From: Saturnia japonica
Lineage: Eukaryota > Arthropoda > Insecta > Lepidoptera > Saturniidae
NCBI GenBank assembly: GCA_033032175.1
Contig: CM065317.1
Coordinates: forward strand, 19,985,279-20,049,278
Reading direction: 5' to 3'
Length of the DNA: 64,000 bases
Below, piece by piece: positions 1-64,000 of the stretch. The notes below the pieces were generated by a model, which was not told the origin of the DNA, searched no databases, and saw only the letters and a list, made by a program, of their open reading frames with translations. The position numbers were made by a program, and so were the translations under genes. How positions within the stretch are numbered: the stretch's first letter is position 1; each line of letters starts with the position of its first letter.

Positions 1-1604
1 ATAGTTTTAGATATTTTAAAATAATATTAATATCTATTGCAAAAAATATTATCACTACTTTAAAATGCACTAAGTACTTTTAAACGCGGCCGCGAACGTA
101 TTTGCACGCTAAAGTTTGGCCCTCAACATGTCAAAGGTTGCCCATACCTGCCATAGAGTAAAGTAATACATAGAGACAATGACACTGAGTCGCGTACGTC
201 TATTTTAGCGTAGTTTCACTTCCGTAATTTTATAGAACGAAGGTGGTATGCTATCTAGTTGGAGCGCAGCGGAGTCTAATTTTTAATCTAAAGGCCCGTC
301 TTTACGTTCGCCGGCATTTGGCGAATAAACATTAACACGAACGTATAAAGGGCTTATTTGCCTGCATTCGTAATTATTTTCATCCATTCGTCGATATTCG
401 TCCACTTTTCGTCGTTGGGCGGTTTTTGAACACGATTCAAAAGAGTTCGGACAAACATTCATGAAACCCTCTACAGTCTACACATTTGTCCTCTGTCCAT
501 TCTGTTTTCAATCGCAGGACCGGGTCGATGTATTTTTATTGACATTTATAGTGCACTAGCTGTGCCCCACGGTTTCATCCGTGTTCATTTTATAAGACAA
601 ACACCGCAACGCTAATGCACCCGTATAGCCTTAATAATTGTTTCCCCGCAACTACAAATCATATTAATGTGTTTGATATGATGTTATTATTATTATTATA
701 ATTATGTTACAAATGAAACCTCCTAAACTATGTATCCAAATATCATGTTATAAAGAACAAAATTTAACTTCATAAAATTGTCTTTATGTTGTAGCTTTTG
801 TTCATAAGATTTGATATGTCATATCTAAAAATAATCTTCATTAGTCATTTTTTAATTTTTAACAATTATTTGTCACAAAATATCTTATTGTGGCTTACGT
901 ATAAGAGACAGGCATATGTTATTACGATTTTTATTAAATTATATTCTAAGGAACAATAGGTTTGTAGCACATTCTATTTACGTATTATTAACCATTACGC
1001 CAGCGCACGCGGATAAAGCGGTTCGGGATACCTGCCACCTTCGACTTACTTAATAAAAACAATATTTGAGGCAAGGGGAAAGTTGTAACCTAATGTTAGA
1101 TAGCCTATACCATTTCTCGAGGGTCTGGCTATGACATACAAAAATATTTTTTCGAATCCGATTGGTAACTACTAGAGATTAACGTATTTAAACAAACAAA
1201 CGACAAACAAAAATGCTCTTCCGATTTATTATATTAAAAAGTATAAATTACCTGAAAGGAAATATGCCAAATATGGCTTGATGTATTGAAGAAACATACA
1301 AACTTCTTGCAAAGTAGTTTTTTTTTCTTAATTTAAATATAAAATTATCATAATTCTTTTATGTTTTCCAATTTCAATTACCAATTTACGCTGTGTTGCT
1401 GTTTTGTAAAATGGCTGCGGGAACTCTTACAATGTTCCAAACAGCTTATAAGAATGAAACAATACAATTGAAACTCGACTCTACAATTGGTTTTCGCGTT
1501 TTGAAGTTAAATACCAACCTTGTTCTGGGCGTCCCTTATCCTCAAGAACAATTAATACATTTTCAGATAACACTGGAATATCATTAACTTAATTTCAGCG
1601 GATT
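1..1604. other. AT-rich intergenic stretch, no gene recognised
   Basis: I see no convincing coding region. A short motif of the widespread lepidopteran repeat-end type (ctagctgtgccccacggttt) sits near 557. The stretch 1060-1150 (gtaacctaatgttagatagc) resembles, in reverse complement, sequence near 56930-56980, so it is probably an old dispersed repeat. The small open frame at 1393-1587 has no recognisable domain and I do not call it. Confidence 0.5.
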
Positions 1605-1860
1605 AACATGTGTGCGACAACGCACCTGTTAACACCCCGATGTCCACCCGTCCTGTTTCCCTTTGACTTTTTTCTATTCCCTAGGATGAAAAGGGGTTTC
1701 AAAGGAAAACTTTCTTACCGTAGCATAAGTGAAACAAAAATCGTTGAAGGCCAAAAAAGACAGTCAATCAGCGAGTTTCAAAATAATTTTGAACAGTAAA
1801 AAAACGTTGGACAAGTTCAAAAACTCTAATGATAAATACTTTAAAGGCAATCAAGTTTTA
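1605..1860 (+). mobile_element. Mariner-like transposase remnant (C-terminal part)
   Basis: A reading frame at 1608-1799 contains FDFFLFPRMKRGFKGK followed by a SEFQNNFEQ segment. This is the arrangement seen downstream of the third catalytic Asp in mariner transposases (SPDLAPCDFFLFP...LKG, then EFQ..FE.W). The upstream two thirds of the transposase and the inverted repeats are not visible, and stops follow immediately. I infer an old mariner fossil of a different lineage from the copies at 7821 and 62664. Confidence 0.5.
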
Positions 1861-2560
1861 CTGTGAAAATATTGAAAAATGAAAAGGGTTTAAAGGAAGT
1901 CTTGTTACTTTTGGGTCCCCGCAGTATAACCAACAGTAACTTAAACTTTAATATAATTATTCATCACGCTTGATGAACATTTATGTTTTAAAAGTTTTAC
2001 TTCATACTTAGTTTTATATTTTTATCATCTAGCGTGATATTAAGACGATGTGTGAAGACATTATTATGTTTATAAATAAGTATTATTAATGTATGTTGAT
2101 TATTCCATTCATCGAAAGTGAAAATTAAAGGCACGGCCTGCTGAAATGAGATCCACTATCGTTGACCCCTACTGACATCTCTTGGAAGACAATTTTTTTT
2201 TTGGTGAATTGGACCCCTTGCTTTCCACTTTGTGAAACACTGATCTAAAGAGTCGTATTTTGTATGTTCAGAAATTAAATTTGAAAACAATAAAGTATCT
2301 AAATATAATAAAAGTGGAAGTGTACATTTGAAAACACGTCAGCGTCAGCTCTTCGATACAAGGACAACTCTCTTTTGTACAACACGGTTTATTTTCATAT
2401 ACTTATAAATGTTATTATAATAAATTAATCATAACCTATAACAGTGTCGTGTGGTCGTTTGGTGTCACTTCAACGGACAGACTATACAATACAGTCACAG
2501 AGCACAGAGTACATACTTTGTGAAGGGGATAAATATTAATTATTTGTAACTATAGGGTAA
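1861..2560. other. Intergenic, nothing recognised
   Basis: AT-rich DNA with no supported gene. A short (TA)n run lies at about 2568-2584, just beyond the end. Confidence 0.5.
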
Positions 2561-2563
2561 ATC

Positions 2564-3330
2564 GTGTTATATATATATATATATGTATGTACATTTTTAA
2601 GTGCAACTACAGAACAACTATTAAAAAAATTAGTTATTCTGATTTCCTGCGAGACAGAGTTAATTGATTTTACTTACATTTACGCCATTAACTGTGCAAA
2701 TCTTGCAGCCAAATACTTAGTAACTAATATTTCAGTAATCATTGAGAAGCAAACATCTGTAAAAAAAATCTCACGCAAAAATAGGGTCACTAAGCCATGG
2801 ATAACACTTGGAATTTTCCGATGTATTAAAAATTGGACTTACAATCAAGAAAAAGCCCAAGTAATAATATAACAAAAATCACATAAACTCGCTATCGTAA
2901 CTTATACTCTACACTACTTACAAACCTGAAAAAAGAATAGGAAAGAAATAAATTTACTACGGCAAAAATTATCCAAAAGCCACCTGGAATATTATCTAAA
3001 TGTTTAGTTATGAATTGTATTGTCGTCTAACCAGTGTCCAATAAAACTATTAACGAGAGTGCACGCGTTTTATTTCAAGTTATTGATACAACTTGTTTTT
3101 ACAATAACATGATCAAGACAACTATGAATCCTGTTGCAATGATCTAATAATATAGTTATTATATCTCTATATAGATGACCAGCGTTTAGAAAACAAAGAT
3201 GGATTCCTGAATAGTTTGGAACAAATACTTTCTAACAATAAATCGTCTAGAGATATTATTAAAGTCGGTGACATCAATATTGATATATTTCAAAGTAATT
3301 GAAACACGAATGATTATCTCAGTCTGAGTG
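2564..3330 (+). mobile_element. Non-LTR (LINE) retrotransposon remnants
   Basis: The frame at 2564-2872 ends in a RKNRVTKPWITLGIFRCI segment. This resembles the linker between endonuclease and reverse transcriptase in Jockey/CR1-like LINEs (KPWIT.GI..SI). Further LINE-like residues follow to about 3010. At about 3170-3330 a second piece reads IIKVGDINIDIF then TNDYLSL, as in the endonuclease VxGDxN motif region. The endonuclease piece lies downstream of the linker piece, the reverse of the normal order, so these are two fragments or a rearranged copy. Both are dead. Confidence 0.5.
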
Positions 3331-3780
3331 GCAGTTGTAAAGCTCCTTGTTAATAAAGGTGTGTTTTATTTGTAACGGGTGAAAATGAGAAGTGTATACA
3401 CAGTTGTCCCGCTTACGTATATTTTTTTTTTGCATTAGGGTCATACTCAATTGTTGCTAACCGGTGCTGTCTCAGGGAGTGAGACGCATTTCTTATAAAA
3501 AACAGATGAACAAATGCCACAGCAGACAACTCCTGCTCGCATTAGCGAGATAAACTTGTCACATTCGTTACACTTCGTCATAATTGATTTAATACTGATT
3601 GTTCACGTGGTTCCATAAAAAATCAATAGAACACGTTTTGAATAATTTATCACTTTCCGTACGACAGACTCTTACAGTATCAAGAAACTGTCAATAAAAT
3701 GGTCAAAATATTTAAATAATTTAGGGAACAGTTAACAATTAAGAAAATTGAAATGCCTGTTTGTAATGTTAATATAATAG
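3331..3780. other. Intergenic, nothing recognised
   Basis: AT-rich sequence with no supported gene or complete repeat. Confidence 0.4.
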
Positions 3781-4110
3781 ATTTGTACTAAATGCATATG
3801 AAAGTATATGCGGTATCTATAACAAAACACGTATTTAAAAAAAAATTCTATCTGTTTGTCTGTCCAAGTAACCTCCGAAACAGGTTGACTGATTTTAACA
3901 GGACTTTCACTGGAAGAAAGCTAATGTTACAAGAAGCAACTTAGGCTACTTTAATTTTAGAAAAAGAAATAGGGTTCCGCGCAAATAAAAGAGAACTGGT
4001 CACGGTGAATCAATTCGGGCGCTTAAATGGCTTACGCTGATTAAACCATAAGACATATATCAAATTAATGAATAACATAATGTCTATCATTCAGTTTTGG
4101 TTTTTGTTTA
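3781..4110. repeat. Dispersed repeat (shared with 62.2-62.66 kb)
   Basis: Segments such as tatgaaagtatatgcgg, cctccgaaacaggttgac, gggactttcactg-like, and agggttccgcgcaaataaaa recur in the same order at about 62200-62660 with moderate divergence. The tail (ttcgggcgcttaaatggctt) also recurs at 5365 and 56165. I cannot assign it to a superfamily from the sequence alone. Confidence 0.55.
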
Positions 4111-4309
4111 TCTTTTTTTTATTATTTTTTTTTATTAAGTATTATATTTCATTATGATTACGTATTGTTTTGAAAAACCGAACAAATTCCGGAGGTCGGC
4201 GGATAGCAGCTACAAAACAGTTTTTAACTAGAGTAGTTGCTAACGTTTCATTCTTTTGTTTTATATATAATATGTAAGCAAATAAATAAATACAGAATAA
4301 GGAACACCC

Positions 4310-4426
4310 GCAATAAGTATTTTTGTTTTTAAAATAACCGACAGCAGGGGAAGCACGATTCACTCGTATGCCCGATCGACAACATTTGTAGTCCATGCGA
4401 GCGGAGCCACGGGAACGGGCTAGTTA
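4310..4426. repeat. Lepidopteran repeat end (CTAGT-terminated, Helitron-like?)
   Basis: The segment reads through gcccgatcgacaac to cgggaacgggctagttag. The same layout occurs at 16380-16485, ending gcgggcacagctagta. Reverse-oriented starts are at 12910 and 22950. A CTAGT terminus with a GC-rich hairpin just inside is compatible with a Helitron 3' end, but I cannot prove the superfamily. Confidence 0.4.
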
Positions 4427-4556
4427 GTAAATCATTTTTTTTCCTACTAAATGGCGATTTCTTGCACAAACCCAGGATCTCAAATGTGACATCTCGGCGA
4501 CCGTCCGCCTAACAAACTGCACGCAAAGTGGAAACAGAGGTTGCATAGTTGACGTG

Positions 4557-4605
4557 CACTCGCATGTGTGTGTGTGTGCGTGTGTGTGTGCGTTTGTGTG
4601 TTGTA
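4557..4605. repeat. (GT)n-rich microsatellite
   Basis: Imperfect TG/GT dinucleotide run interrupted by gcg and ttt. Confidence 0.8.
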
Positions 4606-4675
4606 TTGGAGGGCTGCTAAGACGTGTGTTATCGTTATGCTTGCAGGGCCAAGTGGTAAGTGAGAGAGCGGCCGC

Positions 4676-4765
4676 GCTCGCCGCCTGCTCGCCGTGTGCT
4701 CGTCGTACGTTCGCCGTGTGCTCGCCGTGCGCTCGCCGTGCGCTCGTCGTACGTTCGCCGTCTAA
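4676..4765. repeat. GC-rich minisatellite-like tandem repeat
   Basis: Imperfect iterations of a ctcgccgtgtgctcgtcgta-like unit of about 10-11 bases. The reading frames crossing it on both strands give Arg/Ala-rich low-complexity protein, which I attribute to the repeat and not to a gene. Confidence 0.6.
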
Positions 4766-5048
4766 CGCCGTAGTGTTTTCCTTTGCTGTCCCGCCGCTCG
4801 ACCGCGCCCAGCCCAATGGATTCCGCCGCATCACTGCGTTCTCAGCAGTATTCCTCAAAAATCCATTTAGTATCGATGTGACATTTCATGTTCTTTTATA
4901 TAAATATCATAATTACATTTATCGACAGAAGCCCAATGGAAAATATTTTTATTTTTATCAAACTTTCGTAATATAATATTTCTTGTGGCATAGTGTATGA
5001 ATGCAAAACTTAAAGTTGTTATTGATGGAAGTACTAGAGGTTGGTCCG

Positions 5049-5081
5049 CGCACCGACCGACCGACCGACCGACCGACGACC
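5049..5081. repeat. (CCGA)n microsatellite
   Basis: About seven copies of the tetranucleotide ccga/gacc in a row. Confidence 0.85.
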
Positions 5082-5159
5082 ACTCGACAAGCTCCCCCAC
5101 CACAAGGCGGTAACGGGAGCACATAACCATTACAGTACATATGTACCTAGTACATCAAG

Positions 5160-5545
5160 CCATAGTATAAAGTAATGTCGCTATCCGCGTTTGTCTGTAT
5201 GTCACCTTACTTCCTCTATAACACGCAACAGATTTTTATACGGTTTTCACTATGATTTAGAGCATTTTTTTACGAAAAGCTTGCATATACAATACATTCT
5301 AATTAAGTGTTTGCATAGTGTAGGGAAAATCCAAGGTTTTGTAATCAAGTCGTCGCAAATGATTTTCGGGCGCTTACATGGCTTACGCTCGGCTTAGGCT
5401 CGGCTTACGCTGGATAAACCTTATGAGATACATCAAAATAATGTATTAAAGAAGTGTATTTCTTCAAAAGTCTATAGAAAAGTCCGCAATAGCTTATTAC
5501 CTATCTTCTAAGGGTGACCCACGGTGATACTTTTTATCTTGAAGA
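5160..5545. repeat. Dispersed repeat (shared with 55.98-56.32 kb)
   Basis: The order of blocks is catagtataaagtaatgtcg, ggttttcactatg, gtaatcaagtcgtc, gggcgcttacatggcttacg, tgagatacatcaaaa. It is repeated at 55985-56320 with substitutions, in the same orientation. An internal ggcttacgctc-type duplication is present at 5375-5410. No coding capacity is seen. Confidence 0.6.
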
Positions 5546-5589
5546 TAATAATTAAAAATATTAGATTATTTGCGAAGTTGTTTCCTTCA

Positions 5590-6370
5590 ATTTAGTCATT
5601 CGCGAGGTCTCATGTTGTATATTGTTCAATAAATACGGTAATATAAATATGGTATCTACCTCAGCTGCTGAACCCCGCAGCAGAATACCGTAAGACATGA
5701 ATTAAGCTATAGAAGAAAGCGAAAGTAGACTAAATTTACAGTGGCCAGCACTTAACTGACGAATCTTACGTACTGCGAATGAAGCAGAGCTTAATCTTCC
5801 CTCCAAAGTTTTAATATGCGGACTCCACTGTCATTTAGAATCAAGCGTAATATCCAAGAAAACGGTACTATCAACTAAGTCTACTAAATTCCCTTCTATC
5901 TTGATACTACTATCAACACGCCGAACATTAGTAAGGTAAATCTCATAAATTTATTTTGTTTGCATTTAACAGTAAATTATTTAGAGCATACCATTCAGAC
6001 ATTGTAACTAAAGTATTATGTAATTGCCTAACCCCATAATATATTCTTTTCACTTTGAATATAAGTGAAGTGTCCTCTGCAAAAAGAACCAAGTCAGTAC
6101 TGTTCTCAGCCTCTTTATAACTACAACATACAAGAAACGAAAACGATCCCAAAATCGAGCCCTGAGGAACAACGATTCTGGCTAACGATCCTGAAGAGGT
6201 TGCCTCATTTATACTTATTTTCTGACAGCGGTCTTTTAGATAAGAGATTAGTAGATTTAGAGAAGTTCCACTTACATTACAAGCTTAAGTATAAGCAGAC
6301 TGTGGTCAACGCAGTCGAAGGAATTTGGGAGAACACAAAATATACCGATTGTATCCTGTGACTCCTCCCC
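5590..6370 (-). mobile_element. LINE reverse transcriptase fragment (Jockey/CR1-like)
   Basis: On the - strand, from about 6190 downwards, I read VVPQGSILGSFSFLV, then LVLFAEDTSLIF (the catalytic YADD box with the first Asp changed to Glu), then NNLLLNANK. The downstream frame contains VFLDITLDSKW, then RLSSASFAVRKIR and FMSYGI. These are the conserved blocks after the catalytic box in Jockey-superfamily LINEs. Frames are interrupted by stops and frameshifts. The first half of the RT, the endonuclease and the poly(A) end are missing, so this is a dead fragment. Confidence 0.75.
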
Positions 6371-6790
6371 TAGGTCCCAAATAAATGATGTGGTTGATTT
6401 CGTGAAACCATACTGCCTACCATCTAAAGTCGAAGTTTAAAACTTATGTAATTTTCCAAGTCTCCGTTTCTCACCTAATTTACATTAAATTAATTTAGAT
6501 GTTTGAAAATTATCAAACAGGACAAATGTTTATAAGTTAAAAATAATTAGCATAATTTATTTCTTTTCCCCTATGTTATACGTTTACGTTTTTTACTTAT
6601 CATAAATCTTAAAATACGTTTTAAGTTTTTCATATATGGAGCTACTCAATGGCTCGCTAACACTAGGACAACCGCGGCCGACCGCCCGGCATGCTTGACA
6701 CCTGATGGCTGATGGCTGACGGACGGACGAACGCTATAGTAATAGTTGAAGGGAGAGTTACAGGCGTCGTGTGTGTGTCTGTGTGTGCAG
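6371..6790. other. Intergenic or intronic sequence before the candidate RGS exon
   Basis: No gene recognised. GC content rises from about 6660. A (GT)n/(TC)n-rich pyrimidine tract leads into the acceptor at 6790. Confidence 0.4.
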
Positions 6791-6880
6791 CCTAGCAGCG
6801 CGGGGCCCTGACGCAGGACCAGGCAAGAAGCCGCGAGAAACGGGACCGCACGAGCCGCTGCTCATCGGCGGAGACGCACC
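6791..6880 (+). CDS. Candidate upstream coding exon of the RGS gene
   Basis: A 90-base GC-rich island in AT-rich DNA is bounded by a good acceptor (gtgtgtgcag) and a consensus donor (gtgagta). One frame is open throughout: one base, 29 codons, two bases, with Pro/Gly-rich residues containing PGKKPRETGPHEPLLIGGD. It leaves a two-base remainder, exactly the phase needed to join the RGS exon at 14864 and give ...DAP-PTLEEIQTW. In vertebrate RZ-type RGS proteins a Cys-rich string precedes the PSLEE block. This exon has no Cys, so it may be an alternative N-terminal exon. There is no homology evidence, only splice signals, phase and composition. Confidence 0.5.
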
Positions 6881-7200
6881 GTGAGTACCATAGCACTGCA
6901 CTTTACTGCATTACACTACGTCATGCCGCGACCTTGCGTGCAAACACCCGAGACGATCGTATGAGTTTGCATTGAAGCGATTGACATTCTGGTTGCAATT
7001 GATGCATGTTACCGGGGCATTAGCCAAGCCAACGCTTGACTCTTTGTTTGTCGCCAAATCGGATATCTCATTGTTGCAAATTGAATATTTTCTTTTCACG
7101 ACAAATGCCATAAAATTATTAAATAGCAAAAACGACTGGATTATTAAAGTATAATTTCTTTGTTAATAATATGTGACAATTTTTTTATTATTTAATCATC
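6881..7200. other. Probable RGS intron, nothing else recognised
   Basis: No gene supported. The short open frames on both strands lack domains. Confidence 0.4.
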
Positions 7201-7216
7201 TCGGGGTCGTGGTAGT

Positions 7217-7332
7217 CTCTCCGCACTCCACACTCCGCACTCCGCACTCCGCACTCCGCACTCCGCACTCAGCACTCCGCACTCCACACTCCGCACTCCG
7301 CACTCCGCACTCCACACTCCACACTCCGCTCG
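7217..7332. repeat. 7-bp minisatellite (CACTCCG)n
   Basis: About 16 tandem copies of cactccg with occasional cactcca and cactcag variants. The Thr/Pro/His-rich frame across it is a by-product of the repeat. Confidence 0.9.
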
Positions 7333-7820
7333 TCACTCAGCTTAGTACTGCGACGCGACTCACTCTCTGATACCTCACTCATCCCTGTACATATAATAAA
7401 ACAGCAAAGAGCCGAAATCTGTAGGTACATTATAGATATTTGAGAAAAAATATTAGAGGGGGTGAGGGGCTTACAATCAAGGACGGGAAAAATTTCGACA
7501 GTTTTTGAAATTATTGTCTGTCTGTCGGTCTGTTAGTTTATATGCCAACCACGCAGAAACTCTGTCACGTTGACAAGCAGCGTATTTAAATAATGCAAAG
7601 ATAATGCCAGTATGAGTAGTGAAACTATGTAAAAACAATACTACAATAAATAATCAATATTAAAGTATTATATTATAATGTTATAAAAAGTTTCAACGTA
7701 AAATAACAAGAACAAAAAAATATTAAATGGCGGGATTCAGTGTTACTGTGTAAATGACAACCAATTTCCCCATGGTTAAAATTTTATTTTTGTCACTAAT
7801 TATATTTTTATGTATTATAA
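7333..7820. other. Intergenic/intronic, nothing recognised
   Basis: AT-rich and without a supported gene. Confidence 0.4.
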
Positions 7821-9040
7821 TAGGTCGGGGAAGAAGTTTCTTCGCATAACGTAGGTATAAACTTGTGATAAAATTTCTTTGGCTGTACTATTTGTATCTG
7901 GCTGGTTTTGGTAACATTAAAAAAAAAGAAAACAAATAGTTGTATCCCGCTATTTTTCATTTGTTTTTCTTTCTGTAAAAATGAGTGAATCTGATGAAGA
8001 AATTCAATACATTTTAAAATATTATTACAAAAAAGGCAAACACGCAACTCAAGCAGCGAAAAAAATTTGTTATGTTTATGAACCTAATGCAGTGTCAGTA
8101 AGAGTAGCACAAAGTTGCTTCAAACGATTTCAGTCCGGAAATTTTGATGTTAAAGATGTACCTCGCTCTGATTGCCCTGTTACGAATTAAAAAGTGGAGC
8201 AAGATCAGCATTTCAGTAGTTACGATGTAACTGAACAACTTGAAATTGACCACAAAACAGTTTTAACCCATTTGAAGAAAGCTGGCTAAACCAAAAAGCT
8301 CGATATTTGGGTGCCACACAAGCTCACTGAAAGAAACCTAATGGACCGTGTACTCATTTGTGATTCATTAAATAGACGTAATAAAACCGAGCCGTTTTGA
8401 AGAGATTGATAACAGGCGATGAAAAGTGGCTCACGTACGACAAGAACGTGTAAAAAAGGTCGGCCAGGCTTTACAGACTGTGGCTAAACCTGAGCTAACT
8501 CGAAATAAGGTGATGCTGTGTGTATGGTGGGACTGGAAGAGCATTGTTCATTATGAGCTTTTACCGGCCGGCAAAACTATCGATTCGGATCTCTATGGCA
8601 ACAACTGATAAGATTAAAGGAAGCAGTTGAGAGAAAGCGGCCGGAATTGAGCAACAGGAAGGGTGTGGTCTTTCGTCACGATAACGCTAGACCACATACA
8701 TCTTTAGCCACTCAGAAAAAATTAAAAGAGTTTGGCTGGGAGGTGTCAGTGCATCCACCATATAGCCCTGACCTTGCCACTTTCAGATTTTCACCTGTTT
8801 CGGTCTTTTCAGGATTCTTTAGGTTCTGTAAGGTTAACATCAAGAGAGGACTGCCAAAACTAATTGTCGCGATTTTTTGATCAGAAGTCCCAAAGTTTCT
8901 ACAGCAAACTCTACCTTCAAAATTGCAGAAAGTCATCGAACAAAACGGCACATATATACTCTAAAGAAATTTAAATAAACTTTGAAAAAAATGTCTTGAG
9001 TTTTCATATAAAAATGCGAAGAAACTTTTTCCCCGAACTA
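7821..9040 (+). mobile_element. Mariner element, nearly full length, inactivated
   Basis: The ends are inverted repeats of about 28 bases: 5' taggtcggggaagaagtttc... and, in reverse, tagttcggggaaaaagtttc.... They are flanked by the TA target dinucleotide. The transposase starts at 7981 (MSESDEEIQYILKYYYKKGK, helix-turn-helix region) and stops at 8188. Conserved mariner blocks continue in broken frames: LITGDEKW near 8405-8425 (first catalytic Asp), HDNARPHTS near 8675-8700 (second Asp) and PPYSPDLA near 8755-8775 (third Asp). I see several stops and frameshifts. The frame change just after SPDLA is shared with the copy at 62664, so it predates the split of these two copies. Family: mariner DD34D. 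Confidence 0.9.
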
Positions 9041-9350
9041 TTATTATGTATTGACGATTACATTTTTACCAACTTCAGAAAAAAAGGATGATCTATAATC
9101 AACGCGTACCTTTGTAATATCGATCAATTTACCTAATAGTATTATTTATGTATATTATTCTATTATATAAAGATATTATTAGTATGTATGTTTGGCTATG
9201 TGTATCCTGGGAACTAGTTGTACTGAACCGATTTTGATGAAACTCTCGGTCGATGAGACATTTTTATTTTAAGCGTTTTTTATTTATTGAAGTTTTATGT
9301 ATTAAAAGTATACTAGTTAAATCTTGCGACTTTTATTACGAGGAAAGGAT
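9041..9350. other. Intergenic/intronic, nothing recognised
   Basis: AT-rich. Contains a phrase near 9190-9250 (ctgaaccgattttgatgaaac) typical of lepidopteran dispersed repeats. Confidence 0.4.
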
Positions 9351-9353
9351 CAA

Positions 9354-9781
9354 CTTCATCATCATCATAATCATTTTAGCCGCAGGACGTCCACTGCTGA
9401 ACATAGACCTCCCCCATAGATCTCCAGAGCGACCCATCTTGTGCGGCCTGCACCCAACGGCTCCCAGTGACCTTTATTATGTCGTCTTTCCATCTAGTGG
9501 GGGACCGTCCTACGCTGCGCTTTCCGGTGCGTGGTCTCCACACGAGAACCTTTCTGCCCCAACGGCCGTCAGTTCTCCGAACTATGTGTCCCGCCCACTG
9601 CCACTTTAACTTGCTAATCCTTTTGGCTATGTCGGTTACCTTAGTTTGTCTACGGATCTCCTCATTTCTGATTCGATCTCGTAGAGAAACACCAAGCATA
9701 GCCCTCTCCATAGCTCGCTGAGCGACCTTGAGCTTTCTTATGAGGCCCACAGTGAGCGACCACGTCTCTGTGCCGTATGCT
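9354..9781 (-). mobile_element. 5'-truncated RTE LINE (3' end with ATC tail)
   Basis: The - strand frame 9750-9376 encodes the RTE C-terminal region: QRAMERAMLGVSLRDRIR, then WAGHIVRRTDGRWGRKV, then PTRWKDDIIKV, ending YVQQWTSCG. It is followed by an irregular (ATC)n tail (9354-9375), as usual for RTE 3' ends. It closely matches the RTE at 38134-39732 and 46129-47457. It begins abruptly at 9781 in mid-ORF, the 5' truncation typical of target-primed reverse transcription. I did not find a clear target-site duplication. Confidence 0.85.
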
Positions 9782-10344
9782 TAGTTTTTAATAAATATTT
9801 TTATTTTATTAATTTTCAATATGCTTGATAGTTCTCGATGTAACTTGTGTTATTTTTAAAGTTTCAAGCTACCACAATACAAATTTTATAAAATTTGGTT
9901 CAAAGGCTTAGCGTAGTCATTATTACTATTATTTTTCCTGTGAATCCTGTTACCTTGACCATTGGACTATAGCAAAGTACTAAAATGCTGCGGAATCCTA
10001 TAGTGTGTACACGGCTTGCTCTTGGTTAGTTTTGCTATTAATATTCAAACCAATTCATGGAAAAGGAGATTGTATGAGTGTCATCGTAAAACCTGCTTTA
10101 TGTGTAAAGGAAATAACTAATAAACGAAATCAGCTGTCAAGGTTACAATATTACTTGATAGGTAAATGAATAATATACAGAGTGGAAAAAAATAACGGGA
10201 CATGGAGGAAAAGTAAAAACTAATGAAGTTATCAAGTTTAAAATAATAATAACTCCATTCACAGATTTTCTAAAAAAAAATATCTATACCGGAAATCGAA
10301 CCAAAAAGAAATGCAAAAAACCGACATACAAAATATTATTGAAC
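9782..10344. other. Intergenic/intronic, nothing recognised
   Basis: AT-rich. No supported gene. Confidence 0.4.
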
Positions 10345-12415
10345 TATACTATTCCATTTCTTTATTTTCTCGATCACAGTTCTAATTTGATAGTTGTAGT
10401 GTTGTGACCAAATAAGTAATAATATCGATCGCATATATTTATTATATTTTGAACAAAGTCGAATATAACAAAAACATTCAAATATATTTTTTCAAGGTGG
10501 GAACACTCAATGGCCCACCGCCATTTTGTGTTTGTTTTAATCAGTCACTCACAACAAGATGGTCGTGCTAGTCACTACATTTCTGTTCGCTGAGTTTTTT
10601 CACATTATCCATACGTTACGTTGTGTATTTTGTGTTCCTCCGTGTTGATTGCAGCCCAGCTTGACAAATATCAAAATGCCGAAAGGATCAGTTCTGAAAA
10701 GGCAGGCGAGAGAACTGGTGATCAAGGTTCGTAATTACTTTGAAGCAGAGTATCAAAATGGTGGCACGCTATTACCACTGTCGCAAGTGCGAGAGCGTGT
10801 TGCGGCCGCATTAGGAATTAGTGGACACACTGTTTCAAAAATTACTACCGAAGCTTACGGTACAAGCGGCATGAAGGAAAATAAGCTTCGCACGCCGAAA
10901 AAAAAACCTCAATCACGTCGTGTGACATCGGCTGACAACTTCGACGCTGATGCTATTCGCCGTCATATATATCACTATTACTTGCGCAAAGTAATTCCAA
11001 CACTTAAAAAACTTGTTGTTTCTTTACGTGAATGTGGTTTGTTCCTTGAGCAAAAATCGTCATTAAGCTTGGTTATTAAATAAATTGGATTTTCTTATAA
11101 AAAATCGGACAAACGTAAAATATTGATGGAGCGTCACGACATTGCTATGGCTCGCTGCAAATTTTTGAGCGAAGCCAAAAAGATATCAGATTGGTCAAAT
11201 GTTATTTTCACTGACGAGACTTGGTTAAACGCAAACCACACAGTATCTAAGAACTGGACTGACGACACCGCCGCTTCTACTAGTTCAGTGCCAATGGGAA
11301 AAGGTGAACGCCTTATCATATACCATGCAGGGTCCACGAAAGTATTCGTGTCAGATGCTTTACTGGCCCTTACATCCAAGAAAACAGTGGAACCACGAAG
11401 AAATGAACTCGGAGATTTACGAAGGATGGTTTAAAGAAATGGTGCAATATCTGGAAGAACCGTCCATAATTAATATGGACAACGCTACATATCACTCCAG
11501 ACAAATTGATAAAATGCCGACACAGGCCAATAAAAAACAAGAGATAATTGACTGGCTCCAACGTCATGGCGAAAATGTGGATAGTACTATATTAAAAATA
11601 CAATTAGTGAATATTTTTAAATCGAAAAAAAGCCTCCCTAAAAGATATGTTATCGACGAAATTGCTGCCGCATGTGGTCATTGGGTTCTTCAACTTCCGC
11701 CGTATCATTGCCAGTACAATGCTATAGAACTAAAATGGGCACAAATCAAAGGACACGCCGCTCGAAACAATACCCATCTCCCTTTTACGGCAAACAAGAT
11801 GTTAGATTTATTAAACATGTATGTGCGGAAGTAACTGCCGAGAAATGGGAAAAAATTGTGAGAAGAACCCAAAACATTATAGCGTCGGATTCGGAAATTC
11901 ATGTGGCATTCGATAATATACAAGTACAGGAACTTATAATAAATGTTGGGGAGAGCTCATCGAGTGACAGTGACGATTCATCAGATTTTGATTAAAATAA
12001 ATAAATAAAGATTACTTACCTGTCGTTATAATTATTTCGTTTCATTGTCGAGTGCCTATCTATACCTACTTATTTTACAACAGCTTCGAAAATTTTGAAG
12101 AAGTTGGCATTATCAATCAAGAATAAATACGTGTAACATCTTGTAATGAAATATAATATTAGTTAATAAATTTGTACAAAAGTATCCGGCATTAGTTTAC
12201 TTTCTTACATTTTGTAAAAAAATATCGGGTCTGTTGTCGTGTTACGTTTATCGATATAGCTCCATCCCTATCAGTTTAACCGACTCTGGTATAACCTTGT
12301 ACGTGTGTAAACGTCATATTTTTATAAAATAATGCATACATAATGTAAAAAAGACGCTCGTTCAAGTTTTCACAGGAGCTGTCATCGAGAAAATAAAGAA
12401 ATGGAAATGGTATAA
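10345..12415 (+). mobile_element. IS630/Tc1/mariner-type transposon with DD82E spacing, full length
   Basis: Terminal inverted repeats of about 35 bases (ccatttctttattttctcga core, then tgacag/tcacag) lie at both ends, next to TA. Inside are the pieces of one transposase broken by frameshifts. 10649-11083 is a basic N-terminal region with a helix-turn-helix (VRERVAAALGISGHTVSKI). 11123-11434 carries IFTDETWLNANHT (first Asp). 11304-11834 carries IINMDNATYHSR (second Asp, codon at 11478) and NAIELKWAQIKGH (Glu codon at 11727). 11672-11995 is an acidic Ser/Asp tail. I count 82 residues between the second Asp and the Glu. From memory a DD82E group called Sailor has been described in this superfamily. 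An internally deleted derivative is at 40873-41413 and 48948-49492. Confidence 0.85.
10649..11995 (+). pseudogene. DD82E transposase, frameshifted
   Basis: The coding region is split over 10649-11083, 11123-11434, 11304-11834 and 11672-11995. At least three frame changes are needed: about 11084-11122, 11380-11400 and about 11825. The order of domains is intact: HTH, then DDE/RNase H-fold core, then acidic tail. All three catalytic residues are still encoded. The long gap between the second Asp and Glu holds a lysine-rich insertion (IFKSKKSLPKRY). The acidic tail GESSSSDSDDSSDFD closes the protein just before the 3' inverted repeat region. Confidence 0.8.
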
Positions 12416-12900
12416 TCGATAGTGTCTTCTTCTTCTTCTTGTTTTGGCGCCCAAGAAGCATTTGCCAGTGTCAATGTAATCGATAGTGTCTATGATAAGG
12501 ATAACATTTCTTGAATAAACATCGTGTATTTCAATTAAAGGAGACCATGAAATTTAAAATTTTATAAATGTTAAAGTTATTTGAATTTTTTTTGAATTCC
12601 ACGATGAGAGTAGGTACCCAAATAAAAGAAAAGATAATGTGTAAAGTATTTGTTAAAAGTTATCAAATAAATAATTTCTACATAAAGCAATTGCCCATAT
12701 TATTATTAGTTACCTATAGTTGAACGTTTATTTTTTTACGAGATAATGTCAAGAATTATTTAACCGAAGTATTGGATAAATTATTTACGATGGATTTCCA
12801 CAATGTAACGCCTTTGTTAATCAAATAACAAAAACTAATATAATAGTAAAAAAGAGTAGAAATAAATAATAAAATAGTTAATTAAAAGCTTCCACATTTA
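12416..12900. other. Intergenic/intronic, nothing recognised
   Basis: AT-rich, no supported gene. Confidence 0.4.
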
Positions 12901-12907
12901 AAATTAT

Positions 12908-13015
12908 GACTAGCTGTGCCCGCGGCTTCGCTCACGTGTACTACAGAATGTCCGCGCGTATCTCGTTTCCTCGATCCCGGCTATTTTAAAGAAAAAAATA
13001 CTTATTGTGTGTACA
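12908..13015. repeat. Lepidopteran dispersed repeat fragment
   Basis: Begins gactagctgtgcccgcggct and continues through gatcccggctattttaaag to acttattgtgtg. This is the reverse-oriented counterpart of the copies at about 4310-4426 and 16380-16485. Confidence 0.5.
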
Positions 13016-13660
13016 AATTTTACCTTCATAGGGACTCACGGAACACTAACTTAAATACTTCACTTTACTTTCACTTTTATATTTTCGTACTATCTATCAC
13101 ATACAATATAAAATTCAGACATTGTGGGTGTTCCTTAAATGATAGATATGTTAAATGTAGAATAGTCATACTTGTACATAATGAAACACAATGCAGTCAT
13201 AATCTGTTCATATAGGATAATGGATCTCATTTCGAGCAAGTTATCAGTTAATTTGTTAAAATGTATGATATAATAATTTTAATTTATATCTTATTTAGTT
13301 TAATATGTAAGAATTGTTAAATTTCGTGGACTCCTGTAATTGTAAGAGATTTTATCTTTATCATAGACTATCGATTGGTGCATTAGCATGGTGCATGTTT
13401 GTTTTTTGCATATTTAGTTCTTTCGAATCCCGGTACAGGTAAACTTTTTTACAAAATTTATGTATGGCAGTTTATATTATTAAAAAAAAAAATGTTTCCT
13501 TTGAGTCAAATTAGCTATCCTCAAAATTGAATGTAGTTTGCCTCGCATCTTCCGTTCGTTTTTTTCCACCCTCTGTATAATGGACTTTTTCTATCAACTG
13601 TTGTGCTGTATATTTGTGCGTAGAATAGCATCATATTCTGTTATTGTCTACGGTGCCATA
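13016..13660. other. Intergenic/intronic, nothing recognised
   Basis: AT-rich. No supported gene. Confidence 0.4.
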
Positions 13661-13663
13661 ATA

Positions 13664-13732
13664 CATGCCTATGTATGCCTAGGTATGCCTATGTATGCCT
13701 ATATATGCCTAGGTATGCCTAGGTATGCCTTC
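13664..13732. repeat. 10-bp minisatellite (TATGCCTAGG)n
   Basis: About seven tandem copies of tatgcctagg with tatgcctatg and tatgcctata variants. The unit contains the CCTAGG palindrome. Confidence 0.9.
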
Positions 13733-13919
13733 TTTCACTAATCATGTGTTAATTTTTATCTCAAAACTTAATCATTCACGCACTACTACACGTATTAAAA
13801 AAACAAATAATTTTTGAAATTTTATTAGCATTTACGACATATTTTATATTAATAATTTAGTTTTTTATTTAAAAACCAATCTAAACATCACACACAGAAT
13901 ATATTGATACTGTTTCCAT

Positions 13920-14175
13920 TTATTTATTATTCTTTATTTATGTATTTTTAAGCTACATTCATAACCTTTATTTGATTATTGAATATATAAAATATTTTTC
14001 ATAATATAATAAAGTTTAGAAATTTACCATACTATTCATGTTCACGCACAAGCATCATTTAAAATAGTCACTGCACACTACGATGTGAAATTGCCGTATT
14101 CTAGGAACTGTTGTTTGTAGGTAGCGCGACATCTAGTTGTAGCGTCAGCTACAACCATAAATTAATCTATTTGTA
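13920..14175 (+). repeat. Dispersed repeat related to 41466-42060
   Basis: Shares gttcacgcacaa-like, gccgtattctaggaactg, ttgtttgtaggtagcgcg and catctagttgtagc in order with 41930-42035 and its inverted copy at 48320-48430. This suggests an older copy of the same non-coding repeat. Confidence 0.6.
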
Positions 14176-14863
14176 AAACCTTAATTTTTTATATTCATCT
14201 CGTCCTTCATTACTCATTTCTTATGATTCATTGTCTTACGATTTGGACTTAAATTAAATTTTGCGATTGAACTTCAAATTTTGAATTATATTGCATTTGA
14301 GTAAAATGCCTCATAGATAGTGAAAGGGATTTTCTCAGTATTCCATTGCTTCAAAAATAGTGGAATCAGTTCATTCACAGGAAACTAGGGAATACCGTCA
14401 AGTGAGATTTTCTGCTGAACGAAAAAGTTTACGCGCCATCTGAACAAGATTATAGGTTAAATTTACCTCGTAGACGTATGACAGAATATTGATCGATTGG
14501 AAGTAGTGAATGTGAAGTAAGGTCGACTGGTAACTGTGAGTACTACGCTGCGTCTCCAAAGCATGAAACATGGTTGAATCATTGATGTTGAATTTTATAG
14601 TACACATACTATCAAATTTTGTCACTGTTTTTATACAGGAAATTCCACGCGGACGAAGTCGCAAACATAGCTAGTATAATTATGTATGAATAAATGTTAA
14701 ACATAAGCATAACACGTCACATAAATGTACATTTAGATATAATTAATAAAGCTATATTTAAAATGGAAGTCGGCGAGTGAGTCGCAGTGGTCGCGCGTTG
14801 TGTTTGTGTTCACACTTCACAGTACTGTATGGAGAGTAACCGAGGCATCTCTTGTGCTTGCAG
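14176..14863. other. RGS intron sequence upstream of exon 14864
   Basis: AT-rich. A repeat end (ccacgcggacgaagtcgcaa, then agctagta) is at 14644-14676. The last part (14790-14863) is more GC-rich and ends in the acceptor ctcttgtgcttgcag. Confidence 0.5.
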
Positions 14864-14925
14864 GCCCACACTTGAGGAGATCCAGACCTGGGGGCAGTCG
14901 TTTGACCGGCTGATGCGCAGCGCAG
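14864..14925 (+). CDS. RGS protein exon (start of RGS box, PTLEEIQTWGQSFDRLMRS)
   Basis: A 62-base exon is bounded by cttgcag and gtatcg. It reads PTLEEIQTWGQSFDRLMRSA, the first helix region of the RGS domain of the RGS17/19/20 (RZ) group, where vertebrate members have PSLEE.Q.WAQSFDKLM. These proteins are GTPase-activating proteins that shorten signalling by Gi/Gz-class G-alpha subunits at the membrane. The exon takes two bases from the preceding exon and leaves one base, which matches the next exon at 17023. The closest Drosophila counterpart I know of is Dhit, but I cannot confirm orthology here. Confidence 0.9.
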
Positions 14926-15099
14926 GTATCGCACAATACACATTTTGCTCTCTACTTTCATCGTTCATCATGATAAGGATAATAACGATAAACGAGTAAT
15001 ATTTGTACATTGTTTATTGTTGAAAGTTATACCGTATAGATAATTTATTCCATGAATATAGTACCTAGTACCTACCATATTGTTAGTGAATAGTTTACG
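14926..15099 (+). other. RGS intron
   Basis: Intron sequence starting gtatcg. Nothing else seen before the Harbinger remnant. Confidence 0.5.
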
Positions 15100-15920
15100 T
15101 GACAATATGGAAGTCTTGGAACGTTTTTAGACGGAGTACATAATATGGTTGCAGATCAATTGGAAGAAACTGAGAATTTAATTATGGTTCCAGCGCCCAG
15201 GTCATTGAAAAGGTATTTCAGAGATAAGGACCCGTTACATGAGTTTTCGGAAGAGTCCTTTAAAAGAAGATTCCGATTTTCAAAAAATGTTGTTATGAAT
15301 ACAATCTTACCTTTAGTAGTACATCAATTATATTTAAAGACACAAGAAGGACTACCTATAATCCTTGAATACTAACTTTTGATCGCTCTGAGATTTTATG
15401 CTACTGGAAGTTTTCAAATTGTATCTGGTGACCTGATAAATGTATCGCAGTCCACAGTTTGTCATATTGTAAAGAGAATGAATCGAGCATTAGCGTTATT
15501 TATGACAAACAATGAAATTTCCTACATCACGAACAAAACTTTGAAATGTAAAAAGCAAGTTTGAGAGACTTGGTTGTATAGGTAGATTTGGTGGTTTGAA
15601 ACATATTATTGGTGCACTAGATTACAAGGGCCTAACTTACAAATATATGACATAGTCGTACGATGGGCAAGAAGTATCCATGTCAGTCGCATATTCAGAA
15701 ACGAATGAGTTGATTGGCATATTAGTTGCATATGCCAGATATCCATGTACCTACTCAGCACTCGCTGACTCCAGTAAGTAATCCTTCATGCTCTGCTGAA
15801 GAAAGATTTAATAAGACACAAACGATTAATTTTTGCATCCAGAAACCTAATTATGAATATACATATTACTTTGATATTTGTCATAGTGATGTTAATTTGA
15901 TTGTAGCTAATAACGATTAA
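15100..15920 (+). mobile_element. PIF/Harbinger transposase remnant (HARBI1-like), internally deleted
   Basis: 15145-15372 reads as the N-terminal part of a HARBI1-like nuclease, with SLKRYFRDKDPLHEFSEESF. After a stop, 15379-15560 gives IALRFYATGSFQIVSGDLIN and VSQSTVCHIVKR, the conserved HARBI1 helix-turn-helix block. At about 15595-15660 LKHIIGALDYKG and YDGQEVS-like residues follow, with an in-frame stop. At 15770-15815 SNPSCSAEERFN is a block from further downstream in HARBI1, so the catalytic centre between is deleted. The remnant sits inside an intron of the RGS gene and is dead. Confidence 0.8.
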
Positions 15921-16205
15921 CTTGTACTATTTTGTTATTTACTTTTCCAAAAAAATATTTTTTCGGAGTATTTTTTTAAATCAAATGTTGTAAAATTAAA
16001 TAATACCCGAAAAAAGCGCAGTAATATCGTACTGACAACGTAAGAAACACTGTTAGTTCTAAGTAATACTTCGAACTTTGCTTAAGTAAGTAAAGGCGTT
16101 TACTCGTCTATAAAATAAAATGTAATGCTCAGAGTATCTTATTTAAAGTAATTTCTTAGCGAAGTAATTGCTAAGTAGCAAGTAATGACTTGTCTATAAA
16201 TACGA
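15921..16205. other. RGS intron, nothing recognised
   Basis: AT-rich. Short direct repeats of aagtaat and cgtctataaa type occur near 16080-16200. No gene. Confidence 0.4.
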
Positions 16206-16335
16206 GGGTTAGACCGGTAACCTGCTAGTGACACCTTCGGTATTACAAGCGACCACAGGCTACGGTAGCCGCTTAGCTTCAGGCGGGCCGTATGCTTATT
16301 AACTGTCTTAGTTTTATTAAAAAAACTGTCAGTCG
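16206..16335. repeat. Lepidopteran repeat (caggcgggccgtatgct motif)
   Basis: The stretch ggctacggtagccgcttagc followed by caggcgggccgtatgct is a phrase I know as very common in lepidopteran genomic DNA. It supports the taxonomic call. The superfamily is unknown to me. Confidence 0.5.
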
Positions 16336-16379
16336 GAGAAGTAGGGTCTCCAAGAATTCATTGTAAAATATATATAATT

Positions 16380-16487
16380 AATATAATTTAAAATATTCGG
16401 AAACAGGGGAACAAGATCCGCACGTGTGCCCGATCAATGGCATTCTGCAGTCCACGTGAGCGAAGCCGCGGGCACAGCTAGTAATAT
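16380..16487. repeat. CTAGT-terminated repeat end
   Basis: Reads gcacgtgtgcccgatcaatg, then gcagtccacgtgagcgaagc, then cgcgggcacagctagta. Same family as 4310-4426. Confidence 0.5.
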
Positions 16488-17022
16488 ATTATACGTAAAA
16501 AATTATGTTCGTACCTTTTATTTGGGACGGTGATATGAAATATTATACTTCAAAGTCGTTTTTGTTTTGTGGCTACGCCTTATCTCCATTAATTCTTCAT
16601 CAAAATGCATAGTGTTGGATCTTCTAATTTCATTTATAACGCACGAATGTGGTAACATGTCGGAGACACTTTAGAATATCAAAAATATACATACTTAGAA
16701 CTAACAGGATTCATTTTTTGGTCATTTGTGCCATTTTTTTTAAACTCCAAACCTGATAAAAATTTAGGATTTTAAAGTTTTGGAAAATGTAGCATTTCTA
16801 GTTTACAGCACATCGTATATGTTATCTTTACTTATGTAAACGTAAATTATCGTGCAATTGCTTGTACTGTCAGAACATTTTGAAACTTGTGAAAGGAATG
16901 AAGATATTAGTAATGCAAAATTTTATAACATGAAAATATTTTTAAGACGGTTACCAAGTTTAGGTGTGTGTTACAATGGCGCGTATGCGGCACGACGCCA
17001 TTGCTAACGAGAAGTGTTACAG
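16488..17022 (+). other. RGS intron
   Basis: Nothing recognised except the acceptor agtgttacag at 17013-17022. Confidence 0.5.
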
Positions 17023-17189
17023 CCGGCAGGAAGGTGTTCCGGGAGTTCCTGCGCGGCGAGTACTCGGAGGAGAACATCATGTTCTGGCTCGCGTGCGAGG
17101 AGCTGAAGCGCGAGACGGACCCTGACGCCGTTGAGGAGAAGGCGCGCTTCATATATGAGGATTACATTTCCATACTCTCACCCAAAGAG
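17023..17189 (+). CDS. RGS protein exon (core of RGS box)
   Basis: A 167-base exon between acceptor gttacag and donor gtgagta. Its first two bases complete the Ala codon left by 14864-14925. It reads GRKVFREFLRGEYSEENIMF, then WLACEELKRE, a DPDAVEEKAR stretch and IYEDYISILSPKE. These are the central helices of the RGS fold. The ENIMFWLACEE core and YEDYISILSPKEV are near-invariant in the RGS17/19/20 group. It ends on a codon boundary and joins 21597 in phase 0. Confidence 0.97.
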
Positions 17190-18111
17190 GTGAGTACAGC
17201 TCTTGATCAATACTGACATCCAAATGCAATCTCGCAACTACTGCAGCCTTTTCATACCTACTAACTACTTATTTAATTCGTTACAGTTTTCTGATAACAA
17301 AAGTCACTCGCATTCTTATATAATGTTTAGTTAGGTCAGAACAAGGCACACTGGCACACCGGCACACTACCAACATACTGGACAACTTTATATCGACACA
17401 TACGAGTGTATTGTACACAGAGTAATATTATTACACTTAGGTAGAATAAACTAGCAACCGGTCAATGCATACTAGTAATTATAATCTCCTCTTATCCACG
17501 TTAAGAAAACATATCGCTGAATTCGTACATCTTATAAAAATGTTATAAAGAACTTTAATAACTTTTTATTGAAGGAAGATATCCTGGTAATATTGTTTAA
17601 ATAAGGACCAAGTATCTAAGAAGTAAAATAAATAAATAAACAAAATCAATCCAGTCGTTTTTACGCAATACGCGCACTACGGCAAACTTTTGTCATTTAA
17701 TTTAAATAGATGATGGTGGTTGTGGCTAAGTCGCGACCGGTGACCGGCTATCGGCGACCGGCGACCGGCGACCGGCTCGTATCGATCACACATAGATATT
17801 TACTGAACTATTAACTAGTCTCTGAGGTTCATAACGCATCTCCACTCCATACGATTCAATATAAATATCCATCATTTTGAAAACTACTGGGCCGCAAAGA
17901 AAGCGGGTCGGTAATAAAAATCTCAATAACTTCCATATTATTGAAGTTAGCTTTATGAAATAAAGACTGTATTATAGTGATTAAATGAAAGTCATAACAG
18001 TTCAAGATTATGAAGTTTATTTTGAATAAGAGTAAGTTAAGTAAAGATGACCATTTTTCACTAGATTTCGAAAATTGTGATACGGTATTAAATATGAAAA
18101 ATTTACATATT
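17190..18111 (+). other. RGS intron with a small GC-rich tandem repeat
   Basis: Mostly AT-rich. A short tandem repeat of cggcgacc/gcgaccgg units lies at about 17735-17775. No gene recognised. Confidence 0.5.
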
Positions 18112-19101
18112 TTAATATTTTGTTTTACCACCACGAGCTCTTAATACAGCTGACATACGGTTTGCCATGCTTCCGCCACATTTCTGAGCCGATGCCGAGG
18201 AATATTCTCCCATTCCTCTGTGAGTGCTTCTTTCAGTTCACGAAGCGTGATTGGAGGGGAATTTCGCTCGCGTATACGTCGTCCCGGTTCGTCCTAGGCA
18301 TGCTCGATGGGGTTCAAGTCTGGGCTGCGTGCTGGCCACTCCATGCGTGTAATAGGGACATCATCAAAGTATTCAAACACTATCCTAGTTATACGAGGAC
18401 GAGCGTTATCTTGCATAAAGATGGCGTTCTCGCCTATACTAACTAAAATTGGCCCAACATACTCATTTAAGATTTAATTCACGTATCTTTTTGCATTTAA
18501 AGTGCCATTTTCAATCATCACTAGGTCGGTGCAGCTTTCAGAAGAAATTCTAGCCCTCACGTGTCTTCAATACAAGCTTGGTTATAGCGTTCTCCTGGTC
18601 TTCTGTAGACTCTTTGCCTCCCATCGTGCGTGCATAGCATGAACCTCGACTCGTTCAAAAACATTACTCTTGACCAGTCACTCAGAGTCCAATTCATGCG
18701 TTCTCTTGCGTAACTCAGCCTTGAATTTCGAAGCTGCCTTTCGAGTTTGGACCATTTGTGAGTCTAAATTGCTTCAAGTTTGCTTCAGTAAGACGCCGCT
18801 TCATTGTACACGTGCTCGGATTGCTCCCTCCAGCAAGTAGAATGTGCGTTTTGACTTCAACAGCTGTTTGAATTTGATTTCTAAACATTGTTGACACCAA
18901 ATATCGATCCTCCCGCGATGACGTTCACCTTGTTCGTCCTGTTCCTGGTCTGCGAATATTAGATTCAGTCTTTTCAAATCGCTGGAGCACTCTTTGAACG
19001 GTTGATAGCGAAACACCAACAGCTCTCGCTGTATAACACCGTCCTCGCCCCTCTTCAAGCATTGTCAGGATTCTGGTACACTCTTCAAGGGTAAGTGGCA
19101 T
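18112..19101 (-). mobile_element. Tc1-like transposase (DD34E), degenerate, full coding span
   Basis: On the - strand an ATG at 19101 opens MPLTLEECTRILTMLEEG. It is followed by a paired HTH region, a GRPGTGR-like linker, DWSRVMFLNESRF (first catalytic Asp changed to Asn), MQDNARPRITR (second Asp) and RSPDLNPIEHA (Glu, 34 residues after the second Asp). The canonical C-terminus AVLRARGGKTKY ends at a TAA at 18112-18114. About 330 codons is the usual Tc1 length. Several frameshifts and stops break it, and loss of the first Asp means it cannot be catalytic. I did not find its inverted repeats with confidence. It lies in the RGS intron, antisense. Confidence 0.85.
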
Positions 19102-19460
19102 GTTTTTAATTGAACTTTATCAGAATAATGAATTTCTGCACAAGAAATGCTATATTTATATGATAGAACAGAAATAAAAGTAAAACCAACGTTTCAAATA
19201 TATTTTTCAACTTTAAAAAATAGTTTTATTAAATTAAAATATGGTCTTTAATACAACCACAAAAAATAATTAAAAATCTATTACTTCTTTCTATATTTGC
19301 GATTAAATAATCTTTCATTTAGTTTTTATAATAAATAAACTTATATATCTTGAGAACATCTTTTATTGTATTTTTAACAATCACCATGACACTTCGTAAT
19401 GTGATGTTGCCACATCACTACACATATATTACTATTTTTATTTTAAATGGATTGCTCAAA
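19102..19460. other. RGS intron, nothing recognised
   Basis: AT-rich. Probably includes the Tc1 5' flank. Confidence 0.4.
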
Positions 19461-21468
19461 TACAGTGTAAACTCTTTATAACGAAACTCAAGGGACTGAG
19501 CATTTTTTGTCGATATAGAGAGTTATCGATAAATGGGGTGAACAAAAAAAACAACCAACTTGAGAAGAATTTTTAATATGTATGTCTTAGATAATAAATG
19601 CTTATAAATTATTGTTTACACATATAGTCTGATAAATTTGTCTGACGTTTTTTGCTATGCCAGTACTTGTTTTGTATTATTTTAGGTATTCTATTCATAT
19701 CTAGATATGTGGTGGAATCGTCTTGATTAAACAACAAAAAAATTTCTACCAACTTAGCGGCATCTAGGGCTTGTTGAATTGTTGGTGGTGATTCGGCTTT
19801 GTCCACTTGATCATCTTCTTCATCTTGATTATCGGGTGTTTCCTGACTTTTTGACACTAAATCAACAATTTGTTCATCTGTAAGTGTACCAGTTGTGGCT
19901 ACATCCTCATCTATATTTTCGTACGATTATAGATCTTCGTTAAAATTGTTTCGTATGTTGAACTGGCTTATCCATTCACTCAGTGACAGATTGTCTTCAC
20001 TGTCAAATTGGTTCGTTTCTTGGCTACTACATAATCTAGCATGTCGAAAAGAATGTTGGATAGTGGCTGCTGTTACCTCTTGCCAGGCTTTTGATAAGAA
20101 GTTCACTGCTTGTAGCATGTTGATCGAGATCTTGCCGTCAGTTTCGATCATATCCATCAACATTTTCCGTCTATAGTGGCCCTTTAGGCTTTTAATTTCA
20201 TTCTGATCCATTGGTTGTAAAATACTGGATGTATTAGCTGGGAAAAATGCTAACTCTATGTTTCGAAGATTAGATATGATTGGGTGAGCAGGACAATTGT
20301 CTACTAGAAGCAAGATTTTCCGTGATTTTAATTCAGTATCCCATTTTCTCACTTCCTCTTCAAAAATCTGCGATGTCATCCAAGCTGACTTGTTTGCTTT
20401 GTACGTAACTGGCAACTGTATTATGTTCTTTTTCGATTTGCCTATAACTAAGAGCTTTCTTTTTTCTGTGCCACTCATATTGGCAGCCACTAGAACTGTA
20501 AAACGCTCTTAAGACAGTTTACCTCCAACACATTTTCCCCCTTTGAATTTTAAAGTTTTGTCGGTAGTCAACTTGAAAAAAAGGCCAGTTTCATCTGCAT
20601 TAAAAATGTCTTCTGGTGAGTACTTCATCTTTAATTTAGGCCACACTGTACTAATCCAATTGTTAGTCACATTCATATTGACATCCCGCGCCTCTCCGTT
20701 CACTTTACCGTACGTAATTTGGTGACGGTGCTTAAATTTTCCGAGCCAACCTTCAGATGCTTTAAAGTCAATTGTGCCAAGTTGGTTGGCAAACTTTTCA
20801 GCCTTAGCTTTTACAATTGGCCCCGAGATGGGTACATTATTCTGGCGCTGATTGTTAAACCATGACAACATTACCTGATCTAAGTCTTCGAATTTTGGCT
20901 TTCTTAATTTTTTAGAAAAGTTTCCTTCCAGCACCGCTGTAGAATTGTTTTTTGGTTTTTCCAAATGATAGCAACAGTGGATTGACTTAGTTCAAAACGC
21001 CTTCCAACGTCACTTTTATTTTCTCCCTCTTCAATCGCACGTATCACACAAACTTTTTCGTCAACACTAATCGCTTTCCGTTTACTGGCTATGTTAACAG
21101 TTTCAAAGTAGGTTTACGACTGATAATACGATAGGTACCCAGTATGCTTGGTCGAAGACCATCACTTCCGAGAAAACAATGTCATACTGCACGTGTTCAA
21201 GACAATTAAGGATAACAAAAGCTAGACCGACCTCGGACGTTTCGGAGCTTCAAAGTCTTTTGTTACCTGATAATAAACAATAATACCGATAATAAATATT
21301 TACTGTCTAAAAATATGAACACATTTCTTCGTAATAGAGAATGGCGTATTGCTATAAAGATTGTTTCAATATGTGGGTTTTAACACAAACCAACCAAGTT
21401 GGGCTCACTTCAACGTTATAGAAGGTTTTTCGTTATAAAGGATAACGTTATAAAGAGTTTATACTGTA
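19461..21468 (-). mobile_element. Tigger/pogo transposon with TIRs and TA target site
   Basis: The left end tacagtgtaaactctttata and right end ...ataaagagtttatactgta are inverted repeats of about 22 bases with TA at each side, about 2.0 kb apart. The encoded protein on the - strand is a Tigger-type DDE_1 transposase. Its HTH start at about 21090-20960 reads KRKAISVDEKVCVIRAIEEG, then the CENP-B-type DNA-binding domain and catalytic core follow. It sits antisense in the intron before the last RGS exon. Confidence 0.92.
19609..21095 (-). pseudogene. Tigger-like transposase, broken by stops and a frameshift
   Basis: The domain order is HTH_psq (about 21090-20960), then CENP-B-type DNA-binding region (20960-20700, with KKLRKPKFEDLDQVMLSWF and SEGWLGKFKHRH). 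The DDE_1 core follows: IFNADETGLFFK as first Asp near 20610, KILLLVDNCPAHP as second near 20310, and SILQPMDQNEIKS as third near 20215. A C-terminal acidic tail ends at 19609. In-frame TAA codons are at 20509-20511 and 19927-19929, and one frame change lies near 20950. All three catalytic Asp are retained, so the damage is slight and the copy is fairly young. Confidence 0.88.
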
Positions 21469-21596
21469 TTTTAACAGTTATCACATTTTTTATAACCGAC
21501 CCGGTTTCTTTGCGGTCCAATGTAGTTTTAAATTGAATGGAATAGTTGTCGAGCGAGTGAGTGGAGCGCGCTGACGTACGAACGTGTTGGTTGCAG

Positions 21597-21848
21597 GTGT
21601 CGCTCGACTCGCGCGTCCGGGAGGTCGTAAACCGCAACATGGTGGAGCCAACGCCGCACACCTTCGACGACGCGCAACTGCAGATTTACACGCTCATGCA
21701 CCGGGACTCCTACCCGCGCTTCGTCAACTCCCCGCTATACAAGACACTGGCGCGGCTGTCGGCCACGGAGCCAGTGGCGCCTTCGCCGCCTCCCGCCCCC
21801 GCGCCCTCATCGGCCCTCGCGCCCGCGCCAGCGCCCGCGACGCAGTGA
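21597..21848 (+). CDS. RGS protein last coding exon
   Basis: Acceptor gttggttgcag, then VSLDSRVREVVNRNMVEP, the HTFDDAQLQIYTLMHRDSYP block and RFVNSPLYKTLA. These are the last helices of the RGS box in the RGS17/19/20 group, joined in phase 0 to SPKE of the previous exon. After the domain the protein has a short tail of Pro and Ala (PSPPPAPAPSS, then ALAPAPAPATQ) and stops at 21846-21848. Vertebrate RZ proteins end close to the RGS box, so this Pro/Ala tail is unusual. The exon and 3' UTR are strongly GC-rich against AT-rich neighbours. Confidence 0.97.
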   Translation: MSLDSRVREVVNRNMVEPTPHTFDDAQLQIYTLMHRDSYPRFVNSPLYKTLARLSATEPVAPSPPPAPAPSSALAPAPAPATQ

Positions 21849-22175
21849 CGTCACCGCCGGCGCCGGCGTCGGTCGCGCGCGCGCCCCGGCGATTCCTCTC
21901 CTGTAAATAGGCTCGATATACATTTATTTAAACGGGTACTAATTTTGTACATAGTTAGGTTAAGTGTGAGAGTAGGTGCGGCCACTTCGCTGGTCCACCG
22001 CGGAACCGCCGAGCCGGTGCAGCGGCGCGGTGCGGTCCGGTCTCCTCCCGTGCCCCGTGACCCGTGACCCCTCCCCCCCACTCACCCTCTAGCCGCACCC
22101 ACCGCGCCGTGACCGTTCAGGGTCAGGCCGCGCGTGCCTCTAGCTAGAAGCAATAAAGGTGGACCAATTAAGTTT
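21849..22175 (+). other. RGS 3' UTR with poly(A) signal
   Basis: GC-rich trailer downstream of the TGA. A consensus AATAAA is at 22152-22157 and a second at 22189-22194. Cleavage is expected shortly after. Confidence 0.7.
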
Positions 22176-23424
22176 GCCGATGAGTCAACGAATAAAAGAT
22201 TTCATGTATGATTATATCTGTGTATTTATTTATCGGATCCTTTTGCTGTTGAGCTACGAGCATCCGCCCCGCGCCGTGCCGCCCCGCCCCACGCTCGCTC
22301 TACGTACTGTTCTACGACCACAGCGAGGCAATAAGCATTTAAAAAAAAAAGCACAACACTAGTCTTGGACAAATTTAATAAAATCCACAAATAAAGTCCG
22401 GTGCGAGTTCCAGGTCTTGTGAGTAGGGAACTCGTCTGCACTTTGTGAAGACTGGAAACTAACTGAACTTCATGAAATAGAAATAATAGAAGTATGAAAA
22501 AGTGCAATTTAGCATTTAACAAGCGTGGGAATGTGATATCGCTTAAATAACAAATGTAGGGAATAGAGTAGGGTTGCATCAGCATGTACCCACATGCTAG
22601 CATGAAACCTGGTGAACCTGGGACGTAAATAAGTGAGAAGCCTCTATAACGGAAATACATTCTGAATTCACACCATTTTAGCAAGAAAAAAATCTCGTTT
22701 TATAACCACTATGTATGTATGTATGTTTATCTGTATGCACAAATCTTCTAAACCATATAACATAATTTGAAAAATGAGATGCCGTTAGAAGCGTTTTGAT
22801 TTTCCGCTGGTTATGGGCTAAGTAACGTCCCACTGAATTCAATATGACGCTCTCTAGTAGACATGAAGTCCTGCATTTTTTCTAAAATATTTTTGAATTG
22901 TTGGGTATCAAATGAAAGGTTTGAACCAGCACATTGCAAATAATTATATATTACTAGCTGTTGCCTGCGGCTTTGCTTGTATTAACTCGATAACTGCGTA
23001 TAAAATAATTTATAAAATCCCGAGTCAGGTGTCTTAATCTTAGGCCACAGATTATTAAGAGACCGCTCTCGGAAACGAAGACAGACGATAGTTCTAATGA
23101 CACCTTTCTTGATGGGGGGAAAATATCTGATCCTGATGAAAAAAAAAACATCTTTTTGAAATGTTTTATTCGCATTATTCACGCTCCATCGTGTTAGTAC
23201 AGCTGAATGAAACGATGATTTTATAAAAAATATATTACGTTACTTTAAAAAACCAGCAATAAAACACAAAATCAAAAACAGCTTATGCTCGGGGCAACAG
23301 CTGCTCGGGGGTGGCGCTAATCTCGCGCGATTCCTATCTAGCAATCGCACAAATACTTATTTACAACATTTGTCTAAATACCTAACTTATCTACTTTGCC
23401 ACAGAGCTATTCTCTACTTAGCCG
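22176..23424. other. Intergenic, fragments of repeats only
   Basis: 22260-22330 is a GC-rich blip with no splice signals. (ATGT)n-like DNA is at 22710-22730. A CTAGT-type repeat start (actagctgttgcctgcggct) is at 22953. I see no gene. Confidence 0.5.
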
Positions 23425-24799
23425 ATTTCATTCGAATTGTGCCGTGGTGGTTCCGGCTTAGAATTGACCCCTCCATCTCTACCCGTGGATGTCGTAAGAG
23501 GTGACTAAGGAAAAAAAAAAGCTAGGGGATGGGCAGCAGCATCCCCCACATAAACAACAAAAAGCAATATCTGCGCTCGCCAACCCGCATGCACAGCGTG
23601 GCGAGTATGGGCAAATTCCCCCTATGAAAACAACAAGAACGACCAGGCTTCCAGTCCCCGGTGGCCCCGCTATTCCTAGTTTCGGTAGCGGCTATGGTAA
23701 CGGCTGGGCAGGGGGTGCTAAGAATCCCCGGAAGAGTTCCAGCTACCGAGCCCCACGACAACTGGCCCTGGCAACATATAATAATCGCACTTTGAGGACT
23801 GACGAGAAGATTGTCGAGCTGGAAGAGGAAATAGACAAGTTACGCTGGGATCTTATAGGATTATCAGAAGTCCGAAGAGAGGGTGAGGATACGATAATCA
23901 TGCAAATCCGGTAACTTGTTCTATTACAGGGAGGGCGACCAACAGTCTCTAGGTGGTGTCGGGTTTATCGTCCGGAAGTCTCTCATTAACAACATCATGA
24001 CCATCGACAGTGTATCGAGCAGGGTAGCGTACCTGATACTCTGAATATCCAAAAGATATTCGTTGAAGGTCATACAGGTTTACGCACCGACCTCGGCACA
24101 ACCTGATGATTAAGTGGAGGTTTTGTATGAAGACATTAGTAGGGCCATACATACCTCGAAAACCCACTTCTCTGTTGTAATGGGAGACTTTAACGCAAAG
24201 CTGGGCAAAAGAGATGGTGAAGAGTTGGGAGTGGGGCAATTTGGTTATGGGCAACGGAACCCTAGGGGCCAGAGATTGGCCGATTTTATGGAGAAAGAGG
24301 GACTCTTTATGATGAACTCTTTCTTCCAGAAGCCACCTCATAGGAAATGGACCTGGATGAGCCCCGATGGTTCCACGAAAAATGAGATAGACTTCATCAT
24401 GACCACGAAGAGACAAATATTCAATGATGTCACATTGAATATCAATCTAAAAATAGAAAGGTCTCGCCTGATGAAGTCTACGCTCCGACCCTCTAATGCT
24501 CAACTCCAAAACCCCGAGAGCTTTCAACTCGAATTGAAAAACCAATTCAATTGCCTAGATAGTTGCGTCTCCGTAGATGATATTAGTAATAAGCTGGAAG
24601 AAACTGTCCATGCGGTTGGGTCCAAGTTCTTTAAAACTCGCCGTAGCAATAGGACTCAAAAGGTATCAGATCAAACCCGAAAACTCATGGCGGATCGGCG
24701 TGGTATTGCGCTGCAGTCTTCCGATGACGCTAAGTCCTATAGGCAGCTCAATAGATCTATTCATAAATCCTTGCGACACGATGTCCGGTCTTACAATAC
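23425..24799 (+). mobile_element. RTE LINE, 5' part with endonuclease (interrupted by BEL-1)
   Basis: A leader (gccgtggtggttccggctta) precedes a frame at 23501-23911. That frame has a Gly/Pro-rich N-terminus and then the apurinic endonuclease start ALATYNNRTL, EEIDKLRWDLIGLSEVR. After a frame change at about 23910-24110, 24114-24799 continues with FSVVMGDFNAKLG, WTWMSPDGSTKNEIDFIM and the linker towards the RT. The usual SDHR motif is replaced by ERSR-like residues, so the catalytic His is lost. The frame ends at the BEL-1 insertion (24800) and resumes at 38134 after the AATAC duplication. The 3' end of the same element is at 46129-46247 in reverse. Confidence 0.88.
24795..24799. repeat. BEL-1 target-site duplication (left, AATAC)
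   Basis: AATAC directly precedes the LTR start TGTTCCG. The same pentamer follows the 3' LTR at 38129-38133. Removing the element and one copy restores the RTE frame. Confidence 0.95.
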
Positions 24800-24886
24800 T
24801 GTTCCGTATTTTCATTGGGTATATGTCAGCACAAATCTTTTTCTATATTAGTTTTATTAGTAAAATGGAATGTATCTGTCCACCTA

Positions 24887-25215
24887 TGTAGCATCCGCAC
24901 CGAACCGAAATAGCGGTGGCTTAGCTACACTGGGTAATTTCGATACGGTAAAAAACGATGTTCAAAAACTAGATAGCGCTGGAACAAATACAATGCTCTC
25001 ACGTACCTTGGACTGCTCCAACACTTGCGATGATATCCACCGACACGATTCAGGTCACCATACGAATTCAGATTCGGTTTTGCACAGCGATTCTTGTTGC
25101 GTGCCTCGCGATAAGAGCTCCAAAATTCGACGAGTACATAAAGCATGACAGCTGTCAGCTGCGTTTGCCAGTCCCATCGAGTATTGATAATAAGGTTTTA
25201 TATGAGTACGAAACA
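24887..25215 (-). repeat. BEL-2 LTR (3' LTR in element orientation)
   Basis: 329 bp, differing from 31094-31422 at two positions that I can see (actagatag/actcgatag and ctgctccaac/ctgcgccaac). Confidence 0.95.
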
Positions 25216-25396
25216 TCCCGCCCACCAAAATGCCTATGGTATTTTCTGGTCAAATGATCAATTGGGGAACAAGGATCGGTAGATACGATAAGAACGGTAA
25301 AAACACTACGATATATTAGAATAGATATACGATAAAATATATATAAAATATAGATACATATAAATACATAGATATAATGAATTTAAGCGATTTAAG

Positions 25397-28300
25397 TTAG
25401 TCTTCTAGCGGTAGAGGACATAACTTAACTAACGGTCGTTGAATCGTATGATTGTTTGTGGTTTTAACTAATGCAATACGAGGAATGCCATCAGTACCAG
25501 GCAGAAGATCCACAACTCTGGCAAGAGGCAATTGCAGTGGAGTGCGATTATCGTCCTTGATAATTACCATTGAACCGATTTGTAGTGGTTTAGAATTTTT
25601 GGTCCATTTAGCGCGTTGTGTAAGAGAATTTAGATATTCGTGTTTCCATCTGGACCAGAAACTCTGATGAAAAGATTGTATCAACTGCCAGCGGTGAAGT
25701 CGATTTAGTTTAACATTAGATAGATCATCATCAGGAACAATAGTTAAAGGCTCTAAAGTAAGAAAATGTCCTGGCGTTAAAACTGATAAGTCATTTGGAT
25801 CGGAGCTAATGGAACATAGAGGTCGCGAATTTAAAACAGCTTCAATTTGGACGAATAAAGTCGTAAGTTCTTCAAAAGTTAAGATTTGATCACTGACCAC
25901 TCGAAGTAAATGAGATTTAGCCGCTTTAATTTGTATTTCCCATATACCACCAAAATGAGGAGCTGACGGTGGGTTAAATTTAAATTCAATCTTTTCTGCA
26001 TTGGAAGCGTGTTGCATAAGAGATGAAAGTTGATTTCTAGCTCCTACAAAGTTGGTACCGCAGTCAGCATGAATTATGTTACATCGGCCGCGACGTGCTA
26101 CAAAGCGCCGAAGTGCAGCGATAAATCCGTCCGTCGAAAGAGTAGATACCACCTCGAGGTGTACTGCTTTGGTTGCAAGACAAACGAATAAACAAAGATA
26201 AGCTTTGTCGATCTTAGCATCTCGATGTGGTCCAAGTTTAATGCGAAAGGGTCCACCAAAGTCAACGCCAACGATACAGAATGGTTTTATTTGATTTACA
26301 CGGTACGATGGAAGTTCTGCCATAAAGGGCTGCAAAGGCTTTGGATTCACGCGGTAGCATTTGATACATTTAGCGAGACGATGACGAATAGTGTGTTTTG
26401 CAGATACTATCCAGAATTGCTGTAGAAGCAAATATTGAGTAGTATTAATTCCCGGATGTAAATAACTGTGATGTATAAAATCAATTACTAGAAATGTAAA
26501 AGGATGGTTAGGCGGTAAGAGAGCAGGGTGCTTTTGTGTATATTCTAAGCCCGAACGAGAAATTCTGCCACCCACCCTGAGTACACCTAGTTTATCGATA
26601 AAAGGATTAAGTTTACGAAAATGTTTTGATAACGGCTTATTTAACTTTAGGTTAATGATTTCTCCTGAAAATGTAGTACCTTGTACATGTTTTACTAATT
26701 GCATCAAAGCATTGTGTCCTCAAGATTATTGATAAACTTGTAATTATTAAAATTTAAATGTCTACATTTGTTAATGAAACGATAGATGTAAGCTAATATC
26801 CTAACAATTTTTTGCAAAGACGAGAAGCGGTTTAAAAGATTATCAAAAATGTTAGGATCAACTTTAGCGATATTTTTTGATGTTAGAACTATTGGTTTAC
26901 GAGCTTCACTCTCAACAATGGCTTTATCTTCGTGTGATAAGCTAACTGAACATACTGACCAAGATTCTGGATTTTCATGCAACCAATACGGTCCCGCCCA
27001 CCATAACGTATTGTGAAGCAATTCTCTGGGGAATTGACCTCTAGAACAGATGTCAGCAGGATTCTCGCTTGAGGGAACATGGTTCCAGCATTCGATGGGT
27101 GTAATGTCTTGTATGTGGCTAACACGATTAGCGACGAATGTTGACCACCGTGAAGAATGAGAGCGTAACCACGAAAGAACAATTGTCGAATCTGACCAGA
27201 AGTAGACAGCGTCAATTTTAATACGAGAGAGGTAAGTATCGCGTAGGAATTTATATAAGTCTGCAAGCATTACGGCTGCACAGAGCTCGAGACGTGGTAA
27301 CGAAATACGTTTTGGAGGTGCGACATGAGCTTTGGAGCAAACCTGGAATACGTGAATTTTACCAACGGAATTAGTAACACGCATATAGAACACTGTACCC
27401 AACGCATTTTCAGAGCTGTCACAAAAGCCGATTAGTTCACACGATTTTACATTTGGACATATGAGTTTACGAGGTATTTTTAGTTGCGACAATAGTGGCA
27501 TTTGATTTCGATATATGCTCCAAGTATTGACGATTTCATCCGGTGGAGTTTGATCCCAGCCAACACCTAGAATCCAAAGCTTTTGAATCAAACATTTAGC
27601 TTGAATTGTAATAGGAGATAAAAATCCTAACGGATCGAAAATTCGCGCGATTTCACTTAAGATAGAACGTTTAGTGCATACTCGATTTGAAGGTTTGATT
27701 TCAAAAAGAAATGCGTCTACGGTAGGATCCCATCGGAGTCCCAAAACCTTCAACGTTTGTGTTTCCGTATTGTCAAGCGATACAGAACCAGTTAGACAAT
27801 CTTCACTGGGAAGATTGGATAAAAGCTGTGGATTATTACTAACCCACTTTCGAAGTTTGAAACCTCCGAGATCAAAAAGAGCAACGACTTGTGATTTTGC
27901 ATCTTGTGCGAGTTCAAGAGAAGAAAAACCGGTAATGACGTCATCGATATAAACATCCTATAGTACGATTTCTTTTGCGAGTCGGTAATTATCTCCTTCG
28001 TCTTCAGCAAGTTGTCTTAGAGTACGACAAGCTAGATATGGAGACGAAGACAATCCGTAAGTCACTGTGTTAAGACGATATTCACGAAGGATTTCACTAG
28101 ATGAGCTCCTCCAGAATATACGCTGATAATCACGATGATCGGGTGCAATTAAGATTTGGCGATACATCTGACGTGCGTCTGCCATAAACACGACGTTATG
28201 TTCTCGAAAGCGCAGAAGAATACTCAATATATTAGGTTGCAATTTGGGGCCGATAAATTGTGTATCGTTAAGTGATCTAGAATTAAGATCTTTCGCTGAA

Positions 28301-30603
28301 CCATCGAATACGACGCGCAATCGTGTTGTCTTAGATTCAGGGCGTAGAACACAATGATGTGGTATATAATATTTTCCCCTGCCCATTTCGTTTACTGGGA
28401 CTAACGACATATGACCGCTCTCTATGTAATCAGACATAAAATCTGCGTATTGTGAATGTAGATCCGGATCTCGTGATAGTCTTCGTTCGATAGCGTGGAA
28501 TCTTCGCAATGCAACATCCCGAGAACCATCGAAGGTTGGTTCTGATCCAGTTTTAAAAGGAATACGTACCATATATCGGCCAGATTCATCGCGAGTATGA
28601 TCAGACTTAAACTTTTGCTCGCATAGTAATTCATCTGGAGTCAATATTGATGAACTTGGTACGGAATCAAGTTCCCAAAATCGTTGTACTAAAGCATTTA
28701 ACTCGTTATCGATATCTGGTAATGTATGTAACAAAGTACTAGACGATATGCATGTCTTGCCTAAAAGAATCCAACCAAAAATTGAATTAAACGCGGTAAG
28801 TTGGTTGGAACCGCCTTTAATATGTTGGTTAAGAATAAATTCTGCGAATACGTCCGCAGCGAATAGTAAATCGATAGGTCCTGGAATATCAAAACCAGGA
28901 TCCGCCAAGGATAACGATTTAATATGTGACCATCCCGATGTGTTCAACTGCGCGATTGGTTGATCGCCACATATTTTAGAAATAACGTGCATATTTAATT
29001 TGTACAACACTCGACCGTCAGTTCCGACAGAACACACGACGTCACCGATGATCGGTGCTGCCGCATCTCCGAGCCCACTAACGTTCGCGATAGTCTTAAC
29101 AGATTTTAAGTTTAATTTTTGTATCGCCGATTCAGTAATAAAACTACTTTGACTGCCGGTGTCAAATAAAGCACGGAAAGATTGCATGTTGCCTGAAGCA
29201 TCCAGAATTTGAACGATAGCTGTTGCTAACAGCACGGTAATGTTTGGTTGAGATCTTGACACCAAAGTTGACCCGATATGCTTTGGCTCGTTATTAGAAT
29301 TGTCACGATGGAGCAAAGTATGAAGTTTATGTTTGCATTTGCGACACGAGAAAATCGAATGGCAATTCTTCAGTTGATGTGAAGATTTCAAGCAGTTAAA
29401 ACACCAGTTCTTTTGTTTAGCTATAAGCTGGCGATCGTCAAGCGATTTGTTTAAAAATTCTTGACATGATGTAATTGCATGTGCCTGATTGCAATAAGGA
29501 CACTTACCCGAAAATGAGTCAATTTTATTATCAACCACACTCTTTTTATCATATTTTTCAGGTGCAACAACAAGCGCTTGTGAAGTAGCAACATGCTTGT
29601 ATTGATTTGACACATGCCTATGCTTAGGTGGATATTTTATGACTTCATTCGATTCGGAAAAATGTGTGTCACGCAACATAGCTTCGCATTTAGATCGAAG
29701 AAAACTCTTAAGTTGATCATAAGACGGTAATTCGATATCTGAATATTTTTCCTCAAAACTACGGCGGATATTTTTGTCAAGTTTCGATAAAATGTGATAA
29801 ACTAAAACAAAATCCCAATTCGCAACCGGTAAGTTGATCGTTTTTAGAATACTCAAATTCTCTTCGAAAAGATCAAGCGACTTCTGGAACTCGCGCGCGT
29901 TGATGTATTTAAAATCAATATTTAAAATATCTCTCCAACAGCTAAACGCTAAGGTACGTTTACACTTGTAGCGAGCAATAAGTGAATTATACGCATCATG
30001 ATAATGTTCGTGAGTCATAGGGTACGCTTTTACTACTAACAACGCATCGCCGCTAAGAGAAGATATCAAATAATGAAACTTTTCCGTATCTGAAAGTGAA
30101 GTAGAATTATGAATTAAAGCGTTAAAAGTATCAAAATATTCGGGCCATTGTTTGATGTTCCCGCCGAAATTAGGCAGAACGATTTTCGGCAAACGAATAT
30201 TTTGTGATGAAGTCCTATGCGATTGATTAGATTCACTTTTAGTTAATTTCCGGTGAATCGATAATATTCGATAATACATATCATCAAAATGTTCTTGGAT
30301 TTCATTTTCGTTGTCATCCGAGTTATCTATTAGGTCTAAAATAGTAACATGCGCGTTCTCGAAACTCGACGTAATTTCTTTAACATCCTGATGATATGAT
30401 AAAAATAAGTCGCTGTGTGAAGGGTCCTCTATAGCTAAAGTACCGATTTCCAAAGCCTTTGCTAACCGTTTAATAGCAATTGTACGTTTTCTGCGTAAAG
30501 ATGCTAAGTCTTGAATTGTATGAGATTGCTCAAAAGAGGTCAATTTAGCCTTTGTTAAACTTGGCATTTTACGCGTAGTATGTTTTCTAAGGATCGGCAT
30601 CAT
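25397..30603 (-). pseudogene. BEL-2 Gag-Pol polyprotein, one nonsense codon and one frameshift
   Basis: 30603-27958 (881 codons) holds in order: Gag with a DUF1759-like block (residues 137-215, LPKIVLPNFGG to LIARYK), Cys/His knuckles (369-430), an aspartic protease site FDTGSQSSFIT (480-490), and RT up to about residue 881. A TAG at 27958-27960 stops it just before VYIDDVI, the catalytic Y-x-D-D box. The same frame then continues through the rest of RT and RNase H to 26704. At about 26710 the frame changes by one base, and 26707-25397 encodes the integrase: an H-H-C-C zinc region, Asp in VGVDFGG, Asp in HADCGTNF, Glu in FGGIWE, and a C-terminal DUF5641-like region. These proteins copy RNA to DNA and insert it. 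This copy cannot do so alone. Confidence 0.93.
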
Positions 30604-31093
30604 GAACTATTTTAGGTTCGATAATTGAAAAAAAAAAATTCAAATTAATTTGACACGTGAAGAAAAAAGAATTCAATTTTAAAAACGTAAACAAATGAAT
30701 TTTCGAATTTATATTTCGATTTGCAACAAATGACAAAAATATGTAAGAAAATTTGAAAGGTCACAATATATGATAAAATATATGTATTTATATATATAAT
30801 ACTATTTAGTCGATGAAATTATTATAAGCCGATGAAATTAATTAAGTACCGATGAAATATAGTGATTACTTAATTAGATCTTACAATAATTTCCGATGAC
30901 ACACAAATGATATATATGTGAAATATCTGTTCGATGGTAACTATTGTACGATTTAGATATATATGAATAGGTATTTAGGTATGATTACTCGCAATATTAA
31001 GTAAGAACTACGACGATGACCAGAAATACCACAAACATATACCACGATTGAGAATAATATCGGTGGAAATCCCGGGTTTCGGCACCAAAAAGA

Positions 31094-31422
31094 TGTAGCA
31101 TCCGCACCGAACCGAAATAGCGGTGGCTTAGCTACACTGGGTAATTTCGATACGGTAAAAAACGATGTTCAAAAACTCGATAGCGCTGGAACAAATACAA
31201 TGCTCTCACGTACCTTGGACTGCGCCAACACTTGCGATGATATCCACCGACACGATTCAGGTCACCATACGAATTCAGATTCGGTTTTGCACAGCGATTC
31301 TTGTTGCGTGCCTCGCGATAAGAGCTCCAAAATTCGACGAGTACATAAAGCATGACAGCTGTCAGCTGCGTTTGCCAGTCCCATCGAGTATTGATAATAA
31401 GGTTTTATATGAGTACGAAACA
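31094..31422 (-). repeat. BEL-2 LTR (5' LTR in element orientation)
   Basis: 329 bp, partner of 24887-25215. The primer-binding site adjoins its inner edge at about 31070-31093 on the - strand. Confidence 0.95.
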
Positions 31423-31427
31423 ACCTA

Positions 31428-31720
31428 TCTACCTTAACGCACTTTAAACGAACGCAAGTGCTGCCCTCTATCAAAAAACGTAGTACGTTTGTATCTCGCA
31501 ACTTGCAAACCGCTCTGAGCGCAACTGCGTTGAGAAAAATTATAAAATCGGTTATAATCTCCTGAAAACCGTAATAAATCCTAGTGCCAGTGTAGACTAG
31601 TGCCTTGTTAAGAAGATCAGCAACCTAAGCCACAAACTCAGCCGGGGTACCCCGAAGAAAAGGATCTCCGTGTGCGGGTGAGTGGTGGATACATGTCCTC
31701 ATAACTACATTTCCTACACA
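31428..31720 (+). repeat. BEL-1 5' LTR, second part
   Basis: Continuation of the LTR begun at 24800-24886 after the BEL-2 insertion. It ends ttcctacaca, as the 3' LTR does. Confidence 0.95.
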
Positions 31721-32371
31721 TTTGTTTGGTCCTTCGTTCCAAATTATCAAAAATTAACAAGGACTTTAGGGTTTGTGCTGGCATATTAGGTCTTTATAAG
31801 TACAATTTTATATAATTTTTCAATATCAAATTGGCATAAACTACCTTTTATTAAGAAACTTTCCGTTTTACCTAGGCTTAGCGTATTGGTTTTTCGACAA
31901 TACCACTGCGTACAGTTTTTTCGAACTGTACTAATTCATTTCCTAATGAATTAATAGGTAAAAATAGTGAATTTATATCAGTTGCATGTTTATTTCATCT
32001 TGTGGGTAAACAAATTTTTTTTTTTTTTCTTACGCCACTTAGCGCTCGCGTCGACGTTCGCTTCTACAATACAAGTTTTATCTATTATCTTATGCACGCG
32101 CTCCAGAGCTAGCTACGCCAATCAATTTAACCATTATCTTAACATAATATAACTTCATATTGCAGGTTGTAATTAGCTGTCTACGTATTACGTACTAGAC
32201 ACACTTATAATTTTGCATGGTCAATATCGCCGTATTATCATACTACAAATAACACTAACTAATCATATTGAAATATCTTATAGTATCGTATTGCTGTTAG
32301 TGTGCTTCGTGCTTAACTACTAACTATCTCTCTACTTCACTATACAAACATATTTATTATTTACATTCATT
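31721..32371 (+). other. BEL-1 5' untranslated leader
   Basis: Non-coding leader between the LTR and the first Gag ATG. It contains the candidate primer-binding site at 31727 and several short T-rich tracts. Confidence 0.6.
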
Positions 32372-33628
32372 ATGGAACTTCAACAACTAACATTTGAACG
32401 CGAAGTTTTTATGAATAGCATCCAACGTATGGCTGATTGTTCTGCCGATGAAGCAGAATTCCGTGCTCGTGTTAAGGAATTAAACAATGTTAAGAAGCAG
32501 TTTTTCCTTATTCAAGGTAAAATTGAAAAACTTTTAGCTAAAACCGGCGAGTTTAAACCTGAAGAACAATTAGAAATACGTAATCAATTCGACAACTTAT
32601 ATTATAAAGTTCAAATTATAGCGGATAACATAAAAATTCTACGTAGACAAAGTTTGGCCAGCGCACAGCCTACCACTTGTTCTCACGGTCATTCTAAAAT
32701 TCAGCTACCGACACTTGCCTTACCGACTTTTCACGGTGGTATAACAGAATGGAATGCATTTTACGATTTGTTTTCATCATTAGTACATAACAACGAACAA
32801 TTATCAAATGTTGAACGTTTCCATTATTTGCTTTTGTCTTTGCGAGGTGAACCTTACAATTTAATAAAGTCACTTCCCATAACTGGCGATAACTACAGTA
32901 ACGCTTTGCAAGTGTTACTGAATCGTTATCAGAATGATCGAATTATAGCAACCAAACACTTGGACAAAATTCTTGATGTCGAACCGGTCAATGATAAAAA
33001 TGTTGAACAAAGTTTGCGTAACATTTTAAATGTTTATAACGAAAACTTAACCGCGTTGATATCTTTCGACTTACCGGTCACCCAATGGAGTTTCATTCTG
33101 TTGAATATTTTGTTACGTAAAATTACGCCGAATATTCGAAAACGCTTCGAATTATCGCTGAAGTCGCCATGTGAGATCCCACCTGTGAGTGACCTTATCG
33201 AGTTTCTAGACAAAGAGTTGTCGGCGTCCGAGGTGATGTCCTCCGTCGCGTCACTCAGCCCCAGTGCGGGTGCAGGCGCGGGTGGCGAGGGAGCAGTAGG
33301 CCGCCGCATGCCTAACTCGTTGTCGCGGCAAGCCGTCGCTTCACGCGCAGCGATGGCGCGCTCGCAGTCGGACCCACAGCGCGCCGCTGCACGAACACAA
33401 GCGCGGGATTTGTCTTCTGCACATACCACGCGTTTAATGAACGTTCATGCTGCGACTGCCATTGATTCCGGGCGTAACATTAAATGTAATTATTGTAAAG
33501 ATAATACACATCCTTTAAACAAATGCGACAAGTTTAATAAATTAACTTTATCTGAAAAGAAATCCTTTATCGAACATAATAAAATTTGCAAAAATTGCTT
33601 ATTCTCTGGCCACAATAATCAATGATTG
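32372..33628 (+). pseudogene. BEL-1 Gag
   Basis: 417 codons from an ATG at 32372. The N-terminal third is helical and charged. LPTLALPTFHGG to QVLLNRYQND (about residues 110-192) is the DUF1759-type BEL Gag domain. An Ala/Arg/Ser-rich low-complexity stretch (about 295-350) precedes the first Cys knuckle, CNYCKDNTHPLNKCDKF. The frame stops at 33623-33625 (TGA) in the second knuckle after KNCLFSGHNNQ. The next frame, from about 33626, continues with DCKSRHNCRVCSQRHH, so a one-base change separates Gag from Pol. It could be a mutation or sequence error. I see no slippery heptamer that would argue for programmed shifting. Confidence 0.9.
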
Positions 33629-36600
33629 TAAGTCGCGACACAACTGTCGTGTGTGTTCCCAGCGTCATCATACTTCTATACACGAAGATATGATTTCAAA
33701 TATTACTTTAACAAGCGAATGTAACTTCTCTTCCCCTGAGCTGACCTCAGTAGCGGAACTTTCCTCTTCGCCCACACCGGTGTGTGGTGTTTCTGGCCAC
33801 AGGAATAACTGTGTGGTTCTACTTACCACAGCATTGGTCAACATGCGTTCTATGGATGCGGGTCCCTGCACACCCCGTCTTGTGCGCGCTCTAGTGGACC
33901 AAGGCTCTCAAGCCACTCTCATTACAGAGTCGTGCGTCCAACGTCTTGGTTTACCACGTTATCGTGCCAGGACTAGCATGACTGTGACTGGAATAGGCGA
34001 TCAAAATGAGCAGCCACGTGGATATGTTTTGTGTGAAGTTACGCCTCACAACAAATCAGAACCTAAATTATTTATCGAAGCTCTTATCTTGCCCAAGATA
34101 ACAAGCTATTTACCAAGCATTCCGAGCACTTTCGAGCATATAAGTCATCTTCAAAATCTACCCCTAGCCGTCCCGGAATTACGTTCCGCGCGTCCCGTAG
34201 AACTTCTACTAGGATCAGATTATACTGACAGTATATTGTTGCATGATATTATTAAGGGCCCACAGGGTACACCCGTGGCCATTAATAGTATTTTTGGTTA
34301 CCTACTTAACGGTAAACTAGCTCATTCATTACCAGCACAAGTCTACATGAATGTTAGTACATATCAGCTTGATATGCAACTACAAAAGTTTTGGGAACTT
34401 GAATCAGTATCTGATGTCAAGCCTGTCACAAAAGAAGAAGCTCTTTGTGAATCAATCTTCGTCAATACTCATAAGCGAGGTGACAATGGAAAATACATTG
34501 TCTCCCTCCCATTTCAGGAACACGTACCTCTTCTCGGCGAATCACGTCAAATAGCACTTTATCGCTTGCACAAGCTTGAACAAAGGTTCTCTCGCGACCC
34601 TGCCTGTGTCTGCAAGAGTACGAAAGCTTGGGACATATGGAACCTGTCAGTGAGGTTACGCATGCTGACAGGTTTCCCTACTATATACCTCACCACTGTG
34701 TGGTGAAAAAATCTTCTGCGACTACTAAAGTCCGAGTAGTCTTTGATGCTTCCTGCAAGACTACTAACGGTCGTTCACTGAATGATAACTTACTAATTGG
34801 TCAAAAACTGCACCAAGACATAGATGCCGTTCTTTTAAAATTCCGACTACACAAGATAGTTTTTACAGCTGATATCAAAATGATGTATCGTTTTATCGAA
34901 ATACGACCTGAAGACCGGAATTTCCAACGAATTCTGTGGAGATATTCTCCTAACGATCCTGTACAGGAGTACCGACTTTGTACGGTAACTTTCAGTGTTG
35001 CTGCAGTCCCTTTCTTAGCACTTCGTACGCCTCGTCAGTTGGCAATGGACGAATCCGCGTCTTATCCAATGGCTTCGCATGTGCTGCTGAATGAGGTGTT
35101 CGTAGATGACATCGTGTCAGGGGCTGAAAGTCTTGAAGACGCTCTTGTGATGCAACGTGAGCTCACTGCCGCTTGCAAGACAGGAACGTTCGAACTCCGT
35201 AAATGGACTAGCAATTGCCTTGACTTCTTGTCAGCCATTAGCAGTAACAATTCGAATCCAGATGACGCTCTGATTCTTTCAGCACTCGACACTGATACTT
35301 CTTCGATCAAGGTTCTAGGTCTCAAATGGAATCCAAAATTAGACTCGTTTTCTTATCAGGTGGAGTCTCATCCCCAGAAATGCACGAAACGTATAAATGC
35401 TTTCAGAGTTTTCAAAAATTTACGACCCTTTAGGATTCCTTAGCCCTATTATATTATTTGGTAAGCATTTAATTCAACTTCTATGGATTTCAGGCACAAG
35501 TTGGGATGAAGCTCCTCCTCAAGGTGTTTGTGATCTCTGGTCAACGTTCATATCTGAACTTCCTTTACTTCAATTTATCTCTTTGCCACGTCACGTGCTT
35601 CCTAATCACAATAACGAGATACAAATACATGGTTTCTCGGATGCTTCCGAAAAGGCATATGCTGCTTGTGTCTACCTACGTGTCATTGACGCTCAAGACA
35701 CGGCTCATGTTTATCTTCTTCTCGCTAAAACAAAGGTTGCACCTTTGAAACGAATAACGCTTCCACGCTTAGAGTTATGTGCCGCCTTTCTTTTATCAAA
35801 ACTAATTAATAAAATACTAGATATCTACACTAACTTTCTATCCATCGAAAATGTGTATGCTTGGAGTGACTCCGCGGTCACACTTGCATGGCTACGCTCA
35901 TTGTCGCATGAATGGCGTACTTTTGTGTCTAACCGTGTCACAGAGACCACGAGCCGCGTGCCCGTCGCACACTGGCGTCATGTCCGCTCAGAGCATAATC
36001 CTGCGAATCCAGCATCCAGAGGTGTGCTACCATCCAACTTAGACCATGAGCTTTGGTTTAATGGGCCTACCTGGCTTAAGCAGGTCCAATCTGATTGGCC
36101 TATTTCCAATGTTGACTTACAAACAAATGAAGAACGACGAAAATACGTTTTTATATCCAAACAACTAACTCCTGACTTACAATTTCTAGAACGATTTTCG
36201 TCATTACCGAAATTACTACGCGTTGTTTCCATAATCTTTCGATTTTATTATAGATGTCGTAAGGTAAAATCTTATTCGTCTTCTTGCATCACCGTCCCTG
36301 AAACAAAATTCGCTTTAAATCGAGTTATCAGTCTCGTGCAGCAAAATCAGTTCGCTGACGACATTGTCCGTTTGAAAGATAATGATGTCTGTACGAACAA
36401 ACTCCAAAAGTTGAAGCCCTTTCTTGATGAAGCCGGACTTCTCAGGGTCGGCGGTAGGATACAGCGTGCTCAAATTTCTTACGATGCAAAGCATCAGATC
36501 ATTTTACCTAAAAAACATTTCTTCACGACTTTACTTATAGATTATTTTCATAAATTACATTTGCAAGTAGGTCCACAGACATTGCAATTTCTTTTATCTC

Positions 36601-37661
36601 AAAACTACTGGATCTTATCTGCCCGCGATGCAGTCCAAATGCGCACGCGCCGTTGCGTTCGTTGTTTTCGCACTCGTCCATCTGCTCCGCAGCCACACAT
36701 GGCTCCACTTCCCGCTGCAAGAGTGCGAGCTCTCAGGCCATTCCTACATGTTGGCGTAGATTTCGCGGGACATTTCTTTCTGAAGTCAAGAAAATATCGT
36801 AACGCGATAAAATACAAATCTTATGTATGCGTCTTTGTGTGCATGTCAACGAAGGCAGTGCATTTGGAGTTGGTACCAGAATTATCGAAAGAAGCATTTC
36901 TTAATGCTTTACGCCGTTTTATTTCCCGACGCGGACTTTGCACTGACGTTTATTCGGATTGCGGTCGAAATTTTGTCGGCTGCGATCGGTACTTGATGGA
37001 TTTGCAAACCTTTTTACAAAATGACACAACTCAAGCTCATATAAATGAAAAATTAACTTCTTTATCGATAACTTGGCATTTTAACCCACCTTATGCAAGT
37101 CATTTCGGTGGCATATTCGAGGCTGCTGTCAAAAGTATGAAATCTCATCTTTACCGGGTGATAGGGCAACTTACCTTGAATCACGACGAATTCAATACAC
37201 TTCTTTGTCAAATAGAAGCTATACTTAACTCTAGGCCCCTTTGCGTACAGAGCAATGATACCAGTGATCTATTACCTCTTACACCAGGACATTTTCTAGT
37301 TGGGGAACCATTGGTTTCCTTACCTGAAGTCGACTTATCAACTGACAATCCTAGTCGCCTCGTTCGATGGCAAATCATTCAACAGGCCGTACAACATTTT
37401 TGGAAACGCTGGAGTGTTGAATATCTACATCAACTTCAACAAAGAAATAAATGGTTCCACGATAATACGAGCACACCCCTCGCTGAGGGTACTGTAGTTG
37501 TGCTAATTGACAACAACCTCCCACCGCTGCAGTGGCACCTGGCTCGTGTGCATAAGCTTCATCCGGGTGCCGACGGGGTTGTTCGTGTTGTAACCGTACG
37601 CATGGGTAACACCCTTACCAAAAGGCCTGTAGTAAAGGTCTGTCCTTTACCTATTGACTAG
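33629..37661 (+). pseudogene. BEL-1 Pol (protease, RT, RNase H, integrase), two more frameshifts
   Basis: 33629-34706 carries the protease region (RALVDQGSQATLITES, with DQG where retropepsins usually have DTG or DSG) and the start of RT. Near 34605-34615 the frame changes. 34628-35443 carries PYYIPHHCVVKKSS, VFDASCKTTNGRSLND and FVDDIVSGAESLED (catalytic D-D). Near 35395 it changes again. 35397-37661 (754 codons) carries the RT/RNase H end and an integrase with VGVDFAGHF, YSDCGRNFVG and HFGGIFEAAVKSMKSH, then a DUF5641-like C-terminus ending before the 3' LTR. All catalytic residues I can check are present. Only the frames are broken. Confidence 0.92.
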
Positions 37662-37748
37662 GTACTATTATAACATATCGTAGTCTTATGTTAAGTTAGT
37701 TTATATCGTTTTCTTTAAAATAAGATAGTCATTTTAAGGTCGGCGGCA

Positions 37749-38128
37749 TGTTCCGTATTTTCATTGGGTATATGTCAGCACAAATCTTTTTCTATATTAG
37801 TTTTATTAGTAAAATGGAATGTATCTGTCCACCTATCTACCTTAACGCACTTTAAACGAACGCAAGTGCTGCCCTCTATCAAAAAACGTAGTACGTTTGT
37901 ATCTCGCAACTTGCAAACCGCTCTGAGCGCAACTGCGTTCAGAAAAATTATAGAATCGGTTATAATCTCCTGAAAACCGTAATAAATCCTAGTGCCAGTG
38001 TAGACTAGTGCCTTGTTAAGAAGATCAGCAACCTAAGCCACAAACTCAGCCAGGGTACCCCGAAGAAAAGGATCTCCGTGTGCGGGTGAGTGGTGGATAC
38101 ATGTCCTCATAACTACATTTCCTACACA
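37749..38128 (+). repeat. BEL-1 3' LTR, followed by target duplication AATAC
   Basis: 380 bp TGTTCC...CTACACA. The duplication AATAC follows at 38129-38133. The purine-rich tract aaggtcggcggca is immediately upstream. Confidence 0.95.
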
Positions 38129-38133
38129 AATAC

Positions 38134-39732
38134 TAAAAGTATTAAAGAGACGATAGAGCGGAATAAAGGCTCCAAAGTGTTCACAAGGAATGCATCTATT
38201 GGCACGAGCCAGTTGACGAAGCTGAAAATGGATGATGGCAGCGTAGCGTCCACCAAGTCAGAGGTATTAAGGAAGATCGAAAGGTTCTATGGGCAGTTAT
38301 ATACCTCGTCAACTAAGCCTGTTACCAGCCCGGCTAAAGATCCAAGAGCCGGGCTGACCCGACACTATACCGAAGATATCCCCGACATCACCCTGTACGA
38401 GATTAGGATGGCCCTTAAGCAGCTTAAGAACAACAAGGCGCCGGGTGATGACGGAATTACATCAGAGCTTCTTAAAGCGGGTGGAACACCGGTACTTAAG
38501 GTCCTGCAGAAGCTCTTTAATTCCGTTATACTCGAGGGTAAAACGCCGGAAACGTGGGGCGGCAGCGTGGTGGTCCTGTTCTTCAAGAAAGGTGATAATA
38601 CCTTATTCAAGAACTATCGGCCCATCTCGTTGCTGAGTCATGTTTATAAGCTGTTTTTGAGGGTCATTACGAATCATCTCGAGCACAAGTTCCACATCTA
38701 TACGCTGCGGCAGATTATACAGAAGACTGAGGAGTATAATATGCCTTTATGCTTGGCGTTCGTGGACTACGAAAAAGCCTTTGATTCGGTCGAAACCTGG
38801 GCAGTGTTGCGGTCTCTCCAGCGGTGCCGTATTGACAATCGATATATCGAAGTGTTGAAGTGCTTGTACAACAACGCCACCATGTCGGTCCGAGTACAGG
38901 AGCAGTGTACGAAGACAATTCCTTTGAAAAGAGGCGTTAGACAGGGAGACTTAATATCTCCGAAACTGTTTACCGCCGCTCTAGAGGACGCCTTCAAGCT
39001 TCTGGAATGGCAAGGACTCGGCATCAATGTCAATGGCGAGTACATCACTCACATTCGATTTGCTGACGACATCGTAGTCATGGTAGAATCGCTGGAAGAT
39101 CTTGGCATAATGCTCGATGGCCTCGACAAAGTTTCTCAACAGGTGGGCCTTAAAATGAACATGGACAAGATGAAAATCATGTCGAATATCCATGTGGTGC
39201 CCACCCCAGTATCAGTTGGGAACTCTTGTCTAGAAGTTGTTGACTAATATGTCTACCTGGGACAAAGAGTCCAGATAGGTAGGTTCAACTTTGAAAAAGA
39301 GGTCATTCGACGAATCCAACTCGGCTGGGCAGCGTTCGGAAAACTGCGCGACGTCTTTTCGTCCAAAATACCTCAGTGACTCAAGACAAAAGTCTTTGAC
39401 CAGTGTGTGTTGCCAGTGATGACATACGGCACAGAGACATGGTCGCTCACTGTGGGCCTCATAAGAAAGCTCAAGGTCGCTCAGCGAGCTATGGAGAGGG
39501 CTATGCTTGGTGTTTCTCTTCGAGATCGAATCAGAAATTAGGAGATCCGTAGACAAACTAAGGTAACCGACATAGCCAAAAGGATTAGCAAGTTGAAGTG
39601 GAAGTGGGCGGGGCACATAGTTCGGAGAACTGATGGACGTTGGGGCAGAAATGTTCTCGAGTGGAGACCACGCACCGGAAAGCGCAGCGTAGGACGGCCC
39701 CCCACTAGATGGAAAGACGACATAATAAAGGT
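38134..39732 (+). mobile_element. RTE LINE, reverse transcriptase part (truncated at the inversion breakpoint)
   Basis: Continues the RTE interrupted at 24799. An open frame to 39245 holds KQLKNNKAPGDDGITSELLK, WGGSVVVLFFKKGDN, NYRPISLLSHVYK, LAFVDYEKAFDSVE, GVRQGDLISPKLF and HIRFADDIVVMVE (the catalytic ADD box). The C-terminal region (GQRVQIGRFNFEKE, then MERAMLGVSLRDR, WAGHIVRRTDGRWGRN) follows with stops at 39245-39247, 39377-39379 and about 39539. The sequence breaks at 39732 after cataataaaggt. The remaining RTE 3' end and its ATC tail are at 46129-46247 on the other strand. Confidence 0.92.
38523..39732 (+). repeat. Inverted duplication A, left copy
   Basis: 1,210 bp that is nearly identical to the reverse complement of 46248-47457. 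I noticed one substitution, tataagctg versus tattagctg, which makes a stop in the right copy. This is the RTE-side part of the inferred inversion breakpoint. Confidence 0.95.
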
Positions 39733-40145
39733 TCATCTGGTCGTTTTAATTTTCGTATACAAACCTCATAATATAGTAATTGATTTATTTTGAAAAAGAT
39801 TCTGGTTAATTTATAATATTTTATGATATTTGATTGAATTCGATTTACCGATACTGATTTATATATCATGTATAAAATTATTAAAGCGAATACATTCGAT
39901 CCCATCATCAGTTACGATAGAATGTAACTAAATTTTATACGATTAACAATTATCATTTTTTTACATTTACGTTTTTACATTTACGCTATTATAATTTTTG
40001 TAAGAAGTCATAATTAAGGTAAGTTAATAAAATAACGCAGTTAGAATATTTATTTTGAAACTCATTTTAAAGTTAACTTTTACGTAATTTGGAACAGTTT
40101 CGTTCTAAAGCAGCTGTCAAAAAGTGGTTAACCTGGTGGACAAGG
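39733..40145 (-). mobile_element. Partial MITE (cut by the inversion breakpoint)
   Basis: Matches 50220-50633 in reverse. Its inverted repeat end (ctgtcaaaaagtggttaacc, then tggtggacaagg) abuts the mariner at 40145/40146. The other end is missing on this side. Confidence 0.85.
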
Positions 40146-40856
40146 TATAATGAGCAATGCCCTTCCAGTCCCACCATACACACAGCATTACCTTTGTATT
40201 AATTAACCCAGGTTTAGCCACAGACAGTGAAGCCTGGCTGATTTTAGACCACGAAATTCTTCGTACGTGATTCACTTTTCATCGCTTGTTATCAATCTCT
40301 TCAAAATCGACTCGGTTTCATTACGTTTCAATAATGAATCGCAAATGAGTACACGGTCCATTAGGTTTCTTTCAGTGAGCTTGTGTGGCACCCAAATATC
40401 GAGCTTTTTGGTTTAGCCAGCTTTCTTCAAATGGGTTAAAACTGTTTTGTGGTCAATTTCCAGTTCTTCCGCTACATCGTAACTACTGATATGTCGACCT
40501 TGCTCCACTTTTTCAAAAATGGCTTCCGTTTAATTCGTAACAGGGCGACCAGAGCGAGGTGCTTCTTTAACATCAAAATTTCCGGACTGAAAGCGTTTTA
40601 ACAAACTTTGTGCTACTCTTACTGACACTGCATTAAAATTTCAAATTTCTTCGCTGCTTGAGATGCATTTTTGCTTTTTTTGTAATAATATTTTAAAATG
40701 TATTGCATTACAGAAAGAAAAACAAACGAAAAATAACGGCCAACAATTTTTTTATTTTTAATGTTACCAAAACCAGCCTGTACAAATAGTACAACCAAAC
40801 AAATTTTATAACTAGTTTATACCTACGTTATGCGAAAACACCTATTCCCCGACCTA
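40146..40856 (-). mobile_element. Mariner 5' part, interrupted by the MITE
   Basis: Reverse-strand mariner of the 7821 family. The inverted repeat ccccgaccta is at 40847-40856. The transposase N-terminus is degraded, and blocks equivalent to ATSDEKW and VCVWWDWKG are visible in broken frames. The 3' half is absent here because the MITE and then the inversion breakpoint follow. In the uninverted copy the 3' part resumes at 51171. Confidence 0.85.
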
Positions 40857-40872
40857 ATATATAACCCTAGAT

Positions 40873-41413
40873 TATACTATTCCCATTTTTTTTTTCTCGA
40901 TGACAGTTCTAATTTGATAGTTGTAGTGTTGTGACCAAATAAGTAATGATATCGATAACTCATCGAGTGACAGTGACGATTCATCAGATTTTGATTAAAA
41001 TAAATGAATAAAGATTACCTGTCGTTATAATTATTTCGTTTCATTGTCGAGTACCTACCTATACCTACTTATTTTACAACAGCTTCGAAAATTTTGAAGA
41101 AGTTGTCATTATCAATCAAGAATTGATATGTGTAACATCTTGTAATGAAATATAATATTAGTTATTAAAATTGTACAAAAGTATCCGGCAATAGTTAAGT
41201 TTCTTACATTTTGTAAAAATATTTCGGGTCTGTTATCATGTTACGTTTATCGATATAGCTCCATCCCTATCAGTTTCTCCGACTCTGGTATAACCTTGTA
41301 CGTGTGTAAACGTCATATTTTTATAAAATAATGCATACATAATGTAAAAAAGACGTTCGTTCAAGTTTTCACAGGAGCTGTCATCGAGAAAATAAAGAAG
41401 TGGAAATGGTATA
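40873..41413 (+). mobile_element. MITE derived from the DD82E transposon (internal deletion)
   Basis: The first about 85 bp match the 5' end of the 10345-12415 element up to atatcgat. The sequence then jumps straight to ctcatcgagtgacagtgacg and follows its last about 460 bp to the 3' inverted repeat. The deletion of about 1.5 kb removes essentially the whole transposase gene except its acidic tail. TA-flanked ends are preserved, so it could be mobilised in trans. Confidence 0.9.
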
Positions 41414-41465
41414 ATTATTTATTGGTCGTAGCTCTCGCTACAGCCTATGTTTATAACATTTATAA

Positions 41466-42060
41466 GAGATCACTAGCTGACCCGTGCAACTTCGTCTGTG
41501 TCACATAGAGAGAGGGGGTGGGACGTAGGCAAAATCAAATAACAATTGTCGTAGGTACCTACAATACAATTTATAGGTGCCGCCCGCCTGCCACATCATT
41601 CCGCTAAGATGCACGTGTGGTACTTGATTATTATTTTGCTGCCGAGTTATTTTTATTTTTGCAGCGCACGCAGTGGAAACTTTAACAAGGAATACATTTT
41701 CCCCATTTTTGCAAAAAATTTCATTGATGATTTTGCTCCTATTGGTGGTAGCGTGATCTTATAATAGCCTATAGCCTTCCTCGATAAATGGGCTATCCAA
41801 CAATAAAATAATTTTTCTATTTCAGTCTGTACATCCTGAGATTACCGCGTACAACCAAACAAAGAAACACTCTTCAGCTTTATAATGTTAGTATAGATTG
41901 GTTTGTATGAAATATTTTTCCTATTAATAGGGTAAAGTTTAGAAGTCCACAACACTATTTTGTTTACGCACAACGATATGAAGTTGGCGTATTCTAGAAC
42001 TATTGTTTGTAGGAAGCGCGGTATCTAGTTGTAGCAACGCGCAATCATTAATTTATGATT
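41466..42060 (+). repeat. Lepidopteran dispersed repeat
   Basis: Starts cactagctgacccgtgcaac and ends near gtatctagttgtagc. The 3' part is shared with 13920-14175 and the whole is mirrored at 48300-48900. Non-coding, family not assigned. Confidence 0.6.
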
Positions 42061-42739
42061 ATTTTAGTTATTTATGAGGCAAAACCTCTTACTTCTTCGC
42101 TCCTATTATTATACTTTATTTTCTGCTTAATTTTTTCTTCCGCTTCTTATTCCTCGTGTTGTGCGGGTGGGGGCAGGGGAGAGGGGGAGGGAACTATTTA
42201 CACGTTTCCACTATCCACTGATATTGTTCTCAGTTATGAATTTGTGACACTTCTAATATTCATATAATTTGACAAATTATATTTTTATCCGTAGTTGGTT
42301 AAAGTTGGTGGTGGAAGCAACGCGAAAACGGAAATGGAACGGAAGCGGAAACGAGTCAAGATGGAGCTGTGGCTCCGGAGTTCGGCGCGTGTAGTTCTGT
42401 TATGGAAAAGGGGAGTGGAAATGAGGATGTACAACTCTTCAAACCCCCAATGATTAGACAATAGAACACGCTCAGCGAGGCAATGTGCGCAACTGAAGCG
42501 GCTCGATGTATTTGGTAATGTTTGCATAATGAACAATACGAGTGCCACCTGCGAATATCAGAAGAGGAGTGCTGTAAGTCGATACCTAGTAGTTACGGTA
42601 TCTAGTCCAATCTCCAGTACTAATCTCATATTATAAATATTTATTTATAAAGTAAATACGGTGAACGTATTTTCCCGGGCATATTAAGTCTGTCACTAAT
42701 CCCTCAGCATAGAGTCTTCAGCTTATAATAATCCAGTGA
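42061..42739. other. Upstream flank of SP1, no gene
   Basis: Contains a G-rich tract (gtgggggcaggggagagggg) near 42166-42190. Otherwise nothing recognised. Confidence 0.5.
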
Positions 42740-42773
42740 GATAAGATAGAGGCCCAGCCCGAGGTTATATAAA
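42740..42773 (+). promoter_or_regulatory. SP1 core promoter: double GATA and TATA box
   Basis: GATAAGATAG at 42740-42749, then TATATAAA at 42766-42773, 50 bp before the SP1 ATG. The same pair at similar spacing precedes SP2 and SP3, on the opposite strand. GATA-family factors are known activators of insect midgut digestive genes. Binding here is inferred. Confidence 0.75.
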
Positions 42774-42823
42774 GTCGAAGGCGGAGGTCACCCGCAGTGT
42801 GCACAGCTGTGACCCGGTACGAC

Positions 42824-44291
42824 ATGTTGTTAGCTCTGTTGGTGTCGGCGGCGGCGATGGCGGTGGTGATGCCCGGGGGGGCGGAGGGGACGGAGCCGGT
42901 GCTGCTGGAGTACCACTCGCGCGTGGGAGTGGGGCTGGCGACGCGTATTGCGCACGCTGAGAGCGCGCTCGACTTCGATGGAAGTAGAATCATAGGCGGG
43001 TCCACTGCAGCGCTCGGCGCATATCCCTATTTGGTTACTCTCCTTTTTTATTTACATACATAAATACATACATACTACATAACATAACATATTTAAAGAG
43101 CCAAGCCCCTTCTGGTAACTAGAGTCATTTTCGTTATCGCTACTTCATTTCAAATGTGTTAATAAAACAATTTAAAATATCACCCCTCCTTGCCCTCATA
43201 AGTAATGTAATACTTATCATCGTATGCGTTTATCTGACAATATGAGATATTGCGACCGCGTCACGGCAACACTGAACGTACTACTGGGGGATATGGTTCC
43301 AGGGCGGACTGGTGATTACGCTGACGTCAGGAGGCACGTCCGTGTGCGGCTCCACGCTGCTGAGCAACACGCGCGCGGTCACGGCGGCGCACTGCTGGTG
43401 GGACGGACGCAACCAGGCGAGGCAGTTCACCGTGGTGCTCGGCTCCGTCACACTGTTCTCGGGCGGAGTCAGGGTCAGCACTAGCAACGTGCAGATGCAC
43501 GGCAATTACAACACGGCCAACCTCAACAACGATATCGCTGTCATCGTCATGGGCTGGGTCACATACACAAGTCAGTGATAGTACTTACCTGACAAGAGAC
43601 ACACGCGTCTTCGCTCTCACTACAAATACCGTATTCGACTGTTACAGATGTGATTCGAGCCATCAACTTACCGACCGGCACGCTACAAAACAACAACTTC
43701 GCCGGTGCGTGGGTCCAGGCCGTCGGCTTCGGAAGAACTGGCGACAGTAAGATACTGTTTACTTTTCCATACACCTGAGCAGCTCCTATTCTTTGGCTTT
43801 GGTACAATCTGACTATGTACTAGTTTACAGTGTAAAGCACTAAGTTGTTTATCAGTAACCGAGCAGTCGTAGGTGAACGCAGCTCGGAGCGACAGACGGT
43901 TCAACTGCTATCTCTGGTTTCAGATACTCCGATCTCGAGTAACCAAGTCCTGAGGCACGTGAACCTGCAAGTGATCACAAACGCGGTTTGCCAGCAGACG
44001 TTCGGCGGCGTCATCATCGCGTCTACGTTGTGCACGGCGGGCGGCGCCGGGAGCACGTGCAGCGGGGACTCCGGCGGGCCACTGTCCATATCGAGCGGCG
44101 GACAGCGCGTGCTGGTGAGTCAGTAGGCTCCGGCTTCACGTGTGCTCCTGAGTGACTGTGTGGTGATGTGGCTTGGCTTGGCTCAGGTGGGAGTGACGTC
44201 CTTCGTGTCGGCGCGCGGCTGCGAGCTGCGGTTACCGGCTGGCTTTGCACGCGTCACCTCCTTCCTGGCGTGGATACAAGCGAGACTGTGA
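42824..44291 (+). CDS. SP1: secreted chymotrypsin-like serine protease (five exons)
   Basis: Exons: 42824-43033, 43303-43570, 43648-43746, 43924-44114, 44187-44291; 290 aa. The signal peptide is [19 protein letters not shown]. The propeptide is cut at FDGSR|IIGG (residues 55/56). Triad: His in VTAAHCW, Asp in NNDIAVI, Ser in CSGDSGGP. Residue 189 is Ser and 226 is Ala by alignment, so chymotrypsin-like specificity is expected. Three disulfide pairs are present. Intron phases 0,1,1,0 match SP2 and SP3. The first donor is GTTACT, weaker than GTGCGT/GTGAGT in the paralogues, so splicing may be poor. The gene is in opposite orientation to SP2/SP3, explained by the inferred inversion. Poly(A) signal AATAAA is at 44360-44365. 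Confidence 0.9.
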
Positions 44292-44359
44292 CGAATGGGA
44301 GAAGTCGGAGGAGTGGGGAGAAGCCCACCGCCATGTCGGTAATATTCAATTCATCATCA

Positions 44360-44365
44360 AATAAA
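44360..44365 (+). terminator. SP1 poly(A) signal
   Basis: AATAAA about 70 bp after the stop codon. Confidence 0.75.
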
Positions 44366-46128
44366 TGTTTTGGAAACGTATCACAAATCTATTATTTCTA
44401 AACCTTGGTGACAACGCAGTCTCGTCCGCTTTCTCCATTGACAAGCTCTTCTTGCCTTCATTAAATCGAAATATAATAAAGCGCATAACGGTACGAAGAG
44501 CACGTGCACACGTGTGAGGGAGACGAGGGAGGTGACTGACCGCGGCAGCCGAAGCCGGGAGTCGCAAGGACAGTATATGCAGGCCTACTGTCTGCACCAT
44601 TACCAATCCAATGGATTTTTGATGTGAAATTTCCCTGAGGTACGATGGAGAAAAATTTTACAATGAAGCAAATTGTGTTAATATTCTAAAATATATAAGC
44701 AACCAATGATATTTTATAAGTAGATACGGCATTGACGCTCTTTAGGTACATGGCATCGTAAATGAGGGGCAATTTTCCATATTTCACTTTCGACTTGAGG
44801 CGTCTTGACGACTTGAGAATTAGCGGTGGGTGGTTATGAGATATACCAACGTTATCATTCAATTATGAAGATATATCGGTTAAGGCCATTAGTAATTACT
44901 AATATTAGTAGATATTTCGATGACGAGGGATCATTCATAATCGAAGCACGATTAGTAATTACTAATGCTAGGTTACTAATTGTAGAGAAATTCGAATAAG
45001 ACTTGTCAGTTATGGTTTAATGGTTTATTTAAATGAATTATTACTATGGTTACACGTTATGATAGATAGCGAGCGGTAGTACTGAGTCGCTCATGGTTGC
45101 GAGCCAACTGACTCGTATGTACAATAACATAATATTATACCTAACGAGCGGTTCGGTTGTGTAATCCCGAACACTAATATTAGCAGTTACTAATTTGACC
45201 GGCCTTTTTTTAGCTAATTAGTGTATATGAAGAACTAATTTACGACTGCGTGACCATTTTATTTTATTTTTTGCTTCCCACTCTACATTTTTAATACGTA
45301 CATATCTCAATTCAGTTATAATTCATAATCGCCCACTCCTGAGTACTTCAGGGGCTCGATTATAAATGATCACTCATCATCAAAATAACTCAATTATGTA
45401 AATCATTCATGATCGAATATCTCGATTACGTAAATCATTAATAATCGCCCACTTCCAGCTAGAAAAAACTTGTATTTTGTGCAAGGATGAAAAGAATAGA
45501 TAGCAACGGCTGCGGTACACCAATACCACAGAACAAGTTTAAGCAAGTAATTTTTTCCTCTTTTGACAAGAAAGTTAACGCCTTACGCTGTGATTTCTTA
45601 TCCCTTCGGTTACAACATGCTGATAATAAAAATAATGCCGTTTTAAAGTGCTTTTAATGAGAATATGATTTAAATGAGTTAGTGGAGGGCACAAATATGT
45701 TCTAAAGAACCATCATATCGATTTTAAACGATAAAAAACTTTATTCATACTTTAAAAAAAAACTGATACGCGACTCAAGTATCAAACCTAATCATTAAAA
45801 AAAAATGATGTTATTTTATTAAGGAAATTGTAAGGAATAAACGTTGCGAGGAAACCCTGTGTGTAAAGTTAAAAGAAAATGCTGAATTTTATTATTCCAT
45901 TTATAGATTTTTTAAATTACTGCCATTAATCAAAAACTCGACAATCTAATAATCAACAAGCGAAGGCAGGAAGCAAACTGGCAGGTTATGAAAAAAAACG
46001 AAGTTTTCAAAGAGTTCTTTTTTCAAAAACTTTTCACGCGTATATTGGTTCTGTTTTACAAATTGGCGCCGTATTTTTTAAAATAAATACACTCACGAAT
46101 GTAGTTTAATTTTTAATTTGAAATAAAA
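44366..46128. other. Inverted-segment spacer, no gene
   Basis: AT-rich DNA between SP1 and the RTE 3' end. A palindromic candidate MITE lies at 44885-45205. A repeated cactcatcatcaaaata / tcattcatgatcgaata phrase lies near 45370-45450. Nothing coding. Confidence 0.5.
44885..45205. mobile_element. Candidate MITE with attagtaattactaata inverted repeats
   Basis: ggccattagtaattactaat at the left is mirrored by an imperfect cactaatattagcagttact...gaccggcc at the right, and ttagtaattactaatgctag occurs internally. The ends read ggcc/ggcc. There is no coding capacity. The target duplication is unclear, hence the low confidence. Confidence 0.35.
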
Positions 46129-46247
46129 TATCATCATCATCATCATCATCATTTCAGCCGCAGGACGTCCACTGCTGAACATAGGCCTCCCCCATAGATC
46201 TCCAGAGCGACCGATCTTGTGCGGCCTGCACCCAACGGCTCCCAGCG
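46129..46247 (-). mobile_element. Missing RTE 3' end with (ATC)n tail
   Basis: The (ATC)n run at 46130-46152 and the following about 95 bp encode, on the - strand, AGSRWVQAAQDRSLWRSMGE and YVQQWTSCG, the end of the RTE ORF. This part is absent from the left copy, which breaks at 39732, and continues seamlessly into the right copy of A. Confidence 0.93.
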
Positions 46248-47457
46248 ACCTTTATTATGTCGTCTTTCCATCTAGTGGGGGGCCGTCCTACGCTGCGCTT
46301 TCCGGTGCGTGGTCTCCACTCGAGAACATTTCTGCCCCAACGTCCATCAGTTCTCCGAACTATGTGCCCCGCCCACTTCCACTTCAACTTGCTAATCCTT
46401 TTGGCTATGTCGGTTACCTTAGTTTGTCTACGGATCTCCTAATTTCTGATTCGATCTCGAAGAGAAACACCAAGCATAGCCCTCTCCATAGCTCGCTGAG
46501 CGACCTTGAGCTTTCTTATGAGGCCCACAGTGAGCGACCATGTCTCTGTGCCGTATGTCATCACTGGCAACACACACTGGTCAAAGACTTTTGTCTTGAG
46601 TCACTGAGGTATTTTGGACGAAAAGACGTCGCGCAGTTTTCCGAACGCTGCCCAGCCGAGTTGGATTCGTCGAATGACCTCTTTTTCAAAGTTGAACCTA
46701 CCTATCTGGACTCTTTGTCCCAGGTAGACATATTAGTCAACAACTTCTAGACAAGAGTTCCCAACTGATACTGGGGTGGGCACCACATGGATATTCGACA
46801 TGATTTTCATCTTGTCCATGTTCATTTTAAGGCCCACCTGTTGAGAAACTTTGTCGAGGCCATCGAGCATTATGCCAAGATCTTCCAGCGATTCTACCAT
46901 GACTACGATGTCGTCAGCAAATCGAATGTGAGTGATGTACTCGCCATTGACATTGATGCCGAGTCCTTGCCATTCCAGAAGCTTGAAGGCGTCCTCTAGA
47001 GCGGCGGTAAACAGTTTCGGAGATATTAAGTCTCCCTGTCTAACGCCTCTTTTCAAAGGAATTGTCTTCGTACACTGCTCCTGTACTCGGACCGACATGG
47101 TGGCGTTGTTGTACAAGCACTTCAACACTTCGATATATCGATTGTCAATACGGCACCGCTGGAGAGACCGCAACACTGCCCAGGTTTCGACCGAATCAAA
47201 GGCTTTTTCGTAGTCCACGAACGCCAAGCATAAAGGCATATTATACTCCTCAGTCTTCTGTATAATCTGCCGCAGCGTATAGATGTGGAACTTGTGCTCG
47301 AGATGATTCGTAATGACCCTCAAAAACAGCTAATAAACATGACTCAGCAACGAGATGGGCCGATAGTTCTTGAATAAGGTATTATCACCTTTCTTGAAGA
47401 ACAGGACCACCACGCTGCCGCCCCACGTTTCCGGCGTTTTACCCTCGAGTATAACGG
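46248..47457 (-). repeat. Inverted duplication A, right copy (RTE reverse transcriptase fragment)
   Basis: Reverse complement of 38523-39732. It encodes the same RT blocks (for example LAFVDYEKAFDSVE and HIRFADDIVVM) from 47323 to 46733, but has a TAG at 47330-47332 where the left copy has a Lys codon. It joins SP1 exon 1 sequence at 47457 with one base of shared sequence (C). Confidence 0.95.
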
Positions 47458-47538
47458 CAGCACCGGCTCCGTCCCCTCCGCCCCCCCGGGCATCACCACC
47501 GCCATCGCCGCCGCCGACACCAACAGAGCTAACAACAT
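47457..47538 (-). pseudogene. Decapitated SP1 exon 1 fused to RTE
   Basis: ATG at 47538, then the same signal peptide [19 protein letters not shown] as SP1, and 27 codons in all to ...EPVL. The sequence then passes into RTE DNA out of the RT frame and the combined frame ends at 47344. No activation site, triad or splice donor remains. An intact promoter lies upstream. Confidence 0.9.
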
Positions 47539-47588
47539 GTCGTACCGGGTCACAGCTGTGCACACTGCGGGTGACCTCCGCCTTCGAC

Positions 47589-47623
47589 TTTATATAACCT
47601 CGGGCTGGGCCTCTATCTTATCT
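47589..47623 (-). promoter_or_regulatory. Duplicated SP1 promoter (double GATA plus TATA)
   Basis: TATATAAA at 47589-47596 and the doubled GATA at 47614-47623, as in SP1. It would drive transcription leftwards into the RTE fragment, antisense to the + strand SP1 unit. Confidence 0.75.
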
Positions 47624-48947
47624 CACTGGATTATTATAAGCTGAAGACTCTATGCTGAGGGATTAGTGACAGACTTAATATGCCCGGGAAAATACGTTCA
47701 CCGTATTTACTTTATAAATAAATATTTATAATATGAGATTAGTACTGGAGATTGGACTAGATACCGTAACTACTAGGTATCGACTTACAGCACTCCTCTT
47801 CTGATATTCGCAGGTGGCACTCGTATTGTTCATTATGCAAACATTACCAAATACATCGAGCCGCTTCAGTTGCGCACATTGCCTCGCTGAGCGTGTTCTA
47901 TTGTCTAATCATTGGGGGTTTGAAGAGTTGTACATCCTCATTTCCACTCCCCTTTTCCATAACAGAACTACACGCGCCGAACTCCGGAGCCACAGCTCCA
48001 TCTTGACTCGTTTCCGCTTCCGTTCCATTTCCGTTTTCGCGTTGCTTCCACCACCAACTTTAACCAACTACGGATAAAAATATAATTTGTCAAATTATAT
48101 GAATATTAGAAGTGTCACAAATTCATAACTGAGAACAATATCAGTAGATAGTGGAAACGTGTAAATAGTTCCCTCCCCCTCTCCCCTGCCCCCACCCGCA
48201 CAACACGAGGAATAAGAAGCGGAAGAAAAAATTAAGCAGAAAATAAAGTATAATAATAGGAGCGAAGAAGTAAGAGGTTTTGCCTCATAAATAACTAAAA
48301 TAATCATAGATTAATGATTGCGCGTTGCTACAACTAGATACCGCGCTTCCTACAAACAATAGTTCTAGAATACGCCAACTTCATATCGTTGTGCGTAAAC
48401 AAAATAGTGTTGTGGACTTCTAAACTTTACCCTATTAATAGGAAAAATATTTCATACAAACCAATCTATACTAACATTATAAAGCTGAAGAGTGTTTCTT
48501 TGTTTGGTTGTACGCGGTAATCTCAGGATGTACAGACTGAAATAGAAAAATTATTTTATTGTTGGATAGCCCATTTATCGAGGAAGGCTATAGGCTATTA
48601 TAAGATCACGCTACCACCAATAGGAGCAAAATCATCAATGAAATTTTTTGCAAAAATGGGGAAAATGTATTCCTTGTTAAAGTTTCCACTGCGTGCGCTG
48701 CAAAAATAAAAATAACTCGGCAGCAAAATAATAATCAAGTACCACACGTGCATCTTAGCGGAATGATGTGGCAGGCGGGCGGCACCTATAAATTGTATTG
48801 TAGGTACCTACGACAATTGTTATTTGATTTTGCCTACGTCCCACCCCCTCTCTCTATGTGACACAGACGAAGTTGCACGGGTCAGCTAGTGATCTCTTAT
48901 AAATGTTATAAACATAGGCTGTAGCGAGAGCTACGACCAATAAATAA

Positions 48948-49492
48948 TTATACCATTTCCACTTCTTTATTTTCTCGATGACAGCTCCTGTGAAAACTTG
49001 AACGAACGTCTTTTTTTACATTATGTATGCATTATTTTATAAAAATATGACGTTTACACACGTACAAGGTTATACCAGAGTCGGAGAAACTGATAGGGAT
49101 GGAGCTATATCGATAAACGTAACACGATAACAGACCCGAAATATTTTTACAAAATGTAAGAAACTTAACTATTGCCGGATACTTTTGTACAATTTTAATA
49201 ACTAATATTATATTTCATTACAAGATGTTACACATATCAATTCTTGATTGATAATGACAACTTCTTCAAAATTTTCGAAGCTGTTGTAAAATAAGTAGGT
49301 ATAGGTAGGTACTCGACAATGAAACGAAATAATTATTACGACAGGTAATCTTTATTCATTTATTTTAATCAAAATCTGATGAATCGTCACTGTCACTCGA
49401 TGAGTTATCGATATCATTACTTATTTGGTCACAACACTACAACTATCAAATTAGAACTGTCATCGAGAAAATAAAGAAATGGGAATAGTATA
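48948..49492 (-). mobile_element. DD82E-derived MITE, right copy
   Basis: Mirror of 40873-41413. It carries the same internal deletion, so it was present before the duplication. Confidence 0.88.
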
Positions 49493-49508
49493 ATCTAGGG
49501 TTATATAT

Positions 49509-50219
49509 TAGGTCGGGGAATAGGTGTTTTCGCATAACGTAGGTATAAACTAGTTATAAAATTTGTTTGGTTGTACTATTTGTACAGGCTGGTTTTGGTA
49601 ACATTAAAAATAAAAAAATTGTTGGCCGTTATTTTTCGTTTGTTTTTCTTTCTGTAATGCAATACATTTTAAAATATTATTACAAAAAAAGCAAAAATGC
49701 ATCTCAAGCAGCGAAGAAATTTGAAATTTTAATGCAGTGTCAGTAAGAGTAGCACAAAGTTTGTTAAAACGCTGTCAGTCCGGAAATTTTGATGTTAAAG
49801 AAGCACCTCGCTCTGGTCGCCCTGTTACGAATTAAACGGAAGCTTTTTTTGAAAAAGTGGAGCAAGGTCGACATATCAGTAGTTACGATGTAGCGGAAGA
49901 ACTGGAAATTGACCACAAAACAGTTTTAACCCATTTGAAGAAAGCTGGCTAAACCAAAAAGCTCGATATTTGGGTGCCACACAAGCTCACTGAAAGAAAC
50001 CTAATGGACCGTGTACTCATTTGCGATTCATTATTGAAACGTAATGAAACCGAGTCGATTTTGAAGAGATTGATAACAAGCGATGAAAAGTGAATCACGT
50101 ACGAAGAATTTCGTGGTCTAAAATCAGCCAGGCTTCACTGTCTGTGGCTAAACCTGGGTTAATTAATACAAAGGTAATGCTGTGTGTATGGTGGGACTGG
50201 AAGGGCATTGCTCATTATA
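49509..50219 (+). mobile_element. Mariner 5' part, right copy
   Basis: The inverted repeat taggtcggggaataggtgtt at the start and transposase remains (IQYILKYYYKKSKNAS-like, SGRPVTN-like) lead to the MITE insertion at 50219. The 3' part continues at 51171. Confidence 0.88.
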
Positions 50220-51170
50220 CCTTGTCCACCAGGTTAACCACTTTTTGACAGCTGCTTTAGAACGAAACTGTTCCAAATTACGTAAAAGTTAACTTTAAAA
50301 TGAGTTTCAAAATAAATATTCTAACTGCGTTATTTTATTAACTTACCTTAATTATGACTTCTTACAAAAATTATAATAGCGTAAATGTAAAAACGTAAAT
50401 GTAAAAAAATGATAATTGTTAATCGTATAAAATTTAGTTACATTCTATCGTAACTGATGATGGGATCGAATGTATTCGCTTTAATAATTTTATACATGAT
50501 ATATAAATCAGTATCGGTAAATCGAATTCAATCAAATATCATAAAATATTATAAATTAACCAGAATCTTTTTCAAAATAAATCAATTACTATATTATGAG
50601 GTTTGTATACGAAAATTAAAACGACCAGATGAATATTTATGCATATTTGTTTATTATTAGTCGTCTTCCGACATGGAACTTTCGTCTGAAGACACCCCGT
50701 CTTCACCTTAATTTATTGTGATTGATTCTTAAAAGTGGGAAAACACCATACAGAAAAGTGACTAGCACGTAAGTACGGATCTTTCGTTGCGACTGTTGCT
50801 GAGTGTTAACCACAGAACACCGAACCACACAGAACCGTCAGCAAACAAAATGGCGGCGGCAGCATTATGCTAGTATTGCCAGGACATTAATTTGCCTTCA
50901 TAAACAGGATGTTAATGTTTTAAAAAAAAAAAATTAAACTATCATAAAATATTATGCACAAAAACGGTGTAAAAATTAACCACATATGTAAAAATAAACT
51001 ATACACTTGAATAGGAATAGAAACGCACCATTTCCAATTCCACAATAAAAAAATCGATAATCGATACTAATTAAAGTATCATCGGATCAATAATGACATT
51101 GTCACGTTGTTGCAATCACTATTTCCATCTTTCAATAACTGTCAAAAAGTGGTTAACCTGGTGGAAAAGG
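50220..51170. mobile_element. MITE, 951 bp, 32-bp TIRs, TATA target duplication, nested in mariner
   Basis: The left end ccttgtccaccaggttaacc and right end ggttaacctggtggaaaagg are inverted repeats of about 32 bases with one mismatch. TATA flanks both sides (50216-50219 and 51171-51174). The mariner transposase frame resumes directly after it. No transposase is inside. A 4-bp TATA target and CCTTGTCCACC ends do not match a superfamily I can name with confidence. Confidence 0.85.
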
Positions 51171-51262
51171 TATATAGGCTTTTACCGCCCGGCAAAACTA
51201 TAGATTCGGATCTCTACTATCAACAACTGATGAGATTAAAGGAAGTAGTTGAGAGAACAACA
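51171..51262 (+). mobile_element. Mariner continuation after the MITE
   Basis: gcttttaccgcccggcaaaa and gactcg-like blocks match 62690-62770 and 8560-8640 of the other mariner copies. The sequence stops resembling mariner near gagagaacaacacaac. Confidence 0.85.
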
Positions 51263-52109
51263 CAACAACATCAACACAACTGAACATTGCTATCAATATT
51301 GTGTACTGTATTCATCAATTTTTTTTACATTTTACGATAAAAGAGTTTCAATCAAAGATTATTTAATAAACCCAGCACGCCGCGGCGCCGTTTCATATAA
51401 CATTGCTGGAGCGTTGTAATGTTCCAAATTCAAACAACGCTCCTGCAATGGATTTGATTTTCTTTATCCGTAAATTCGATATTTCGCGTGTTTTTTTTTC
51501 GAAAATAATGACAATATTTCTATGCATGTTTGAGAAAATGCTATTTAGGTAAACTACAAAATACATCTCTGATTCGTTTTCAATACCACTCGGGAATGAG
51601 ATTGTGATTGAGACAAACATATACATCTATAGGATTTAGCCTACGAGGGAATGAGATAGAATATACACGGTTAATACAAGTTTTGATTTCATCGACTATA
51701 TTCGTCATCGAATCGGCCTAGTAGTGTGTCAACCAGACTTGTGTGAACTGTTGTATTGAGGTATGCACGTCATTTATAATATACCTACATTTATACTTTA
51801 CAAAATACAGACGATGCTCGGTTAGGTTTGGTTGGACCTACGAACAAGTACTAGTACAATGATACTACTGTAGAGAAACAGCTGTTGGGATATAATTGAC
51901 CAAGCAGATTTTTTTTGGTATATTCCACTTTGAGAATCAGCTAGTAGCAAGGAAAAGTAACATGTGTGTGTGTGTCTTAGTAAGAAACGTTCACAAATTA
52001 TGAAAGACGTCAGTTCGGTTGATATTGTTCTTTGTAATAATTCATAATATAGCTTATACATAGTAGGAACATGTGAGCGGAGGTGGGCGGTGGGCGGTGG
52101 TCGCTTCAC
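51263..52109. other. Intergenic downstream of SP2, nothing recognised
   Basis: AT-rich. I see no clear AATAAA on the - strand just below the SP2 stop, so the 3' end of SP2 is not defined. Confidence 0.5.
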
Positions 52110-53518
52110 TCACAGCCTTGACTGTATCCAGGAGGCGAAGGAGGTGACGCGCGCGAACCCGGCCGGCAGCCCCCGCTGGCAGCCTGCAGACGATCCGAAC
52201 GACGTGATGCCGATCTGTGGAAACATAACAAGTACAGTCTCGTTCTGTGTGTCGGGTCGGTTGCAAACTGCGGCCGCAGTACGAGAGGATAGTGCGTTAT
52301 ACCAGCACGCGTTGTCCTCCGCTCGAGACAGTGAGCGGGCCGCCGGAGTCCCCATTGCACGTGCTGGAGCCGCCGGCGCCGCTCGTGCACAGCGTCGACG
52401 CGATCACCGTGCTGCCGAACGTCTGTCGGCACACCGCGTTCGAGATCACCTGCAGCCTCACGTGGCTCAGGAACTGGTTCTGCGTGATGCTGGCGCCTGA
52501 AAACGGACACTCACACATTCTGTTTCTGCTCTGTCTCAGTTTAAACCTACGCATAAACACGACATCAGAGGAACCGACTCCCGAAGCTGGACTAGTACTA
52601 TTGGTAGCGATATCGACATCTACGCGTTGAACCTAACAGCTGAGTCAGCGAGCCCCGAGCTCACGGTGCCTCACGTCGCCCCTTGCTGGAACCGCTGCAG
52701 CCGCTGCAGGAGTTGCGCCGAGTCTAACGACCGCAGGGATGATAACTTACTGTCACTGGTTTTTCCGAAGCCTGCAGCTTGAGCCCAGTTGCCTACGAAG
52801 TTACTATTCAGCAGAGAGCCCGCCGGCAGCGCGATGCGTTGGATCACACCTGTAACGAGACGATCAGTACACATTACAGTGACTGCCGCTTGCGGGCCGT
52901 GGAGTAATGCGGGGTGACGGGGACGGGGGATGTTATGTCTCACTTACTAGTGTAGGAGACGAAGTTGAAGGAGATCATGGCCACGTCATTGTTGAGATTG
53001 TGCACGTTGTAGCCGGAGTGCACGGCCACGGTGCTGGTGGTGACTCGCACGCCGCCGGAGAACAGTCGCGCTGAGCCGAGCACCACGGTGAATTGGCGCG
53101 CTTGGTTTCTGCTGTCGCGCCAGCAGTGCGCCGCCGTCACCGCACGCGTGTTGCTCAGCAGCGAGGAACCGCACACGGAGGTCGCACCCGTCGTCAGCGT
53201 GATCACTAGCCCGCCCTGCGCACACCCTCACCGTTAACCTTACGACGTTCTCAATGTTGATCTCCTCCCACAGCACCAGCAGAGACGCACCAGGTGCGGG
53301 TATGCGCCGACTCCGGCCGCCGCGCCGCCCACTATCCTGGTGCCGTCGAAGTCGAGAGCCCGCTCGGCTCGCAGCAGGCGCACGGCGGCCGGCACCCCCT
53401 CCGCCTCATGGTAGTTCGTGAGTATCGGCTCGGGCAGGCTTGCCGCCGCCGTCGCAGCCAACACCGCCGCCAACACCGCCGCCAACACCTGCACCGACAA
53501 CACCGTGAAAAACTTCAT
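52110..53518 (-). CDS. SP2: secreted chymotrypsin-like serine protease (five exons)
   Basis: Exons in transcript order: 53518-53291, 53215-52948, 52849-52751, 52496-52303, 52214-52110; 297 aa. The signal peptide [20 protein letters not shown] is followed by an Ala-rich stretch. Activation is at FDGTR|IVGG (61/62). His is in VTAAHCW, Asp in NNDVAMI, Ser in CNGDSGGP. Residue 189 is Ser, 190 Thr and 226 Ala, so chymotrypsin-like. Exons 2, 3 and 5 have exactly the SP1 and SP3 lengths (268, 99, 105). All splice sites are GT/AG (donors GTGCGT, GTAAGT, GTAAGT, GTATAA). This is the most canonical member of the cluster, secreted and probably digestive. Confidence 0.95.
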
Positions 53519-53566
53519 AGTTGAGCTGTGAATAGAGGACGTCGGCGACCGGTCCGCTCTCACTGC

Positions 53567-53601
53567 TTTATATAGAGGGATCGCTGCGCCCTTATCTTAT
53601 C
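53567..53601 (-). promoter_or_regulatory. SP2 core promoter: TATA and double GATA
   Basis: TATATAAA at 53567-53574 and GATAAGATAA at 53592-53601 (both on the - strand), 48 bp upstream of the ATG. Confidence 0.8.
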
Positions 53602-53995
53602 GAATCGCATCTCGGGACCTTCGTTCCATGCCGCGCGATGGTACGCCGGTACACGTCACAGTGGTGAAGCGTGTCTCATGTCCAGAGTGCTCCAAGGGAA
53701 GACTACAATATAAAGGACCTAAGGCCAAAGCAATAAGCATCTATAACGTTTCCTGATACATTTATCAGGAACTTAAAAAGTTTAACTAAAAATTTATGGA
53801 ATGAATTACAAAAAAAATATTTTACTAAAACTGGTCAAAAATTAATTCATTGTATCTCATAATATTTCCTTTATTTCAAATTCATTTTTTCATACGAATA
53901 AACCAATATTGAAAACATATATTGTCAAAATTCATCACAGAGATCAATACGACCGCGTTGAAACTCTGCAAACCAGCTATAAACAGTAGACATGT
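53602..53995. other. Intergenic, nothing recognised
   Basis: No gene supported. Moderately GC-rich near 53610-53700, then AT-rich. Confidence 0.4.
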
Positions 53996-54356
53996 ATGGT
54001 GCTTTATTATGCGCTAGTTAGTGTAGAAAACATTTCCGATTACTGAATACACATACACATGTTTCCTTCCTTCCTCCCAGAAGGAAGGGAACGTGCCTAT
54101 GTGCATAATTTAGTTAGCTCGAATCGTAGGTGTAGGGATTCGATTAGATCGCGACTTATTTGCGAACGCGACGACCGCCCGAGCCGAGGTCCGGCCACTT
54201 TGGCACCCTCGTGCGAGTCGTCCATACAACTTTCGCGGCTGAGTGCCCTCTGCGCTCACCCCCAAGTCCGGTGAAGCTGTCAAAGCCGCAGCGGCTTTAG
54301 GGCCCCTAAGGCTAACAGTGTAGTCAGACCTAAAAAAAAAAAATGGTGCTTTATTA
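53996..54356 (+). mobile_element. Retroposed sequence with 14-bp target duplication and poly(A)
   Basis: ATGGTGCTTTATTA occurs at 53996-54009 and again, identical, at 54343-54356, directly after a run of twelve A at 54332-54343. The 333 bp between them begins tgcgctagttagtgtag and has a GC-rich 3' part (gccgcagcggctttagggcc). There is no tRNA-like head with clear A and B boxes and no ORF with a domain. It may be a SINE of unfamiliar type or a processed pseudogene. Confidence 0.8.
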
Positions 54357-55720
54357 CCAAAAACAGTTTGAAGGCGAAAGGTGAAATAAAAACTACACAT
54401 AAAATCATAGTAAATTATACTACGAATATTATCATGACTTAAATCCATGGTGACGTAGACACGCAGTAATTAAAATGGCGCCAAAATGAAAAAACAAATG
54501 ACAAATAGATGAAACAAACTGCATTTGAAAATCAAAGAGTTCCATTTTCAAATGTCGTAATTAGTTTTAACATATTCCTGATGTAAGTGGCCAGTTCCGG
54601 ATATTTTTAGTGAGACCTATGTTTATCGCAATTTAACGCCATTTGTTAAGGAGTCAGAAACAGTCAGAGCTTAACGTTGCTTGAATGCTGGTAAACTTAA
54701 TGAAAGTCACAATTCCAACAAGTGAGTGACGAAACTTTCTGAGAGATCCGTGACTCCAACAAGTCCTCCAACAAGGTAGGGCCATGTAATGTAATGTGTG
54801 CCCTAGAGAACCCAAAACGGCTAGAGCGATTATGATGAAAATCTTCAAACTATTTCCATATTAGTCCATCGTGTGATCCTGTAAAGTTTAGCGATCGGAT
54901 CAATGTTACCTGTGGGTCCCATAACGTCCAAGCAACGCCGCAACGCGTTCCCGGGTTTGCTTGTTACTTATAATTATACAAAATCTATTTAGTTAGTGCA
55001 TCGTAGTACTATAACATTGAGTGCAGGTCACGGCAGTTCCTGTCTTCGGATACCGGATGTTGGATACTCTAACTCCTGGATGTGAAACTGAATTCACGTG
55101 ATACTTATACACAATACATATTAATATATTATTGCGTGACGTATTTGTACTTTCTTTGAATATCTCTGTAGCTATAGGTAAGTATATGCATTACAATACC
55201 TACAATGCCGTATGAATGCGTTCACATTATTCCTACGCAGGTAAAAAATATCGAATGGATTTCTGGAAGTTTCCATGAGGGATCAGTTGCTGGCTTATCT
55301 CAGGCTGATTTTATAGTGAGGCTTGTAACCACGCGTCTGTCGTCGTGTGTCGCGCGAGACTCATTAGACTCGTTACACAGTTTGCGTGGGCCCGAGTACT
55401 GACTGAACCCGCTGCTCGCTGCTCGTAAGCGTCACTATGAAATCAGCCTCACGCACTGACCGCCACCGCTCGACGCTTGGGCACCGTCTATCACGATTAC
55501 ATACCTATAGTATATATTGGGGTCAGGAGCAGGTGCGGTGACCTCGCGCGAGTCCCACACCTGCAAGTAGCGACCGACGCGACCTTATCCTATAGATAAT
55601 AATATTATAGCGATAATTAATATCATATCGGTTTATAAGTAACTGGTATATTAATATGGCGCAATCAGTGTTATGTGTTATCAGAACGATTCCTTCACCT
55701 GATATCATTTATTTATTATC
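54357..55720. other. Intergenic, nothing recognised
   Basis: Short open frames on both strands have no domain. GC-rich patches at 55320-55440 and 55530-55580 lack splice-bounded open frames that I can defend. Confidence 0.45.
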
Positions 55721-55930
55721 AAGAACTGCCCCATTAGCCTGTTAGTCATAAGCGCAATTACTATGCTCGGGGTCCTGAGTTCGATTCCCAGGTCGAGCAA
55801 AATGTTAAAGGGGTTTTTTAATGTATTTCTCAGTAGCAGCTCAGTGTTTGGTTTTGTGCTCGATTAATGTCAATAGGCGCGGCCCCTATTCAACGATAGG
55901 CCCGGATCTAGGGAGAGGGCAAAACGGGGC
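55721..55930 (+). mobile_element. tRNA-derived SINE (diverged)
   Basis: The head has ccccattagcctgttagtc (diverged A box) and ctgagttcgattcccaggtc (B box GTTCGATTCC), so a tRNA-like Pol III promoter. A tail region with ctcagtagcagctcagtgtt follows. It is the same family as the reverse copy at 56560-56790. Confidence 0.7.
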
Positions 55931-55979
55931 ACTCGCCCCGGGTGGCATTTTAAGAGGATGTCAAAATCATCTAACAATC

Positions 55980-56325
55980 AATACATAGTACAAAGTAAAG
56001 TCGCTTTCCGCCGTCTGTCCGTATGTAAGCTTAAATCTTTTGAACTAGGACACGCATTTTAATGTGGTTTTCACTATACGAAAGGTATAAATAATATACA
56101 ATACATTACAATTAAGCTTTTTTTATTTATAGTTGTGTTTTTGTAATCAAGTCATCAAGAAATGGTTTTCGGGCGCTCACATGGCTTGCGCTGGATATAC
56201 CTAATGAGACACATCAAAATCATGTACTAAAGAATTTTAGTGCTTTAAAAAGCCTAGAGAAAAGTCTGCCATGGCATATACCTATCTCCTAAGATTGACT
56301 CGCAATAACCATATTTATCTTTAAC
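55980..56325 (+). repeat. Dispersed repeat, second copy of the 5160-5545 family
   Basis: Same block order as 5160-5545, including tggttttcactat, ttttcgggcgctcacatggc and tgagacacatcaaaatcatg. Confidence 0.6.
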
Positions 56326-56559
56326 ATAATTTAAATATTACGTTATTTGCGAAACTAATTTCTCCAATTCAGTATTAATCTTTATCCAGGTAAATTTGTT
56401 AGTTAACTTAGGCATTTCATTTAGATTAAAATTATTCCTTACAGTTTTCCATTTTAATTAATACCGTAGGAGATAATATCATGAATTCAAAATCCCTCTC
56501 AGCAAAGCGGTCGAGTTAAGCGTACTATTCACAACTTTGAAGTTACGTAACATACCATC
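56326..56559. other. Intergenic, nothing recognised
   Basis: AT-rich, between the dispersed repeat and the reverse SINE. Confidence 0.4.
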
Positions 56560-56790
56560 ATGCATGTATCCCGGAAGGGTTAGGCAGAGGTGTACACCTA
56601 CAGTTGGAAGAGGATGTTTTAGGTCCCATTAAACAGAGAGTGAACCTATTCCCATTAGAAGCAATCTCCGTGCTGATACTGAGAATTTCATAGAATAACC
56701 CAAGAAAACTTTACTCGACCTAGGAATCGAACTTAGGACCGCGAGCATAGCATTCGCGTTTAGGACCACTAGGCTAATGGGGTAAATAAG
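56560..56790 (-). mobile_element. tRNA-derived SINE, better preserved copy
   Basis: On the - strand, from 56785: ccccattagcctagtggtcc (A box TAGCCTAGTGG) and ctaagttcgattcctaggtc (B box). Then comes a tRNA-unrelated body with attctcagtatcagcacgga and a gggacctaaaacatcctctt segment. Both internal Pol III promoter boxes match the consensus. Confidence 0.75.
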
Positions 56791-57591
56791 AATTATCAAT
56801 ATTATTGCACTAAACTCTAAATCAGGATTTTATAAGCATTTGTAAATTGTACTCGTGCGAAGCTGGGGCGGGTCACTAGTACTTAATATAATTAAGTGGG
56901 AGAGTTTTGTTGTTTGTTTGACCCAGATTGACGAGAAATGGTATAGACCATCTAACATTAGGCTCCAGCTTACAGCTGCTTGCTTTCAATATTGATTTTT
57001 GTTAAGTAAATGGTGCTATCGAACAGTTTTATCCGAGTGTCAGAGCGTAATGGTTCATGATACGTAAATATAATAAATTAGAAACTATTGGTTCTTAGTA
57101 TATCTAAAAAATATTAAGAAGTGATGTATGAGCATTGTCGGGGCTCCGCGCCCAACAATCTGATATTAATGATAAAATGATAGATCCGGGGGGGCTGCGA
57201 TGTGATGCTGTATTCAAACAAACTCAGCGTACAAGAAACATGATGCGCAGCGTTCGCAAACGATGCAGTTTATACATACTAATACTGTCGTACGGCGAGT
57301 CCCGCGTACATTCTCTCCACTCAATAAGTGCGAACTAAGTATTAATGTATGATGCCAAGTTTAAAACATTAAAACAGTGCGCTATAATTATTAAATTATA
57401 TAAATGATTGATAATGAGAATACAATAATATGATTAACTTTAGATATTCTTTTGCTCTGAGGTATAAGATCCCATTTTTTTCTTAAAAGTGGTTCTCATG
57501 ATTTCATTTGAATTCGAATCCTGCTACGAACTTCTTACAGAGGTAGCTCTCACGGCACAAGCAAAAACACAAGTAACTTATTTATATACAT
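56791..57591. other. Intergenic, nothing recognised
   Basis: Contains gagaaatggtatagaccatc, shared in reverse with about 1090-1130. No gene. Confidence 0.45.
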
Positions 57592-57597
57592 TTTATT
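57592..57597 (-). terminator. SP3 poly(A) signal
   Basis: AATAAA on the - strand about 55 bp after the SP3 stop codon. Confidence 0.7.
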
Positions 57598-57651
57598 ATA
57601 TAAAATCAATGAAATTAAGTAAATAATCTTATTAGAGTGTTGACGTTTCAA

Positions 57652-58978
57652 CTAAAGCCTGGCCTGGAGCCAGGAGGCGAAGTAGGTAACTCTGGCGAAG
57701 CCGCTCGGCATACCGACCTGGCAGCCGCGCGCCGCTCCGAATGACGTCACACCGATCTGTCACACGTAATCAACGTATCAATACTCATCGAACTCACAGA
57801 GCACCGAGCACCGAGAACGCAGGAACAGCACTCACCAGCACGCGCTGTCCACCGCTGGTGATGGCGAGCGGGCCACCGGAGTCGCCGCTGCAAGTACCGA
57901 CACCGCCGGCGCCGCTCGTGCACAGCGTCGACGTGATGATCGCATTGCCGTACGACTGCTGGCACACCGCGTTCGTGATCACCTGCAGGTTCACGTGGCT
58001 CTGGATCTGGTTGTTCGGGATGTCGGCACCTGATCAGCAGGAAAATGGAACATTAAGGAGTGACTTTGCCTAATACCTCTTCACACGTTTCTATCGGAAT
58101 GATCAGATGTAAAATTTTATACACGGTTGTTTAAATCAGATGTTCAGTAGTCATCACTGCGCCAAACCGGCCAAGCCCTGAACCCGGGAGGAGTGCGGGT
58201 GCGACCCGCCTGAATCCTGACTCTTCTCCTAATTCTCTCAATAAATTGGTGTAAAAGACACTTACCGTCACTGGTTATCCCGAAGCCGGCGGCTTGCGCC
58301 CACGTGCCGGCGAAGTTGTTATTCAGCAGCGTGTCCGACGGCAGGAAGATGCGGTTGACCGTATCTGTGAATATGTAACATCAGAGTTAATGAGAAGGCG
58401 GCAAGAGGGAGGGGACCGAAACGGCTGCTGCACTCCACTTAGTACTGACTGGAGTAGTTGACCCAGTCGAGGACGATGATGGCGATGTCACTGTTCAGGT
58501 TCCAAGGGTTCCAGTTGGCGTGCATCTGGACGTTAGTAGTGGTTATTCTGACGCCCCCCCAAAACAGAGTCGTGGAGCCGAGCACGACGACGAATTGTCT
58601 CGCCTGAGAGCGGCCGTCCCACCAGCAATGTGCCGCCGTCACTGCACGGTTGTTGGTCAGCAGCGAGGAGCCACACACCGAGGTGACGCCGGTCGTCAGT
58701 GTGATCACGAGCCCGCCCTACGCGGAAGTACACATTTAGAACGAGGTGATAAGTAGAGGGTAAGAGCGACGAACGCAAGTACTCACAAGGTGAGGTTGCG
58801 CGCCGAGCCCAGCCGCGGAGCCGCCCGCGATCCTGCCGCCGTCGAAGTCCCGCGCCTCCTCGGCTTGGCGGATGCGCGTCGCTTCTTGGATGCCGACTGT
58901 CTCGTGGTAGAAGCGTTGTGGCTCCTCCACTGCAAGTGCTAGCGCTGTCAGCGCGGTGATCACTAACAGGATTTTCAT
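57652..58978 (-). CDS. SP3: secreted chymotrypsin/elastase-like serine protease (five exons)
   Basis: Exons in transcript order: 58978-58787, 58717-58450, 58364-58266, 58029-57836, 57756-57652; 285 aa. The signal peptide is [16 protein letters not shown] and activation is at FDGGR|IAGG (49/50), where Ala replaces the usual Val at the second position. His is in VTAAHCW, Asp in NSDIAII, Ser in CSGDSGGP. Residue 189 aligns with Gly (SP1 and SP2 have Ser) and 226 with Ser, so the S1 pocket and substrate preference probably differ. Donors are GTGAGT, GTCAGT, GTAAGT, GTGAGT. The poly(A) signal is at 57592-57597. Confidence 0.95.
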
Positions 58979-59035
58979 ACTGAGTCAAGCGGTGCGTCAG
59001 CGGCCGATGTGGTCGCTGCCCGACAGCTCTTGCCC

Positions 59036-59068
59036 TATATATTTGCCGAGCCAATCCGTTATCTTATC
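59036..59068 (-). promoter_or_regulatory. SP3 core promoter: TATA and double GATA
   Basis: An ATATATA box at 59036-59044 and GATAAGATAA at 59059-59068 on the - strand, with ATTGG between them. The box is 57 bp upstream of the ATG. Confidence 0.75.
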
Positions 59069-59355
59069 GTGTACTTTGGCGAATATAGTATTTCGTTGAA
59101 GATTGATCGTACATGGAGTGTCAACTACTGATATGGTCCGGTCAGGGCACCTGCTTGCTTAAATGATCCGCATAGGCTATTTTATAAAACCATTGCTCTA
59201 CACCTAATCGAAGCTCTAAAAGCAAAAGAAAGAATAGTTAATATATTTCTTTATTTATTTTTAATATATATATTTATTTATTTATAAAAAAATGTTTTTT
59301 TGACATTACAAACAGACACTACAATTTTATTAATTGTATGGATGTAACCTTTTTA
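59069..59355. other. Upstream flank of SP3, nothing recognised
   Basis: AT-rich with a TTTATTTA-rich tract at 59250-59290. Confidence 0.4.
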
Positions 59356-59457
59356 ATGTTACCAAAACCAGCCAGATACAAATAGTACAGCCAAAGAAAT
59401 TTTATAACTAGTTTATACCTACGTTATGCGAAAACACTTCTTCCCCGACCTAATATA
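59356..59457 (-). mobile_element. Mariner 5' end fragment
   Basis: Reverse complement of the first about 100 bp of the 7821 mariner, including the inverted repeat ccccgaccta. The rest is absent. Confidence 0.85.
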
Positions 59458-60950
59458 ATTTTGAGCGAAATATTTCAGAAAAAGCAATTAAAGATGTCAA
59501 TGAATAGCAATAACATAAAGCAGATCGAAGAAGCGCAGAATTTAAGAAACCGCATTTAATTGTCTTCTGTTCAAAAAGCACCTTCTAGCGCGGTATATTA
59601 TTACGTTTTAAAATATTAATTTCGTTTTAAAAAAACCATTGAAACTAAAAGCCCTGATGAAAATTGTTGGTGTTCGAAGGAATGTGTTCTCTTACAATAT
59701 ACATAATGATACAAACACGTGAGGAAGTGTTGTTATTGACGCATACACAAATTGATAATTCTACGTAATTCATACTCATATTGTATTAGATGCCCCTCCT
59801 AAGTCTAGGCACAGTATTGCTGAGCACGAGATAGCCCTGCGGAAGTGGATCGGTCAACGTTTACCTCCTACCTCTGATATTTCATGCATTACTGGCATGG
59901 CGTGACCGCCATTTCTATAATGAAATCTGAGTAACCGGAGTTCACCGTCGTCTTTGGAAAGTACTGTAGACCAGGTGCTGCAGAGTCCTATTGCCAACTT
60001 TAGTATTAATAAAAAATACTAAAATAAATTTTCGTTTGGCTGCCGCAGCTCGCAAGACAATTCCTGGCTACGTTGCGTCGCGTCGATGCGATGGTCTCAC
60101 GCTATTCACTACTTTTCATCGATCGATATCCTACCATACGTACACGCCGCGCTGTGAATTTAACTTTAATAAGTCATTCCTTACAGATTCCTGAAGCGTG
60201 AACATTTTTCTGAATATTTTTTTTTCGGAATCGAGTCTCATCTAACAGTATTCCCCAGTTTCCTCTGAACAAACGACACTCTTTATTCGTACAATAGAAT
60301 ACTGATTAATATCAATCCAATTTCTACTAGGCATTTGATATAAATACAAATTCCAATTCAATACAGTCCAAAGGTTGTAAAGTCAGTAGTTGAAACATGA
60401 ATTTCATTGTAAATCCACTTCGTAATGCAATAATTATTTATTACCCAATATTAACAAGAAAACAAGAGGAAGAGCTGAGTAGTGCAATATCAAATTTTTA
60501 ACCTTTACCATCCTTTAGGGAAACCAAAGTTTATTTAATAACCTTATTACTTTATAGTTTTATTTTATTAATTATTATGGAATAGTGGCGTATTTTTGTT
60601 TCAGTACAGTTTAATATAAATCATGACGGGGTAAGAAACATGTTTCAAAAGACAAAATATGTCGTAGAATTTTAGAACGAAATAAACCGAACTCTAATAA
60701 TTAATAAATAACAGACGCATTCTTAATATTTGTACGACCTATTGTAATTCCCCCTTTGTTATGTATATCGATTATAAAGAAAATGATTTTTCACTTTTTA
60801 GTTCATGTTGCTCTATACAGGCGAGATCGTTTTTTAAACTTTTTTTAAACGATACTTTTATTTTAAACTGGTTTATTTATGACATCGCGTCGCTCGTGGC
60901 TACCACGCTGGTAATATGGAACACTCTCTTTAGGTTCTCTAGCTAGAATC
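59458..60950. other. Intergenic, nothing recognised
   Basis: AT-rich. Short frames such as 59991-60191 and 60761-60943 have no recognisable domain. Confidence 0.45.
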
Positions 60951-60954
60951 GACT

Positions 60955-61022
60955 TCTCGAAGGAGTCCCACAGGGGTTGATCTTGGGACCGTTCTTGTTT
61001 CTGTTAAGAACTGTGCTAACAT
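60955..61022 (+). mobile_element. Tiny LINE RT fragment (VPQG..LGPFLFL motif)
   Basis: ggagtcccacaggggttgat and cttgggaccgttcttgtttc encode GVPQGLILGPFLFL, the conserved RT block 4 region of Jockey-like LINEs. Nothing LINE-like adjoins it. Confidence 0.6.
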
Positions 61023-61800
61023 AGTTCTTATTGCATCACCCATGTACTTCACTTACCTTTTGAAGGAAAAGGAAAATTTCATAGGTTATGCATTAAAATA
61101 CTGTGTTGGTTCAAATACCTGAATTCAAATATTTATTTTTAAATACAGACAAATCTCTGTATCAAATTTATCTTACCCAACGAATAAACATGTTGACAGT
61201 AATATCAAGGCGGAAGGGTATTTAGTAGGCTTACTTGATAACACTATCAGTCACACATCATTAAAAATTAACACTGGGATCCGCAAATTAAAAGTTCGGC
61301 GTGAATATTAAGCCCTGCTAGTTTCGCGTTGCGAACGATTCGCCAGTTAATAGATAATGCTACTGCTACGTCCATCTAGTTCTCTTACATCCTCTGGTTA
61401 ATGTCTATCTTTAATATAGAGGTTCGGCAGCTGCAAAGTAATTTAAGACATGGAATCTCGCACATTATACTTAGAAACTTTAGCTAAAAGATAAAGCGTT
61501 GTTTAACCGTTAAAGCCAATCATTCCGCGTCAGTAAGTTTGAGGAGAGCCGTAGAACCAAACGCTCCCGAAATAAATGGAACTGATGCGTCACGCATGCT
61601 ATGACACCGGCGAGTAGAGGTCCCTATTATTCCATTATTATTTCAAATATTTGTGCTGTTGTTAGAAACTATATGGATCAAAGAAAACGTTCAGAGGCAG
61701 CTCGCAGCGGTTACGTGCTCTCACGCCGGAACCCTGATTTATCAAAGTTAATTGATTATGATAATTATATTAACTGTTGACAACTATATCGGCGTCACGA
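61023..61800. other. Intergenic, nothing recognised
   Basis: No gene or complete repeat supported. Confidence 0.4.
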
Positions 61801-61814
61801 TATTCCGGTTGGAT

Positions 61815-61993
61815 TACGTTGATCGATCGTTGAATCGAGCCCGAGCCCGAGCTCGGCTGGTGACGGCGACTCTATGTGCGGACCCTAGGGCACCAGCCGC
61901 GTCACTAGCACTTGCATGCAGCAGCATGCTCAACGATGCGGTAAGCAATATGTGCTCAACGGGACAGCCCACACTTGTCGCCGTGTAAGTAAC
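61815..61993. other. GC-rich island of unknown nature
   Basis: A (CGAGCC)n-like stretch followed by a GC-rich sequence in AT-rich DNA. Potential splice signals exist (cttgcatgcag before 61920, gtaagcaa at 61940), but the implied exon of about 20 bases is not convincing. It could be a first exon or promoter of a gene beyond the window, or a repeat. Confidence 0.3.
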
Positions 61994-62199
61994 TCGCAAT
62001 AGGAATGATGACAAAAGAAACGATAACAGTGATAAATCCAAACACTGGACCTAGAGGGTTGAATCATGCCAGAAAATATAGGTGAACTTAGTTTACAAAT
62101 GCAAGAAAAGAACTTAATTTTCAGAAAATCATGTCACTGTTCCTGCTTTGCACCGCATTACGATATATCTGGTTACATATTTCTATACATTTTTTTACT

Positions 62200-62660
62200 A
62201 AATACGTATGAAAGTATATACGATACCTATAACAAAAAGCCTATTTTAAACATTTTGTCTGTCTGTCTGTGTAGGAGATTATATGTTATGTATATCTGTG
62301 GCACAGCCGGATGTTGTTAGTCTGTGGCACCTTGTGTAAAATACATTTAGACAGCTTGAACAGATACGTTGACACGTTTGTAATACGATCTGAACCACAC
62401 CTACCCATTGTAAGGATCTGCACATTTCAAATATATAAAAGATTACATCTACCAGTGTTCTTTTACTATAATTATACGTGTAACTAAAATACATTCCACT
62501 TATCAATAAGAAGAGTCACACAGTCTGTTTGTACCGGGTAATCTCCGAAACGGTTGAACCAATTTTGACGGGACTTTCACTGATAGATAACTGATGATAT
62601 GGGGAGTAACTTAGGTTACTTTTATTTTAGAAAAAAAATTAGGGTTCCACACAAATAAAA
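62200..62660. repeat. Dispersed repeat, second copy of the 3781-4110 family
   Basis: tatgaaagtatatacgatac and the later ctccgaaacggttgaaccaa, gggactttcactgatag, agggttccacacaaataaaa match 3781-4010 in order. The two parts are separated by about 230 bp of other sequence. Its end abuts the mariner fragment at 62664. Confidence 0.55.
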
Positions 62661-62663
62661 AAA

Positions 62664-63172
62664 CCTGGAAGGGCATTGTTCATTATGAGCTTTTACCGCC
62701 CGGCAAAACCATCGACTCGGATCTCTACTGCCAACAACTGATGAGATTAAAGGCAGCAGTTGAAAGAAAGCCGCCGAAATTGATCAACAGGAAGGGTGTG
62801 GTCTTTCGTCACGATAACGCTAGACCACATACATCTTTAGCCACTCAGAAAAAATTAAAAGAGTTTGGCTGGGAGGTATCAATGCATACACCATATAGCC
62901 CTGACCTTGCCACTTTCAGATTTTCACCTGTTTCGGTATTTTCAGAATTCTTTAGGTTCTGTAAGGTTAACATCAAGAGAGGACTGCCAAAACTAATTGT
63001 CGCGATTTTTTGATCAGAAGTCCCAAAGTTTCTACAGCAAACTCTACTTTCAAAATTGCAGAAAGTCATCGAACAAAACGGCACATATATACTCTAAAGA
63101 AATTTAAATAAACTTTGAAAAAAATAACTTGAGTTTTCATATAAAAATGCGAAGAAACTTTTTCCCCGACCA
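62664..63172 (+). mobile_element. Mariner 3' half
   Basis: Starts in the transposase at the equivalent of WKGIVHYELLPPGKTIDSD. Continues with VFRHDNARPHTSLATQKKLK (second catalytic Asp) and YSPDLA (third), then the same frame change as in the 7821 copy. It ends at the inverted repeat (actttttccccgacca). The first half is missing, replaced by the dispersed repeat. Confidence 0.9.
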
Positions 63173-64000
63173 TCATTAATCATTCGCTGTTTTATTTGAT
63201 TTATAGCGATCTTCATATTTGTAATTTGTTTTTGTTTTTGTTGGGTTTGAGCCGCGGCATAGTTTAATAATATGTGCATACATGTAAAAATACTTCAAAC
63301 AGTCATTAACTTGTGATGTATTTGATAATGTAATATTCTGTGAATGTGTTGATGATGTGACAAAAAATAAATAAATAAATGCTAACATATTATAGTAGAC
63401 GAACAACACACTGAAAAACAATCAACAATTCCATTAGAGGACAAAAAATTATCATTATAATGCTTAAAAATCACTTGAACGAAAAGTTAATTGATATCAA
63501 CTGTAAAAAAAAAAATATTCATAAAGATTGTTGTACAGATTTCGGAAAGTCAGTCCCATTTTACTTTAACTATACTCTTCTACATTCTTCTGCTAACTGG
63601 TTAGAAATATCGTTAAATATTGCCTGTAAATGTACAGTTGATAATCGAGATTATTTTAATCATAGATTTAATATAAATACAAATATATCTACGATTTTAA
63701 TTTTTTTAATGTTTATTTATTTATAATAAGTGGTACTGTGTTATAACGACATCTTTTGACATGCTGTGTAACAAAATAGGTTATGACAAAGTGCAAGTGA
63801 TACGAGAGTGAATTTTGTACATTCCATGATAGATGTCGTTAACAAGCTTGAACTTCAGACTGAACAGTAGATTGTTTTGGTGGAATCTTTATATGAGTGT
63901 ATTTTATTTTAATTCATGAAGTTATGTTATTTTACCTGATATTATGGTACTTTAGTTATGTAAGTTTGGTGAAATTTTACGTGATATTGTTTCATTATAG
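63173..64000. other. Intergenic to window end, nothing recognised
   Basis: AT-rich. The 88-codon frame at 63460-63726 has no recognisable domain, signal or splice context and I do not call it a gene. Confidence 0.45.

Follow-up and report, generated by a model that had tools for sequence, protein, structure and literature searches.

A 12.1-kb locus of the moth Saturnia japonica very probably arose in one event, the inversion of an ancestral arrangement X-A-M'-B'-Y that left inverted duplicates at both of its ends. The sequence supports well the reading of a single inversion in which both breakpoints were inversely duplicated, and with it the direction of the change. In the ancestral order, A would have been part of an RTE retrotransposon and B' would have carried exon 1 of a serine protease gene, SP1, together with the sequence upstream of it, on the - strand. 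A single event would convert X-A-M'-B'-Y into X-A-rc(A M' B')-B'-Y, where rc denotes the reverse complement, and its product would be an inverted block of 7.7 kb flanked by inverted duplicates of 1.2 kb at one end and 3.2 kb at the other. All positions refer to the window, the whole stretch of 64,000 nucleotides that was analysed.

Layout of the locus and comparison of the arms

Self-BLAST and base-by-base alignment both return the order given in the preliminary description, A-B followed by rcA-rcB, with both segments doubled in opposite orientation (Table 1). This is the arrangement of paired inverted breakpoint duplications, known as the staggered-break type or dupINVdup. The self-BLAST match extends over 1210 bp for A and over ~3.18 kb for B, the latter at 99.6% identity. 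BLAST carries B out to 39725 and 50640; the base-level alignment favours the limits proposed originally, which are retained here. The copies of A differ by one substitution and those of B by eight substitutions and two indels, of 2 bases and 1 base, which amounts to ~0.2% divergence for the two arms together. With 4.4 kb matching at ~99.8% identity, a chance match of the arms was discounted.

Table 1. Features of the locus, in window coordinates
Feature	Position	Strand	Basis
Hairpin, X|A boundary inside its 3' arm	38451..38526	+	Nested 9-bp inverted repeats
Left copy of segment A, inside an RTE-type non-LTR retrotransposon whose reverse transcriptase reads on +	38523..39732	+	99.9% to rc(46248-47457); RVT_1 in ORF 38090-39247
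Novel junction 1, RTE|B, one-base overlap T	39732..39732	.	Boundary alignments; 0/120 listed RTE homologues across
Segment B, left copy: repeats, ~3.09 kb upstream of SP1 start codon, first 27 codons of SP1	39732..42905	+	
SP1, five-exon collagenase-like S1 serine protease, apparently intact	42824..44291	+	Exons by eye from three-frame translation
G4-prone run of G-rich sequence, stopping 2 bases short of SP1-side breakpoint	42863..42903	+	G4Hunter maximum 2.04
Segment M, unduplicated centre of inverted block: remainder of SP1, 3' end of RTE (~46129-46247)	42906..46247	-	
Segment rcA, right copy of A	46248..47457	-	
Novel junction 2, SP1 after codon 27|RTE, one-base overlap C	47457..47457	.	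Boundary alignments; 0/120 listed RTE homologues across
Segment rcB, right copy of B: second copy of SP1 codons 1-27 and their upstream region	47457..50633	-	

Repeat copies polarise three of the nine substitution sites, placing the change on the right arm at 40591 and 41026 and on the left arm at 41238. Among the remaining sites, 40889 polarises both ways, two lie in a gap, and three are without a DNA outgroup. Changes polarised to both arms are expected of aged duplicates. The differences between the arms would fit two alleles equally well. An apparent clustering of the substitutions in B (40520-42216; p ~0.03) had been computed with n = 9 where the actual number is 8 and was set aside as too weak for use.

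Junctions and outer boundaries

The native or novel character of each boundary was judged against 120 listed relatives of the RTE, with at least 30 bases required on each side for an alignment to count as crossing 39732. Position 38523 is crossed by 104 of these 120 relatives and position 46248 by 55; at the latter, an RTE copy elsewhere in the window (9356-9779) also runs across gap-free at 96.2% identity. None of the 120 crosses either novel junction, the furthest alignments stopping at 39757 and 47452, respectively. Since the relatives pass through both outer positions and through neither inner one, a single RTE appears to have been split and its segment A duplicated. On the SP1 side, exon 1 aligns on either side of residue 27 (boundary 42905) with six lepidopteran homologues, which we chose among 120 listed. 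For the fourth boundary, 50633, beyond which the preliminary description would have a MITE continue, no other copy spanning the position was found within the window or in 31 loci (257819 bases); these loci hold several partial repeats of segment B, none of which reaches across. In these alignments the sequence runs on natively at three of the four outer boundaries and is interrupted at the two inner ones, which bears out the smooth continuations described earlier for 38523, 46248, and 42905. Boundary alignments confirm the single-base overlaps noted at the two junctions, where no inserted bases are seen.

The boundaries also bear on the other ways in which such a locus could come about. Stitching of two haplotypes or of chimeric molecules during assembly could produce a false inverted duplication; the divergence of the arms is within the range of two alleles, and the locus sits close to one end of the 20.1-Mb contig, 65 kb of which follow the window. 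Such an artefact is nevertheless quite improbable, as it would take two independent chimeras, each in register, to yield two exact junctions whose native continuations complement each other on both sides, and the 12.1-kb structure should be within the reach of a single long read. That A-B and B-A are circular permutations of each other, as from a reopened circle, is what insertion of a permuted copy through a DNA circle or by transposition would give, one arm being the original and the other the insertion. This origin would, however, leave one arm with foreign flanks, whereas the RTE 5' side and the rest of SP1 on the left arm and the right-arm flank at 46248 are all native; with native outer flanks at three of the four boundaries, we rejected it as scarcely credible. 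Equally hard to credit is an inversion by ectopic recombination between inverted repeats: repeats are common at the locus, and its breakpoints lie in the RTE, but the process presupposes that the two breakpoints already carry inverted repeats homologous to each other, and the sites joined here share one base at each junction.

A path of two or more successive events, such as an inverted duplication and a later deletion, is very unlikely. The order of events cannot be taken from sequence alone, but two junctions are enough for one event, and a multistep path would require deletion of exactly the original middle. Nor do the divergences of A and B differ significantly (1/1210 versus 8/3174, Fisher p = 0.46), although this test is weak. 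The one-event inversion with inverted duplicates at both ends remains the preferred reading.

The protease gene and the retrotransposon

The hand-spliced predicted protein of SP1 matches the trypsin domain (PF00089, E = 1.2e-35), carries all of the triad residues H, D, and S, and has lepidopteran collagenase-like proteases as its homologues; SP1 accordingly classifies, by prediction, as an S1 (trypsin-like, collagenase-like) serine protease. One inversion breakpoint falls within its exon 1, after codon 27. The gene was apparently cut there, yet, thanks to the duplication, one whole predicted copy is left, now on the + strand. A motif search found three other proteases nearby, all on the - strand, as expected if SP1 was flipped; this agrees with the earlier proposal that undoing the inversion returns SP1 to the strand of its neighbours. 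The locus belongs to a lepidopteran protease gene cluster. A protease motif scan of the 200 kb to the left gave two fragments with GDSGG only, which by eye are not protease-like. At junction 2, the 27-codon SP1 start in rcB reads on into the RTE outside the reverse transcriptase frame, with a 64-residue frame from 47538. An SP1-RTE fusion protein was considered and rejected, given this difference in frame and the stop after 64 residues.

The element, called an RTE after the preliminary description, has endonuclease and reverse transcriptase domains here. In the right copy, rcA, a stop codon interrupts the reverse transcriptase frame at a position occupied by a lysine codon in the left copy. 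The claim that undoing the inversion makes the RTE continuous holds across the breakpoint and fails elsewhere, where two nested BEL/Pao LTR elements also split it (24800-38128). A comparison of the RTE ends (23250-23520 versus the 3' flank) yielded no target-site duplication, the best local match score being equalled in 151 of 300 shuffles, and identical stretches in 19000-24900, the longest of 12 bases, were dismissed as AT-rich or distant from the RTE start. In the 31 loci (257819 bases), the RTE is represented by no more than two pieces, one of 266 bases at 69% identity and one of 83 bases at 82%. Rfam returned no matches at the gathering score in the window.

Mechanism and known systems

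The preliminary description attributed the locus to staggered breaks. Its inversion with inverted duplication of both breakpoints stands; staggered breaks specifically are not established, as other mechanisms leave an identical sequence. The same product can come from breaks on sister chromatids, from nicks on a single chromatid, or from two template switches, so the sequence does not decide among them. We give a stalled fork with two template switches close to an even chance: after copying X-A, synthesis would cross to the opposite strand at the B'/Y boundary, return through A, and switch a second time, forward to B'. Double-strand breaks at different places on the two sister chromatids, followed by end joining, are a substantial possibility at rather less than even chance, and a single nicked chromatid whose overhangs of 1.2 and 3.2 kb were filled in seems distinctly unlikely.

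Stalling-prone sequence is present at two of the four ancestral breakpoints, an observation made post hoc on four sites and without a GC control. The G-rich stretch beside the SP1 breakpoint is one of 10 clusters in the window with a G4Hunter score of at least 1.5, two of the ten being right-arm copies. By DNA fold energy, the hairpin at the X|A boundary ranks among the most stable 0.9% of 15980 80-base windows, against a background in which 3.7% of positions sit in an equally or more stable window. Neither G4Hunter nor inverted repeats nor DNA fold energy revealed such a motif at 50633. We would venture, as a speculative scenario, that a fork stalled at the G4-prone protease exon and the retrotransposon hairpin, and that two template switches created a micro-inversion that spared the gene and, in the same step, a second copy of the SP1 promoter and signal peptide; recurrent flipping of the interior through the 1.2- and 3.2-kb inverted repeats could then follow, and the orientation of SP1 might be polymorphic today.

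Junctions formed by MMBIR/FoSTeS often have microhomology of a few bases and sometimes templated insertions, whereas those described here have one base of homology each and zero inserted bases. Two template switches of this kind yield the product seen here, and a template-switch scenario has been offered for the Drosophila inversion O7 in the available part of that account (PMC7584159). The same partial text treats breaks on sister chromatids and nicks on one chromatid as indistinguishable by their duplication pattern and also discusses a replication-repair alternative (PMC7584159).

Among the matches listed, no title or abstract opening mentions a lepidopteran inversion with this signature, which leaves its absence from print unproven. 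The locus offers a base-resolution example, in a lepidopteran gene cluster, of a coding exon broken by an inversion without gene loss. It also extends the signature of large Drosophila inversions to the 12-kb scale, at which single long reads could span such cases and their mechanism and frequency could be surveyed genome-wide.

The Saturnia locus is a clean small case of an inversion type already known from fruit flies and humans. Drosophila inversions with inverted breakpoint duplications are documented in excerpts of several reports (PMC7584159, PMC5080602, PMC3527211). In those of staggered-break origin (the D. subobscura O3+4 complex, D. melanogaster In(3R)P, and others), the excerpts place inverted duplications only in the inverted arrangement (PMC5080602, PMC7584159), and inverted duplications are likewise present here. 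O7, by contrast, spans 9.936 Mb and is called not typical of staggered breaks in the section available (PMC7584159), whereas the present block is 7.7 kb and lepidopteran. In humans, the dupINVdup class of complex structural variants, as defined in extracts of PMC5338099, combines an inversion with a duplication on each side, as is the case here; the example given there is a 5.1-Mb inversion detected with long-insert libraries (PMC5338099), whereas the Saturnia inversion measures kilobases and has both junctions placed at the base level.

Structure and boundaries of the inverted duplication

Self-comparison of the window reveals two segments that recur as reverse complements: A (38523-39732), from the interior of a non-LTR retrotransposon (RTE), equals the reverse complement of 46248-47457 (rcA), and B (39732-42905) that of 47457-50633 (rcB), so that the order A-B ... 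rcA-rcB claimed in the preliminary description is seen. At the base level, the A arms show 1 substitution and the B arms 8, along with two small indels in B, for a divergence of about 0.21% (9/4384 sites). The one-base overlaps described for the two novel junctions are borne out by the joined sequences (T at 39732, C at 47457). As the joined sites have only this one base in common, ectopic recombination is not supported as the origin of the inversion. An assembly error behind the structure is a remaining doubt. The assembly comprises 580 Mb in 402 contigs.

The boundaries were compared with RTE relatives (the best 120 of 805 reverse-transcriptase homologues), spanning being defined as a single tblastn alignment that extends 30 bases or more beyond the boundary in both directions. 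The outer boundary at 38523 is spanned by 104/120 listed relatives and that at 46248 by 55/120, incomplete proteins being the probable reason for the other 16 and 65; none of the 120 spans 39732 or 47457, where the furthest alignments stop at 39757 and 47452, respectively. A further RTE copy in the window (9356-9779) runs gap-free over 46248 at 96.2%. At 42905, exon 1 of the left copy of the serine protease gene SP1 agrees beyond residue 27 with six of the 120 SP1 homologues listed, a hand-picked set in which E24, P25, Y30, and H31 are invariant. No other copy of the sequence spanning 50633 was found in the window or in 31 further loci. The proposal that the outer copies continue natively is thus upheld at 38523 and 46248 by RTE relatives and at 42905 by SP1 homologues. 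Copying of A and B followed by insertion elsewhere, which predicts foreign flanks on one arm, was rejected, the flanks at these three of the four outer boundaries being native.

Many of the 120 listed reverse-transcriptase homologues are unnamed; judged from their names, the others are presumably mostly from Lepidoptera, and a few carry names such as Pseudomonas, Klebsiella, and Apostichopus. One protein, P0121, a public "reverse transcriptase" record of Pseudomonas aeruginosa, shares 75% identity with the window RTE and probably stems from contamination of the bacterial record by insect DNA.

Probable ancestral order and the fate of SP1

The ancestral order would have been X-A-M'-B'-Y, where X and Y are the outer flanks, M' is the reverse complement of the single-copy middle (42906-46247), and B' is rcB; inversion would then give the present X-A-rc(A M' B')-B'-Y. 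Its reversal would join the RTE at the breakpoint and put SP1 on the minus strand, in which case the neighboring proteases are expected on that strand as well. The three others located by active-site motifs, two in the window, as in the preliminary description, and one in the adjoining locus L009, are all on the minus strand. The earlier claim that the RTE becomes continuous holds at the breakpoint but not elsewhere, where two nested BEL/Pao elements still interrupt it.

Genes and transposable elements at the locus
Feature	Position	Strand	Details
SP1	42824-44291	+	five exons by eye; catalytic H, D, S present
Fourth protease of cluster	L009 ~2229-3562 (window-extended 66229-67562), just past window	-	active-site motifs
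BEL/Pao LTR retrotransposon, element 1	24887-31422		target-site duplication ACCTA; nested in 5' LTR of element 2, inside RTE
BEL/Pao LTR retrotransposon, element 2	24800-38128		target-site duplication AATAC; inside RTE

SP1 matches the trypsin family (E=1.2e-35) and resembles "collagenase-like" proteases of Lepidoptera; every named homologue among the best 120 of 652 is, from its name, presumably lepidopteran. Since the breakpoint at 42905 falls directly after SP1 codon 27, a simple inversion at this point would have cut the start of the gene from the rest. With about 3.09 kb of DNA upstream of it, the left copy reads as intact. The right copy shares that upstream DNA and the 27 codons, then runs into the RTE out of the reverse-transcriptase frame and ends at 64 residues. 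In D. melanogaster inversions, breakpoint duplications of this kind may keep one intact copy, according to PMC3527211.

Age of the arms

Three of the nine substitution sites could be polarized with repeat copies, placing changes in the right arm at 40591 and 41026 and in the left arm at 41238. The repeat copies give an ambiguous answer at 40889; 40520 and 40521 lie inside a gap, and 38648, 42053, and 42216 have no DNA outgroup. The difference at 38648 is a nonsense change in the reverse-transcriptase frame of the right A copy (47332), with lysine in the left copy and in P0121. Divergence between BEL LTRs (5/709) exceeds that between the arms (9/4384; Fisher p=0.035, or p=0.023 with shorter LTR limits), and the inversion is therefore probably younger than both BEL insertions, as judged from sequence divergence. 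At an insect mutation rate of 2.9e-9 per site per generation, arm divergence corresponds to ~0.16-0.67 million generations, if gene conversion and differences between ancestral alleles are left out of account.

Mechanism and comparison with known inversions

The staggered breaks proposed previously fit the duplication pattern but are not singled out by it. The authors of PMC7584159 describe two staggering models that this pattern cannot tell apart, opposite-strand nicks in one chromatid and sister-chromatid breaks at differing places, the latter preferred so far owing to the length needing unwinding, and discuss replication-based repair as an alternative; all of these fit the locus. At this locus the duplicated segments measure 1.2 and 3.2 kb; single-stranded DNA at stalled forks may reach 3 kb (PMC7584159). 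Two of the four ancestral breakpoints coincide with sequence features, a hairpin (38451-38526) at one and G4-prone DNA (42863-42903) at the other. Together with the small scale, these features lead us to lean slightly toward fork stalling with template switching, a post hoc reading of four sites with GC uncontrolled. It is tempered by fold-energy controls, in which the share of the window at least as fold-prone is 3.7% for 38523, 2.8% for 42905, 5.2% for 46248, 42% for 39732, and 47% for 50633.

Among the titles and abstract openings listed by the literature searches, none describes a lepidopteran inversion with paired inverted breakpoint duplications. The same pattern is already known from inverted duplications at Drosophila inversion breakpoints (PMC5080602, PMC7584159, PMC3527211) and from human dupINVdup (PMC5338099), and the moth locus is a further example.
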